Positions 1-64,000 of a DNA stretch of 64,000 nt are shown here, one piece after another. Origin of the DNA: Effrenium voratum (taxonomy: Eukaryota; Sar; Dinophyceae; Suessiales; Symbiodiniaceae); the NCBI GenBank assembly GCA_963377175.1, contig CAUJNA010001001.1, positions 805,721 through 869,720 of the forward strand, written 5' to 3'. The notes below the pieces were generated by a model that searched no databases, was not told the origin of the DNA, and worked only from the letters and a program-made list of their open reading frames with translations. Position 1 is the first letter of the stretch. Each line of letters begins with the position of its first letter. Made by a program: the position numbers and the translations under genes.

Positions 1-240
1 GCCAGGTGGCATCACGAGGTCCAATCCACTTGTAAAGGTTGCACGCGTAAAGATTTCGTGTACGTTTCTCGTGAATTGGCCTCAGCCATGGTCCAGTTGG
101 ACGTGCTGCCAGACTACTTTAGCGATCACAGCGTAGTGAAGGCCACCTTCGGGCCAATCGGAACTGCCAGCACACAGTGGCTCTGGCCCATGCCATGTCC
201 CCTGCCATGTAATGCAGACGCTCAGTGGGACAACAGTCCT
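1..240 (+). pseudogene. LINE endonuclease domain, C-terminal end (5' part outside window)
   Basis: Read in the first forward frame from base 1, this stretch ends with the block DYFSDHSVVKATF. The Ser-Asp-His (codons 121-129) is the last catalytic motif of apurinic/exonuclease-endonuclease-phosphatase domains found in LINEs. The frame stays open to 327, but similarity seems to stop near 230, where the reverse transcriptase continues in another frame that only opens after a stop at about 212. Endonuclease and reverse transcriptase are therefore separated by a frame change between 213 and 327, either a mutation or a frameshift site. The rest of the endonuclease lies left of the window. Confidence 0.7.
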
Positions 241-3200
241 CGGATGGGGTTCATCCCACGCAGCAATATCACCAGCTTATGCAAGAATATGAGCAGAGAG
301 CCGCCACAGCAATTGGCCCAAGCGTGATGCAACAGCATACCGGCCGGGGAGCCATCGTCGAGAGCAGAAAAACCAGGCAGCGAGCTGCTCCCGTCCGTAC
401 TGCACGTACCGGGGAAGTTGCACCCTTGTTTTACGGAGGATCCCTGCACTATGCCAGATGGTTTCGTCAGCTTAGACGCATTCAGGCTTACGTACAGCAT
501 GCTAAGAAGGCCACCCATACGGTTCAGGCTACTATTCACAGGGTCTCTCTTTGGTCCTCGGTCATTCACGCCACTGGGTTTCAGCCCAATTTCACGTTGT
601 GGTGGGAGGCACGTCATGTGCGCCAAGTAGGGGATCCTGAAGACATACCACAGCAGCCACCCACCGTAGAGGTTGCCCAACAAATTTTCTTGGCATTCCA
701 GGCAGAGGTCAGGCATCTGGAGTATGTCCTCACCACCCAGAGGGTCAAACAGGCCAAGCAACGCCGCAGGGAACGTGCAAGGCTTGTGTTCAAAGATATT
801 GCCCGTGACAGGCCTCAGCCGGTTGATGTGCTCATACATGCCCCGCATGCCGTGGTTGTAGCAGTGGATCAAGCCGAGGGTACAGTTGAGTTTGAGCCCC
901 CAGACGTTTTCAGTGACAAACAGGTTTATCTCAATGGCAAGTCCCTGGATCCCATCGTAGTTGCCCATGACACAGCATGGATAGACCCGGATCAGCACAC
1001 ACCCCAAATCGGAGACCAGCTCACACAAGATCAGTGGACTGGATCGTTGCCCGCCATGTTTGATGCCTTTGCAATCGAGTGGATGCTGCGGTGGGACAAG
1101 CACCGCGCAGTCTCGCCGGACCGGTGGGATCCCGTCCACGCCTTGATTGACCAGCTGCCTCAGGCGCCGGTTGCCCTGAGCCCTGCCATTACCAGTGAAA
1201 TCTTCATCGGCGAGGTTCGTCGAAAGAAGTGCACCGCAGCCACGGGGCCAGATGGGCTAGCCCGTTCGGACATTCTTCAGATGCCGCATGGTATCGTTGA
1301 CGGGTTAGTCAGTATTTGCCATCAAGCAGAGCAAAGTGGTACGTGGCCCCAACAGGTCATCACAGGGATCGTGAGCTCCTTGCAAAAAGGCACTAGTGCA
1401 GCCAGAGTAGCGGACTACCGCCCGATCACCATCTATAGCCTGGTGTACCGCACCTGGTCGTCCATACGCGGCCGGCAAGTTTTGGCCCACCTCCAAAATT
1501 TCTGTAGTCACAATGTGTATGGAAATCTCCCCAAGCGACACGCCAAGCAAGTGTGGTGGAAAACGCAGTGTCAAATCTCTTTTGCGGTGCACCACCACCA
1601 GCCGGCGGCCGGGCTGATCTGTGACATCTGCAAAGCGTTCAATTGCCTGCCCCGAGAGCCAATTTTTTGCGCCGCCCTCAGACTCGGAGTGCCGGATAAT
1701 GTCCTTCGAGCCTGGTGGAGCGCACTTAGTGCGATGGAACGCAGGTTCCGCATACGGGGCAGCACAGGCCCGGCCCTTCGGTCCTCAACCGGATTTGCCG
1801 AAGGTTGCGCATTGTCGTGTGCCGCCATGGTTCTGGTAGATATCCTCTTTGAAGTTGCCATCAACTTGCAGGTTCCCAGAGCCACACCGCTGTCGTACGT
1901 AGATAACTGGGCAGTCCAGGCGGACAAGGCGTCTGACGTCAGTGCAGCATACCAGGCGGTTAAAAATTTTGCACAGGCAGTGGACCTCACCCTGGACTTG
2001 AATAAGACTTATGTGTGGTCCACTGACCCTGCAGATCGAGCTTTCCTCAAACGGCAGGGGCTGAATGTTTCACTGGGTGCCAAAGATCTCGGAGCCCAGA
2101 TGAATTACTGCGCCAGAAGCAGTAACCAGGCCCAGATTCAGCGGTTCAATGAGATGTCAGACTTGTGGAATAAACTCAAAAAGTGCCTCAGCCCATATCA
2201 TGTCAAAGTGCAGGCCCTTCGTGTATCTGCCTGGCCGAGAGCGTTGTATGGAGCCAGCATTGCCCAGGTTCCCTGGCGGGCGTTTGGCCCACTCCGAACA
2301 GGGGCGATGCGGGGCATCAAAGCGCACAAGCCTGGAGCGAACCCCTTGCTCCACCTGGGGGTCGTAGAAGGCCCAAAATCAGACCCAGCCTTTCTGGCCC
2401 TCATGGATGCCATCAAGGACATGCGAGAGCTTGGCCCAGCAGAACAGGCGTGGGAGCACGTGTGTGAGTTGGCTAGTGCACCGGCCACCAGGTACCCAGC
2501 AGGCCCGTGTGGGGTGCTGTTGGAAAGATTGCATTGGGTGCATCTCAGAATCAACTCCCATGGACGAGTCGAGGACGACCTGGGATCTTTCTGCCTCACG
2601 CATGCCCCAATACAAGAGGTCAGCTATCGTGTACAAAGAGCATGGGTGCGCACAGTGGGGCATATCGTGGCCGGCCGGCCGGGGTTTGAAGGCCTCGCTA
2701 CGGTTGACATGCGTGAATCCCTAGAGCTGCTGCATTCCAGCCCAGACTTGGACAAAAGCGTCTTGCGAGTCACCCTCAACGGCACGTTCTTTACCAATGA
2801 CGCGCTAAAGCATGTCAAGCAAGTGGATGACGACACCTGTGATTTCTGTGGAGCCTCAGATGGAGTCATCCATCGTGTGTGGGATTGCCCGTTCTTCCAC
2901 GCCGCACGCTCAGAATGCACTCCGGAGGATCTTGCTCGAGTAGATACCGAGGCACCATGCCTCCAGGCTCATGGCTGGGTTCAGGAGGTGCGGGCAAAGA
3001 AGCCATTCCTCCAGGCGCTCCAGATGGTCCCAGACACCCTGTTTGTGTATGAGTCATGCCACTTGCATGCCCTCGAACTAGATTTGTTTGTTGATGGCGC
3101 ATGTGAGCACCCCACGGATCCAGCTGTCCGCCTGGCATCCTGGGCGGTTCACCTTGTGCAACTCACGGATCAGGCGGAGGAGTCCTTACCTCTTGCAGGA

Positions 3201-4319
3201 GGGGTTGTGTCAGGCCTTGTTCAAACAGCTGCCAGGGCAGAACTGTCAGCCATGGTCAGTGCCGTATACTTTGCGGCTACCAATAACCGGGATGCCCGCA
3301 TCTGGTGCGACAACCAGAACGTTGTTCATAAAACCCGGTTAATGTGGCAGCAGCAGATAACCCCACAGCCCAATCGCCCAGACCATGACTTGTGGTTGCA
3401 GCTGCAAAGTGCAATCACATTGATGCAGCAAGCGGGCCGGCAGGTGCAAGTCATCAAGGTAGCCTCGCACACGGAGCCCAGCTCGGATGTAGGACCACTT
3501 GAGTCATGGGCCAGGGTCCACAATGCAGCGGTGGACAGTCAAGCGGGGTGGATCAATAAAAATAGGCCCCCGGAATTCCAGAGACTGCATCAAATACTCG
3601 TGGACCAATTGAAAAAGTCGCGGACCTTTGTAGCAAAGGTCCAAAATGTTCACATCCGGGTCGCTCACATGGCACTTAAAGAGCAGGTGCGTAGGGGCGA
3701 CCGACGGGAACTCGAACAGCCCGCAGTGTCCATCACTCAGGCAACTCCACGTTTGGCGATGCCCATGGAATTAAGCACCAGCCTTGATGCAGTGTATTCA
3801 AAGTATGGGTATACTGTGGTAGCATCGTTTCTCCAGTGGTGGCCAACCACGTATGACGCCAGTCAGACCGTAACTTGGTGTAGCATCATCCAGCTTATGG
3901 TCGATTATCAAAAGTCGACCGGAAACATTGGACCTGGCAAGACCTCTGATCATCAGTGGACTCTCATGATCCCTGGAACCCCCTCAGGGCTTGTTGTTGC
4001 TACAGTGCAGCAGCGCATGCAGTGGTTCCTCCAGGTGGTGCAATCCATCTGGAGGGCTCAGGGCCTGACTTTCGACTCAGGGTACGTGCGCCCTGACAGC
4101 GGGGCCGTCAGAGTTTGGACCCGTAGCGTGCCTTGGCAGTGGAAACCTGACAGGCACCGCCGCGTTGAGGAGTGGCTCCGCGAGCACTTGCCCGCTGGGG
4201 CAGTCCAGCGAGGTGGCAAAGGGGTAGGGGCGCTGCCGATCGCCCGGGTGGACCCTGAATTCAAGACACCCGTCGCTCCGAATGAGCACGGGTTGCATCG
4301 TTGGTTGCGGTCTCCGTGA
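225..4319 (+). CDS. LINE (non-LTR retrotransposon) polyprotein: reverse transcriptase, CCHC finger, RNase H
   Basis: A 1364-residue open frame, the longest in the window. The true start is unclear; the first codon of the open stretch is GTG, and translation probably continues from the endonuclease upstream. Reverse transcriptase motifs are visible: motif A DICKAFN (Asp about 467), motif B-like EGCALS (about 525) and the catalytic box YVDN (Tyr 558, Asp 560, Asn 561), where most LINEs have YxDD. A zinc finger follows, C872-x2-C875-x7-H883-x4-C888. RNase H comes next with Asp957 (FVDGAC), Glu1006 (AELSAM), Asp1029 (IWCDNQ) and Asp1104 (NAAVDS). About 170 residues of unknown function lie after RNase H. 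The order is that of I/Tad-type LINEs that encode RNase H; the exact clade cannot be set by eye. The uninterrupted frame suggests a fairly young copy. Confidence 0.9.
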   Translation: MGQQSSDGVHPTQQYHQLMQEYEQRAATAIGPSVMQQHTGRGAIVESRKTRQRAAPVRTARTGEVAPLFYGGSLHYARWFRQLRRIQAYVQHAKKATHTVQATIHRVSLWSSVIHATGFQPNFTLWWEARHVRQVGDPEDIPQQPPTVEVAQQIFLAFQAEVRHLEYVLTTQRVKQAKQRRRERARLVFKDIARDRPQPVDVLIHAPHAVVVAVDQAEGTVEFEPPDVFSDKQVYLNGKSLDPIVVAHDTAWIDPDQHTPQIGDQLTQDQWTGSLPAMFDAFAIEWMLRWDKHRAVSPDRWDPVHALIDQLPQAPVALSPAITSEIFIGEVRRKKCTAATGPDGLARSDILQMPHGIVDGLVSICHQAEQSGTWPQQVITGIVSSLQKGTSAARVADYRPITIYSLVYRTWSSIRGRQVLAHLQNFCSHNVYGNLPKRHAKQVWWKTQCQISFAVHHHQPAAGLICDICKAFNCLPREPIFCAALRLGVPDNVLRAWWSALSAMERRFRIRGSTGPALRSSTGFAEGCALSCAAMVLVDILFEVAINLQVPRATPLSYVDNWAVQADKASDVSAAYQAVKNFAQAVDLTLDLNKTYVWSTDPADRAFLKRQGLNVSLGAKDLGAQMNYCARSSNQAQIQRFNEMSDLWNKLKKCLSPYHVKVQALRVSAWPRALYGASIAQVPWRAFGPLRTGAMRGIKAHKPGANPLLHLGVVEGPKSDPAFLALMDAIKDMRELGPAEQAWEHVCELASAPATRYPAGPCGVLLERLHWVHLRINSHGRVEDDLGSFCLTHAPIQEVSYRVQRAWVRTVGHIVAGRPGFEGLATVDMRESLELLHSSPDLDKSVLRVTLNGTFFTNDALKHVKQVDDDTCDFCGASDGVIHRVWDCPFFHAARSECTPEDLARVDTEAPCLQAHGWVQEVRAKKPFLQALQMVPDTLFVYESCHLHALELDLFVDGACEHPTDPAVRLASWAVHLVQLTDQAEESLPLAGGVVSGLVQTAARAELSAMVSAVYFAATNNRDARIWCDNQNVVHKTRLMWQQQITPQPNRPDHDLWLQLQSAITLMQQAGRQVQVIKVASHTEPSSDVGPLESWARVHNAAVDSQAGWINKNRPPEFQRLHQILVDQLKKSRTFVAKVQNVHIRVAHMALKEQVRRGDRRELEQPAVSITQATPRLAMPMELSTSLDAVYSKYGYTVVASFLQWWPTTYDASQTVTWCSIIQLMVDYQKSTGNIGPGKTSDHQWTLMIPGTPSGLVVATVQQRMQWFLQVVQSIWRAQGLTFDSGYVRPDSGAVRVWTRSVPWQWKPDRHRRVEEWLREHLPAGAVQRGGKGVGALPIARVDPEFKTPVAPNEHGLHRWLRSP

Positions 4320-4800
4320 GGAGCGACGCTGGGTTGGGGACGCGCTCTGCTGAAAGCCGAGCGCGTGCAGCATATCGAAAAGTGCGAAAAGTGTTGTTTG
4401 TCTTTCCCAACGAGGTGTGTTTGAGGGGGGTGTTTGGGAGGTCAACCAAACTAGTTCTCTTAATTTCAGGTGTAGTGCGATGCATCTTTGATCCCGTGCT
4501 TTTTGGTGCCTCCACCAACAACCCACTGAAGACACACCATCTCCTGCCCGTCCGAAGCCAGTCGAGTGCTTTGGTGGGGCGTCTTTGGTGTCCCGGGCGG
4601 TAGGATCCCTGACCATGCGGGCGTTTTAAAAATCCCCCTTTGGGTTTCAGTCAACCCCAACGCACATCAACCGTCTTCTTTTTTTTGGCACCACCCCTTC
4701 TTGGTTCAAATGGTGTTTTAGGGCACGCCCCCCTTCTTGGTTCAAAAGGCAACGCAGAATAAAGCACCAAGCAACTTGAGCATGGTTTTTTTTTCAGCAG
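4320..4800 (+). other. LINE 3' flank; non-coding
   Basis: After the LINE stop codon no further coding is supported. A near-tandem pair of a 17-base block containing CCCCTTCTTGGTTCAAA lies at about 4696-4748. A clear LINE tail or target duplication was not found, so the 3' end of the element is not fixed. A pyrimidine run ending in TTCAGCAG at 4788-4800 looks like a splice acceptor for the next entry. Confidence 0.4.
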
Positions 4801-4880
4801 GATGCTGATGCCTTTCTTCCTGTTGGGCTCCATCAACTCCATGGTGGATGCGGCATCCCTGATCCAGGCGGCCGGCATCG
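4801..4880 (+). CDS. Candidate exon of an unidentified membrane protein
   Basis: It directly follows a strong polypyrimidine/AG acceptor. The open frame reads MLMPFFLLGSINSMVDAA and continues SLIQAAGIADVFG, hydrophobic and protein-like, with coding-style codon use unlike the surrounding DNA. The 3' border is not certain: a GA donor after GTCTTTG or a GT donor just after are both possible. It could be part of a transporter-like membrane protein, but no family is recognised and no neighbouring exon is proven to join it. Confidence 0.35.
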
Positions 4881-5592
4881 CTGATGTCTTTGGATGCGTC
4901 TTTGCGCGACCAAAATCATGGGAAACCAACGGTTTTCCGGTTTGTCTGTTGGTTTTCTTGTTACAACCACCAAAAGGATCAAACATGTTTACCACAACAA
5001 GAAAGAGGGAGGCACCTGTATTGAGAACTTGCTTTAGATGAGGATCTCGCTATGCCTCCCCCAGATCAGCCCCATCGCGTATCCTTGGACTGGTGTTGGG
5101 CATGATGACTGCTAACATGTGGATGCGCGCCTTTTCTTTTGGTGGGTACCCCTCAAAAGGGTTTCTTTGAAAGGGAAACAAGCAGGACCACCGCTGGTTT
5201 CCCATTTTGGGTCAAGAAGTATGTCACTTTGGTGGTCACTTTTAAGTAAGGTTCTAGGTTACCAGTGGACGCCACAGAAGCCGAAGACTGGTTTCGACTT
5301 GTCGGTCCCAACTTGCGGTAGGAGAACGGCGGAAATCTCCTGCGATCCTTGAGCGGTGTCCAGCTAATTTGCGCTTTGGCCCCTTTTGGCGGATTTAGAT
5401 TTTGATTCGGCACCTTGTAGTTGCCAACACAACGTAAGTTTTCTGTCGCTGGGGTGATGCCGCAAGCCTGAAGTTAACATATACATATATATATATATAT
5501 GCATGTGAATTATATCATATACGTGTGAATATGTGTATTATCAGGGAGCCTTGAATTGGCGGGAAGTTGAAACAACGCGGTGGTCGCGCCAG
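4881..5592. other. Non-coding stretch
   Basis: No coding is supported. It contains a short TA-rich run (about 5479-5500) and diverged fragments resembling the small repeat families described elsewhere. Confidence 0.4.
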
Positions 5593-5675
5593 TTCTTCAG
5601 CACCTACGGTTGGAAGACCTTCGAGATGATCCCAGCGACTCGGCTTCGGAGACATTGCCGCGGAGTGAGCCTGAA
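5593..5675 (+). CDS. Weak candidate exon
   Basis: It lies between a possible acceptor (GCGCCAG) and a possible GT donor (CCTGAA|GTGGGG). One frame gives LEDLRDDPSDSASETLPRSE, an acidic Ser-rich stretch typical of cytosolic tails. A second frame is also open, so the frame choice is inference. No family is recognised. Confidence 0.25.
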
Positions 5676-6612
5676 GTGGGGCCCAGGACGCCGGCCACAC
5701 AAACAAAAACAATCAGGGGCCCCCTCAGATTAAAATGTGTTTTCTTTTCCGCGAAAGCGTTTTGTTAGGGGTTGGGGCCGTGTTTAATATTAGGGGGAAC
5801 GGAGGAAAGGCAGCCTCTGGGGATTCGTGCACTTCAAGGGCCTTGTTTGTTTTCCAACAAGGTGAAAAGGTAACCCTGCTTGGGGCAAGGCCAACTGAGC
5901 ATTGCAGCCCAGTCGTCCACTTTTGGCCTTAGAGCAGTGACACCGCCAAGTGCTCCAAATTTGGTGCTTCTAGAAACCACTGGTTGACCCACTTTTTCGC
6001 ACAAGAAAGGGAGAACATTAGTAGCGACACTGCGATGCACGAATAGTTGCGGCTTTCCCCCACCCCTTTTGAGGCGGTGGGTCCTGGCTTGGGTAAGCTC
6101 CATCACCAGGGTTTGACTGTGACTCATTGGTCTTACATGGTGTTTCATGTAGCTACTGAGCCAACAGAAAGGGCATCCATAAACCATGGTTCTTTGTTCT
6201 CAATGAAGGAAGGTGCAACTAGAAGTACAGCGAACTCTCCGAATGGTACTCCATTCCTTTAAACTTTACAGGGGGGAAGTGCCTATGTTGACGGCACTCC
6301 TTGAAATTTCCTTGGTGTACATAAAACCTGATGTTCATAGCTTCCATCAAAGGATCCCCCCCAACTGAGGAATATGTCCAAGACATGTACATTTTCGCCT
6401 GGGGTGGGCGACGTAGGATTGTCCTTGGCCTTTTGAGCCGCAAGCCTCTGCTATTCAGTCAGTCAGGGCTTCCAACAAAACACCATTTCAGTGCGTTCCA
6501 ATGAGTGCATTGTTCCATCTGGAATCGCGAAGGATGTTTGTTTGCACTCACATGCACGAACACCACACCAACTTACACAACACACGCAGTATGCCATACA
6601 GCACACGCACGC
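5676..6612. other. Non-coding stretch
   Basis: Nothing supportable is seen: no long biased frame, no clear inverted or tandem repeat, and no RNA gene. Confidence 0.4.
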
Positions 6613-6975
6613 ACACACACCTACACACCTACACACCTACACACCTACACACCTACACACCTACACACCTACACACCTACACACCTACACACCTACACAC
6701 CTACACACCTACACACCTACACACCTACACACCTACACACCTACACACCTACACACCTACACACCTACACACCTACACACCTACACACCTACACACCTAC
6801 ACACCACACCTACACACCTACACACCTACACACCTACACACCTACACACCTACACACCTACACACCTACACACCTACACACCTACACACCTACACACCTA
6901 CACACCTACACACCTACACACCTACACACCTACATACCTACACACCTACACACCTACACACCTACACACCCACAC
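6613..6975 (+). repeat. 8-bp microsatellite (CCTACACA)n
   Basis: About 45 nearly perfect tandem copies of an 8-base unit, with one slipped unit near 6805 and one T variant near 6933. The array grades into CA-rich sequence on both sides. All three forward frames stay open because the unit and its rotations lack stops, so the repetitive Thr-His-Leu peptides are artefacts. Confidence 0.97.
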
Positions 6976-7598
6976 CTACACACGCACACACACACCCACA
7001 CACCCACACACGCACAACCGCACAACCGCGCACGCGCACACGCACACACGCACACTTGTAGACGCACGCGCAAGCATGCGAACATGCATTGCGGATATGC
7101 TCACATGCATTGCATGTGATACTCATTCGCACACTTAGACGCTTACTTTGGAATACAGAAGGCAGAGGGTAGGCTGATGCTTGTGAAACTGCCTGGAATC
7201 AAGCGACGGAGGTACAAAGGAGCAGCTTATTGGTCCGCTCGATGTTATGTACGATGTATGGTTGAAAACATGCAAATTCAGAAAACATGAGGTTCCCGCC
7301 AAGCAACACAATATGCAGCACAAACATATAAATAGGTGGAGGGTGGGGCGAGGCTGAATGCATCAGACGTAGTGTGTCATTCCTTTTGAATCCGCTTGTT
7401 TAAAGTGATTAATTTTCTTCCGTGTGCTTGGCACTGGCCGGGCCGGGCTGGCCGGCTCAGGTAGTACAAAGCACCAGTTGACCGGGCTTCAGAGATTCTA
7501 ACAGACATCAGGGTTGCTCTAAGCTTCCAAAAGATGGTCAAACCAGAAAGGTAGACATGTGGTTTGGTTTCTTTTGGTTTTCCCTTTCCAGCGTTGCC
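6976..7598. other. Non-coding stretch beside the microsatellite
   Basis: A decaying CA/CG-rich tail to about 7060, then unique AT-balanced DNA. No gene is seen. Confidence 0.4.
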
Positions 7599-7695
7599 AT
7601 ATGGGTGTGGGTCACAATTAAACTACCAGGGGACCGCAAATTTTAGTCCATGTTTCCTTTACCAGGGCAACCGTATTTTGACCCACAGCCATATT
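7599..7695 (+). repeat. MITE-like repeat family C, copy 1
   Basis: About 97 bp, starting ATGGGTGTGGGTCA and ending in the near-complement TTTTGACCCACAGCCAT. The inside contains ACCAGGGGACCGCA and AGTCCATGTTTCC, shared with copies at 11977 (reverse), 17986 and 57581. It is non-coding; inverted ends and repeated small size suggest a miniature inverted-repeat element. Confidence 0.75.
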
Positions 7696-7726
7696 TCTAC
7701 CCTGATTCCAGAGACCGGCCTGACAG

Positions 7727-7785
7727 AGACTTGCGGCTGAGGTTGACGCCCTGCTGGGGATTTTCCTCTGCGAGCTGTCCTGCAG
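7727..7785 (+). CDS. Weak candidate exon
   Basis: After TGACAG the frame reads RLAAEVDALLGIFLCELSC, then a possible GC donor. It is hydrophobic and has coding-like GC-rich third positions compared with its surroundings. No family is recognised, and it may belong with other candidate exons in this upstream region. Confidence 0.25.
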
Positions 7786-8031
7786 CATCATCAGCTACTC
7801 AGTTCAGTGGCACTAATTCTTTTGCCTTGTTTTTTGGTGGCCCCACTAAAAGTTGTCTTCCCCAAAAAGGGTTCCCTCTTTTTTCTCCAGGGTCGCTGAA
7901 CAACTGAGGCTACCGGGTCTTGAAGCTGGTCTTGCCCACGGGCCCGTGGCCTGGCCGAGAAGGGAAGAGGATGGCGGGTGGCTGCGTAAGAAGTTGCTGG
8001 GGCGACCGATCGTTCAACGGGTTCTGAGAAG

Positions 8032-8157
8032 AAATGGATGTGGCTCAGCATTTAAGAGCTGGGGTTACGCAGGTGTTGGTCTCTTTTTCCATTTGCCTAG
8101 GGCCATTTTGGGTACCTAGGGCCATTTTGGGTACATCTTTTGGAGCCACATCCACAT
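8032..8157 (+). repeat. MITE-like repeat family C, copy 2 (variant subfamily)
   Basis: Ends AAATGGATGTGGCTCA and GGAGCCACATCCACAT are complementary. The interior GGTTACGCAGGTGTTGGTC is of the same subtype as the copy at 43429. A 21-bp block ending TAGGGCCATTTTGGGTAC is duplicated in tandem inside it. Confidence 0.65.
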
Positions 8158-10821
8158 GGTTCCGTGCGCCAAAGGACAGTTCATGTGTGTAGCATCCCTG
8201 CCCATTTGTTAGGATCATACTTTTGGTTGTACTCTTGATCAAAGGACACCGGATGGGTCATGTTCAAATTGTCCCAGCCGATTCGGCCCCCCAGGGAGCT
8301 TGATCGTTTTTAGGGGAAGTCTATGATTGTTGATCACCTAAGTGGTTGGTGGGCATGAATGCCCATCAAACTGGTGTCCTAAGGGCCCCCTATTGAGAAT
8401 CACAGCCATATCTTTGCCGGTCTGGCACACAAGGTAAATCATGGGGTTCGTCGGGATGGCGAGTTGCAGGCCCGGTAGTAGTTAGTGTGTATGTAAGTCG
8501 TGTCGTTTGGAACTCTTCCAATTGCAGGTGTCCATTGCTTTGAATGAAGATACATGTTTGTGTGATTGTGTCAAAGATCATCATCCACCTTATGGCTATA
8601 CTACAAAGGCGACCAGCCAGTTGTTGTACGTACCGCTTGGCTGTGTATTAGATGTCGAGCACAGCATGGAGCATGGCATAAGGTTTTTAGAACATTGCTC
8701 TTCCGACCTCTAGTCATGGTAGATATAGATTGGCGCCAAGTCAATATTGCAAGTCAGGGAACACAGAAACCTCCTAACTTACCGTAGCTTACCACGGTTT
8801 CGTGGTCGAGGGTGCTTGGCTTACTTGCGGGGCATCCACTGGAAAGTTTGAAGCTGTAGGCTTGTTGAAGCACAAGGAGGTTGATGGCACAGCCGTGGTC
8901 GTTTGGAAGATAGATCCGCGCGGCTGATCAATCATTTGATAGCGCCTCCCTGCTGCTGTTGTTTTAGCTTCAAGGTTTAATTTTTGTGTGTGTGGAATGG
9001 TATCCGATCGTCTTGGCATTCCATTCAGTCGGAAACCCTGACACTATGGCAGCTATAGCAAACACGTCCTTTAAGACAAATCCGTGTCCGTCAGGACAGG
9101 CAGGGCTCGGGGCCATTTAGGACCATGGAGTTTGGCATGGCGCAACTTTGAAACATTTGGAAGTTCCCTTTGGACATAGATCTACCGCACGCCAACGTCA
9201 ATGTGGGCATTTCCATTGCTCGGGGATTGAGGCAATGGGCTTATTCAGAAGCATTGTCAGCCACTTTCCGTCAAAATGTCCGGTCTACCTCTGTGCGTCA
9301 ATTTGGGAGCGGCATGAAACCAGCAGACAAATGCTAAGTTTCCCGCGGACATGATTTGCGTGTAGCTGTTTTTCCCGGATAACCACACCCCACCCATTTT
9401 AGGGCTTCCACTATTTTGACACAGACCTATATTTTGATAATGGTCCTCACATTCTTTGGTCCCGCGGCACATGCCAGGCTTGCAGATGGCAGCCTGGCTG
9501 AGTGGTGAGATCCGCTTCTATGGGGAAACACTTCTTGGTCCGCAAAGTTGTCTCCAAGGTCGCTGCATGAGGAGACCTTTGTGTTTCCGGAAAATCCAGC
9601 AGTTTGTTTGCAAGGCACCATGTTGCTATGTCACCTGGCTGTGTCACTTGCTTCAGTCCCGTCGGGAACTGGGTGGTCTCCGGAGTCATTGGGACGGTCG
9701 CTTCCTGGGCGGCAAACAACACATTCGGAAGCCAAGTGAGCCCTCCTTGAGGGGATGTTTTTTTCAGGAAATCTAGGAAGTCCCGTATCAACAGAGAAAC
9801 TGGGGTCTTGGCCTTTTGCCCGCTTTGGGGCAATATAAAAATCATGCAGGTACAGGAGGCACACATTTTACTTGTCACTGGAGACTACACGCGAAACAGA
9901 CAATGCCATTGTGCGTGGGCCAAAAAATGGGGTTGTGACGTCACCCATGAAGGTTCTTTTCATATATTTTTTGTGATGTTTTGGTTTGTGAGGTGTTATA
10001 ATTTGCCGATACGAACCTGGCAGCTGTGGCGCGTCAACCAGCGGCAAATTTGCGGCCAGTGAAACGGGCTTTATCCTGGCTTTGGCGCAGTTTGCTTGGA
10101 TGTTAGGACTTTAACTTTTTGCCAACTTAATGGGTTTTCCATTAAACCACTAAAAGTTAAACTCTTAGCAGGGGAGCAGAAAGCAACTGAGCTGGACCAT
10201 GTGCATTTGAGGAACTCCAATGGGTGCCGGCGGTTGTCCTTCCTTGCTACCCTTTCAGTCGTGGACTTGGGTGAACAAGCCAAGCAAGGTCCTTTTCTTG
10301 GGTATTTCTTGGGGATTTCTTGCTTGGGTCTGTCTTTCTTTGAGTGGAAAACCCACAGAGCGCACCAGCACACCAGCGCACCGGGGTCCCCTAACAAAGG
10401 CTACGCCCATTTCCTGCTTCTTTGAAACACCCAGGCTACCAGGAGCTGGCGAACGGGCCGGCGCAAGCAGGCTTCGGGAACTGGGGCAGTGGCCTTTGCG
10501 TTTAAGCACCTTTGCCGGGGTCTCCTCCGAAAACAATGTACATCTTTTTAGTTTTCGGAGGACTATACGGAGAAGAGTTAGAACATGATATGTGATTTTT
10601 TGTTGTGTTCCCCAGATGTGGTAATGTCGACCCCGATTCCTCAATTTGGTGGAGTCATAGCACGTTTGGATTACGGGGTTGCTCCACGCCTCACGACCAA
10701 GCCTCAAAGGCAGACCATTGGTTAAGGCCTGTGATTACCCCTTTAACCATACGCGTCAAGAGCGCTCGCCCGCTGGATCGTTGTTTGGGGCCAGTCAGAA
10801 AGTTGGGGGCTTTGAGGGCAA
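8158..10821. other. Long non-coding stretch
   Basis: No supportable gene. It holds a diverged repeat near 8325-8410 (similar to 15920-16000), a fragment near 10140-10175 shared with 47550-47610 (ACTAAAAGTTAAACT), and a diverged copy of the GGGTGTGTCT family near 10310-10415. The remainder looks unique and non-coding. Confidence 0.4.
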
Positions 10822-10946
10822 TACTGTGGATGGACGAAATCCTGCACCACTTCGATGCCATGAGAACCTTTGTGTGTTGGTATTTGCAGGGGGAATGATC
10901 ATTCCGTGGTTTCTTAGGTGGTGCAGAATGTTGTCCATCCACAGTA
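10822..10946 (-). repeat. MITE-like repeat family A, copy 1
   Basis: A 125-bp element with terminal inverted repeats TACTGTGGATGGACGAAAT and its near complement ending TTGTCCATCCACAGTA. It is inverted relative to the copies at 18962 and 32752, with which it shares interior blocks such as AATACCAACA. The terminal TA may be a target duplication. Confidence 0.8.
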
Positions 10947-11976
10947 CGTACCAAGCTTAGCAAGCGCGTCAACTGTGTTGGCCGTGGAAGCAATCAGAAG
11001 CACCTGAGGATCTGTTCAAAGCGAGTAATCAAGAGGCAAGCCGACGTCTTGTCTTGTGACATAGATTTGGAAGCAGTTGGCTGACTAGCGCTGGTGCTGG
11101 CCAATTTCCCTCAATGCGACCTGGCAATGAAATGACGATGGATGCTTCAGGGAAGCACTAGTACCGCCCACCAAGCTGATATGAAGAACAATATTGCCAT
11201 ATTAGCCGTTTTTTTCCAGGAAAACTATTGTCCCACACAGCCTATAATGTTGTGTTCTTTTTCGGAAAAATGAACATGTACCCTTTTTCCAACAATCTTG
11301 GAAGTGGACAGGGTTTTTGTTCAAGAGGATTGTACCTTCCTGTCAGCTGTGATTGTTGTAACAGGGTACGTATTCTTGTTTGTCACTGTTATTCCCTTTG
11401 GTTGTCAAGGGCTCCCCCTTATGCCATAGCCCCCCCAATTTGGATAGGGGCTAGTAACTTAGTAGTGACAGGCCTATTAGGTGCTTATAGGGTTCCTTTT
11501 GTGGCTTTGGGGGTCCCCTTTGCTCACACCTCCCTCCTCCCTGAAGCGGACCCCCAAACACCCCCCCTTTCAAACACACCCCTTGGGAAAGATGAAGAGA
11601 CATTTTTGGAGGTGTGTGTGTGTGTGTGGGTGTGTGTGTGTGTGGGTGTGTGTGTGTGTGTTTGTGGGGTCCAAACAGACAAGTTCTATGATTGCGAACA
11701 CGATTGGTTCACTGGCAAGATCTACAAATCCAGCGACTCAAGTAGGCCATGTTTGGCGTCCCCCCACACACAGCCCATTTTTGCAGGTGTGGAAAGGGGT
11801 GGGTGGTGTGTTGGGTCCAAACGGGCGTAAGTTCTTTTTTGGGGCTGCCATGTTGGACGTTTCTCCCAGGTCGTCCGGGTCGGCCCTTGGGCGGCGCCGG
11901 GCCTGGAGGCTCTGACATGTCGAGGGCGCACCTATCTGCGGTTGGCGGGACGTTTGGCGGGACACCCATTGGCTGA
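10947..11976. other. Non-coding stretch with a GT run
   Basis: No gene is supported. A (GT)n-like run lies at about 11611-11662. The rest looks unique. Confidence 0.4.
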
Positions 11977-12084
11977 AATGGCTGTGGGTCAAAAATTGGT
12001 ACCCAAAATGGAACCATAGTAAATGGAAATATGGACTAAAGCCTGGGTCCCCCAGTGGTTTAATTTTGACCCACACCCAAATGG
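11977..12084 (-). repeat. MITE-like repeat family C, copy 3 (reverse)
   Basis: Reverse orientation of the family C sequence: starts AAATGGCTGTGGGTCAAAA and ends TTTTGACCCACACCCAAAT, with the shared interior ACCCAAAATGGAACC. Confidence 0.75.
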
Positions 12085-12639
12085 ATGTGTTTGATGTTCT
12101 CCTGTTGGTTTTAAAGGGAATCAATCACTAGTGAACAAATATGTTCTCATTTTTGCCGGCCGAAAAAGCAAGTGCTGCATGAGTTGCTGAATAGAAGCTG
12201 TTTCTGTATGGTTGATTGGTGGGTAAAAGTTGTTTAGAGGAATGTCCTTGGAATCGGGCCCTGAAAATTTGGGCTCCATGGCAAAAATGGGTCGGGGAGT
12301 ATATGGAGGAGCAACCGATGGTTTAGATGTGGTTGGATTGGGGCGGTTGGCCATGTCTGCAACCAGACTTTGAAAGAACCCCCTCTGCGGATCCAGCGGT
12401 GGAAATTTAGGGGCCCCGTATAGAGGCCGTGGCTACCCAACTAACACGACCGGGAGAATGTGAAGCTGAGGACCCGCTTCGTTTTTTTTTTTCTTCTCGG
12501 ATTTTGTTCTAGTAGACGTATTTGTTGAATGAGGTTCTGTAGACGTGGAAGGTCAGGCGGTCGCTCAGTGCGGTCCAAATCCTGTCGCTTAGTGCGGCGC
12601 AAATCCTGTCGCTTAGTGCGGCAGTCACTTTCACCTTCA

Positions 12640-12775
12640 CGGGCCCGTTGAGCCCGTGTGGCCCGTTGAGCCCGTCGGGCCTGTTGGGCTGTTGGGACCG
12701 CTGGGCCCGTTGGGACCGTTGAGCCCGCTGTGCCCGTTGGGCCCGTGGGGCCTGCCCGTTCGGACCGCTGAGCCC
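12640..12775 (+). repeat. GC-rich 9-bp tandem array, copy 1
   Basis: A degenerate array of GCCCGTTGG-like units. In some frames it would read as Gly-Pro-rich collagen-like peptide, but it lacks exon signals and sits inside the composite repeat. Confidence 0.8.
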
Positions 12776-12778
12776 TCT

Positions 12779-13130
12779 GCTCTGGCTCGTCTTGGCTCGC
12801 TTTACTTTTCTTTACAAGAACTTACATGTGTTTAGACACGTGCCAAAAGTGTGGTTTTACCTGCATCTCGGAAGGTTCGCGGAAGGCTCGCGGAAGGTTC
12901 GCGGAAGGGCGAGGCGGAAGACTGTTTTTGGAACAAGGCTCACGAATATATGTATGTTGTGTTATGTATGCTATTTTATGCTGTGCTGTGTTATGTTATG
13001 TGATGTTATTATATCACATTATTTGTGTAGTGTTATGTATGTTTTGTAATGTAATGTGATGTATGCGTGTATGTATGTTGTGTATGTTATGTATGCAATG
13101 TACGTAAGTATGTATGTTGTATGTAGGTAT
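12779..13130 (+). repeat. Direct duplication, first copy
   Basis: It starts CTCTGGCTCGTCTTGGCTCG, contains AAGAACTTACATGTG and several GCGGAAGG units, and runs into TATGT-type repeat. It matches 13680-14050 closely, about 900 bp downstream. Confidence 0.85.
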
Positions 13131-13670
13131 GTATGTATGTATGTAATGTATGTATGTATGTACGTACGTACGTATGTATGTATGTATGTTGTGTTGCGTT
13201 GCGTTGTGTTGTGTTGCGTTGCGTTGCGTTGTGTTGTGTTGTGTATGTATGCATTTTTGTACGTATATGATATGTGTATGTATGTGTGTTTGTATGCATG
13301 CACGCATTCATGTATGTGTGTATGTATGTATGTAATGTAATGTAATGTAATGTAATGTAACGTAACGTAATGTACTGTAATGTAATGTAATGTAAGTATG
13401 GTATGGTATGGTATGGTATGGTATGGTACGGTACGGTATGGTATGGTATGTTGTGTTATGTTATGTTATGTTATGTATGTATGTAGTGTATGTAGTGTGT
13501 AGTGTTGTGTATGTAACATAATGTAATGTAATGCAACGTCGTGTATGTGTGTATGTATGTTATGTATGCTATGTACGTATGTATGTATGTTATGTGAGTA
13601 TGTATGTAATGTATGTATGCGTGTGTACGTGTATGTATGTATGTATGTATGTATGTATGTATGTTATGTT
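13131..13670 (+). repeat. TATG/TAATG/TGCGT simple-repeat array
   Basis: Successive homogenised patches of ATGT, TGCGT, TAATG and ATGGT units. The Tyr-Val-Cys-Met-rich frames on both strands are repeat artefacts. Confidence 0.95.
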
Positions 13671-13679
13671 ATGTCCCCT

Positions 13680-14050
13680 GCTCTGGCTCTTCGTCTTGGC
13701 TCGCTTTACTTTTCCTTTACAAGAACTTACATGTGTTTAGACACGTGCCAAAAAGTGTGGTTTTACCTGCATCGCGGAAGTTCGCGGAAGGTTCGCGGAA
13801 GGGCGAGGCGGAAGACTCTTTTTGGAACAATGAATATGGGGTAAACTTCATGTATATATGTGTGTTATGTTATGTTATGTTTTTTTACGCTGCGCTATGT
13901 TATGTTATGTTTTGTTATGTTATTATGTGTGTAGTGTTATGTATGTTTTGTAATGTAATGTAATGTGACGTAATGTAGTGCAATGTGATGTATGCCTGTA
14001 TGTATGTTATGTATGTTATGTATGCTATGTACGTAAGTATGTAGGTTATG
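13680..14050 (+). repeat. Direct duplication, second copy
   Basis: Second copy of the block at 12779-13130, with small indels (for example one extra A in CCAAAAAGTG). It is followed by more ATGT/TA repeats up to about 14260. Confidence 0.85.
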
Positions 14051-14064
14051 TATGTATGTATATA

Positions 14065-14098
<34 letters not shown>

Positions 14099-14270
14099 GT
14101 ATGAATGTATGTATGTGTTTAATATATGTAATATGTGTAATGTATGTATGCATGTATGTTTGTAATGTGTGTATGTTATGTTATGTTTTGTTATATGTTT
14201 TGTTATGTTATGTTATGTGGGTAATGCGATGTATGTAGTGTATGTATGTAATGTAATGTAGCGCAACGTA

Positions 14271-14505
14271 GGCCCGCTGAGCCCGTTGGGCTCGTCGGGC
14301 CCGTCGGGCCCATTGGGCCTGTTGGGCTTGTTGGGCCCGCCGGGGTCGTTGGGACCGCTGGGCCCGTTGGGCCCGTTGAGCCCGTTGAGCCCGTTGGGCC
14401 CGTTGAGCCCGTTTGGCCTGTTGGGCGCGTTGGGCCCGTTGAGTTCGTTGGGCCCATTGAGCGCGTTGGGCGTGTTGAGCCCATGGAGCGCGTTGGGCCC
14501 GTTGA
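14271..14505 (+). repeat. GC-rich 9-bp tandem array, copy 2
   Basis: About 26 degenerate units of GCCCGTTGG / GCCCGTTGA. Both strands are open and give Gly-Pro-Leu or Gly-Pro-Thr repeats, so coding cannot be inferred. Confidence 0.85.
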
Positions 14506-14663
14506 TTTTATTGAACTGACCGGTTTAACACCTGGGTTCTGACTGCACTAAGTGACGGGTATTTTGCTGCACTAAGTGACCTGTTTAACACTTGGGTTCT
14601 GACTGCACTAAGTGACGGAATTTTTGCTGCACTAAGCGACCTGCTGACCGACGTGGAACGCAG

Positions 14664-14690
14664 TGCAACATACTGTGGGTGGACAAAACT
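14664..14690 (+). repeat. Fragment of MITE-like family A end
   Basis: TACTGTGGGTGGACAAAAC resembles the terminal repeat of family A. No partner end was found nearby. Confidence 0.4.
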
Positions 14691-14882
14691 TGCGCCAGTC
14701 GGTAAGTTTATCCCAGTATCTTCATCCACCATCCAGCCCACCACAACACGTCTTGCAATTCGCGGAAATTTACAGGCTTCCCGTGCCCGCTCTTGGGATA
14801 TTTAGGGCATCAACCCGCACCGCACTGAAATAGAGATCTTTGTGGTTTGATATGGTGTGTGTGTGTGTGTTTTTTTCTGCAG

Positions 14883-15030
14883 GGTTCCCCCCCCCCATTG
14901 TGACCTACACTCAGAATATGCTTGGCTTGCTTGCCACCGGGCCCTTGCCACTGGACGCCAGGCGTGGTGCCGCAGCAGCCTGCCTGGAAGCCCTTCCAGG
15001 GAACCGCCCGGACGCCCACCGTTTTCGCGG
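14883..15030 (+). CDS. Candidate exon, unidentified
   Basis: Preceded by a (T)n-CTGCAG acceptor. The frame runs GFPPPIVTYTQNMLG then LLATGPLPLDARRGAAAACL and EALPGNRPDAHRFRG, GC-rich and protein-like, whereas the surroundings are not. The poly-C run near the start and a second possible acceptor (ACTCAG) make the 5' border uncertain. No family is recognised. Confidence 0.35.
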
Positions 15031-17985
15031 CGTTTTTTCGGCTAGAGAGGCGGAGTTCTGCCAAGGAAATGCTGTCCTGTGAATACATGCATGTACACCA
15101 GGACAAAGAATATTCTTCTTAGTTGAGCACAACCCTTTCCTCTTAGACACCTACAAGGGGTTTCGGAGACGGACATTCGGCTCGCGGATCACCTTGATCT
15201 TCTGCGCAGTGCCAGTCAAAATGAGGTTAATTGGTCGGTTCCCAGAGCCACGGGAAAGGAACTGTCTTCCTGAAGTATTATAGTTCCCATGGGTACACAT
15301 TTGAGTGCTTCTTTTAGCGATTATTGGAGATCAGGGAGGCAAATTACTGAGAATGGCCCGTTGCACTGTCGAATGGCTCGGGGCAAGTCTACAGCTGTCA
15401 AACAAAAAACGAAAGACTGACTGAGGCCTGACTGAAGCCAAGCAGTTTGATTTGCCTTGTCTTGGGTTGCCAGTCCGCTCAACTACGTATGTGTTCTCCC
15501 GTTGGAGGCACCTGCACAAAGCTTTCAGGATTCAGCGGAACAACCACCTGCCGTTGCGATTCAAGCGTACAATTTTGGGCGTGTGTCAAAGCCGGGAACT
15601 CTGTTTGGGGAAAGTGCAAAAGGCAACCGGCTCCATTTGCTCAAGAATGCCGTTTAGTTCCCCTGTTGGTTTGAAAGGGAATCTATCACAGCTGCAAAGA
15701 CATTCTTATTTGTTGCAGGGGACTTGAGCAAATGGAAGTGATGGTTGTGGGAAACTTGGTTTTAGGGTCAATTTCTGCGATACCAAGGGAATCTGCTTCA
15801 AAGTGATGGAGGAGTCACGGGGACGGCCTGCTGATGTTCCACATGGCCCTGAAACCATGGGCTCATTTGATTCAAACTCACGTGGCTATGAAATGGTTCA
15901 ACAGGGAACCCCCTCCAAAGTGGTTGGTGGACATGGATCTCCACCTAAATGATGTCCACCAAAGGGCCCCTCATTAAAACTCCCGCCCATTTGACTGTGG
16001 AAATCCATCTGTCCTCGAACTTGATAGGAGAGTCATTGTGCCCCCAATTTAAATTCAGACCCATAAGCATTGGAACATCCCCGGGGCCTTTGGTGAGCCG
16101 TCAGTCAGTCGGTAGTCGGTGTGCTCAGGGCCACAAGCTGGGCGGATAGGCCAGAAGCTCAGGTCATCCGACACGGTGCCCTGTTCTCTGTTTTTTCTTC
16201 CCAGACGCTCCAATTGGATCAATTTAGGGCCCTCAAACAGCCGGGTTTTGAGACCGGGTCCCAAACACCTCAGACGTGTCTAATGGAGGGCTTCTTCCAT
16301 AAGCCGAAGCCAGGAGCCCACAGGGCTCTGAAAGCTATAGGTTCTCTCTGGCTCCGCGGGGCTGCTGGTATCACTTGGGATGTTAGGTTCTCTTGAAACC
16401 GAGCAAAGAAAGGATGCCCTTTTCCTTGCTGAGGTCGTGAGGAAGGACCGTTGGCCATGACCATCTGATGGCTCCCCTTGCTTTGGCAAGGGGCTCTGTC
16501 AGAATGGGGCCACTTTAGTTGACACCCCCACTAGATGCGTGCCTCTGTGTCTCTATGTGTGTGCCTCTGTGTTTGCGCGCCCTTTTTCAGGTCCCCATTT
16601 TGACACTTCTACCCCTGTGCACCTCGGGATTCGAATCACTTTTGGAGGAGTGGGTGTAGTTTGTCCATCTGATTCTTTGCTCCGGCAAGTTTCGCCCAGG
16701 CCAAAGGGGTTTCTGAGCCGATCGGCCGAAAGGGGCGTGAGCGAGCCTTAGCCGGTGAAACGATGCTCACCATGAAGGTCCTCTACTTGACATTTTGGGA
16801 TGTTGGCCATAACCTACGCATCCTTTTTCTTCAGAGTTTCTGAGGTCAACCAACAATCGCACCGAGGGGATATTTATCACAATCCAACAACATGAAGCTA
16901 CCTCGTTCTAGAATATTGAACTATCTATCCAAGTGTGAACTGACCTTTTGATGTACACTGCTCATGTTTCTGGGGTCTCCAAGACACATTGCAATTTTGG
17001 GAATATATATACTTTGAAGTATTTGAGATGGCCAGTAACGTTCCGGATCCCTAGGCATGCCATTCCGGTTTCGTGGCAGTCCTATCACACTTTTGGGCTT
17101 GGGCCTGTCTAGCTTAGATTCCAGACTCTTGAGGAGGTCTCACTAGAACAGAAAGGCCAGTCTGGGACAGTCAGGGAACACGGCGACAGCTGACAATGAG
17201 GAAATATGGCTATTAGCTTTGATGGGAAGCAGGCACACACACACAAAAGAAACGGTCTGCCGATTGACTTCGCGCCCGCGTATATTCAAATATGTTTGGA
17301 CTGGTCTTAGTTTGCCAGGACATGACAAAACAAAAGCAGGGGGCGGTACTGAACAAACCCTCTCAACTGTTTGGTACGCAACGGACCCCTTCCCGATCCT
17401 CCATGCATTTTGACCAGCTTAGTTTGAGGAACATGATACATATTTTCTCACCAAACCAGCGCAACTACACTGGTTGCTTGAAAATCGGGTACTCCAGAAA
17501 TGGGACATGGGCAAGGGTAGTTAATTGAAATTTTCTCCTTTGTGTCTAATTATCCCAGATGGCATACCCTCAAAAAGGCGATTGCTTTTATTTGATTCGA
17601 TGTTCCCTGACCACCAGGTTGGCATGCAGATATGACAGAGTTGATCCGGACTTGGGCCACGCTACCCGGAGTCTCCATGACTTCTAATGGGGGAGGGTGT
17701 GCCTAGAACATGATTCGGGCCATGTTTAACCAGCTTACCTGAGGCACCCATGATCTTGTTCCTTTTCTTGTGAGTTGCGACCATTTCCATTTTGTTGTTC
17801 TTTCAAAGGACTTTTCGCAATTTCCATACTGCTGGAGGTGAAGACTCCCCATGTTTAAAGGGTCACGGAGACTCCCGGTGTGCTCAGTCCTCCACCGTTG
17901 TCCAAAGCGCGGCTTTGGGATTCACTACGAGTTGCAGCTGTCCGAAGGGATCTGCGGCAGAGTCAGATTTCCCTCTTTGGAACAT
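15031..17985. other. Long non-coding stretch
   Basis: No gene is supported. It includes a diverged repeat near 15920-16000 related to 8325-8410. The rest has no biased frame, tandem structure or RNA gene that I can see. Confidence 0.4.
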
Positions 17986-18092
17986 ATCGGTATGGGTCAA
18001 AATTAAACCACCAGGGGACCGCAGATTTTAGTCCATGTTTCCATTTACCAGGGTTCCATTTTGGGTACCTATTTTTGGCTCACAGCCATATC
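17986..18092 (+). repeat. MITE-like repeat family C, copy 4
   Basis: Starts ATCGGTATGGGTCAAAATTA and ends TTTTTGGCTCACAGCCATAT, with the interior ACCAGGGGACCGCAGATTTT nearly identical to copy 1. Confidence 0.75.
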
Positions 18093-18961
18093 ACCTTTTT
18101 GGCCGCTGAAAAGAGTGGGTGTCCTTTGGTGGGTGAACCCTCTGCGTAGAAGTGGATGTTGGACAAACATGGCTTTCAGCGCCATACGTGGCGATCCACC
18201 TTGAAAGAAAACGAGTGAGACTACACCCACTTTAGGGTCATTTCCAAAATCAAGTCCATTTTTGCTGCGCTTTTACCTCTTCTGATTGGTTTCCCTTTCG
18301 CCCGTGGTTGGCCAATTGGTTGGCTCTCCGTCTCAAAGCCTGTCGCCTGCTCCGTTCGCCCGCCGAATGCGGAGATGCAAGAAACAGCAAGAGCGGCTGG
18401 TGTGACTCGGCGAGTTCCTGGATACTCGGCAACATGATTTTAGTTGCAAAGCCGAGTTCAGTTTCTGGACTTCGATTCAACCATTTGGGACCATCATTTT
18501 AGCTTGAGCTTCGTTTGGCCACTCGGGTTCCGTGAGGCGTTCAATGGGCTTCAGCTTCGGCGCGGAAGTGGATCAGCTGATTGCTGTCAGCTCTCTCCGG
18601 GGGTTCTCAAAGTTGGATGAAAACGTGGAGGTACACATGCGATGAATGCACTTGATTCGGAAGCACATTGTGGTGGAACAGAGATAGGACATGGTTTGTC
18701 GTTGACTTGTTTGTTTTCAGCTGTTGTTATTGTTTGCCACTAGTACTACTTGTGATGTTTTTTCTCTTAGTTTGCTTCATCCCATCCTTGTCAGCGGAGA
18801 TGCATGCCGAGAACGCTGCTTCACTGTGTGCTCTCACATTGAGATGCTCGCCTTGAATCATGTTTCTGCGTCATGGTTTCAGTTTCGCGCACTGGCTATG
18901 TCTTGCCGAGCAAATGAGCAACTTAAAGTGGAAATATGTTGAGGGGGGGGGGGGGTTAACA
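18093..18961. other. Non-coding stretch
   Basis: No supportable gene. A G-run (about 18943-18955) directly precedes the next repeat. Confidence 0.35.
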
Positions 18962-19090
18962 TACTATGGATGGACGAAATGTGCATCACCTGACAAACCT
19001 TAGAATGATGATTCCCCTGTCAATACCAACAAACAGTGGTTTCAACCATGGTTTTAAAGCGGTGCGAACGGATTTTGTCCATCCACAGTA
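18962..19090 (+). repeat. MITE-like repeat family A, copy 2
   Basis: 129 bp bounded by TACTATGGATGGACGAAAT and TTTTGTCCATCCACAGTA. The interior shares CCAACAAACAGTGGTTTCAA and ACCATGGTT with the copy at 32752. Confidence 0.8.
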
Positions 19091-20647
19091 GCTTTGGTTT
19101 TGAGCTGCCATTGAAAGGGTCATTTGTGCATGTCACCTGAATGGACCCAGTCCCGGCCATGGGTTTCTGTGTAACGGTTTACCCATGACGCTGATCAGAT
19201 GCGTGCCAGTTGCCTGACTAGTTCAGAATTCACCCAGGGTTTCATATTTCCCCTACTGAAACTGTGATGATTGGACATGTTTAAATCCTACATTCAAAGC
19301 CGACCAATAGTGAACCAAACTTATGCTAAGCTGCGTGTTTTGTTGCAAAGACTTTCGACCTGGATCTGAGTGGGGTGAACATGCGAAAGTCATCTTCTCG
19401 GGATGCAACGTGGTTGGCAATTATTTGACACACGACAAGCAAACACATCGGTACCAGCTGATTTAGAGCATCCCTTGCAAATCAGGTATTTTGTGGATGT
19501 ATCCTGTAAAAACCCAGGTATATGATGTTCAAAACAACAACCATGTTGCTTCTATGGTCATGACTCAGCTTCTTGTTGTGTGTTTCAGTACCGCACAACC
19601 ACATTTGAATTATGTAGGCCCGGGTTTGTATGTATGCTTCTTTCCATTCATATGCAGATGCATTTGTTCCGAATATATCTCTTGTTTTGCGTTTGCATAC
19701 ATGTGTGCAATTTGGCAAATCCAGGCGCAGCAACAATGCGAACATCGGCAGCAAAGCTTGGAGGCTGGAATGCATACTATATACCCAACCGGGGAGGTTT
19801 TTTTCCGCGGCCTCGCCGAAGGTTTGTTTGGAATTCCTGGCAAGTGATTCATTCAAAGGAAAGGATCTTTGGCTTGTGGGATTCCTTTCAAAGTTGGAGG
19901 TGTTCTTCACTGATGCTGGCATGTTGCTTTCTTGTTGGTTCCCTTCATTTTAGTGGGGGGCTGCAAAAAATTAGACAAACGTGTTTTGCTGCCACCTTTT
20001 CGGGAACCAACTCAACTTTTTGAGATTGTGGTTTTCTTGCGAGGGAGTATCCTCAACTTCCATAGGGAATGCCGAACTGGCAAATTCACATACCTCAAAA
20101 GGTCTGCCCGCCAAGAGGAGCGTGCCACGAAAGCATGGAGGGGGCGCCCCTAGATCCCCCCTGCAGTTTGTACTGACAATTGAGTAAACGGATTTGGATC
20201 GACTCGAGTATTTGTTTCAAATGATCACCTGGGCTCTGTGGGTTGCAGGTCTTTAATGCTCCATGCTTCAAAGTCCTGCCTCATTTAGGGACCCAGGGCT
20301 TGCTTTTGATCATGGTAAAGACGGGTAAAGCGATAGATAGCACAGTGACGATGGCCCCTTATGTCAAAACAAGTTGGGATCCAGGCACGATCGAAATTGG
20401 AAACAGGATCCACAAGTTGTGGAAGGATGCTCGTTTTGCTCACGATAATACCCACCTCTTGTCCGTTTCACAATTCATTCGAAGGGTTCTGCATTGAAGG
20501 CTTTGACCAGCTAAGGGAGACATATGAAGCCCTCCCCCCACTCCCCAGAAAGGTTCTCGGTTCAGGCCCCCCCGCCCCAACCCACCCCCGAGGAAGGTTC
20601 TCAGAATGTTTTGCTGGTTGGTTTGTCGGTTTGTTTGTTATTGGCTA
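19091..20647. other. Non-coding stretch
   Basis: Several medium-length open frames overlap here without coding-like composition or recognisable similarity. No gene is called. Confidence 0.35.
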
Positions 20648-20791
20648 GTTGGTTGGTTGGTTGGTTGGTTGGTTGGTTGGTTGGTTGGTTGGTTGGTTGG
20701 TTGGTTGGTTGGTTGGTTGGTTGGTTGGTTGGTTGGTTGGTTGGTTGGTTGGTTGGTTGGTTGGTTGGTTGGTTGGTTGGTTGGTTGGTTG
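20648..20791 (+). repeat. (GGTT)n tetranucleotide microsatellite
   Basis: About 36 tandem GGTT/TTGG units, nearly perfect. The Leu-Val-Gly-Trp frames are artefacts of the repeat. Confidence 0.97.
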
Positions 20792-22921
20792 GCCTATAGC
20801 GTGAACTGCTTCTCACCCTTCAACTCATGTCAGCTTCCCAGGGGCTTGTGAGGCTTCTAAGCCGCGCACCTTCGCATTTCACGGTAACATCAACACATGG
20901 GGAAGGGACTGTACCCGAAATTGTCGCTGGACAATTGTGTACATGGTGGGTACACCTTTTTTTCAGGCTTTGACGACGACGCTGCTGATTCTCAAACTTT
21001 GGATTGTGTCCGAATAGAGCGTCCAGGGATTTGGAAAGGGTTTTAGGTTGCCACTTTCTGTGCTGAAGGGAATCCCATTGAAAGGGATAAAATATAGAAT
21101 GGCTCGGAAAATCCCACTTCGGTAGCGATGGTTTGCTATTGTGTGGAAGCTCTCATGTCATCGTCGCTTCACACAGCTACCCTTGAGGCAGACGACTTTT
21201 GGGTTCCAAATCCCTTCTTGACACAAACCTATATTGTGCTTCAACTTTGGTTTCCATACAATGACAGGATGAGGTCTGATGACAGACGCCCTTGGCGTCC
21301 GGAATCTTCGTCCCACAATCGTGTGGTACGTCCTGGCAATTGTGCCGCTTTGGGTTTTCCAAAATGATTGGTTCCCCTTTGATCTTCCCTGAATTCGAGC
21401 CCAAGGTACCGGTCAAAGACACACCCAGGGTGTCCCTCTCAAAGCAAGCATCAAAGAACCGGAAGTTGCAGGCGCGAAGGCATCCTGACATGGTTTGGTA
21501 CCTTCGTGTTCTCACGCGTGCGAAATTCCCATGGGCAATTGAGACATTTGAGAAAGCATTTTTCAAGGATCTGGTCCCATGGAAGACAAGTCTGCGCTTG
21601 CCCTAGTGATTGCAAGTAAGGGAGCAAGGAAACCCTTCTATCTGGCCAATGCGTTGAGGCTGATTCACCCAAGCACTATTTAGGGAATCCACGATTTGGC
21701 AAGCAAAGCCTAAAAGGAAAGAACGCAGAAGGCACAGCTGTCTATGTTGACCATGGTGCATATTGGGACAATACACTCGCATTTTGTAATGCCTCTTGTC
21801 ATGCCTACTGACCCCAAACAATATACATACATACATATATGTACCAGTCCCTGGGCCACGTACCCCCCCCCCCCCCCAATGGTATGGTCCCCCCACTCCC
21901 CCGCATCATCCGCATCTTGGGGATGATGCTGGCAATGCTGGGGATGCTGTCCAGTACCGTGCGAGCCCTGCAGCTTCGGTCCCAGACCCCCTTTCACCCC
22001 GTGAACCAACACCCCCGCACCTCTCGCAACATCCTACCCTAAACCAAACCACCCTGCAACCCCCTCCCCACCCACCCCCCACCAACCCACCAACCCACCA
22101 ACCCACCCCCACCCCCACCACCCACCCCACCACCCACCCCACCCCCACAGGGGGGGGGGTTGGCCCAACCACCCAACCACCCCACCACCCCACCACCCCA
22201 CCACCCACCCCCACAGGGGGGGGGGGGTTGGGGGGGGAGGGGGGAGGGGGGGGGGTCCACGGCCTGGAACATATATATATATATATGTTATAAGTAGAGG
22301 GTAGCGGAAACAAAGGACTATGGGGTCCTAGTGCTTAAGTTGGGGTACTCCTTGAGACGTGCATGACATCAACCTAGGTGAACGATTCAAAGCTGACCTG
22401 ATTCACAGTCTCAACTATATTTTTGAGGTAAGTCAAACAAACACCTTACCACGGGACTTGGCAAAGCTGGGAGAGCTACGTGGCTGGTATAGAGATGTTA
22501 CCTAGAACCTCGCGTGCTTGTTGTCCCTCAGCTAATTCCACAAGACCTCTCTGAAGATTTGTCGGGTATACCTGAGCTGAATCATTGGACGCAATGGGCG
22601 CAACGGGAATTAAGCCCGGGTTTCCCTACAAACAAAATGCTAGGGGAATGCAATCCATCTAACGGGGCATATGTGGGGAACGGTGTTAGTATTGTTTATG
22701 GACACTACGGCTAATCCGGCAGCAACGTGGGTATTGACCATGTTGGCAGCTCTCTTTGTTATTTCCTCCAGATCAGCTTCTCTCTGGTGGTTTGGGTGTT
22801 TGATGGTTAGGCAGGGTATCCCATCCACTCGCTACCAGGTTCAGGTCCAGATCCAAATCCGCACCACAAATCCGAACCACCCAACTGGGAAGCTGAGCTA
22901 AGCCACCTGCGTCCGTGGCAG
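20792..22921. other. Non-coding stretch with low-complexity C/G blocks
   Basis: It contains a CCACCC-rich tract (about 22050-22220) with two CACAGGGGGGGG... blocks, a long C run near 21865 and TA runs on both edges (about 21820-21840 and 22270-22286). No gene is supported. Confidence 0.5.
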
Positions 22922-22991
22922 GCGGAGGTGGACTCTTTGCGGCATCGCTGCTTGTTGCTGGAAGAGGCGGAGGAGGACTCAGCACGCAAAG
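22922..22991 (+). CDS. Candidate exon, coiled-coil-like
   Basis: Bounded by CAG|GCG and a GC donor (AAAGG|GCATTG), the same border style as the eEFSec exons. It reads AEVDSLRHRCLLLEEAEEDS then ARK, a charged heptad-like helix. No family can be named, and its partner exons were not identified. Confidence 0.4.
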
Positions 22992-23485
22992 GGCATTGGA
23001 TTATTGGGTTGTCCCCCGGTTTTTGTGGGAAATGAGGCTTCTCTCCGGATTTGTCCTCCCAAATCACCAGTAAACTACCAATGTTGTCAGGCGCTGGTCG
23101 ATGTGTTGGGGGAACCTCTTTTTTATTTGGTGTGGACAATGATGGCGACACCAGAATCGTTTCAGCAGGACAGACTACTTCCAATGGATGCTCAAAGCTT
23201 CCATAGATGCTACCTGGTATTCTGAAAGGCTTGGTCTGACCGGTGGGTTGTTTTTCAATGTTTCCTTTGGTTTTCCTTCTGTTTGGGTCAAATGTTGTCA
23301 ACCTCGCAGGTTTTTAGAGCACCCGTAGGACCATGGTAATGTGGACTTTTGATCCCCGTCCTGTCCTTCAAGTTCTTCTCACTGCCCACAAATTAAAAGC
23401 TTTTAAGGGGCAGATTGCCCTTTTTGCCTGGAGCCGAAAGAAGGACGCCTGGGTTCTGCCCAAATGACCCGCAATTGGCGTACGA

Positions 23486-23494
23486 ATGTTGAAA
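23486..23494 (+). repeat. Candidate target-site duplication, left
   Basis: ATGTTGAAA, identical to 32172-32180. The left copy is in the opposite sense to the left TIR units, which argues against it being a TIR unit. The right copy could be mistaken for a decayed TIR unit. Confidence 0.55.
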
Positions 23495-23745
23495 GGGCTC
23501 CCTTTTTTTTTCACCCTTCATACTTGTTTTTTCAACCCTTCCTTTTTTTTTAACCCTCCGACCTTTTTGGAACCTCTCAACGGGGACCTTGTTTTTCTAA
23601 CCCTCAGGAGTCCTTTTTGTTCCAACCCTTGAAATTGTTCTTTGCACCCTCAACCTTGCTTTTTTCACCCCGAACCTTTCTTTTTTCACCCTCCCCCCTG
23701 CCTTTTTCACCCTCGGCCCTGGTTTTGTTAACCCTCAAACTTTGG
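23495..23745 (+). repeat. Left terminal inverted repeat (tandem units)
   Basis: About ten degenerate units of the type TTTTTTTCAACCCTCGGACC, T-run plus ACCCT. It is the reverse complement of the array at 31978-32171. Confidence 0.8.
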
Positions 23746-24416
23746 TTTGGCGCACTGGACAGCAGCTTTGGTGTGTAACAGGCAGAAGTTGTTCAATTTC
23801 TTAATGGTTTTTTGTCCTCGACCTTGCTTTCATCATCCCCGACTGTTTTTTACATCAGCGGATTGAGTTAATCAGGGCAGTTTGCATGGGAAGATAACGA
23901 TGGATCACGAGTCACTTAGACAACGGGCTCAACGGTTGCACTCTGGTTACTGGTCCTATGTTCCTCGCCGCGTTGCTGTTTTTAGTTGGAGTTGTGAGCT
24001 TATGGCCCCATCCCACCTCTTGTAACTTCTCCTCAATAATGCTTACCGTAGTTTCAGCCTTGCTTCTTTGTATCTTGAGTTCAAGTGAAGTTGTTCAGCG
24101 CATAGGTTATCCGTACACGGTTTGCTAGGTAGGCGTATTGATGCGGGCTGAAGCAGATGTTACTCAAGGCAGAAACGATGAAGGGAAGTGTTTGCGAGGT
24201 AGATAGGTTGACTGCGACCGATATGTGGACATCGCGTGCTTAAGGGGAGCTTACTCCAGCAGCGTTCGTGCGACTTGTGGTTTGCAAGATTAAACGAATG
24301 GCAAAAGCGTGGGCCACCTTCTTGTCACCATCCATACTTGTTGAACAAGGTAGCGCGAGCAGCGTCTCATGCGCGGAGTTTAAGGTAGCGGCGCGCGCAC
24401 ACTGTGAGTGGCCCGT
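23746..24416. other. Element leader, non-coding
   Basis: Between the left TIR and the subterminal repeats. No open frame with coding character is present; a promoter may lie here or nearer to 25.1 kb, but none is visible. Confidence 0.35.
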
Positions 24417-24670
24417 AGGCTTCGGTCACAGACCTCGGTGAGGCAGCAGCGCGCGCGTTGGCGGCTGTCTTCCCCTAGCTCAGCGCAGTTGGTTCAGGCT
24501 TCGGTCACAGGCCTCGGCGAGGCAGCAGTATGTGCGCTGGCAGCTGTCTTCCCCTAGCTCAGCGCAGTTGGTTCAGGCTTCGGTCACAGGCCTTGGCGAG
24601 GCAGCAGTGTGTGCGCTGGCAGCTGTCTTCATTTATGTCAGCGCCATTGCTACAGGCTTCGGCCACGTCG
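24417..24670 (+). repeat. Left subterminal direct repeats (about 79-bp unit)
   Basis: Units start AGGCTTCGGTCACAGGCCTC at 24417, 24496, 24575 and 24653 and contain GGCAGCAG and TAGCTCAGCGCAGTTG. Related units occur at 31638-31965 in the same orientation, in contrast to the inverted outer arrays. Confidence 0.85.
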
Positions 24671-24730
24671 CCGTAGAGCGGCGCAGTTGATGTCGCTGTC
24701 GGATACTCCGTCGAGCATGTCTTCGCGGTA

Positions 24731-24873
24731 GCAGGCTGTTGCCACGTTCCGCACAAGCAGCGTGAAACAGGGGCACCCCGCACAAAAGAGCGCGAAAGAT
24801 AAAAGGCTGTTGCCACGTTCCGAACCAGCAGCGTCAAACAGGGGCACTCCGCACAAAAGAGAGCGAAAGATAC
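24731..24873 (+). repeat. Tandem duplication of about 72 bp
   Basis: Two copies of a block containing GGCTGTTGCCACGTTCCG, AAACAGGGGCAC and CGCACAAAAGAG, about 72 bp apart, in the leader of the element. Confidence 0.8.
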
Positions 24874-25214
24874 ATAGAGGGAGAGACAGATAAGAAGAGA
24901 GCAAAGGTGTAAAGGTGATGCAGATAACTTCTTCCCATCCGCGAGTTTCAGACGCATCGCTCAGGCTCGGACGCAGGCGAACAAGACGAAGATTCCGTTG
25001 ATGGGCGGGCTCGCGCCTCAGACTGAGCCCGTGTGCAGCAGTTGCAAGAGTGCTAGCAAGCGCGCGAATCACCAGCAGACAGTGGCATGCAAGCGCAAGC
25101 CGTGAATGGGTGGCTCGTGTTGGCTCAACGTGTCAGAACGACTTGACACGGAACGGCTTTTTAGGTGCACGAACGGAACGTGTCTAGTGGGAGAGCAAAC
25201 AGCTCATCAGCAGC

Positions 25215-26961
25215 ATGGAGATGGCGATGTGCTACGCGGTGGCGTTCTTGGTCGGAGTGGTCATGGGCGCGATGGCTGCGGGCCCGCAAGTGCGCGGCGT
25301 TGTGGCGCGCGGCAAGGTTTTGAAAGTGAAGGGCCGCCGCCGCGGCCGAAGGCAATGCGTGGGGGCAGTTCGGCGCCACGCAGCGATGGCGGGCGTGCTG
25401 GGCACGCTGATGTTGCTACCAACAGTACAGGGGCTTTTGCATGGGGCTGCTGGCCTGCTGCAGGTACCGCCAGCGATCGTGGCTTGTCTTGGCATTGCGG
25501 TTGCTGGATGGAAGTCCTTCTTGTGGGGCAAGAGGACGACCAGCTGGCAAGGATGTTCTGGCGCCAGGCAAAGTTATGCGGTGCGGGGTGGCGCGGAAAA
25601 GCAAGAACAAAGGCAAGAGTGCAAGCTTGAGCGCGGAGAGGAGCAGTTCGAAGGCACAGGCCTTTGCAATGCGGGCAACACATGCTACATGAATGGCGTC
25701 CTACAGGCTCTCTTCCATTCCAAGCAGTTATGCCTTAGGCTGCAAACACATGTTGCGCAGAAAAAGTGCGCGGCCGACTGCGCCACATGCTTGCTTTGGC
25801 AAACCAACGAACTTCGACTCTTTGGCCAAGCGGACCGTGCGACCATGGAGATGTGGAAGCCTTTCTTGCAAGCAGCTGGGCTAGGTGGCGGTGAGCAGCA
25901 AAGTGCTGCGGACTTTGCCATGTCGTTGTGCTCCAAGGCGCGGGGCAGCAAGCCGGTTGTGTATAGCGCCGGTAAAACCCTGCGAAACAGGAAGGTGCAG
26001 TTTCCCAAACACACTGGTAGACAGGGCGCGCGAAGAGTTGCTTGCGGGCACACGGGGTGTCTTACACGGGGTGTCTTGTTTTTGCGGGCCCTTTCGTTGG
26101 GTTGCTCCACAAAGGACGCAGGGAAACTGCAAGTTTGAGGGACTTTAGCATTGAGATCCCGAGGTAGAGGACACTGTGAAAGGGTGCTTCGGAATGCAGC
26201 TGCTTCGGCAGCAGCGCCACAAGTGCAGCGTGGACACCTGCAGGAGCTACAATGTCGCGCGCAGCACGGAGATGACCGAGGCTTGGACAGTTCTCCTTGT
26301 TGAGAACACGCAGCGCAGTCGCGCCACTGCACAGGCGCTGATACAGCGCAAGTTCCAAGGCCAGTTGCTGCCGCAAGCCTTGAGGTGTGATGCTTGTGGG
26401 GGCCAGAAGGACGTTCTTCAAGAGTCCAGGCCTTCGTCAGCGCCAGAGGTCTTGATTGTAAGTTTCCCTCGAAACGGAAACGGCCACGTGGACCCGCACA
26501 CAGGGCGATGGTGCAAGAATGAGCGCGAGGTGGACTGCACAGGGCCAGTGGAAATCAACGGCACCTTGTACAGGTTTGTAGCATTAGTGGAGCATATTGC
26601 TTTAGATTGTGGTGATGCTGAACAGGGGCACTTTGTGACATGGACCATGGAGGGTGGTAGCTGGCTCCGGTACGATGACACTGTGGTGACACGAATATCT
26701 GCTTTGCCGAAGAAGGTTGCCAAGAGCGTGGTGCTGGCTGTGTACGAGACTTGCGTCGTGACTAGCTTTGCGACAGAGCAGGCTGCGACTGGGTCAGTTG
26801 CTGATATGACACCCACAGACCCTGCAGCCAACGCGGAAGACAGAGCTGGCGTCCACTGTCCTGGACTCGCAGGCTGGGGAGGCACTGCAGTCAACAGCAG
26901 GGGTGGACGCAAAAGCGGAGAGCCTTGGCTTGCAGACCTTGCCCTTTGCGGAAACCGCTGA
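25215..26961 (+). pseudogene. Ubiquitin-specific-protease (USP, C19)-like gene, split in two frames
   Basis: The first open part (25215-26138) starts with an ATG and two hydrophobic stretches (residues about 5-22 and 58-98), possibly membrane anchors. It then has the USP Cys box GLCNAGNTCYMNGVLQALF (Cys157, codon 25683) and the QQSAADF box. The second part (26176-26961, another frame) has CFGMQL, a CDACGG zinc-ribbon half and the His box: VEHIALDCG, GHFVTW (His codon 26629) and WLRYDD. Cys, His and Asp of the triad are all recognisable, but the two halves are joined only across about 100-200 unresolved bases, by an intron or by damage. USPs cleave ubiquitin from proteins. Plant MULEs are known to carry a different (C48/Ulp1) protease. 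Confidence 0.7.
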
Positions 26962-28295
26962 TGGCACCCTGGAGTTCGAAAGGGATGTGGTCGCTGCCTT
27001 GTCCATCTTCCAAGCCGGTGAGGATGTAGCTGCGTTTCTCGCGAACCTGCCGGCTTACAGCGTGCGATCCTTAGCGGGCTTCAAATTGCGAGGGCGGTCG
27101 ACGTTGGGGTGGGGAATTGTAAGAATGGTGCGCATGGCTGCCTGCTCGCAGGGTGGAACCACACGAAACTGGGTAAAGAAAAAGCATTCAGAGTGTTGCT
27201 TGCTATGTGCTTAGGCAGAGATTTTGGCAATGGAGCAAGCAGACGTGAAGGAGCAGTGATTGCCGGGTTTGAAGCTGATGAGTTTGGCGGGAAGCAGGCG
27301 GTGGAGCTGCAGTACCCGCTGTGGCGGACAAGTTTTTACCCAATCTTGGTCCTCATGGAGGCATGGAGTCGGAGCACTGGCATGCCGACCGTGTTCTACT
27401 ACGATGCTTTCTGTGCGCTTCTAATGGGTCTGCTCCACAAAGAGATCTGCGTGGATGTGGCGGGCTACCCGTGTCGCAGCCGATACTGGGCCATTGGCAC
27501 AGCGCGCCCTGGAAGCGGGAAGAGTCCGGCAGTGGACCCGATGGTTGAATGCCTTCGCAGCTGGATGTGGCTGGGACAAGTTTCATTTGTTAGGTCCGGG
27601 CACGCATTGTGCGGCTGTCGACAAGCTAAAGGTGACAGATGGCTACGCCACGCTCATAGCTGGTGAAGGCGGCCCTTTGCTCTGCCCATCCTATCCTCAA
27701 AATGGCACTTGGAATCAATCCACACACATCAACTTTTCCAGGTTCTTGGACAGCGCTACAGCCATTGACCGCAAGGCCAAGAAAGAGTCGGCGGAGGACA
27801 AGGTTGTGCCGGTCAAAGGTGTACCCTTGCAGAAGACCAACGTAACCTTTGCTTTGCTGCAGCAGCTGTCCGTGTGGCAGAACTGGTGGGTGGCTAGCGA
27901 GGTTCGTAGCCAAATTGGTTTGCCGCAGCGGTGCATGTTCTCATTCGGAGCTCTCCGGGATCCAGGCCCGCCTCGCCTGCAGGGCTTTGAGAAGCAGGTG
28001 GTGATGCCCATTCTGCGCCGCATCTTTCAGTCTGTGCTGAAGTCAATAGGTTGCAAGGCGCCGATGGCTATAGATGCGCCTGCAAGAGAGTGGAAGCTCA
28101 CGCCGGCTCTGAAGGAGGTGTTCCACGCATACCGTCTGACTTGCCGGGATGTCACCAAACGCACTTTTTTTTGAGAGACGTTGGCAACTGGACTGCGCAA
28201 GGCGCCTTATTGGGTTAGCACAGTGGCTCTTTTCGGAACTTTGATGGAGGAGCTGTGGCCCCTTGCGTGTGGGTGCCTGGGCCGTAGGTAGGGTT
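26903..28295 (+). pseudogene. P-loop NTPase resembling DUF3987, frameshifted
   Basis: The opening block (26903-27214) has no recognisable domain. From about 27180 one frame reads KAFRVLLAMCLG and reaches a Walker A-like box GTARPGSGKSPA (27496-27531). Near 27550 the sense moves to the next frame (GWDKFHLLGP, GYATLIAGEGG, INFSRFLDSA) to 28174, and a further shift near 28190 restores LRKAPYWVSTVALFGTLMEE. The GSGKSP box, the acidic/GEGG block and the following helical part resemble DUF3987 proteins, helicase/primase-associated NTPases of phages and mobile DNA. The similarity is judged by eye. At least two frame changes point to a decayed gene, unless short introns are present. Confidence 0.5.
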
Positions 28296-28335
28296 TAGCT
28301 GGGAAAAGTGTCTATAGCTCAGGACCAAGACAACC

Positions 28336-29218
28336 TTGCCAACGTGGAGTGGCCAGCTGAGCGCGGAGGGGCTGAAGATGGCCACACTATGCTTTCAGGA
28401 GAGATTTCTGTACGGCTTGTGGCTGTCTTGGAGGTGGATATGCGCAAGCATGGTCGTTCAGCGCGGCGCACGCCAGAAGCCATCTGTAGCAGAGGCCGTG
28501 GGTTCAATTGGGTTCAAGCTGCAAAATGCACGCAGTCGGACATGCTAGCCTTGACAACCACAAGACACGACCCATGTAAACTGCATGAAAACTCGAGTGC
28601 GGAGTGGTTGATGTGTGGTTGGGCGCACGGCAGGGCGTGGAAGCGATGGGGGAGCTCCTTCGCACCTTGGTGGGCTCAGGGTGGCGCGCAGAGTGGACGC
28701 GGCGGTGCGGCCCGCCCTTTCGCAACTTGCCGGCCCCGCTATGGAAAGAAGGCCCGTATGAGGAGGTCATGGCGCTGTTAGCGGAGCGTGGTCTTGGACA
28801 AGTGCGTGGGCAATGCTTCGACAATGGGCAGGAGCTAGTCTTTGTCAAGTTCGCCTATTCAGTGTTGCCCAAGGAAGCCAAGGATTCGCTGAAGGAAATG
28901 GGCGTGCCTAGCTGGTCATTTGGGCCACCCAAAGCGGAAGCGCGTGATTGTCTGCAACCAAGGCACGGAGTTGTGTTCTTGTCTCGGGCAGTGTCTCGCT
29001 TCGAGGCGAAACTTTGCTTACCAGCCTCAGGCAGCTTTGCAGCGAGAAGAAGGCGCAGCCGAAGCCGGCTATTGCTCCAAAGAGGCTGGGAGAGCGCATG
29101 CTCCAAAAGGCGAGTTAGAGATAGGAGGGGCAGGCTGGAATTGTTCTTCTCTGCATTGAAAGTGACAGGGTTTGCTGAACCGCTGTTCACAGGCAAGTGT
29201 ACCTTCATTGCAAGTTAG
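28336..29218 (+). pseudogene. Unidentified frameshifted coding remnant
   Basis: Protein-like segments alternate between frames: QERFLYGLWLSWRWICASMV (from about 28400), then GPYEEVMALLAERGLGQVRG and LVFVKFAYSVLPKEAKDSL (28604-28950), then another frame. It may be the C-terminal part of the preceding P-loop protein or a separate gene. No domain is recognised. Confidence 0.35.
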
Positions 29219-29303
29219 TTCGCTCCACCACTCATCTTTCAGACAATGGTCAATTGCGGCTGCAACCATGATGGGAGAGAGCTTTGAACACTAATATGAT
29301 TTC

Positions 29304-30173
29304 GTGCGATTGAATGACTATTTTGTGGGTGCACCCAGCATCACCCAGCTTGGAAGGTCAGCGACGACGCCGACTGTAAAAGAAGGAGAGCCGCCTTGCG
29401 CGCCAGAGGAGGGCCCAAGCACACCAGCGGAGAGTTGGGCGATAATCTTTCACGGGAAGCCGTGCGATGGCGCAGATGTGGCAACCTACACAGGCTTGCG
29501 GAAGGCAGTGGAGCGTCTTCTTGGACGGCGGAAAGACCAAGGCATTTACACCTTCCATGAGAAGCAGTTGAAGAGGGACGGCAAAACGTTGCTGGGGATC
29601 TGCCAGCAAAGTGTGTGCGCCGGCTGCACACGACAGGTGAAGGCAACCCTAACCTTCGAAGAGAAAGGGCCGCTGCTTTGCGTGGAGCAAAAAGGGTGCC
29701 ATGGGAAACTGCAGCCCCCGCGCGGCGGCTGCTTGTGGACATGCGCGGAGGCGTGCGCTTTGGAAGGGCTGGAGGAGAAGCGGCCAAAGGTCACGTCAAA
29801 GGATGTGCGAGAAGCCTCGAAGGCCCAGAACTTGAGCCTACGATGCAGCAATACTCAACTGCACAACTTTGTAGTGCGATTCAACAACGCAGGCCCACCA
29901 CGCTCTGCCAAGAGCAAGGTGACGTTGAGCGAGCTGCAAAACGCAGCGCTACAGCACACGTGCTACGCGAAAGGCATCGAGGCCTCGCGCCGCAAAGTGT
30001 TTCCTTACGCACGCCCATGTGATGACTATGCTCACATGCGGCGAGCAACCTACAAGGGCATGCAGAAGTACTTGCCGGCCAAGAAGACCCCAAAGGTGAA
30101 AGCGCCGGAACCTCAGTTTGTCACACAAGCAAGAGCAAGCAAGACAAACAGGCTCGTGTTGTTGCAGTTGTAG
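29304..30173 (+). CDS. Cys/His-finger protein of the element (possible WRKY-GCM1/FLYWCH-type DNA-binding N-terminus)
   Basis: A 289-residue open frame with an uncertain start (the first codon of the open stretch is GTG). Residues about 105-135 hold a finger-like pattern, ICQQSVCAGC followed by CVEQKGCHG, which resembles the WRKY-GCM1/FLYWCH fingers at the N-terminus of MULE-type transposases. Helical basic sequence follows (TSKDVREASKAQNLSLR). It ends with Lys-rich sequence and overlaps the start of the next coding remnant. The Asp-Asp-Glu catalytic core expected after such a finger was not found in any frame, so it is either deleted in this copy or the family is different. Confidence 0.45.
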   Translation: MRLNDYFVGAPSITQLGRSATTPTVKEGEPPCAPEEGPSTPAESWAIIFHGKPCDGADVATYTGLRKAVERLLGRRKDQGIYTFHEKQLKRDGKTLLGICQQSVCAGCTRQVKATLTFEEKGPLLCVEQKGCHGKLQPPRGGCLWTCAEACALEGLEEKRPKVTSKDVREASKAQNLSLRCSNTQLHNFVVRFNNAGPPRSAKSKVTLSELQNAALQHTCYAKGIEASRRKVFPYARPCDDYAHMRRATYKGMQKYLPAKKTPKVKAPEPQFVTQARASKTNRLVLLQL

Positions 30174-31341
30174 AATTGTGCAGATGTGTACCGAGAGCAA
30201 GCGCCGTCAACTGCGCAGGACACCCAAGAACAAGGGCAAGAAGCGGGGCGCCTCGTCAAGCCCGGAGAGACCTGCCACGCCGGCTGCAGATTTGACAAGC
30301 ACGCCGGACGGGAGCACCTTTGGCTACTGGGAGAAAATTGTCCAGATTAGCCGCGAGGTGCCGACTGTGCAATTGTTCGATGCGGTCTGGCAATTGGCCT
30401 TCCCGTGGCTACGGAAGAAAAGTGCGCAAGCTGCAGAGTACTTTCAGCACACGTACTTTCAGAAAGTGCCAGTTGGCAGTCTGCAGAAAGGCTTCAGCTG
30501 CACTTCTACAATTTGGGGGGCAGAAGGACTTTGGTTCAGTGGCTTCTGGGGAGGGATCTTGGGAACCTACCCAGGCAGTAGCTCAGGAACGCAAACACTG
30601 GAGTCCTTTCATGCATACTGGCAAAGCAGCATCAAGGGCCAAAGCAAGGGTATCACCGACAGAAATCTTTGCCTCTATGCAACAGCTGTTTGAAAACGAT
30701 TGGGCATCCAGGTTTGCATGGGAGGAGGAGAAGACTTTCGTGACATGGCCCGCCCGCTCCGCAGATGCATTGTTCAACAGCAAAAGCCTGCGGTCCGCGG
30801 GCAGATCCCCTGCGAGGGATTTTTGGGAGCATCGGGAGCCGCGGCTGTGTGGCAATCTCAACTACCGCCAGGTCTACATCCGCACTGGGGAAGCAGGCGG
30901 AACCGATGTGGACGGTGTGACAACTTTCTGGGTTCTGCAAAGCAGACTGCAGGGAGGCGTGATGCCTGCAGAGGCGGTCGTGACGCCGCAAGTGGCCGAG
31001 ATGGTCGCAAACCTCATAGCTTCCGAAGGCCCGCAGCTCGAAAAATGGTTGTGCAAGGCTGGATTGCCAAGGATGGGGAGTTGGAATTGAAAGCGTTGCA
31101 GAAGTACATGCAGCAGTACTGCGCAGTGTTGGAGGGGCATCTTGCACAAGCTTCCTGGCCCCGCGTGCGCCGCAAGCTGAAGAAACCAGTTCCAGGCAAG
31201 CTGTGTACATGCCGTGAGTTCTTGCTACATGGAGATTGCGAACATGTGCTTTATGTCAAGGCGCTGCAAGATGACCCCACTGCTGACATGCGGAACATTC
31301 CAACCCAACGACGCCGGGGACGCAAACGCAAGACCTGGTGA
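30118..31341 (+). pseudogene. SWIM zinc-finger protein, probably the C-terminal half of a transposase, frameshifted
   Basis: The sense runs in one frame from about 30181 (basic linker, then FGYWEKIVQISREVPTVQLF and GTQTLESFHAYWQSSI). It changes frame near 30640 (EIFASMQQLFENDW ... PQLEKWLCKAG) and returns near 31050. There it ends with the SWIM finger C-T-C-(x8)-C-E-H (codons 31204, 31210, 31237 and 31243) and a basic tail RRRGRKRK. SWIM fingers typically sit at the C-terminus of Mutator-like transposases and bind DNA or protein. The two frame changes occur without inserted sequence, so they look like indels rather than introns. Confidence 0.6.
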
Positions 31342-31637
31342 AGAAGCCACTTTGCCACACGCCTGCGAAGCCATTTGGCCACATGCCCCGTGAGAAAAAG
31401 GCAGCGTAGTTTCATTGAAGCAAGTGTGCTACACCTGCCTTTCCAAGCTTTGCAAATACGCATGTCTTCCCCTTTGCGGCTAGGCGGTGGGTGCGGCATC
31501 ACGTCGAGAGCCCGGTTGCGCCAAGGTGCACCAGGCCCGTGAGTCAGGGCGGTCGGGGTGGATGGGGCAACGCTGTGAAGCAACAAGGGGAGCGGCTGCC
31601 GGCCAAAGAACATTTCTCCGAGGGAAGCAGTTGGTGT
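31342..31637. other. 3' region of the element's genes
   Basis: Non-coding. No terminator-like or polyadenylation signal can be assigned. Confidence 0.3.
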
Positions 31638-31965
31638 AGGCTTCGGTCAAGGCAGCAGAGTGTGCCTGTGTGTGTGTGCCCTGCAGCTGTCTTCCTCTAG
31701 CTCAGTGCAGCTGTGGAAGGCTTCGGTGCAGCTGTGGAAGACTTCGGTGCAGCTGTGGAAGACTTCGGTTGGAGCCTTGAGCTGCGAAAGCCTTTTGTCG
31801 CAGGTCTTGGTGAGGCAGCAGTGCGTGTGTGTGTGTGTGCGCTGTGGCTGTCTTCCTATAGCTCAGTGCAGTTGTCGCAGGCCTCGGCGAGGCAGCAGTG
31901 TGCGCGCGTGCAGCTGTGTTCCTTATCGCAGCTTAGCGCAGTTGCCGAATGCTTCGGTTACAGGC
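31638..31965 (+). repeat. Right subterminal direct repeats
   Basis: Four or more degenerate units containing AGGCTTCGGT, GGCAGCAGTG and TAGCTCAGTGCAGTTG, interrupted by short GT runs. They have the same orientation as the left set. Confidence 0.8.
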
Positions 31966-31977
31966 CCATCAGGGCAA

Positions 31978-32171
31978 AAGGCAGAGGGGTTAAAAGGCAG
32001 AGGGGTTAAAAGGAAAGGGTAGAGGGTTGGAAAGAAAGGGGGGAGGGTTAGAAAAGAGGGGTGCGAGGGTTGAAAAGAAAGGGGGGAGGGTTAAATAAAA
32101 AGGTTTGAGGGTTAGCAAAAAAGGGAAGGGTTGAAAAAAAAGGTTCGGAGGGTTGAAAAAAAAGGTTCCCC
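31978..32171 (-). repeat. Right terminal inverted repeat (tandem units)
   Basis: Degenerate units such as GAGGGTTGAAAAAAAAGGTT, the complement of the left array. The outermost units match best between the two ends. Confidence 0.8.
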
Positions 32172-32180
32172 ATGTTGAAA
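32172..32180 (+). repeat. Candidate target-site duplication, right
   Basis: Identical to the 9 bases at 23486-23494. It sits in a small palindrome (CCATGTTGAAAAAACATGG) and resembles the GGGTTGAAAA of the TIR unit, so chance or repeat decay is a competing explanation. Confidence 0.5.
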
Positions 32181-32751
32181 AAACATGGCTGGTGTTTGGG
32201 TGTGACCTTAGCCCAATAGAAATCCCTGAGGCCTTCTGGAAAAAGAAAGGATTTTTCTATAAGCCTGCAAAAAAGCCACGTCGACCTTGTGCACCGACGA
32301 AAAGCTAGACCCATTGTGCCCAGGAGGCGTGCCATCGAAAACTGCGCGTGATTCGCGCGCAAGGACCTGCCTGCCCTGGAGGCGCGCTTGCGGCAAGAGG
32401 CCCTGCAGGTGCGGAGTTGATTGCGGCTTCGGGGGGGCGTGGGGGTTTAAAGGGCTGTGGTCAAAGCCGTTTTGGAATCCCATTTTGGGGTAGGTGAATT
32501 CATCACCCATTTTAGGGACCTATTTTTGTGGTTGGATTGGGATGTTCGCTGGGGGTACGATTTGGATTTTGACCCATGGCCAAATGAAAGGGTCCCCTTC
32601 GAGTCAGTTCTTCGGCTTTTGGGGGGCTTAAAAGGTGTGAAGGTACTTGGTGTCCTTGGACCCGGAGTTTGATTGATGCTGGAGGGCACCCCAGTTCCTT
32701 GCCGCATGGATGGTTTCACAGGGAAAATAACGTTTCACATGGCGGAATCCC
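32181..32751. other. Non-coding flank of the large element
   Basis: No gene is seen. A diverged family C-like fragment (GATTTGGATTTTGACCCATG) lies near 32560-32580. Confidence 0.35.
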
Positions 32752-32890
32752 CACTGTGGATGGACGAAATCCATTTCGCATCACCTGAGAAACCATAGAA
32801 TGATTCGATTCCCCTGTAAATACCAACAAACAGCGGTTTCAACCATGGTTGTTAAAGTGGTGCGAAGTGGATTTCGCAACCACCCACAGT
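32752..32890 (+). repeat. MITE-like repeat family A, copy 3
   Basis: 139 bp from CACTGTGGATGGACGAAAT to a decayed right end CCACCCACAGTC. The interior (CACCTGAGAAACCATAGAAT, CAACAAACAGCGGTTTCAAC) matches copy 2. Confidence 0.8.
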
Positions 32891-32993
32891 CTTTCAAGGG
32901 ACAGGGAAAACTTGGGCACCGGTTGAAGGCCCACCGGGCCTGGAGCTCTTCACATCCACGGGAGCGTTTTCCGTGAGCTTTCGGTTTCCTTAT

Positions 32994-33120
32994 CTAGGTC
33001 CCCCAGCTAGGTGCCCTTTCTTACCACCCTTTTTTGTTGGGAGATTCGGTTCCCCCTACTAAAATAGACTACAGAAAGCAGTTGGTACCCTTATTCTTCC
33101 GTCTCTACTGGAGGACCTGG
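32994..33120 (+). repeat. MITE-like repeat family D, copy 1
   Basis: Ends CTAGGTCCCCCAG and CTACTGGAGGACCTGG are inverted. The interior has CCCTACTAAAATAGACTACA and ACCCTTATTCT, shared with 34206 and 57798. Confidence 0.8.
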
Positions 33121-34205
33121 TTCTGGATCTGAGCGTGACTTGAGGCAGTGACCGGCTTGGTTGAACCCTGAGTTATTTTTTCATATTGTTTGGCAAAGGC
33201 ATACAAGAAATGCAATGCATATTTGGGTGGGGCCATTCATGAACATGGGGCGTGAGCTGGAGCTAACCTGTGGAACCTGCTGGGCTTGCATCAGGTAGAG
33301 CCTCGCTAATTAGGGAGCCTTTTCGCCAGGGGACACGCCTCTGGTCCTTGTCAGCCAGGGCTTTTGTTTCATCCGGGGTTCCAATCACGTGCTGAAGCTT
33401 GCATAAGATCCCATGTCTGATTGGCCAAATGTAGCAACCCGGGACCAGGAGTTGCCAGTTGCTCAAGTAAACCAAGGTCACTAAAGCGAATTACAGGAGG
33501 CCACAGGGAGCCACAAAGGTCCATTGGGACTTGGATTCGATCAGCCGATTTTGGGACTCCATGGAGCCGCTGAACGACATGCCGTCTTTTTTGTTTGTTT
33601 TTGTCCGGCCCGGGGCTCCCGAAAATGGCAGCTGGTGGGTGATTTTGGTGACTGAAAATGGCGGCCTGTTCTTTCAGCGATCACTTGCCTGCTTGGTGTG
33701 TCGATCGTTGAGGATATGTTCAAGAGCAAACATAACACGAAGGGCCATTTTGGGGGGCTCCATTTAGAGGCGCATGTTGATCTGGCGAGCCAAAACAAGG
33801 AAATTAATGTTGGCTTTTCTTTTTCAAGGGCAGCAGGGGAAATTCGAGTGACCTAAGGGACTTGGTTTGCGACCGTATGCTCTGCCAGAGCAAAGAGCTC
33901 AACAGGAAACCCGGTTGCCATCTGGGGGTTTCTCAAAATAGGGGGACCCGTTTTTGGAGGGTTTTGCAGGGAAGCCCAATAAGGACACCATCTAGCTGGA
34001 GGCTGGAGCGGTCCCCAGTTTTGAGAAACCATTTGAACGATCCGAATTGAAAAGCCCTTACCCTTTCCCACTGAATAAAAACCTTTCTGCATAGGTCTGC
34101 ACTACCAGTAGCAAGCTCAGAGACGAAGAAGCAGCTTACGAAGTTCCCTTCAGGGGTTGGACAGCTATAGTACTTCATTTGCGCAGCTGGTTGCTCTTTG
34201 GGCTA
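33121..34205. other. Non-coding stretch
   Basis: No supportable gene or clear repeat. Confidence 0.35.
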
Positions 34206-34320
34206 ACTAGGTCCCCCAGTAGTGCCCTTTTATATACCTTTTTTTGGGGAGGGTTTCCCTACTAAAATAGACTCCAGAAAAAAGGTACCCTTATTCTAAC
34301 CTCTCTACTGGAGGACCCAG
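34206..34320 (+). repeat. MITE-like repeat family D, copy 2
   Basis: About 115 bp with the ends ACTAGGTCCCCCAGTAG and CTACTGGAGGACCCAG. Confidence 0.8.
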
Positions 34321-35494
34321 CCAACCTTGCTTTACTGCTTGAACATTTTGGACGTTGATTTGTTTCGCAAGTCGCGCATTTTTGCCAATCGCTTAAAGAA
34401 GCCAGTGTTGGTACCCGGCGTGCCGACTTCAGGAACATCGTGAGTGGCAGCAGAGCACAGAGGTCCGGTCCGCGCTCGGCTGCCTGTTTGGTGATCACGT
34501 TTTGTTTCCCCTGAGGTGGCTTCCCTTGACCCTTTACAAGAACCGAGGCAACCACAAGCCACAGCACCAAGGGTTGCTTGACAATTCCAGGGAATCTCAA
34601 AAGAAGCGAAGCTTCAAAGGAGTTCAAATCCTTCCAGGACTCGTCGAAGGCAAAATTTCAACAGGCTTGGGGATGGGGGATAAGACTCGCCTGAATGGAA
34701 CCTGATACAAGGTATACTGTATTTCCAGAACAAAGAAAAACTAAACATTACCCAGCACATGGAAAGCCACTTCCATTTGGCTTCTCCTCTTCGAGGAACT
34801 TGGAAATGCCGCGAGGATCCAAACCGCTAAGAAGAAAAACATCAGGTGGGTTCCGCAGGCCCGGAACCGAAGTAAACCACCAAACCACCACTTCGAGGGA
34901 AGCTCGCTCGGAGGTCAAAAGCTCTTGAAGGGGTTCAAAAGCCTCAATTATCCAACCAACCCACCTAGCGGGAGGCTGATATTTGGTGAGATTTCCGGTC
35001 GATGGCTTTAGGTTGTACATAGTTGGAAGTTGGAATCCTTTGGGTTTCCAATTGGTAACTTAGCCTCACCTGAGCCTTACGACACCACCGCTTGAACGTG
35101 TGGCCTTTGACGCCCCTTGTTCGCCTATTTTGTACACGGGGTGCTAGCCATGTAACATGTTTCACCCACCTACCCACCCAGCCCTGGCTCCCCTCAACCG
35201 ACTCACACGTGCTTGTCTCGGGAGAGATCTTGAAGCCAGAACACTGGCTGGTGTTGTGAGTCCGGGCTTAACTGTTGTGTGTGTGTGTGTTTGCCCAAGT
35301 TTCGAGGCATTGACACTCAATTCCAAATCCCCCCAAAACTGAGGTCTCCAACACTAGCTTATAGTGTATGCTAGATATGAAACAGAGTCAAAGCAAATTT
35401 GTGTGTACCTCGGCCAAGAACGCTGGAGAAAACACGTTTGTTGTTTTTTTGGGTTTCCTTAATTCGGGGGGTGAGTGTTTTGTTTCCCTTGCAG
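34321..35494. other. Non-coding stretch upstream of a candidate exon
   Basis: No gene is supported. A GT run lies near 35275-35292, and there is a pyrimidine-rich acceptor at 35478-35494. Confidence 0.35.
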
Positions 35495-35561
35495 CTTGGC
35501 TCAAGCGATCCTCAGCTCAAGCGCAACTCGGGAAAGCCACGCATCGCCTGGAAGCCTGAAG
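35495..35561 (+). CDS. Candidate exon just upstream of the eEFSec gene
   Basis: Acceptor TTTCCCTTGCAG, then LGSSDPQLKRNSGKPRIAWK ending PE, then a GT donor (GAAG|GTGACT). It looks like a real coding exon, but I cannot name the protein. It could be the end of an upstream gene or unspliced leader sequence of eEFSec. Confidence 0.4.
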
Positions 35562-35870
35562 GTGACTCAGCAGCGTTGCCATCTAAGTCAGCTGCTCTTG
35601 TTGGACTTGTTTAGATTGTATCATGGTTGAGACATGGCAAGTTGCCTTCTATTTGCTTCAGAATGCTTTGAGTTCTCTGGTTTTAGAGGGACTAGCACAA
35701 CTGGACATGTTTTCTCATTCTCTGCAGATGACAAATGGAGTTGCTCTGCACCCCCTGAAACCTGAAGGGTCCTTTTGTGACCCCCGTTTGGTGAACCTCC
35801 ACAAGTAGCACGCAGAAGACATACCGAACTGCCCGGCCCGCAGCCGCCGGGCACACGGGTTTCGATTGCC

Positions 35871-35903
35871 ATGGGGGATAAAGACAAGGCTCCGAAGAAG
35901 AAG
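35871..35903 (+). CDS. EEFSEC: eEFSec, candidate first exon
   Basis: ATG in a GCC-ATG-G context starts MGDKDKAPKKK, then a donor AAG|GCGGGG. Splicing to the acceptor at 37628 keeps the frame (KKK-ALNVNLGVLG) and supplies a short basic N-terminus before the GTPase domain, as expected for this family. The donor is identical in its first bases to that of exon 5. The assignment rests on frame and position only; a different start exon is possible. Confidence 0.5.
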
Positions 35904-35964
35904 GCGGGGAGTCGAAGCTTGAAGGCTGGATATGAGTCATATATATATATATGTATAATATACA

Positions 35965-36000
<36 letters not shown>

Positions 36001-37628
36001 GTTGAGATGCCCCGGTTCTGAATCTCAAGGAAAACCAGAAGGGAATGTTTAACTGTTCCTCATCGTGAGAAAGACCAGATGACGTTTGATTGAGGCCCCA
36101 AACATCAACGGTGCAGCTTTCGCCCTGCCTTGTGGCGCCCTTTGCAACCCAACGCTTGAATGGTCGGTTGAAAAGGGGTGAATTCTAATGGGAAGCACTT
36201 TCAATCGTGGTGGGCTAATATCCATGCGAGTGATGCCCACAAAGGGTCTCCCATGAAATTCCGCAATGGCCTTCCTTACAGAAAGCCATGGTACGCCGCT
36301 TCCTTTGGTGGCAATCATATTTTTCTCCATTGGCTGCAATGATGTCCTTATATTTCCAGCTTTTGGATTCAAGGCTACAGGTTGCGCAAAGAAGCAAGCC
36401 CCGCCAACCATTCGGGAGATGCAGTTACTCATACCAAGCTTTTTAGGGCTGCAAGGGAAACCAAAGGGAAACCACTCGTGTTTTCTGTTGTATGTTTCTT
36501 TCTTCTTCTTTTCTTTTTTTTGGGGGGTGCCGGAATTAGATAAACGTAGGCAATGTCATGCGCGCTCTTCAAGCAAATGTGAACTACTTTGTGAATATGT
36601 AACACTACAAAAAGGGGACCTTCAACAAGTCGGCAACTGTTGCTCTGCTGTGGGCTAAGGGATGGTTGCTGATATCACCGTCATGTCATCAACCATTGCC
36701 TCAGTAGCCATATGTTGTATACGGGGTTGTGTTTTAAGAGGGCACTCGTTTTTGGGGTTGGTTGAAAGGGGAGGTAAAAGGAAACCACACATTCTGTTTT
36801 GAGACTGACAAGCCCATATGGATCTGGCAACAGTCAGCCTTGAACCAGACCATATCTGGGGTATGCCATGTCCAGCTCAACTCTCAAGCCGGACGACTCA
36901 AGGCCAAAAGCATGCAGCGCCAGGGAAAGTATCGAAACATGACACGCACCAAAGACGCTGGAGCTCCGCAACAGTGACATATTCCTTTGCATACTCCCCA
37001 ATGTGTCTGCAGTTCTTTGGGGTTGACGGAGTTCCTAGAGCAATGTCTGTGTTGGCGGGCAAAGATTGGCACGTTTGCAACGGAGTAATTGAAGCACCTG
37101 CAGTGCTGACTCCAGAAAAAATGCGAGTCAGTGCATCAGAAGAGTACATATACAGGGAAAATCCTTGTTCCCCGCCAGCGACGCATTTGCATTTATTGTG
37201 AGAGTCCAGGGATCAACTCCGGGCATTGTATTAGATACGGCCGTCTTCACAACCTGACACATTTGTCCAACCTGAGTTGCGGCCTTGTTCATCCAGTCCA
37301 TTGATTCGGCTGCAGCCATTTGACTCTGCCAATCTTGATATGTATATGATTTCTAGTTGGAGATCCTTTGGTGAACATCTCACTTCCTGAGTGGATTTGG
37401 CAAGCAAAGTCCAAACTGGTTGGTTGCCACTACAATGGTCTTCCTAAAGTAGTGCAAGTCCAGGAAGTCAGCGACATTTACATGGAAATCGATGCTCTCC
37501 AAAAATTATTGAGGGTGTTCCCCAAGAACAAACTCCTAGCCACACCAGAACTCCGTCAGCACTTTGGTTCATGCCGGTATGATTCCCCGAAAAGTTCCAA
37601 GGCTCTGGCCACATGAACCACATCGCAG
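35904..37628 (+). other. eEFSec intron 1
   Basis: About 1.7 kb, GC donor and AG acceptor. It holds a TA/GT microsatellite (35936-35998) and a diverged repeat near 36190-36270. No gene is supported inside. Confidence 0.45.
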
Positions 37629-37706
37629 GCGCTCAATGTGAATCTTGGCGTCTTGGGCCACATCGACAGTGGCAAGACCTCCATATGCCGCTCGCTCTCT
37701 CGACGC
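37629..37706 (+). CDS. EEFSEC: eEFSec exon 2: GTP-binding P-loop
   Basis: Reads ALNVNLGVLGHIDSGKTSI then CRSLSRR. GHIDSGKT is the G1 box of translational GTPases, and NVNxGVLGHxDSGKTS is diagnostic for the selenocysteine-specific elongation factor. The protein binds GTP and Sec-tRNA and delivers it to ribosomes decoding UGA as selenocysteine in the cytosol. The acceptor CGCAG|GCG is clear. The 3' border is ambiguous because GACGC occurs at both exon 2 end and exon 3 start. Confidence 0.85.
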
Positions 37707-37748
37707 GCGGGCTTGCCGAGGGTCTAAGAGCTCAACAGGCTCGCGCGG

Positions 37749-38203
37749 CACAAATCCTCACCTGCTATTGGTTGCGTGTTTTCTCCCATAGCTTGCTACT
37801 GCTAAAAAAGGATCTTCGCATTTGCTGGTAATTCCCGCACGAACCTGGGCGGCGACGGGAACCGGGGGTTTGGCCGCACGATATGGTATAGAAACCACGG
37901 GATTGATAAACGCACTGGTCTGGTTGATTTATGGGGTGTCCCGTCTAACAGGCCCTTTACTTTCGGGGGAACACAAATCCTGCTATCTGTTGCGTGTTTT
38001 CGCTCATAGCTTGCTCGCTCAACAAGGGGATCATCGCAATTTGCGGGTCCATTCCGCCATCGCACGAACCTGGACGGCAACGGGAAGTGGGGTTTTGTCA
38101 CACGATGTCATCTTGGAACACGGCGTTGAGAAGCACGCTGGTCTGGTTGATGTGTAGGATGTCCCATTTGGAAGGCCATCATTTACTTTTTGGGGAGCAC
38201 CCC
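37749..38203 (+). repeat. Tandem duplication, 223-bp period
   Basis: Copies start CACAAATCCT at 37749 and 37972 and share GTTGCGTGTTTTC, CATAGCTTGCT and GCACTGGTCTGGTTGAT-like blocks, with many point differences. Confidence 0.8.
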
Positions 38204-39472
38204 TTGGAATCCGGGTTCGAAATCAAGAGCTGAAGCAAGAACTGCATTAATTATGGAGGAGCCGGCCACATCTTGGAAGTGTGTTGCGGTCGGTCTTGGC
38301 TCCTGGAAAATTGGGTTCTCGCAAAGACCCCAAAAGAAAGTTTTGCCGGTAGACTAGTCCTGAACAACTTTTCATTGAAATGGCCCCACAAACGTACCCC
38401 ACAGCCCCAATCGAAGTGTTTAATGTCCACCTCACCTCGCCCTCCCGCGCACCCCCCGCCCCCCCCCCCCGGGTAGGGGAGGCTGCAAGATCACCATCGT
38501 GACTATCCCGGTTGTGCAGGTAGGTACCACTACCCTTTCGTCAGATGAGCGCCTTACGGTTCCGGAGGACAAGGGCTAGTGGGTGGACGGTGCCCGCCCC
38601 ATGCGTTCATCCGTTGGTGGCTTTAGAGTGGTGGAATTGGTGGTGGCGGTGGCGGAAGCCACTAAGGGTATGCAACCATCATATAGATACTATAGCCACA
38701 TGAGGGAGGCCTCTCTCAGTCAAGCCAAGGGCAGTGGCTTGGAGGCCAATAGAAAGTACCGCATGCTGAGGAAATGGACAGGCGCTTGTGCGTTCCATTG
38801 AACACCACAAGTTGAGGTCATTTGAGGATCTGGAGAATGACCTGTCCAAGAAAGCCAAGAGGTCTAGCCTGGTTGCCCTGTTCACCTGAGACACCTGTGA
38901 ATCAAGCCCCATTAACCTATAAGTCAATTCCGCCGGCCATCTTCTTACTGCCAACTCAGAAAGCCACACGCGCCAGCCATACCATTGTGCATGGGGTGGT
39001 TTAAGAAGGAACAAGGAAGCCACCACCCCTCTAATTTGAGGCTCTATTTGACCGCAACCCAGCCCTTGCCTCAATGGACCATGGATGCCGTCTCAGGTCG
39101 GATGCTTTCCACTGAAGCTTGGCCGGAGAGCCGGAGCCATCGATCGGCGTTCTTCGATGCTGCGAACGTGTTTTTGTTCCCCAAAGAAAGCCACAGAAAA
39201 CCATGACATGTTCTTGGTTGCTTATGACCCAAGGGTCCCCCAAGACACGGTTGCTCTTTCACGTGTTACATCCTTTTTGACGTACACAAAGGGGTGCCCT
39301 AAACAGAGACGCACCCAGTTGAGCTTAGTCCTCACCAACAGTGACCACTCTGGAATCACAATGAGCACAAGAGGTTGATGTCCAACTGGAAGTATTAAGA
39401 AGGCCTTCTTCCCCCTCTGCTTAAAGGCTCTTCTCACTCACTTGCCTTCATCTTCTCGCCATTCCGGATTGC

Positions 39473-39673
39473 TTAGTTGTCATCATCAAACGGATTTACT
39501 CTTTCATCTTGTAGAAGCTCAAGTACATCAAGACGACCCTTTCCAGCACAAGCTATGTGGTTGCGCCAAGCAGATGGCTCTACGCTATCACGTTGAAAAA
39601 GAACGTTGACAACATCAAGATGACGGCTTTGGGCTGTCACCTTTTGGCGCCCCCGGGCGGTGCAGCATCGCAT
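39473..39673 (-). pseudogene. Ankyrin-repeat fragment, antisense inside eEFSec intron 2
   Basis: On the - strand the frame reads RHLDVVNVLFQRDSVEPSAW and GRLDVLELLQDERVNPFDDD. That is two consecutive ankyrin-type repeats of the HLDVVxLL...D.RVDPS form common in protist ankyrin proteins. It stops right after the second repeat, and neither side carries more repeats, so it is a fragment or a displaced exon. Confidence 0.55.
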
Positions 39674-40676
39674 CTCAGGTCACGTCCACTGCCTCGATGG
39701 ACAAGAGTCGAGAATCCCAGGTCGGGTGGATCGATTGAGCGGTCTGCTGTCGTTGGCATGGGACCCGGAGGCTTCCTTTGAGAGGAAAAAGGTTCAACAG
39801 AGGACCCTCCAGTCAATGTTGATGGGAGTGTATAGACGAAATTGGATCGTCGGATTCTGAACATCTGGTGCTTTGCGCCCCCCCAGAAAGACCCCTACAT
39901 GGAGGCTGGGAATTCACTGGCGGACTTTGTGTTTGTTTGTTGCCTTGCATGATTTCCTGACTTGTCCCTTTCAACCAGCAACAACTGAAGCGCCCCTTTC
40001 GGCACGAGCCCGAAGGCAGAGGGTAGATTTGGGAGGGGATCCGCCCTATCCAGCAGAGAGTGTCATGGACGCGCCACTTTAGTGGTCAGTCTCGCCCTCG
40101 TACCTCCTGTGTGCCATGGGCCTTCTCCCTGCACTTTCATTTCCAGCACTCTGCCAAACCCTCTCTGCAGTATCTTTGTGGTTATCTTCGTGGCCCACAT
40201 CTCACTATGACATAATGCGACTGATTTCAGACTCTGTGACACAGTTGTAAAACACCCGGGTATCAGTCCGATTCCCCTTCCGAATCGAATGTTCGGGGCT
40301 CTGAAAATCAGATCATCGGCAAATGGCCAGAGAATCAGAGAATCGGGACCTGTAGGTCGTGCTGGGCGATGGCGCTAGGGAGCCTAGAGCAACTATTCAA
40401 TCCTGGAAGTCCATGATGACATTCTGCCGAAAGAGCTTCCGGCAGAATCCCAGTCATGTTTGTTGTTTGAGCCAAAGTCGCCAACTTGCTGTTTTGCGTC
40501 AGTGTGTCCCGATGTGGGGGTAGATGAAAAGGTCAAGGTCCTTTGCATGGGATGATCATTGGGGAAAACCACTAAACATATTATCTCACTCAGTTACCCT
40601 ATGCTCATTTGGGGGCCTGGAATATTGATCAACCCCCATGTTGAAAATTTGGAGTTCACCCATATATCCCTCAATG

Positions 40677-40780
40677 GACGCCTTGCGGCGGCTGCACCCG
40701 CAAAAAACGCGCAGGAGCGCGGTATCACGCTGGACCTGGGCTTCTCGTCCTTTGTTACGGATGCTCCTGAGCACATCCAG
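40677..40780 (+). CDS. EEFSEC: eEFSec exon 3: switch I/G2 region
   Basis: Reads RLAAAAPAKNAQERGITLDL then GFSSFVTDAPEHIQ. ERGITLDLGFS is the highly conserved G2/switch I block of eEFSec. The donor is CAG|GCGAGC. The start is uncertain: a junction at the shared GACGC gives the expected spacing but lacks an AG; the AG at 40653-40654 would add nine residues. Confidence 0.85.
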
Positions 40781-40875
40781 GCGAGCGGCTAGTCACTGTA
40801 GCCCTTTATTTTGCAGATCAAGCGGGCACGGCCCGCATTTGTTTTTCTACTTCAGCGCATTTAGTGACTCCGCAG

Positions 40876-40999
40876 ACGCCCTTTTCCACGGCTCTTTGGG
40901 TCGTCGCGTTCCCCGCGGACGAGGCGGCGGGCTATGAGGCGATCCAATGGTGCCTGGTGGATTGCCCGGGCCACGCCTCGCTGATCCGCACCGTCATAG
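40876..40999 (+). CDS. EEFSEC: eEFSec exon 4: G3 box DCPGH
   Basis: After CCGCAG it reads TPFSTALWVVAFPADEAAGY, then EAIQWCLVDCPGHASLIRTV and I. DCPGH is the G3 GTPase box, and LVDCPGHASLIRT is a hallmark of eEFSec. Intron 3 upstream is only 95 bp. The exon ends ATAG|GCCGAG with a GC donor in phase 1; the next exon is preceded by the same ATAGGC. Confidence 0.88.
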
Positions 41000-42091
41000 G
41001 CCGAGGGATGGAGCGATGGCGCGCTCGGGGGGTCGGGGGGGGACCCCCCGGGTAAAAGGGGTTGGGAAGAAACAGGAACTGAGTCACCATGATTCACCAG
41101 GTCCACAAGGTGATGTGGAAACAGAAAGCTTAAACTGGTTGTGGGCCTAAAGACTTCGAACGAGGCTGTTACTTGATGAAGCCCATTTACTGTAAGTGGT
41201 GATTACAGGAGAACGACAGTAATGGTTCAGTCCCTTAAAGAATGAACAACCAGACCCGGCTCAGAGCCCTTCCAAGCAAAATCAAAGGATATACAGTAGC
41301 TGAAACGTTGAAGGAATCGTGGTTTGAGCATGTTTGATCACCGACTCCTGGCGGGGGGACCCGTTTCTTGCTTTTTTTGTTCCTGCTCCAAGCCTTTTTG
41401 TCTGACCTCCGCTTCACTTTGCCTGGGTCACAACAGCCACTTTGATATTCCCGGACCCTTCCGCAGTGACATGGCGCATCCAATATTTCAACGGGTGGCC
41501 TTGTATTCGCACGAGATGAAGACAGAACCGTTATAATAAGCAACATATGTTTCGAACAATACAGTCAGTTTGAAGTTTGAAGACCAAGCATGGTTCAGAA
41601 CAAGCACAGAAGTAAAACGACATCCTACCAACTCACATGGGCCAAACAAGAACTCCTGCGCCTTTTCATTATGTAAGGGCCCGTCCCCCAACTTTGTTTG
41701 CAGGCCCGGAACCCTGTAAACCTGAACCGGTGCTGGGGAACTCAACCAAGAGCGATACCCGTAGAAACCATGAAGGCGCATCAGGCCCAAGTTGTCGTAA
41801 GCCAGGATTTGCAGAGTCAGAAATTTGCAGCGTGCAAACCGATACTCAAACCGATGACCAACCGACAGCCAACTCATTAGCCGTCATGCCGAAGCCAGTT
41901 GCTGCCAAAGTGGACTTCGTTCCCTACACTTACTTGCACTGGTAGAACCACAGTGTACTTTGTTTGCTGCACTTGTACTGAAACGTTGTGACTTTCGAAG
42001 CTGTCAACTTTTGAAGCTGTCAACTTTCTGGAATGCTGTCTTCCCCATGTACCAGCAAACAAGGCGTAAGCAATTTGTTTGCGTGGAATAG
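41000..42091 (+). other. eEFSec intron 4
   Basis: 1.09 kb flanked by the direct repeat ATAGGC. It contains a GC-rich palindromic patch near 41030-41053 and a short tandem (GAAGCTGTCAACTTT) near 41998-42027. No gene is seen. Confidence 0.5.
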
Positions 42092-42141
42092 GCGGAGCGC
42101 AGATCATCGACCTGTGCGCTTTGGTGATTGACGTCAACAAG
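42092..42141 (+). CDS. EEFSEC: eEFSec exon 5
   Basis: Completes the split Gly codon and reads GAQIIDLCALVIDVNK, matching the GGAQIIDxxxLVIDVxKG segment that follows G3 in eEFSec. The acceptor is ATAG|GC, the donor AAG|GCGGGG. Confidence 0.85.
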
Positions 42142-42863
42142 GCGGGGCGACTGTCCGGCCATCCACTCGACCCCATTGGAAATACGATATGAAGCCATCC
42201 TTTGTCAGACCCGTTGGATAGGTTCTGGGTTGCACCCGTTGAACGGGACGCTCGATCTTTGCCTTTCTGATGCTGGAAAAAAAGAGCCTACCCTTTTGGA
42301 CGCCTAGTTTTCTCACGCGGCTGATCTTTTGGCCCTCTAGTCTTAGGGCAACTGTCCCACTGTTTCCAGCGAGTTCAACGTGTTTGATAATTGATAATTA
42401 ATTAACCAGCTAGGAAACCACCAGAAACAAGCAACTATTTGTAAGCAACACAACCGTAGCTGGTGTTTCTATCGGTCAAGCCTTCTCTTAGCCGTTGCAT
42501 CTGCATCTTTGCTGCCTGGACTCTCCATGACCCTTTAAACGGGAGAATGTACCCACGCATGCCACAATTTTTTGAGGTAATGACTCCTCATTTTGTCAGG
42601 TATTGCGGTCTCCCTTACTTGGCGTGACAGTAGCTAAACCTCCTTAGGCTACTAGCTCCTCAAGAGGCAAGACATGGCAAATAATCTTGCTGAAGTGAGA
42701 TGAAGGTTGTTGACAAACAACTTCGGTTTTTGAGGTAGAGACTCCACACAAGGCTGGACCAGGAGTCTTGAGGTAATGACTCCGCATTCTAAGGCTGGAC
42801 CAGGAGTCTTGAGGTAAAGGACTCCACCTTTTGAGGCTGGAGACTCACTTCTCGGACGCTCAG
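42142..42863 (+). other. eEFSec intron 5
   Basis: 722 bp with a GC donor. Its 3' half holds a short imperfect tandem array, described separately. Confidence 0.45.
42728..42850 (+). repeat. Imperfect tandem repeat of about 46 bp
   Basis: Three units of TTGAGGTAATGACTCC plus AAGGCTGGACCAGGAGTC, with related single motifs upstream at 42572-42590. Confidence 0.7.
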
Positions 42864-42923
42864 GGCATCCAGACCCAGACGGCGGAGTGCATGGTGGTTG
42901 CGGAGATCCTGGCCAACCAGCTG
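42864..42923 (+). CDS. EEFSEC: eEFSec exon 6
   Basis: Exactly 20 codons, beginning GIQTQTAECMVVAEIL and ending ANQL, matching the family block KGxQTQxAECLV. The acceptor is CTCAG|GGC, the donor CTG|GCGGGG. Joined to exon 5 it gives VIDVNK-GIQTQ in phase 0. Confidence 0.88.
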
Positions 42924-44170
42924 GCGGGGGCCGACGGTTTGTCGGTTTTTTGCGAAACTCGAGGGACCTTTGGGGTTTGGTTTTGACCAGAGGTGTCCTT
43001 TTTAGGTTTTGGCCCAAAAGAACAAATGGGTCTGAAATTTGATGGGTCTGAATTTTAATGGGTCTGGTTGACCAGAGGTGAGTCACAATCAAAACCCGGA
43101 TAAGTGAATATTAGTAAGGGACAATCCCAACCATAAATAGCTGCGGATATCTGCTTTCTTAGTTCTTTACATGGTTCTGGGTCGACCATGTCAATACTGG
43201 GCTTTGATTATGACTCAGGTGTCCTTTTCCGGTTTTGGTTAAGAATAGATGGGTCTGGAGTTTGATTGGTTGCCCCAGTTACCGGGGGAACCCATGGATT
43301 TGTCCGAAAGGTCACCTTTGCTTTTGAGATGGTTCTTGGGATTTCACGAATCAAGGCTGTCCAAAATAGGGAGTGGTTCAAAGAGAAATTAACGATGCAC
43401 CTCTCATTTCGGAGGCTCATTTGGCGATAAATGGGTGTGGCTCAAAATTAAACAGGAGGGCTTACGCAGGTGTTGGTCCATGTTTCCACTTACCAGGGTT
43501 CCATTTTGGTACCGGTTTTTTGAGCCACAGCCAAATGAGTGTGTTCTTAGATCCGGCACCCCACAAAAAAACGCGGGTTGTCCCTATGGTTCCCCTTCAG
43601 AGCCGCCCAAAAGGGGTAATTACCATCGAAAAACAGGCACCGCCACCAACGAGCAGAACCAAAGCTGAGGTAGCGGAGTTGTTTTCGCAGGCGCCATGGT
43701 CAAGACTTAGGAATTCGTATATTGGCTGTCTAGAATCCACCAACCCCAATTTCAAGGCGTGTTTCACCCTGTGACCCTTAATGAGGAAGAAAGAAAAACG
43801 CCCTTGTAAGGGGCGTTCAACTGGTATTTGTCAAGAAGGCGGGATTTGCACGCGGAATGCAGTGTTGAATTCGAAGTCGGTTTCCTGTGGACCCCCCCCC
43901 CGCCGAAACGGCTTGTGACATTGTAGTTTTGACGCAGGGCCATGTTAACCACTGACGTGATGGCGGAGGCAGTTGGGAAAGATAGGCCAAAGAAGAGGCG
44001 CACATCCTCCAACCACAGCAGGGCACAATGCCCATTTCCCCGGGCTCTGCCAAAATGTGGCCATGAATGTTAGGAGGACCCAGCTCAAAAGTGGCTACAT
44101 GACTCCTAATGAAGTTCACATGCATGTGTGTGTGTGTGTGTGCTAACTTACTCTTTGTCTTTGCGTGCAG
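42924..44170 (+). other. eEFSec intron 6
   Basis: 1.25 kb with a GC donor. It contains diverged repeats with TGACCAGAGGTG and AAATGGGTCTG (42985-43090, again 43215-43260), one family C MITE, a C-run, and a GT run just before the acceptor. Confidence 0.45.
43429..43537 (+). repeat. MITE-like repeat family C, copy 5 (variant subfamily)
   Basis: Ends AAATGGGTGTGGCTCAAAAT and TTTTTTGAGCCACAGCCAAAT. The interior CTTACGCAGGTGTTGGTCCA is shared with copy 2. Confidence 0.75.
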
Positions 44171-44206
44171 GTGGTCATCCTCAATAAGGTCGACATGGTT
44201 CCTGCC
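44171..44206 (+). CDS. EEFSEC: eEFSec exon 7: G4 box NKVD
   Basis: A 12-codon exon VVILNKVDMVPA. NKVD is the G4 box that gives guanine specificity. The acceptor GCGTGCAG|GTG follows the GT run. The donor is GCC|GATTCT, a GA donor, which joins in frame to DKRKKILD. Confidence 0.88.
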
Positions 44207-44938
44207 GATTCTTGGCCTCTCTGAGTGCACGTGGAGACACCTGCAAGGTCATACGGCGCGATATACAAAGTATCCCTCAGCCAGTTTACGTTGACCTGGC
44301 AAGAGGCTTGGATTCTGCGCTGCATGTCCAATAGACAACCATGAATGATATAGTATGGCAATGATGGTTTTGGTTGCTTCAGGGCGCGGGGGCCGGGGGG
44401 GGACGACAGTTGTCACTGAGCAGTTCCATGTCGCCTCCAGGCAGAGCAGGCTATGACTCGTGTTTTGTCCACGTCCACGTTCCTGTGATCATGGCTTGAA
44501 ATTAATCCGAACAGTGATTGAACACAGAACAGGCAGCAATACAGGCACGAGGGCATCCCTTCACCTGTGTTTTAGGGGGAGGGTTAAACAAAATCCGTGA
44601 GACTGCAAGCCTCATTACACAATCAGGTTGCGATCACAAGCTCAGGACATTGCTTTATAACGACTGACTACTTGCCTGTACTTGGATAGCCTCCCTGCAG
44701 AGAGGCAGCCCAGTTTCCATCAAAGAGCTGACACACTGAACCACATGACATCAGGTTTGGTCAAGCAAATACCGGCATTCTATGGTTCTATTGGGAGGGG
44801 AATTGGGAGACACCAATCAACTGTCCCGCAAAAACAGGCTCACTGAATTTTCCATGTGCTTTATTTTGATGGCACACATGATCCGCTGTTTGCGTCCCAC
44901 AATGTTATCTCTCTTGATTGCTCAATGCAACGTTTCAG
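44207..44938 (+). other. eEFSec intron 7
   Basis: 732 bp, GA donor. No recognisable gene or strong repeat. Confidence 0.4.
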
Positions 44939-44986
44939 GACAAGCGGAAGAAGATCCTGGACAAAGTCATCAAGGAGCTGCGAAAA
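44939..44986 (+). CDS. EEFSEC: eEFSec exon 8
   Basis: Reads DKRKKILDKVIKELRK, the charged helix following G4 in eEFSec. The acceptor is GTTTCAG|GAC; the donor AAA|GTGAGG is one of the few GT donors of the gene. Confidence 0.85.
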
Positions 44987-46405
44987 GTGAGGGCCTCAAG
45001 CCGAACGCGTTTGGAATTCGAGGAGATTGGGCCTTGCAGCCGATTGTATTACAGCTACAACCGGGCAGAACAAGATGTTGATGATGCTCTCAGGTGGGAA
45101 ATTGATCGCACTCCCACCAACAAACCTAAATATCCTGTCCACCTACAGGAAATACATCAGCTGATTCGAAGAAGGTCCCGTCTTTGCCGTTCCCCTTTTA
45201 TGTATGCAAGAGCCAGGCAATCCTTGCAGTTTTGTTGAAGTTGCCTGGTCTATCGCTTGCTGGATCTAGGTTGCCGTCTGTTCCAACTGCGAACATAGGG
45301 TAAAACAGTGCAAACAGCTTCTGCTGAGCACAATGCCCAACATATCATCAGCCTTCAAAAGTCTTCCACCAACCCAAACACACACCACTGGGCTAGACCG
45401 ACAGATTTTAGAGAACATCAAGACACAATGTTCGGAATGGTTTGCAGCACACCAGCAATGGTGCCTTGAACAGACGGAGGTCATCAATCCTAGTTTTTGG
45501 TGATTGGGATTGTTGTCCATTTGGGCGTTTTTTTTTAAAATACTTTTTTTTTGGGGGTACCCCCTTTGGTCTGTTTTAAACCAAAGGAATGGATCTCCAT
45601 TTTGGAGGGTCCCTAAACAAAGACACACCCATTTCCTTCATTTTTGGAGCTGTTGCATTTTGCTGGGGCAAACCTTTCGCCTGAAAGAGGTGACGTGTGA
45701 AGGACAGTTTGGATCTCGTCCGCGAACCCGCGCCCCACGTTTTGTCCCTGGGTTCCCTGGGTTCACCTCTTTGGGATCCATCGGGTTAAACCATTCCCTC
45801 TTGACTTCCCCAGAATGAGTCCCTTTGTTTTCCGAAAAACCCAGGCAAACAAGATATTTGTTTGCTGGGGTTCTAATTCCAGCCTAGTTGAGAGGTGTTT
45901 GAGAATCTCTTTCTCCCGTTCCGTGCCGGACCATTCAAGCGGTACACAGCAAGTTTCGACTCAAAGAAGTGAGAAGCGGCCTTGTTGGCGTCTCCCGAGA
46001 ACATCTCTACCTCGAGTTGCTTCGGGTCAAGACTAACCAAAGATGAATGTGGTACCCTTGGCTGCTTGCAACAGTGGCTTTCTTAGAGTTACTGGAAATT
46101 ATTTGGGCTTTGGAAGTACTGTCTCTATTCCAGCAGCCGCTGTGGACCGATGATGAGTGGACCTGGTTTTCTCTTCGCCCAAACCGTCACCGCATTTCAT
46201 TTGAGGAAGAGCTGGTACAAACTATTTATCGGATACCTTTTGCCCATGGGTCCCAGTAGGTGATTGGGGGTAAAACTCCTCTGAGATTCATAGCAAGCTA
46301 CATAAGAATACTGCCCCTTCAATACTTTGTTTGTGTAGCCTAGATTCGGGCCAAGTTCTGTTACTTTGCTTTTGGCTCTTGGCAATTTGCAGCCCTCGCG
46401 CGCAG
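44987..46405 (+). other. eEFSec intron 8
   Basis: 1.4 kb. It holds a member of the GGGTGTGTCT family (about 45521-45637, ending AAAGACACACCCATTT). No gene is seen. Confidence 0.4.
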
Positions 46406-46468
46406 ACCTTTGCTCGCACAAAGTTCGGCGAGAACCTGCCCTTTGCTTGCGTGTCGGCGCATCCGCAG
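46406..46468 (+). CDS. EEFSEC: eEFSec exon 9: end of GTPase domain
   Basis: Reads TFARTKFGENLPFACVSAHP then Q. It corresponds to the KF.....P.VPVAA.P segment with the G5-like Ser-Ala. The acceptor is CGCAG|ACC (another AG lies 13 bases upstream), the donor CAG|GACTGG (GA). Confidence 0.78.
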
Positions 46469-48645
46469 GACTGGGAACTCATTGAATCTCACCCCTCCCC
46501 CTTCAATGGAAAGTGGAAGGTTGAAGTAAATGGCACTCATGACCCAAAGTTGGCAGCATGGAATGAGTGGACCAATTTGGAAAATGGCATACAAGCAGGT
46601 TGTTTGAGCAATTGGTCAGGTGTCCAATAGTTGGTGGTTTGGGTTAGTGGTTTGGATTCCTGGTTCTTGTTCGCCTGGTTCTTGTAGAGGGTAAATGGGA
46701 CAAATCCCTGAACCGCCAAACCACCTGGCTCCAAACCACCAATCAAACTCACTCCCTGACTTTTGGGCTTTAGTATTTTTTTGGGAAGACCAAACTAGTG
46801 GTAATAATGAACTCGGACTTTTGTTGGCCCATCCACTCGTTCGGCAGTGAGTAAACCAATCAACCAAGAAGCCGATACACCCCCAAACCAGCAATGAGAG
46901 GGAAGCTGTTTAATGGGGAAACTCGAATCCAACCACCAATGAAAGGGACGCCGAGTTGTGGCTTCAACAAGCAAGAAGCTTGCCCGACCTTACCCCGGAA
47001 GGGCAGAATCTGCCCCAGAGCCTGAGGCTGGAGCGGGCCCCCCCTCAAAAAAATAAAACAAGATAAATGCTTACATACCTGCTTGTCCTATGAGGACCAA
47101 ATATGCTTATTAAGTACCCTTGACAACCCCATTCCTTTTCTGATCTTTTGGGGCAAGTATCGGGGCAATGACACAGCCAGAGGGTGGTCGGGGGGCAAGT
47201 ACATCTAAACCTGCCTGGTGCAGCAATGGTGGATGCAAATGTCCAACACGTCGGTGGACTCCCCTCGCTGCCTCTCGCCTGTTGTTCTTTTTCTTTTTTT
47301 GTTCAAACAAACCAGTATCCTTTTTGTTTAAGCTACACCAAATACCAAAACTAATGTGAAACAACCCAAAAATCCAGCTAAACAAGCATCTGCAGCTGTC
47401 CCTTTCCTTTGTCGCCATGCCAGAGAGGACGGCTCGGATCCGATCGGGTCTGATGAGCTGATCACTGTCCGGGCCACAGAAAAAGAGCATAGCAACAGGT
47501 GCAAATCTTGGCTCCCAGCCATCCCCTTAGCTTTTTAGCCTTTCAGCGTTTAGTGGGGATTTGCATTTAACCCACTAAAAGTTAAACTTGTAGCGGGGGA
47601 TCAGAGGACAGCCCAGAAATGAGGCTCGGTCAAAATGTGCAGCAAGTGTGTGGTCCGTTTGAAAGGGTCATAAGAGGACAAATTCATAACCCGTTGGGTT
47701 TGGTCCCTGCGACGGAAACAGCTGAGCTGGCTCAGCGTTGGGTGCCATCTTGCATTTCCGACGAATGGAAATCCTAAGTTTAGGGTTTGTTGAACATTAG
47801 CCCAGTTTTTCAGAGGTTTATTCAGACGCTTGGAGCCATAACATTCATGGTTTAGGGAGCCACTGACCTTTTTCGGAGTCCGCCAGTCGGAGATTTTGGA
47901 ATACCATGCTCATACCATATGTGAAGTGACGTCAACTATAGCGCGGGTTCAATGAAGTCTAGGCTGGCGGCACTTGTGCTGATGTTCCGATCAACTTTTT
48001 AAAGTCCAAAGCATTGGTTTCGACCTGGTTTCTCGATGGTCCACAGGTCCACATGTCCACAGCAGCACATAAGACAGCCCTTTGGCTTTGTTTGAGTCTG
48101 CACAAGCGAGATGTGTCTTGAATGCTTGCGATTGCTGTCCGCAGTCTTCTGGCAGGTAGGTCCGTTTGGGTGTGTCTTTTTTTAGTTGGTACTCGTTTTG
48201 GGATGGTTTGACAAGGAAACCACAGGGAAATTCGCCATTTTCTGGGTCCCTTTTAAAAAAGGACATGCCCGTTAACTTGTTTTTTGTTGGAAGGACAGTC
48301 TCCTTTGCCCATAATCATTTGAGCTCACCTACCTGAGGTGGGGGGGTGCACACGAGCTCCCCCATGAAGAAGGTTCCTCTTATAAGGCTTGTGAAGGCGT
48401 ACATCAATTTGCCCAGAATGCGTAGGGTGTTCTTTTGGCCTGGTCTGAATTGGAAACCCTTGAGGATTTTGGGATACCATGCAGGCTAATGACATGAGAA
48501 ACATCTACTCGCTTCCTGAGCTTCGTGACTTGATACTTGTTGGAAAGACAAATGTAGTGTACATAAACAAGTGGCTTTCTGACCAGTCTACTCGAGAAGT
48601 GAGTCGAAAGAACCTCTGAAAGAACCTTTGCGTTCCTGTTTGGAG
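46469..48645 (+). other. eEFSec intron 9
   Basis: 2.2 kb. It includes an inverted pair TTGGTGGTTTGG / CCAAACCACCAA (46632-46742), a fragment near 47555-47605 shared with 10140-10175, and a GGGTGTGTCT-type repeat (48168-48272). Confidence 0.45.
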
Positions 48646-48698
48646 GTCATCAAGAACACCCTGGCGATACCTCAGCGAGATCCCTCCGGGCCCTTTAT
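48646..48698 (+). CDS. EEFSEC: eEFSec exon 10
   Basis: Reads VIKNTLAIPQRDPSGPF and then the first two bases of a codon. RDPSGPF is a signature linking the GTPase domain to domain 2. The donor TAT|GCCGGC (GC) and the acceptor CTCAG|G of the next exon rebuild Met in GPFM-FAFDH. The 5' border is uncertain: GGAG|GTC is used here, and an earlier start would add LRSCLE. Confidence 0.8.
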
Positions 48699-48854
48699 GC
48701 CGGCACCTGAGCACCTAGAGCCTGCACGTCTGGGCGCATGTGAAAGCACTGGCCAGCAGCATGTCGACTTCAAAGCATCACTTTTCATGTCTTTCCAAAA
48801 GATGACAATTTAACAAGTGCTGGCCACAAACCAACCAACCAACCAACCAACCAA

Positions 48855-48900
<46 letters not shown>

Positions 48901-49231
48901 GCCCGACCGACCAACCCACGAACCAACCAACCAACCAACATTTTTGTTGAAAGGACTCTTTGTTTCGAAGGCAGAGAAGAAAACTCCGATCCAGGCTGCT
49001 GGCACCAGGCGGATCATTCCTTCGAAGGTGTAATGTCTTATAGGCTGTGCAGGGTCAGTCCGAATGTCCCCTTTTTGTAGATAGGGAGGTTCATTGCGAT
49101 TTAGTTGTAAATATGGGTGTGTCTGGTTTGCCGCTTTCTTGCTGGTATTGCAGTGAAACCAACAGGAAAACCACCTTTGAGGGTCCAACCTATTGGCGTA
49201 CAGAGTTGGGCCAGCCTGAAGCGCGACTCAG
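48699..49231 (+). other. eEFSec intron 10
   Basis: 533 bp including a CCAA/CCAG simple-repeat tract and a GGGTGTGTCT fragment near 49112-49200. Confidence 0.5.
48829..48945 (+). repeat. (CCAA)n-(CCAG)n tetranucleotide array
   Basis: CCAA units, then about 13 CCAG units, then decayed CCGA/CCAA units. Open frames on both strands here are artefacts. Confidence 0.95.
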
Positions 49232-49310
49232 GTTCGCCTTTGATCACGCCTTTGCGATCAAGGGCCAAGGCACTGTGCTCACAGGCCATCTGAGTGACGG
49301 AACTCTTTCA
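49232..49310 (+). CDS. EEFSEC: eEFSec exon 11: domain 2
   Basis: Reads FAFDHAFAIKGQGTVLTGHL then SDGTLS. FxIKGQGTVxTGTxxxGxxS is the start of the domain 2 beta barrel and highly specific for eEFSec. The acceptor is CTCAG|GTTC in phase 2; the donor is TCA|GCAGAG (GC). Confidence 0.88.
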
Positions 49311-50941
49311 GCAGAGTTTGGAGCAGCTTGCAAAAGTTGAGGCTTTCAGGCGTGGTTCATTTGGGGACATTCTGGTGATGTAGGATGTTGACTGAATTGA
49401 CCAGTCTGAGGGTCGACCGACTGGCATGCTTACTCTGGATACGAGCGTTTGATCACTGGTAGTCTTTTGTTGGTTGGGGAGGACACACGGGGCGCACGTT
49501 TTGAGCAACCGCCCCTATTATTCAGAATGTGCCATGTTTTAGTATTTGCGTTGTAAGAGGAATGACATGGTTCACACTCACCAGTTTTCCACCAAGAAAT
49601 GAGGGGAGTGGTGCTTACCCGTTAGTTGAGGACTCAACGGCTCAACGAATATAGACTGTCCCGCATGTGCAAGGCCCTACTAAGAACATGTTACGGCTTT
49701 GTTCTGAAGGGCGCGCTTGTGGCAGGGCTCACTTGATTATGCTTTTATTGACAGCGTGTTCAGGACGACCGATAGCTTCTCTCAACGACAGAAGTTTTTA
49801 ATGGTGGAAGTGGCACATACTGCAATTAGTTGCAAATTGGTGTCATGTTGTTTCCTGCAATCCATTGTTTGTGGGTTGTTCTTGCTACAGTATTGCTGCA
49901 TTGCTCCTCATGCCTCACCCTGATGGCGAGTTTCCGGTTTAGGTTGTCCAACGTGAAATGGGCAAGCAACAGACCCTTTGCGCAAAAACACAGGTACGCC
50001 AGTTGAATCCCTGGGCGCTTTTTTGTTGACCCGGGGGCCCCAGCGGGTTCTAATAGGTGAAGATCGTTTGCACCCAAGGACAGTCAGGTGTGCAGCATTG
50101 GACATCTTTTGTTAGAACCCATGGGGGTCATCCAACAGGAAACCAAAGGGGATGGATACCAACTTGCAATGGAAGTTGACAGGCCTTTTCAAGAGGATGG
50201 TAGTCTTCCGAACCCCTCCGATCGTGCTTCCATTGTGGGAGAAAGAGTATGTCCTTTGTTCAGACGCTCACCGATCATGACTGATGTACTCCGCTGCAAA
50301 TAAACATGGAACCCCACAAGGACATGCCTCTAACAAGTCAATGGTCATTTTGGGTGCGTGAAACTGACTCCAGGTTATTTAAAGCAAACATTTGGAGGGA
50401 ATTTGAAGGTTCCCCCCCCGGATCGAGTTCGTTTGCTGGCGCCGCTGCGTTCACTGCGGAGTGGCAACTTGCAACAAGGAAGAAGCACATTTGGAGGCGC
50501 GGGTGGGAAACCCCGTTAAGTCACCATCTAGCTCCTGTAGCTTTGAGGATGGCACTTTGCACCCAGCAGGAACCAGCCGGTTTGCTGTCAGTCTTTTACT
50601 GGGGAAACCCATTGGCTACCCGTTGCCCTGGGCCCTCAAACATTCCTTCAAACTTGGCAAACACACAAATTTGGGGGCAAGCCATTTCTATTGCCAGTTT
50701 GAGGATGTTTCAGGGGTCATTTTGGGGGCAACGTGTATTACAATTGGGTAGTTTCAGGGTCCAGGTAATTCAACAGAACCCAACCCGCGCCCCCTGTCCC
50801 ACCCCCCCACCCCCCCACACAGCGTCAGGTACGGTGCTCTCGGGTACCGTGAAGCCTCAGATGGGCATTGTGGTGCCTCAGGTGGGCGAGGCACGGATGG
50901 GTTTTGATCCCGTGAAATCATGCAATGCAGTATAGTATATA
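49311..50941 (+). other. eEFSec intron 11, part before the retroelement
   Basis: Non-coding. C-rich runs lie near 50410 and 50800-50820. No gene is supported. The intron continues to about 56.05 or 56.46 kb. Confidence 0.4.
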
Positions 50942-51049
50942 TGTGAATGCATTGAGTTTGGTAGGCTTGGGTATGCAATGATCATTCCTTGATGTCTTGC
51001 CATTTTGGGACTCAAGTGGCCTTGATCCAAAAGTGGCTGTTTTTGAGTC
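50942..51049 (+). repeat. Split direct repeat A1
   Basis: Starts TGTGAATGCATTGAGTTTGG and ends GTTTTTGAGTC, with only a few differences from A2. It contains GCCATTTTGGGACTCAAG (50999-51016), which resembles the dinoflagellate spliced leader apart from two extra bases. Confidence 0.85.
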
Positions 51050-51057
51050 AGTTCACC

Positions 51058-52115
51058 ATGCCTCTGCTGCGTCCTGGCATCCATGTGGCGGTGCACACGG
51101 AGCTTCGGATGCTGTCTACAGCGGCGTGGTGGGACTCTAAGCAGCACATCATCCTTGTGCAGGCCCGGGGGGACCGGGTCGCCACTCTTCGGCTGTGGCA
51201 GTCAGTTGGGATGGTGCTGCATCTCCCCCCGGGTGACGGGGAGAGTGCTTTTGAGGTCCCTGGGTTGCCCCCCATTTTGTTCTTGCCTTGCACTGAGGAA
51301 CAGTGTCGAAGGTGCAGGGACCGTGTTGGGGGTTTCAGATTCCCGTGGATTGGCACCTGGACGCGGCGGCATGTCCTGGCTCGAGATGGTGAGAGCGCTT
51401 CAATCGTTTGGGCCCGATACCATCAACACCATGATGCCTTCGAGCTTTTGGGCATCGAGATGGCGCGCAGCCGTTGGGTGCTCGGGGACGGCCCCGCCCG
51501 AGGTACGGGCTTTGGCCCGCGCGGTTCGCGGTCCTCCAGAATGCGTTCTTGTCTGAGGAGGACGCCTATGCAGAGGGATCCGAGCTGGCCGAAGCCTGGC
51601 TGGACACCGACGACAGTGCAAGGGAAGAGGTACTTCCCGTCCATGAAGAAGCTGAGTCTACAGCGCCTCTTTCTTTTGCCATTGCGGTCGCGGCTTCCTG
51701 GTGGGCAGTGCGTATGGGACGCGCCAAGTTGCACGTGCCGCGCATGCCTCAACCTGAGTGCACAGGTAGGAGGGAGCACTGGCTGGACTTTGTGAGGGAA
51801 TGGGCCATGGAGCCGTTGGCAGTCCAGCTGGGGTTGCGAACCCCCTGCCCACAAGAAGCAGCCCGCCTTTTCCAGGAGAGAGGAGGTGCTCACCGAGACA
51901 GGGCTCCCGTCCGACTGTATCTATGTGACCAAACCACCACTCGCATCGCCTGCCGGTGGGTACCTGGGCGTCCCCATGGACCCAGGGGTGGATTGCTGGG
52001 AGGATGAGCGGGCGGCTTTGTATATCCAGCACATCCTGCAGTCCGACTTGAACTGCGACCTTGCGGCCTTGGCTTGTGATGTGCTTGGGACCAGTTGTGT
52101 GAAGCAGATCTGCTA
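51058..52115 (+). pseudogene. N-terminal coding part of the retroelement (unidentified, gag-like position)
   Basis: An ATG in an ACC-ATG context starts MPLLRPGIHVAVHTELRMLS. The sense then shifts near 51480 and again near 51890 (LTETGLPSDCIYVTKPPLAS). No domain is recognised; the position suggests a gag-like or structural protein. Confidence 0.5.
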
Positions 52116-52182
52116 GCAGGCCTGGTTTTCCAGGCTACGCACCCGGCTTCGCCCTCTACTCCACTGGGGCTCCAGGCGCAAG

Positions 52183-53665
52183 GTGCGAGCGCCCCAAGGT
52201 CGCCGAGTCCTGTTGGCAGGAATGCTGGGTCAGGCCCAAGCAAGCGTGCCACAGTGGAGTCAGGAGGCTTTGGTGCTAGCTTTTCGCAAACTCTTCCCAG
52301 ACCACTGGTTCCACAACTTTCAGTTCCCCATGGTAGAGGACTTGATCAGCTGCACCCCGATTTCTGCCTTCCCCAGCTGGCGAAGAGAGGCAGGGTATGA
52401 ATGGGATGGGCCGTCAGGTCCGCACTTGGCCGGAGCGGGGGTTCGCCTTTGGCAGCGAGTGACCAAAGGTTCCTTGTCGCACAAAGCAGCACCAAGGCTC
52501 CCTTTTGGCCTGTCGGACGATGACCGCTTCAGCCAGGCAATGGCCATCAGCCGGCATCCTCTCCCGATGGAGCAAGAGACAGTCTTGGATGAGGACCTAG
52601 AGTTTGCGGCATCTCGGTTGCAAAGCAGATGGCAGCCAGTGGACCGTCACCTCCGATCTTTCCAGAGTGAAGCCGTCCAGAGAGTTACTGCAAAACGAGA
52701 TTTGGGCTTTACTGCCTTGCTCATCGTCCTTCAGTCCTGGGCTGACACCTCGTACTGTTTTGGACTTGTGCGCGGTTTGCCAGCGGTTGGCTTCGCGCCG
52801 CGCCGCATTATGGTGTTTTCCCGCAGCAACCAGCGTGCGTGATCTCGCAGCGGGATGTCTTGGAAGGATGGTGGGGCACAACCGCGCCATATTGCAAACT
52901 TTGCGAGCAGGCAAGGATGATGAGGTGCTGTTGGAGCAATCCGAAGCTGATGCGGCGGCTGGCTTTTGCACTCCGCCTCTCACTCAACAGCAGTTATAAG
53001 CAGTCCTCAGCAGCGACCGTATCGGTTAATTCCACGCTGCATGAGAGTGCAATCCTCAGGCAAAAAGCGCATCATTGACAACGCAGACGCCGGCGGACAA
53101 TCTGAGCGCTCCCAGGACTCCAACAAACTCGTTTTCTGTACACCGCTGAGGCCGGCGGCACACGTCGCGGCTGTCATGAGGCACATGACAGCTGCACAGG
53201 TTGCAGAGTCTCAAGGCAACGGTTAATGGTTGGGAGTCGGGTGGAGAAGACTGGCCAAATGCCTACAGACATGCACCCATGGGGGACGAGGAGTCCCTCG
53301 GGTGCGTGGTGGCATTCTTCCATCACCAGTGGGGCAGGTTTATGGCGGACTTCTTTTTGGGTTACCGCTTGCGGTCACATCCTTCAATCGGTTTTCACGG
53401 CTGGTAGAGAGTCTGGCCAGGCGACTGGTGTACGTGCTTTGTACCCTTTACTTCGACGATGCCAGGCCCTCACCCCATTTGGGCACGGTGCACACCGAGG
53501 GAGTTGTCCGATTCTGGGCTCGCGAGCGTTTGCAGGAGAAGCTGATGGGCTACATCCGGGCATGCCGGGACAACGATCGTTTGCCTCAGGGCAGGCATCC
53601 AAACTCTACGGGCTGGCCAATTTCTTCGAGTTGGGCTGAACGCCATCAAGAACCGGCAGGCTGAG
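52183..53665 (+). pseudogene. Reverse transcriptase of the retroelement, frameshifted
   Basis: An upstream part contains RKLFPDHWFHNFQFP. The polymerase part reads DWPNAYRHAPMGDEES (motif A region, about 53251-53300) and WGRFMADFFLG. After a frame change it continues FGLPLAVTSFNRFSRLVE and the intact catalytic box YFDD (53449-53460). The pattern AYRHxP ... PLAxxxFNR ... YxDD matches DIRS-type polymerases. At least three frame changes break the gene. Confidence 0.75.
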
Positions 53666-54292
53666 AAGGAGACTCAGCTTACCCCTGCAATCAGAGGGTG
53701 CCTCGACGTGCTGGAGGCCGTCATTCGCAGCAAGCCCATGCGGGAGGTCGAGGTGACCTGGCGCGAGGTACCGCGCTTCTTTGCCGCATCGGACGCGGCT
53801 TTGGAGGCCCCGAGGTGCGGGGCCGGTGGATTCCTGATTGTGTGGGTTGACACACATGCCCAAGGCCGGGACGGCTTTGTGGCGTTCCTCCCGCCAACGT
53901 TGTATGACTTGTGGAGCCCGGGCGACCACCAGATCGCCCAGCTGGAGATGCTGATGGTTCAGTATGCTCTAGTGGAGAGGGCGCAAAGCTTCAGGGACAG
54001 GAGGGAAATTTTGTATATTGACAATGTGGCCTCCCTGATGGCCCTGGTTCGTGGGCGTTCCGAAGCCCTGACCTGGATTTGATGGTCCATCAGATCCACA
54101 TCATGCTCTTCGCCCTTGGCTCTTGGTTTTACTGGGAGTGGGTCCCCAGTAAGAGCAACTGGGCGGACGCCATCAGCCGGCTTGGCCGGGCAGATCCATG
54201 GCACAGAGCTAATGGTTTTTCCACGGCAGACGCCTTTTTTCGTTTGAGTTGTGGCAGTTACCGCTGCCCGCCTTGGTGCTGCAGTTGCTGTA
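53640..54292 (+). pseudogene. RNase H of the retroelement
   Basis: Reads REVPRFFAASDAALEAPRC, GDHQIAQLEMLMVQYAL and LYIDNVASLMALVRGRS. After a frame change near 54070 it continues DLDLMVHQIHIMLFALG and SKSNWADAISR. The Asp, Glu, Asp and final Asp of RNase H are recognisable. The frame closes at a stop at about 54290, just before repeat B1, which leaves no room for a recombinase gene. Confidence 0.75.
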
Positions 54293-54307
54293 AAGTGCTT
54301 TGGGGTA

Positions 54308-54479
54308 GAGATTCCTGGACAGGGTGTCCACGAAGGGTCTCTGACCATGATCCAAAGGCATCCTGACAGACCTCCCACCTCCCAAAGCAAATCCCTATGG
54401 TAGGGTTTGGAACTGCATTGCATCGAGTCGGCAAGACAAAAGGAGGCGTGCTCCGTTCTAAGTGACATACACAGGAATG
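54308..54479 (+). repeat. Split direct repeat B1
   Basis: GAGATTCCTGGACAGGGTGT to ACACAGGAATG. It matches 54708-54893 with a 400-bp period. Confidence 0.88.
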
Positions 54480-54587
54480 TGTGAATGCATTGAGTTTGGT
54501 AGGCTTGGGTATGCATTGATCATTCCTTGATGTCTTGCCATTTTGGGACTCAAGTGGCCTTGATCCCAAAGTGGCTGTTTTTGAGTC
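54480..54587 (+). repeat. Split direct repeat A2
   Basis: Second copy of A1. It joins B1 without a gap and is followed by about 120 bp of sequence not found after A1. Confidence 0.88.
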
Positions 54588-54707
54588 CCACCCACCCACC
54601 CTGCGGAGGGACCCGACGTTCGGGCAATCTCTCCGTTTGAAGGCCCACGACTTTTTCGGGCTGGGGTGTGCGCAGGGCGCGCTGATGCCTTTGGCATGGT
54701 CGGGAGG

Positions 54708-54893
54708 GAGATTCCTGGACAGGGTGTCCACGAAGGGTCTCTGACCATGATGCCAAAGGCATCCGTCTGTCAGGAGGCGAGGCCTGACAGACATCCCAAA
54801 GCAAATCCCTATGGTAGGGTTTGGAACTGCATTGCATCGAGTCGGCGAGAGAAAAGGAGGCGTGCTCCGTTCTAAGTGACATACACAGGAATG
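54708..54893 (+). repeat. Split direct repeat B2
   Basis: Second copy of B1, with about 14 extra bases that create a hairpin CTGTCAGG...CCTGACAG. It ends at a TA-rich run (54896-54910). Confidence 0.88.
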
Positions 54894-56462
54894 CATATAT
54901 ATATATATATCGTGTACATATCCAATAGTGCGTATATAGATATATACATGTTGTATACATATCCAGTATGTATATATGGTGTATACACATGTTGCGGGCG
55001 GCCCCTTTGGCAATGGTTGGGCATCGTATGATCCCTCCGTATGCGCTTGTTTGAGCTCCTGATTCTGCCTAAGATCGTTTTGCTGGCAGCCCTGTTGCAA
55101 TGCTTTGTTGTTACTTGCCCTTTCTCCCACTAGCATACTTGTGGGCTGGTATCTGGAAGATCGATCAATGTGGTCTTGATGGGACCCCTGTCAGCTGCCA
55201 TGGCAACGTGGGAGGGAGGGTAGTTATTGTGTTTGTTGGTTACAAAGCCACTGCATACTGGCATGTGCTCGAGATGGTGTACTAGCAATCGCAACTGCCG
55301 GGCGGTTTTAGTGTGCACTAGGTCTCCCACGCGTAAGAGACTGACGCCTTGAGTGGCAGAAAGAGCAAGCATGCCTCAGGGATGGAGCAAACTGTTTGAT
55401 ACGCGGATTCCAAGAAGATTACGCCATGTCCGAGAATAAGCTCAAGTGATATTCCCAACAGCATGCAGTGCTCTTTTAGTGCTCGCACCACCCCGCAGCC
55501 CTCGCAAAACCTCGTGGAACCCTGGTGGAACTCTGGTGGAACCCTCGTGGAACCTTCCCTCAGGGCCACCCCGGACCACCACGGAGCCTATCTGGGCTGA
55601 GACCCCAAAGCTTTCAGCTGTTTGGGGAAAACTACATGACATCCCTGGGATACCAGAAGAATTAAACGCGATGATCCAATCCAAGCACGCTCGGAGACAG
55701 AGAATTTACGAAGCAAACATGCATAGCCAAACACCAGCACCGACCAAAGCTGGGCGTACTGAGGTAAGTCTGCTTTTCGTGTCTCAGTCGCCGAAGCTCT
55801 AACGTCACTAAAAATATGAGTCGCACTCGCACTTACACATACATAATAGCTGATTGCGCTACGATAACAAAGACGTGATGCTCAAACGATTGGTGTATGA
55901 ATTATGCATTGACGTTTGCATAATTGGCATACTCTGCAGTTCCGACGCACACATTCGAATACGTGTGGTACATGCCTACACTTTTGCTTAGCTGTGTTGT
56001 GCCTTCTTCCCTTGCTTGGTTGCAATACATTTAACTTGCACTGGCAGCCGATGGCGTTGAAGTGCTTGGATTCTGGACGCAGGGTTCCAGTGGACTTTGT
56101 CCAGTGAACATCAAATTCAGTTCACCGGCCCTTTCCAGAAGCGCTTCCTATAAACAGGGGCCAGCTTCTTTTTAAAATCCAAATGGACTCTTGATTCATG
56201 TTGCGGCTTGCTGAGTGCCTGCTAACATGGACAGCGAGATTCTTCGATTCCCTGTCTCTTCTTGCTGGTGCTCAGTGGGGAATGAGGGAATGAACCTATA
56301 GGGATTCCCTAAAAGAAAACCATAGGGGATGATTTACAAGGGTCATTCCCTCATTCCCTACTGAGCACCAGCAAATCGTTTTGGTTGGAAAAGGAGCCAC
56401 TCGGGACTCGGAGTTTTCGACCTCGGATTTTTCGGCTCGGATGACCAGAGAGCTTTGGCTAG
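54894..56462 (+). other. eEFSec intron 11, part after the retroelement
   Basis: It contains TA-rich sequence, a long hairpin (56264-56372) and a weak possible exon fragment at 56045-56080, where ADGVEVLGFW resembles the GDxVEI of domain 2. That fragment lacks a standard splice border. Confidence 0.35.
56264..56372. repeat. Long inverted repeat (hairpin)
   Basis: Arms of about 30 bases, GCTGGTGCTCAGTGGGGAAT... at 56264-56293 and the complement at 56343-56372, with one mismatch, separated by a 49-base loop. It may be a tiny foldback element or a structured RNA in the intron. Confidence 0.85.
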
Positions 56463-56495
56463 GCGGGCAAGAACAAGAAGGTGCGCAGCCTTCAG
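56463..56495 (+). CDS. EEFSEC: eEFSec, weak candidate exon 12
   Basis: After GCTAG the frame reads AGKNKKVRSLQ, resembling the KKVxSxQ strand of domain 2. No proper donor is clear, and the peptide between it and exon 13 (about a dozen residues) was not found, so this is tentative. Confidence 0.3.
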
Positions 56496-57169
56496 CATCT
56501 CGGATGGAAAAGAGCCCTCTGAGGAAACACTGGCAAATCAAACCAGCAACTACGGTTTGACCCTTTTGATTGCTGTGTTCTTGTGGTTCGAGGGTTCTTG
56601 AGGCTTCTTGTGCGTGTGGTTTCTGTGAGTTTGTGTGTTTATTTTTCTTTGGATTTCGCGGGAGTGTTTAGTTGGGTGTTAGATTCCCATTTGCGGACAC
56701 GTTGAGGCTTGCACCTACCATGCTTCCTTGAGCACCCATGTCAAAGCAATGATAATTAATTGCGCTCTTGAAGATCTTGTGAGGAAGCCTCCAAAAAGCA
56801 CACATAAATGCATGCATGAATAGGCAGGCAGAGGGATTGATGGAAAAAGCAGCAAGTCAACAAGCAGGCAAAAGGGTAGGCAGGGACAGAAACACACACA
56901 CACACACACAGTAGCTTTGGGAAATTAGTCGTGGCTTCTATCAAGTATCGTGGCGGAGATTATGAATGGACTCCGTCACACTCAAAATTATGTTGGCTTC
57001 TATCAAGTTGCATGTTTTTGCTGTTTTCCTGGAGGGTACGCAAGGACCGTGTGAAGGCATGGTGGCTCATTCGGCGGCATTGGGGCCGAGACAAGTTGTC
57101 CTTGCGTTTTCGTCGGTTTTTTGAGAGAGCCATTCGCAAACTAGCAGGTCGTGAAGTTCAGTAATAACA

Positions 57170-57274
57170 TGGGTGTGTCTGTTTTAGGGAACCCCCCGCA
57201 AAATGGTTGTTTCCCTTTTGGTTGCCCTTGAAGAACCACACGCAAGTGGTACCCTTTCAACAAGACACACTCAC
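57170..57274 (+). repeat. MITE-like repeat family B (GGGTGTGTCT ends)
   Basis: Left end ATGGGTGTGTCTGTTTTAGG, right end CAAGACACACTCACAT. Related copies or halves are near 10310, 39172, 45521, 48168, 49112 and 62275. Confidence 0.65.
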
Positions 57275-57580
57275 ATGTTTCTACCTGCGAAGCCCGTAGG
57301 CTCTTTGAAAGGGCAAGATGTGGAGACTCAAAATACACAAACTATTCGACTCCCAAACAACCGGGTGGGCGTTCCCTCGCTCGAGAACCCCCATGAACTG
57401 CAGCGCCCAAGACGCGCGTGGGCCATTTTCCTCGGTGGTTCTGCTGGCTTCATAAAGGTTGATCTAAGACCTATATGCAGCTTTATCACCATCCTAGTAG
57501 AACCCATGGTCTCCAAATAGGGGGACCCTAAAATAAGTTGTGGTCTTCCTTTTTTAAGCCAAACTTCCCTGCTCAGTGCC

Positions 57581-57684
57581 ATTTGGGTATGGGTCAAAAT
57601 TATTCCGCCAGGGGACCACAGGTTTTAATCCATCGTTCCAGAAGCCAGGGGTCCATTTCGGATACCTAATTTTGACCAACAGAC
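57581..57684 (+). repeat. MITE-like repeat family C, copy 6
   Basis: Starts ATTTGGGTATGGGTCAAAAT and ends AATTTTGACCAACAGACA, with the interior GCCAGGGGACCACAGGTTTT. Confidence 0.7.
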
Positions 57685-57797
57685 ATTTTCTTGGCTTCCA
57701 AATGGAGAGGTGCACCGTTTCACCCGCTCCTTCGACCGGCCGAGGATGTTCCGGCAGCCAGTGCAGCAGGCCATCCAAGGCAGGGGATGAGCCATTA

Positions 57798-57912
57798 CTA
57801 GGTTCCCAGTAGTGCCCTTTTACCGTTTCTTTTTTTTGGGAAGGGTTCCCCTACTACAATAGACTACAGAAAAAAGGCTACCCTTATTCTAATCTATCTA
57901 CTGGAGGACCTA
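57798..57912 (+). repeat. MITE-like repeat family D, copy 3
   Basis: CTAGGTTCCCAGTAG ... CTACTGGAGGACCTAG with the shared interior CTACAATAGACTACAG. Confidence 0.8.
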
Positions 57913-57969
57913 GATTAGGCTTCCGCCCCTGGCACTGCTCTAGGGGTTGGTTCCGTTTCGATTCTTTTC

Positions 57970-58100
57970 AACAGGGCTCCTTAAAAGATACATTTTGTAA
58001 CCATTTGAAACATGGTTATTTTTCCACCAAAATAAAGGGAAACTACCATTTACAAGGCAATGTTCAGGCGTATAACGTAATAATGTAGGGATCCCTGTTT
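57970..58100 (+). repeat. MITE-like repeat family E, copy 1
   Basis: AACAGGGCTCCTTAAAAGAT ... GTAGGGATCCCTGTTT. The inverted ends and the interior CATTTGAAACATGG and TTTACAAGGCAATG are shared with 63300-63414. Confidence 0.75.
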
Positions 58101-58643
58101 CAACCAGCGTTCTTTTCAAAAGCCAACTGTTTCTCCCGGGTGTTTGATGGTTTCCTGAAAAGAAGGATCCCTGGAAAGAATGGGGAAGGTACCCCTAGAA
58201 CTGCCAACAATCCAGCAGCTGTCATGAGCTTAAGGCAGGTCACAACATCGACAGGTCATTCGAGTGTCTTTAGTGCTGCTGTTTGGTTTTGCTTGCCTCA
58301 CAACTTGTCACCTTTTTGAGCTCACCACCTGTTCCTGCGGGTCAGTCGAGCAGGAACAAGTCTGGGTCAGTCGAGCAGGGACAGATGGTGGCGAGGCCAT
58401 TCACGCGCGCTCGGTACATTGTTTGGGAAAAGTAACTCCAGCAGTGTGGGAAACTTGATTCACAAAACTGGCATCTCCGGTAAAATGACTTTACCTTGTG
58501 AGGTTCACTAAATTTGGACCAGAATCACAAGACGTTGTTTGATTGAGGGCAGAATGAGGTTTCCACGGTGATTGTCAATCGTCCTGTGTTTGTTTGTTGT
58601 TTTTGTTTGTTATTTATGTGTTTGTTTTGGTTTTGGTTTTGTG

Positions 58644-58645
<2 letters not shown>

Positions 58646-58702
<57 letters not shown>

Positions 58703-58732
58703 TTGTTTGTTTGTTTGTTTGTTTGTTTGTTG
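58646..58732 (+). repeat. (TGTC)n-(TTTG)n tetranucleotide array
   Basis: About 12 TGTC units, then TTTG units. After a GT run, more TTTG-like units follow to about 58825. The Cys-Leu-Ser-Val frames are artefacts. Confidence 0.95.
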
Positions 58733-59196
58733 GCTTGGTGTGTGTGTGTGTGTGTTTTTTTTGTTTGTTTGTTTGCTTGCTTGATTGCTTGTTTGTTTGC
58801 TTTGTTGTTTGTTTGTTTGTGTGTGTGTGTTTAAACGGTACACAGGCACGGCTATATGTCATTTGTTGGTGGCACCAAACCGGCAAATAGAAGGGACCCC
58901 CTATAGTGGTTACCCACATGCAGGAGATTAATGCCCAGCACTTGCCTTTTGCTCCCCAAGTGAAGTGTAGCCATGTTCCACTGCACCTCTTTGGAGACCC
59001 GTTGCCAAGTCCAAGTCCATTCACTCTTTGCAGCCGACCTTACATGAACCACCGACGACCGGGACATTGGGTTCGGCAAAACTAGAAATATCATTTGTGA
59101 AATCAACTTCGAGAACTAGCGGCTTGGAGCCAAGTTGTTTGACCGTTTGCTACCACGGCCAAACATCCCGCAGAGTCGAGCAGTTTTCTTTGCCAG

Positions 59197-59237
59197 GCGA
59201 TCGTGTCGCCATGTGTGTCGCAGCACTGGATGCCAAG
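59197..59237 (+). CDS. EEFSEC: eEFSec exon 13: domain 2 end
   Basis: Completes a split codon and reads GDRVAMCVAALDAK, equivalent to the QGDRxGxCVxxxDxK block of eEFSec. The acceptor is TGCCAG|GC, the donor AAG|GACGCG (GA). Joined to exon 14 it gives ALDAK-ELERGIV. Confidence 0.85.
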
Positions 59238-61312
59238 GACGCGTGTGGATGGTGAAACCAAGCGTGTCGGCACAAATCCAGAGAAGATTGCCTGGGCCCT
59301 TGCTGTGTGTCTTTGGCCTTTTGTGAACCTTGTGGGCAAAAGACAGTCATGCAATGCTGTATTAAATTCGCATTATTGCATACATATTTTGTGCTTTGTA
59401 CGTATATGCAATACATGCAGTAGTAATATTATATTCATATGTCATATATATATATATATATGTTGTTGGTATTTGTATTATCATGTCATTATTAGCATCA
59501 TTGCCATTGTTGTTAATTTCATTGTTGGTATGAACATGCATACTACATGGGTCAGCCTTTTTAAGGGTAGCCTTCTTGGCGTGGTGTTAAGCAATTGCAC
59601 ATCGCCCACTTGACCTTTGCAGCCATTTGGAGCTTTCAACCAATATTCCGGTTGCTGGGATCCCGCGGCTCAAGCGGCTTGGCCCTGTAATGTTTGCCCC
59701 TTGTGTGAACAGGCATGCTTGTGGAAAGTTTCGGGTGTCGGGTTGCCAATTTCTGTGGTTCTAGGGGAGATTCTCTTGAAAGTGATCATTTAGTCACGGG
59801 CATGGGAATCCAACTTTGGTATCGCAAGCGTCACTTTGTACACCCATGAATGGTGCCTGTGCCCTGCTGTGAAATGCTGGTGCTGTTCCGGGGTTGACAT
59901 GTTTAGCATGTTCTACTTGCTTGCACCAACATCAAGGAAGTTTCGCTTCCTGGTCCTTTGGGCAAGTGCCGAAATTCGAAGAGTCACCCAGATACCCAGT
60001 GGCCCACTGGTTTTCGCTTTTTGGGCATGCCTTCCCATTGAGAACAGAGAGAAACCTAGGGCCCCATTTTTCCCCAGACGCGCTGCGCTGAGGATGCGCT
60101 GCCACGACTTTTAATGTTTGAGGTGCAATATTGGCAGCCTTCCCCGTTTGCTCCTTATTTTGTCAGCAGCACCACGGACAAAGTCCGGTGATGTTGTCAG
60201 CTTTGCACATTAACATCAGCTTTAGAGACCCTTCTTGTGTGGAGCCAGCGAGAGCGGGTGGGATTTTTAACAGAGGATGCCATGGGTGTTTCTCAACATG
60301 ACGGATCCTTTCATCGGCCCTCTCTCTGAGCAAGGCAAGATCATAACTACCATCCGTTTGGACGGTTTGACACTTCGTACTAAATCTTACAAGCGCAAGA
60401 CTGCCAGACAATTATCCATCACTGTGTTTGTCTTCTTGTTGTTTTTTGCGCGTGTGTCTGTCGGTTTTCACGAGCGCATGTTTTTCCGGAGTTGTGCCAC
60501 AGATCCACCGCATGTGTATGTTAATCTATACACATGCATCGTTGCATCTTGCACTCGCCCAAGCTCTTGCGCTCCTGCGCTTCTATGAGGTGCGCCCCTA
60601 AACATTTTCCCCCAACACGAGTGGAGGTACTGAAGGCCGGCTGGGTGAACACGAGTGACAGGCAAAAATTGAAAGCGGTCCCTCGAGGTAGCACTCCATG
60701 TGTTATGTTTTTGTAGCTTTGACCGTTGGGATTTGCAATGTTCCAGTCGCAAGTTAATGCGCCTTGAATGAAACACTTGCAGTTTGCTGGCATCCTGTCC
60801 TTCCAATGAATTCTGAAACCCCAACGCTTCCAGCCCTTCCCCATCTTCCACTTGCTGAAATGAATTTTCTTATGTTGGTTATAACGGGAATCGAGAACCG
60901 GACATACTTTCGCATTTTTGTCCAGGGACTAAAGAAAGGAGTCCATGGGGCAAACCTGCAGATCTGGAAATTTACCATGTGACAACCCCTATTGTATTTG
61001 GGGGTCCCCCAAACAACAGATCCTCTACACATCGGTGCGTTTGGCCTGCCAAGAATCATGGAAGCAGACAGGGGAGTTCTGGAAGACAAACTACCTTCCT
61101 TTTGGGGTGAAACGGAGGGGGATAAGTGCAGACACGTTTTGTGTGGTGCTTCCAGTTAATAACAACATGGAGCCAAAAAAGAGATTGCAAGAAAGAGGGT
61201 TGGGGGATTGGAGTTCCCCTTACAGTTCTCTACATATTGCTTGGAGCCTTGTTTGCCTTTCCCTCCAATTTGGGGGCTCCCTGCTGATTTCCGTGGGAGA
61301 TATGCATTGCAG
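59238..61312 (+). other. eEFSec intron 13
   Basis: 2.1 kb, GA donor. It contains TA runs near 59440-59460. No gene or large repeat is recognised. Confidence 0.45.
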
Positions 61313-61351
61313 GAGCTGGAGCGCGGCATTGTGCTTGGGGAGAAGTTCCCA
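61313..61351 (+). CDS. EEFSEC: eEFSec exon 14: domain 2/3 boundary
   Basis: After GCATTGCAG it reads ELERGIVLGEKFP, matching the LxERGxV segment. A GT donor (CCA|GTGCCC) is assumed; the frame stays open for eight more codons, so the exon could be slightly longer. Confidence 0.75.
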
Positions 61352-63475
61352 GTGCCCTTGCTGGTGCGCCGCTTGGGGGGATAAGTCGTATGTCGCTGGA
61401 AGCTTATGTCTGCACTTGTTCAGCGCATCCTGTGAAAGCCGACGGGCCTACCTGCGGATCCAAGTCGCAAGCGGTGGAAGTTGGACCTTGCCTTGAGAAA
61501 TGCCGCAAGGTGCGGGTTCTGAACTCTTCCAAAGCGGCGACATAGCCAGCCCCAGACTATGAAGTCTGAAGCCGGGCTGCATCTGTGGGAAACATGTAGA
61601 CCCAGGGCTCGCCCCGTTCGTAGGGACTTCCGGAAAGCCGGGGGCATCGGATCTGGTGTTCGCACACGTGAAAGTAATTGGGAATCCAGCCCTAGACACC
61701 CGGACAAGGAGCATTTGTTTAAAGGAAAGCCAAAAGGAGGCCGTTAAAATGCGGATAAAATTGACATGTTTATATCCGGTACTTGCATGATCATTGGAGT
61801 CACCTTGGTGGACGTGCATGGACGGTAGATGCCATATTGAAATGGGAACAAGCAGACCCCGCCCCGATGTGTTGGATATTGTTGGTTTAGTTGCATTTTG
61901 TAAATAGGGCATCCACCGTGCCTTTGCTGAGTTGTCCTCAACGACTCTTCAAAGTTTGGTTTGTTTCCGGTGGTTTATCCCGTGTGACACTCTCAATATC
62001 TTCGTGCTGATCCGGGAAAGTTGCAACGGTGTCCGCTTAGCTCAAAAGGTGGGTTGCCCCACACAATCAAGAGGCCACGCCGGGCCAAGCAATACATTCC
62101 CTATCATTCTGCCGATGTTTGATCAGGTGGGTTTGGTGCAAACCTATGCAAGACATCAGTCATTTGGCTCTTGACTCAAGGCGCCCAAATCGCGCGTCGC
62201 CCAATTCTTAGCGCCCCAAACAGATTTCCATGGGCCATTTTAGGTTGGTTAATTGGGTTATTGTAAAGCAAATCGCTCGTTCTTCCTTGTCAGACAACAC
62301 TCAAAGCTACCAAAACGAGTACCCCTTACAAAGACACACTCATGCACCTTGATCACCACATTAGACTAACAGTCCGCCGCATCGGCCAAGTGGTTATGAT
62401 ACCCTAGCCCCCAACAAGGTCGAGCCCATCTTGTATATCTTGCTTTGACACGACAGGTTTCCGCCAGAGTTGTCGTGGTCAACTGGGACCACTTCAGGAT
62501 CAAGATTGGCACCCTCTCGCTTGGAAAGATGCTAGCTTAGCATCGTTGTTGCCCTTGTTCAGGTGATACCCTGTGGTGATACCCTCTGCACACTCACGCC
62601 AGAACCTGACAATGATTGTGCATTGAGACTTGATGACCCTTCTGAGGAGCCTGGGTTTTATGTCAGAGCAAGACATCCAGGACATGAACAGATTGAACAA
62701 CAGTTTTGGGGAGGTTGGAGTTGGGGACGCGTTGAGTTGACGAGCGTGTTACGTGGTGATGATGTTCCGTCCTCTACACAGGAATGGTTGCTCTAAAGGC
62801 CTACATATTTGTAGTGGGGTGCTTGGGTACTCACAGACCAAACGTAGCCATGAAGACAAGAGCAGCCGCCCCATAGGCATACCAGCTAACCCAGAACGCG
62901 GGATCTGATTGTACCTCGCTTGGAAGGGACTGACGAGCACGTCACATCTTCAAATGACCCAAGGCGGTTTGAATAATGGTACGCGTGCGTTTTAAACAAA
63001 GGGGGGCTGAAGCAACTGGTTGGTGTCCATTCGCATGTTCACCTTAGAGTCTTCTATTTGCGGACGTGCTTACATGCAAGCACCCTCAGGGTTATGACCC
63101 GGCCAATGCAGACGCGCGGCCCCCAATGAAGAACCAAACCCCTCGGGGACCTCAAAAACAACAAGCCTTTGTTGAAACCCAAAAAGCGGTCGAGACCGTT
63201 CGGGCACGGCCAAATCTTCAAAGTTTGATCTTCTGGTGCCAACATGAAGGGTTTCAGCTGCAGACCCTGCCCAGATCCAATCCTTTGAGGATGGTTTTGC
63301 AGGGCTCCTTACAAGATACATGTTGCCCATTTGAAACATGGCTTTTTCCACCAAAACAAAGGGAACCATTTACAAGGCAATGCTCAGGTGTACAATGACA
63401 TCCGGATCCCTGTTTTGGCGCTTGGACCTTTTCCTTGACGAGGCCCAGTTTCGGCCTTCGGCCTTCGGCCGCCAG
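61352..63475 (+). other. eEFSec intron 14
   Basis: 2.1 kb. It contains a family B half (about 62265-62343) and family E copy 2. No gene is supported. Confidence 0.45.
63300..63414 (+). repeat. MITE-like repeat family E, copy 2
   Basis: CAGGGCTCCTTACAAGATAC ... TCCGGATCCCTGTTTT. It is closely similar to 57970-58100. Confidence 0.75.
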
Positions 63476-63535
63476 GATGCGGCGGTGTGCGTGGTGGACA
63501 AGATCAGCTACTTCAAGAGCAGCTGGACATCGAAC
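63476..63535 (+). CDS. EEFSEC: eEFSec exon 15: start of domain 3
   Basis: After CGCCAG it reads DAAVCVVDKISYFKSSWTSN, corresponding to the SVEKIPYF strand of domain 3. The 3' border is uncertain (a GA donor near 63537 is possible). The rest of domain 3, with its conserved GHxTVM block, and the C-terminal Sec-insertion region are not in the window. Confidence 0.7.
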
Positions 63536-64000
63536 CGAGCGTCCGGTCGTTTTGGACGGGGGTCAGCGGTTGAGGCTGGGGTTCAACGTGACGCGCATGG
63601 GAAAGCCACGGGGAACGCCTAGGACATCAAGGGACCAGTGGGAATCCAGGATGAGGGGTTTAAGCTTCCCCAGAATTCGTTCCCCTTTTCTTATTTTGGC
63701 ACTAGGGCAAAAATAAGGATTGTTTGCTGAGGTCCTAGTTCCAGCCAAGCAAAGTGACACGAATGAGAAATCCGAGGGGAACGCCTAGGACATCAAGGGT
63801 CCGAGGGGAACGCCTAGGACATCAAGGGACCAGTGGGAATCCAGGATGCAGCAACCCCTGGCTGAACCGAAATGGTCAAGGGAGCAAGGTTCCATGATGG
63901 GAGGGAAAACCCAGTGATCAACCCAGGGTTGAATAGTGGGATGCAAGTCATTTTAGAGGGGAGTCCTTGCAGTTTTTGGTTTTCGGGGGGGACACTTCGG
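63536..64000 (+). other. Window end: presumed eEFSec intron 15
   Basis: It contains a block GGGGAACGCCTAGGACATCA repeated three times (63609-63630, 63776-63800, 63804-63828), the first and last followed by AGTGGGAATCCAGGATG. No exon is recognised. Confidence 0.5.

Follow-up and report, generated by a model that had tools for sequence, protein, structure and literature searches.

What kind of element occupies 8,677 bp (23495-32171) of a contig of Effrenium voratum, a symbiodiniacean dinoflagellate, and what does a protease of the ubiquitin system do inside it? All coordinates given here are positions in the window, that is, the whole 64-kb stretch of this contig that was analyzed. We consider it highly likely that the locus is a defective cut-and-paste transposon of the Mutator/IS256 type from Symbiodiniaceae, whose relatives encode a four-part polyprotein and would move by the mechanism set out below. 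In intact relatives the parts follow each other as a deubiquitinase, a P-loop ATPase, a WRKY-like zinc domain and a DDE core with a SWIM finger. This reading builds on the direct observation of the ends, the duplication, the gene order, the conserved acidic triads of the relatives and the domain classes, while the tie between the protein family and these terminal inverted repeats (TIRs) appears from one element.

Ends of the element and target-site duplication

The element is closed by two inverted arrays of units of about 21 bp (Table 1). A sequence-only reading had described inverted T-run/ACCCT arrays whose outermost units match best, and this is borne out by blastn, with 83% identity for the outermost pair (23501-23568 against 32097-32165) versus 69-75% for the four remaining cross-end pairs. 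The outer 70 bases of both ends aligned with a score of 39, whereas 2,000 shuffled versions averaged 9.0 (s.d. 2.7) and reached 21 at most. Of the 160 registers compared, the six highest-scoring ones, lying 0, 1, 5, 6, 7 and 8 bases inward, gave 39-40, as is expected of a tandem array, so that the end is not fixed by the alignment alone; it is fixed because a 9-bp duplication sits at the array edges. This duplication, ATGTTGAAA, had earlier been listed as a candidate and proved exact. When 25 x 25 pairs of offsets about the two ends were compared it was, its own parts aside, the sole match of 8-11 bases; the 64 kb contain it three times in all, each time on the + strand, and random pairs of 9-mers from the window were identical in 3 of 400,000 draws. 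Target duplications of Mutator elements measure 8-11 bp, usually 9 bp. Two traits of this group, terminal inverted repeats and a target duplication (9 bp, exact, seen in one copy), are present in the window element. Inside the ends lie subterminal repeats of a 79-bp type which share one orientation on both sides, and parts of the right-hand set, up to 31809, also occur in the E. voratum gene models P0029 and P0028.

Elsewhere in the window, an uninterrupted frame of 1,368 aa (213-4319, + strand) matches Pfam RVT_1 (2.4e-10), with an RNase H match under the cut-off, and seemingly represents an intact retroelement frame, non-LTR by our reading. A run of adjoining frames of 177-276 aa (50285-54082, + strand) resembles a broken retroelement; six of its frames were scanned against Pfam without a match at E<=0.01. 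Long arrays of ACACACCT, GGGCCCGTT, TATG-type and TGGT repeats are found at 6602-7055, 12641-14643 and 20615-20792.

Table 1. Features of the element and of its gene remnant, in window coordinates.
Feature	Position	Strand	Remark
Left target-site duplication	23486..23494	+	ATGTTGAAA; exact 9-bp match to 32172-32180, at TIR edge
Left terminal inverted array	23495..23742	.	~21-bp T-run/ACCCT units; begins GGG
Left subterminal direct repeats, 79 bp	24417..24666	.	3.2 copies; repeat analysis
Direct repeat, 71 bp	24733..24872	.	2 copies; repeat analysis
Remnant of one deubiquitinase-ATPase-transposase polyprotein gene	25215..31341	+	frame breaks, likely introns, core deletion
C19 (USP/UCH) domain	25656..26703	+	Pfam UCH and motif positions
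C19 Cys box	25674-25694	+	GNTCYMN
Likely intron, GC...AG	25968..26163	+	inferred; splicing gives P0029 exactly at junction
C19 His box	26626-26643	+	GHFVTW; YDD reaches to 26679
Likely intron, GT...AG	27026..27214	+	splice test
P-loop ATPase domain (DUF3987-like)	27253..29085	+	tblastn to P0029 across full part
Walker A	27508-27528	+	PGSGKSP; motif placement
Likely intron, GT...AG	28255..28322	+	inferred; splice test
WRKY/GCM1-like zinc DNA-binding domain	29433..29730	+	
Internal-deletion junction	29955..29963	+	~140 residues of P0029 (1222-1360) unmatched
Remaining DDE domain	29964..30650	+	third acidic residue, TLESFH 30595-30612
Likely intron, GT...AG	30116..30218	+	inferred; splicing gives P0004 exactly at junction
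SWIM zinc-finger motif	31204..31245	+	CTC...CEH; motif placement
Right subterminal repeats	31627..31966	.	related to 24417-24666; repeat comparison
Right terminal inverted array	32003..32171	.	ends CCC
Right target-site duplication	32172..32180	+	ATGTTGAAA; exact 9-bp match to 23486-23494, at TIR edge

The gene remnant of the window copy

Every coding piece with a match in relatives is on the + strand, in agreement with the single direction claimed earlier; the four remnants of that claim, however, are pieces of one gene, since relatives encode a single polyprotein. The match to P0029 is collinear with 25317-31219 (tblastn) and that to P0002 runs to 31338, and the ATG of the remnant was accepted as start since P0028 begins alike. 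The protease had rightly been assigned to C19: Pfam UCH was found over its cut-off in two window pieces (1.2e-7 and 8.8e-9) together with the Cys and His boxes that characterize a USP, and a Pfam scan of 10 window pieces gave no match to C48. The ATPase part also matches P0033, P0034, P0036 and P0041 up to ~28.26 kb (tblastn). It does represent a P-loop protein with a Walker A motif, as had been proposed, but the DUF3987 label (PF13148) stayed below threshold, with 3 of 16 members at E 0.0039-0.012 and 15.3-16.9 bits against a cut-off of 27, all three matches falling on the same end of the profile. A WRKY-GCM1-like domain is suggested at the level of the fold. A SWIM-type CxC...CxH motif is found in the window, as first noticed there, and in 17 of 41 relatives; Pfam SWIM was seen in 3 of 28 members (best E 0.038) and remained below cut-off on the window piece too (15.3 bits against 19.6).

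The DDE core of the relatives has an RNase H fold closest to IS256/Mutator, and its triad is kept in 11 of the 41. Together with the TIRs and the 9-bp duplication, this upholds the Mutator-like nature first proposed for the element, with the restriction that the Pfam MULE cut-off (PF10551) was not reached (2 of 28 members at E<=1, best 0.028, 15.3 bits against 27.6), a limit of the profile which lowers the Mutator label and not the mechanism. As to the transposase itself, a DDE remnant is present in the window, while the catalytic core is missing from this piece: both catalytic Asp motifs are gone with the deletion of ~140 residues, a region that is present in P0029, P0001, P0004 and P0005. 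Because this deletion removed both catalytic Asp, active transposase cannot be encoded; judged by its sequence, the window copy is dead or non-autonomous, and its movement, past or present, could have been possible only in trans.

Not every break in the frame reflects decay. Seven frame junctions were tested by splicing the window to match E. voratum models, and four of them carry GT...AG or GC...AG borders (Table 1), whereas the other three have no acceptable borders. Part of the broken frame therefore probably consists of introns, and the view that every frame change is decay was rejected. For the intron starting at 27026 the true donor may lie further on, where P0030 is coding-like. Five frame changes (near 26.84-26.91, 27.25-27.27, 27.55-27.56, 30.53-30.65 and 31.03-31.22 kb) fall where the flanking tblastn matches overlap and are regarded as real lesions, because overlapping flanks leave no room for an intron.

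Relatives and the exchangeable deubiquitinase slot

By similarity we found 41 related proteins, and the 13 that carry organism names all belong to Effrenium, Symbiodinium or Durusdinium. Among the matches listed, the closest named relatives are from E. voratum (P0005, P0028 and P0029 with 98, 97 and 95% identity, covering 30-40% of the query), and P0001 and P0004 show 72-80%. Close relatives lie on five E. voratum contigs of different length. The 1,994-aa model P0029 has the same domain order as the window remnant, and so do, each in one protein, P0034 (2,205 aa, contig of 20.8 kb), P0036 (2,032 aa, 11.6 kb), P0033 (1,691 aa, 6.0 kb) and P0038 (1,627 aa, 6.3 kb), the last of which stops before the SWIM finger; the coding part of P0033 takes up 5.1 kb, leaving ~1 kb of its contig for anything else.

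For E. voratum and D. trenchii the proteins come from gene models, in which frame breaks may be masked by the way the exons were chosen. Because the models P0029 and P0028 read into non-coding sequence on the 3' side, their match to the window extends to 31809 and 31766, respectively, coming within ~410 bp of the right end. Beyond this match their tails are not alike (no blastp match between them at E up to 10), which fits insertions at different places, with matches that stop short of the ends. P0005 shares the frameshifted C-terminal tail of the window and yet keeps the catalytic region; either an already broken lineage was copied on or both stem from one duplicated copy, and we favor movement in trans, with segmental duplication as the less likely course. 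Near 27.76 kb, eight residues that P0029 and P0001 have are missing from both P0028 and the window, owing either to an in-frame deletion common to the two or to the way the model was chosen. P0010 and P0031 are named RPL15 or Ribosomal protein L15 in public records, apparently a wrong annotation.

Searches of viral contigs and prokaryote genomes returned pattern matches and no relatives, phage records searched with P0036 gave no match, and neither NCBIfam nor PHROGs (five proteins each) nor the PDB, searched with a profile of the ATPase-transposase part, yielded any. Three matches of the ATPase piece among plasmid records had E values of 1 or worse, and the best was dismissed as chance, as the opposite strand has transporter-like reading frames there.

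A deubiquitinase-type domain is found in all 13 ATPase-bearing proteins that have the upstream stretch; P0001 and P0039 start too late to show an N-terminal domain and stand outside this count. Seven of the 13 are C19 USPs, one (P0033) is a Josephin (profile 9.1e-11, 42.3 bits against a cut-off of 26; ataxin-3 in the PDB at 6.3e-5) and five are OTU-like (P0030, P0031 and P0040, and with the histidine half only P0032 and P0041). Both USP and OTU-like versions exist in E. voratum (P0029; P0041, His half only) and in D. trenchii (P0037; P0031). On a tree of the ATPase, restricted to those of the 41 relatives with a P-loop motif plus the window (16 rows, 15 of them relatives), at least three changes of the USP label are required even if poorly supported branches are disregarded, and still three in a tree of 14 rows (13 relatives and the window) from which two rows of unassigned class had been left out as a check on labelling artefacts. 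With shuffled labels the mean was 4.8 changes, and 33 of 500 shuffles needed as few as three, so there is some clustering of the classes, a pattern expected of a domain that is inherited and now and then exchanged. The OTU-like rows group with the E. voratum USP rows (support 100/99), as does P0037 (USP) with P0032 (OTU-like, His half only; 100/99), a pair on which one class change depends and which makes that portion of the case less secure, P0037 being a gene model with a long branch and a UCH match of 32 residues. From these sequences the protease class appears exchangeable within the same slot, and three classes in one slot with repeated exchange suggest that deubiquitination is required by the transposon regardless of the enzyme that provides it; recurrent exchange is thus itself an argument that the activity matters. 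Ahead of the deubiquitinase, P0030 (OTU-like) and P0037 (USP) have an ASCH-like stretch, under the cut-off in both, which may have belonged to the polyprotein for longer than the deubiquitinase has.

Alternative readings, mechanism and known systems

Mutators often take up fragments of host genes (PMC2528002), and the protease could accordingly be a roleless passenger, a host USP exon captured by transduplication in the manner of Pack-MULEs. We regard this as unlikely, as the USP is fused with the ATPase in one protein in divergent relatives, the Cys and His boxes are kept in the five aligned USPs (P0034 lacks the usual Asp), one of three deubiquitinase-type classes is present wherever this part is seen (13 of 13), and replacement by functionally similar enzymes is hardly to be expected of a passenger. 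Between 24 and 32 kb the GC content is even, at 57-58% in the four 2-kb bins, compared with 51% in the two bins containing the ends and their flanks; this also makes it quite improbable that a different DDE element had earlier inserted into a foldback-like TIR element. The terminal arrays do resemble foldback ends, and homology to relatives can be traced to 31809 at most (P0029, P0028), 362 bp before the right end; but related subterminal repeats flank the gene on both sides, and inverted pairs with both arms in the arrays, the outermost pair aside, measure only 20-23 nt.

The likely introns and the occurrence of this multi-domain gene in several Symbiodiniaceae would also suit a multi-copy, domesticated host family of deubiquitinase-ATPase-DNA-binding proteins which the repeats adjoin by chance. 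Inverted ends with an exact duplication at their edges, several close relatives on different E. voratum contigs, the decay of the window copy and the DDE triad kept in 11 of 41 relatives make such a family very improbable. Of the single-copy host gene with conserved introns that the sequence-only reading had set against an element, the single copy is contradicted by the five contigs, while likely introns do exist.

For the defective Mutator/IS256-type transposon that we favor, the following scheme can be proposed. The zinc and SWIM domains would bind the repeated units of the terminal arrays, and the DDE core would excise the element and insert it with a stagger of 9 bp, matching the duplication seen. 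The ATPase might perhaps help the transposition complex to assemble or to choose its target, by analogy with TnsC or MuB. The deubiquitinase would remove ubiquitin attached to the transposase or to host proteins present at the site, which would let the complex escape degradation or silencing; we infer this role because the domain is found in every relative showing that part and is replaced by other deubiquitinase classes.

Accessory proteases of the ubiquitin-like system are already known from DNA transposons, C48 in Mutators and OTU or VTD in Helitrons, and ULP1 belongs to C48. In the excerpts consulted, KI-MULE or Kaonashi (KIU) and other plant ULP1 Mutators likewise combine a Mutator-type element with a cysteine protease of this system (PMC13317346, PMC2528002). 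The ULP1 of Arabidopsis is described there as its own gene, reverse-oriented to mudrA, in non-TIR elements, whereas the dinoflagellate family has a C19, Josephin or OTU-like domain in one protein with ATPase and transposase, and TIRs. ULP1-bearing KIU genes sit, according to the same excerpts, in anti-silencing Vandal elements (PMC13317346), by analogy a precedent for a counter-silencing role. Helitrons and Helentrons with VTD and/or OTU are also reported to encode deubiquitinases of exchangeable class; in the text available, VTD and OTU replace each other in Helitrons and herpesviruses, from which the authors infer function likewise (PMC9741609). Those elements use a rolling-circle RepHel without a classical transposase, and their VTD class is neither USP nor Josephin, as the source portrays them (PMC9741609). 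The Helitron traits of Rep/helicase, absent TIRs and absent duplication do not apply here, as the window element has TIRs and a duplication, and no match to Rep or helicase was obtained at E<=0.1 in the six relatives scanned. FAR1/FHY3-Jittery Mutators have a WRKY-GCM1 zinc domain, a transposase core and a C-terminal SWIM, which the WRKY-like domain, the core and the SWIM-type motif of the dinoflagellate family may match, and the excerpt of their description mentions no deubiquitinase or ATPase (PMC2528002); the dinoflagellate family, for its part, misses the Pfam MULE cut-off.

A further comparison is with ISCth4 (PDB 6xgx, 6xg8 and 6xgw; 8-10% identity), which we take to be an insertion sequence of the IS256 family. 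Members of that family are bacterial and are not known to encode anything besides a transposase. In the Tm1 elements of root-knot nematodes we know of no accessory genes of the deubiquitinase or ATPase kind. Tm1 is a Mutator/foldback group, of Mutator type and with foldback-like ends by the title of its description (PMC3169594). No description of a fused deubiquitinase-ATPase-Mutator transposase with exchanged classes appeared among the open-licence PMC matches listed, as far as their excerpts go; an earlier description in subscription papers, preprints or Repbase entries is possible.

We tentatively suggest, as somewhat less than an even prospect, that the family is a distinct dinoflagellate DDE lineage with deubiquitination and ATP hydrolysis built into the transposase, its slot refilled several times (USP, OTU, Josephin) and escape from the ubiquitin system an obligatory part of transposition. 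Proteases of the ubiquitin-like system are known in plant (ULP1 in Mutators) and animal (OTU and VTD in Helitrons) transposons. Here the enzyme is fused with the transposase and has been exchanged for other classes, which speaks for a function and against chance. The family offers a one-protein system for testing what the protease does for the transposon. As dinoflagellate chromatin contains few histones, the family can also help to decide between protein stability and histone ubiquitin as the target.
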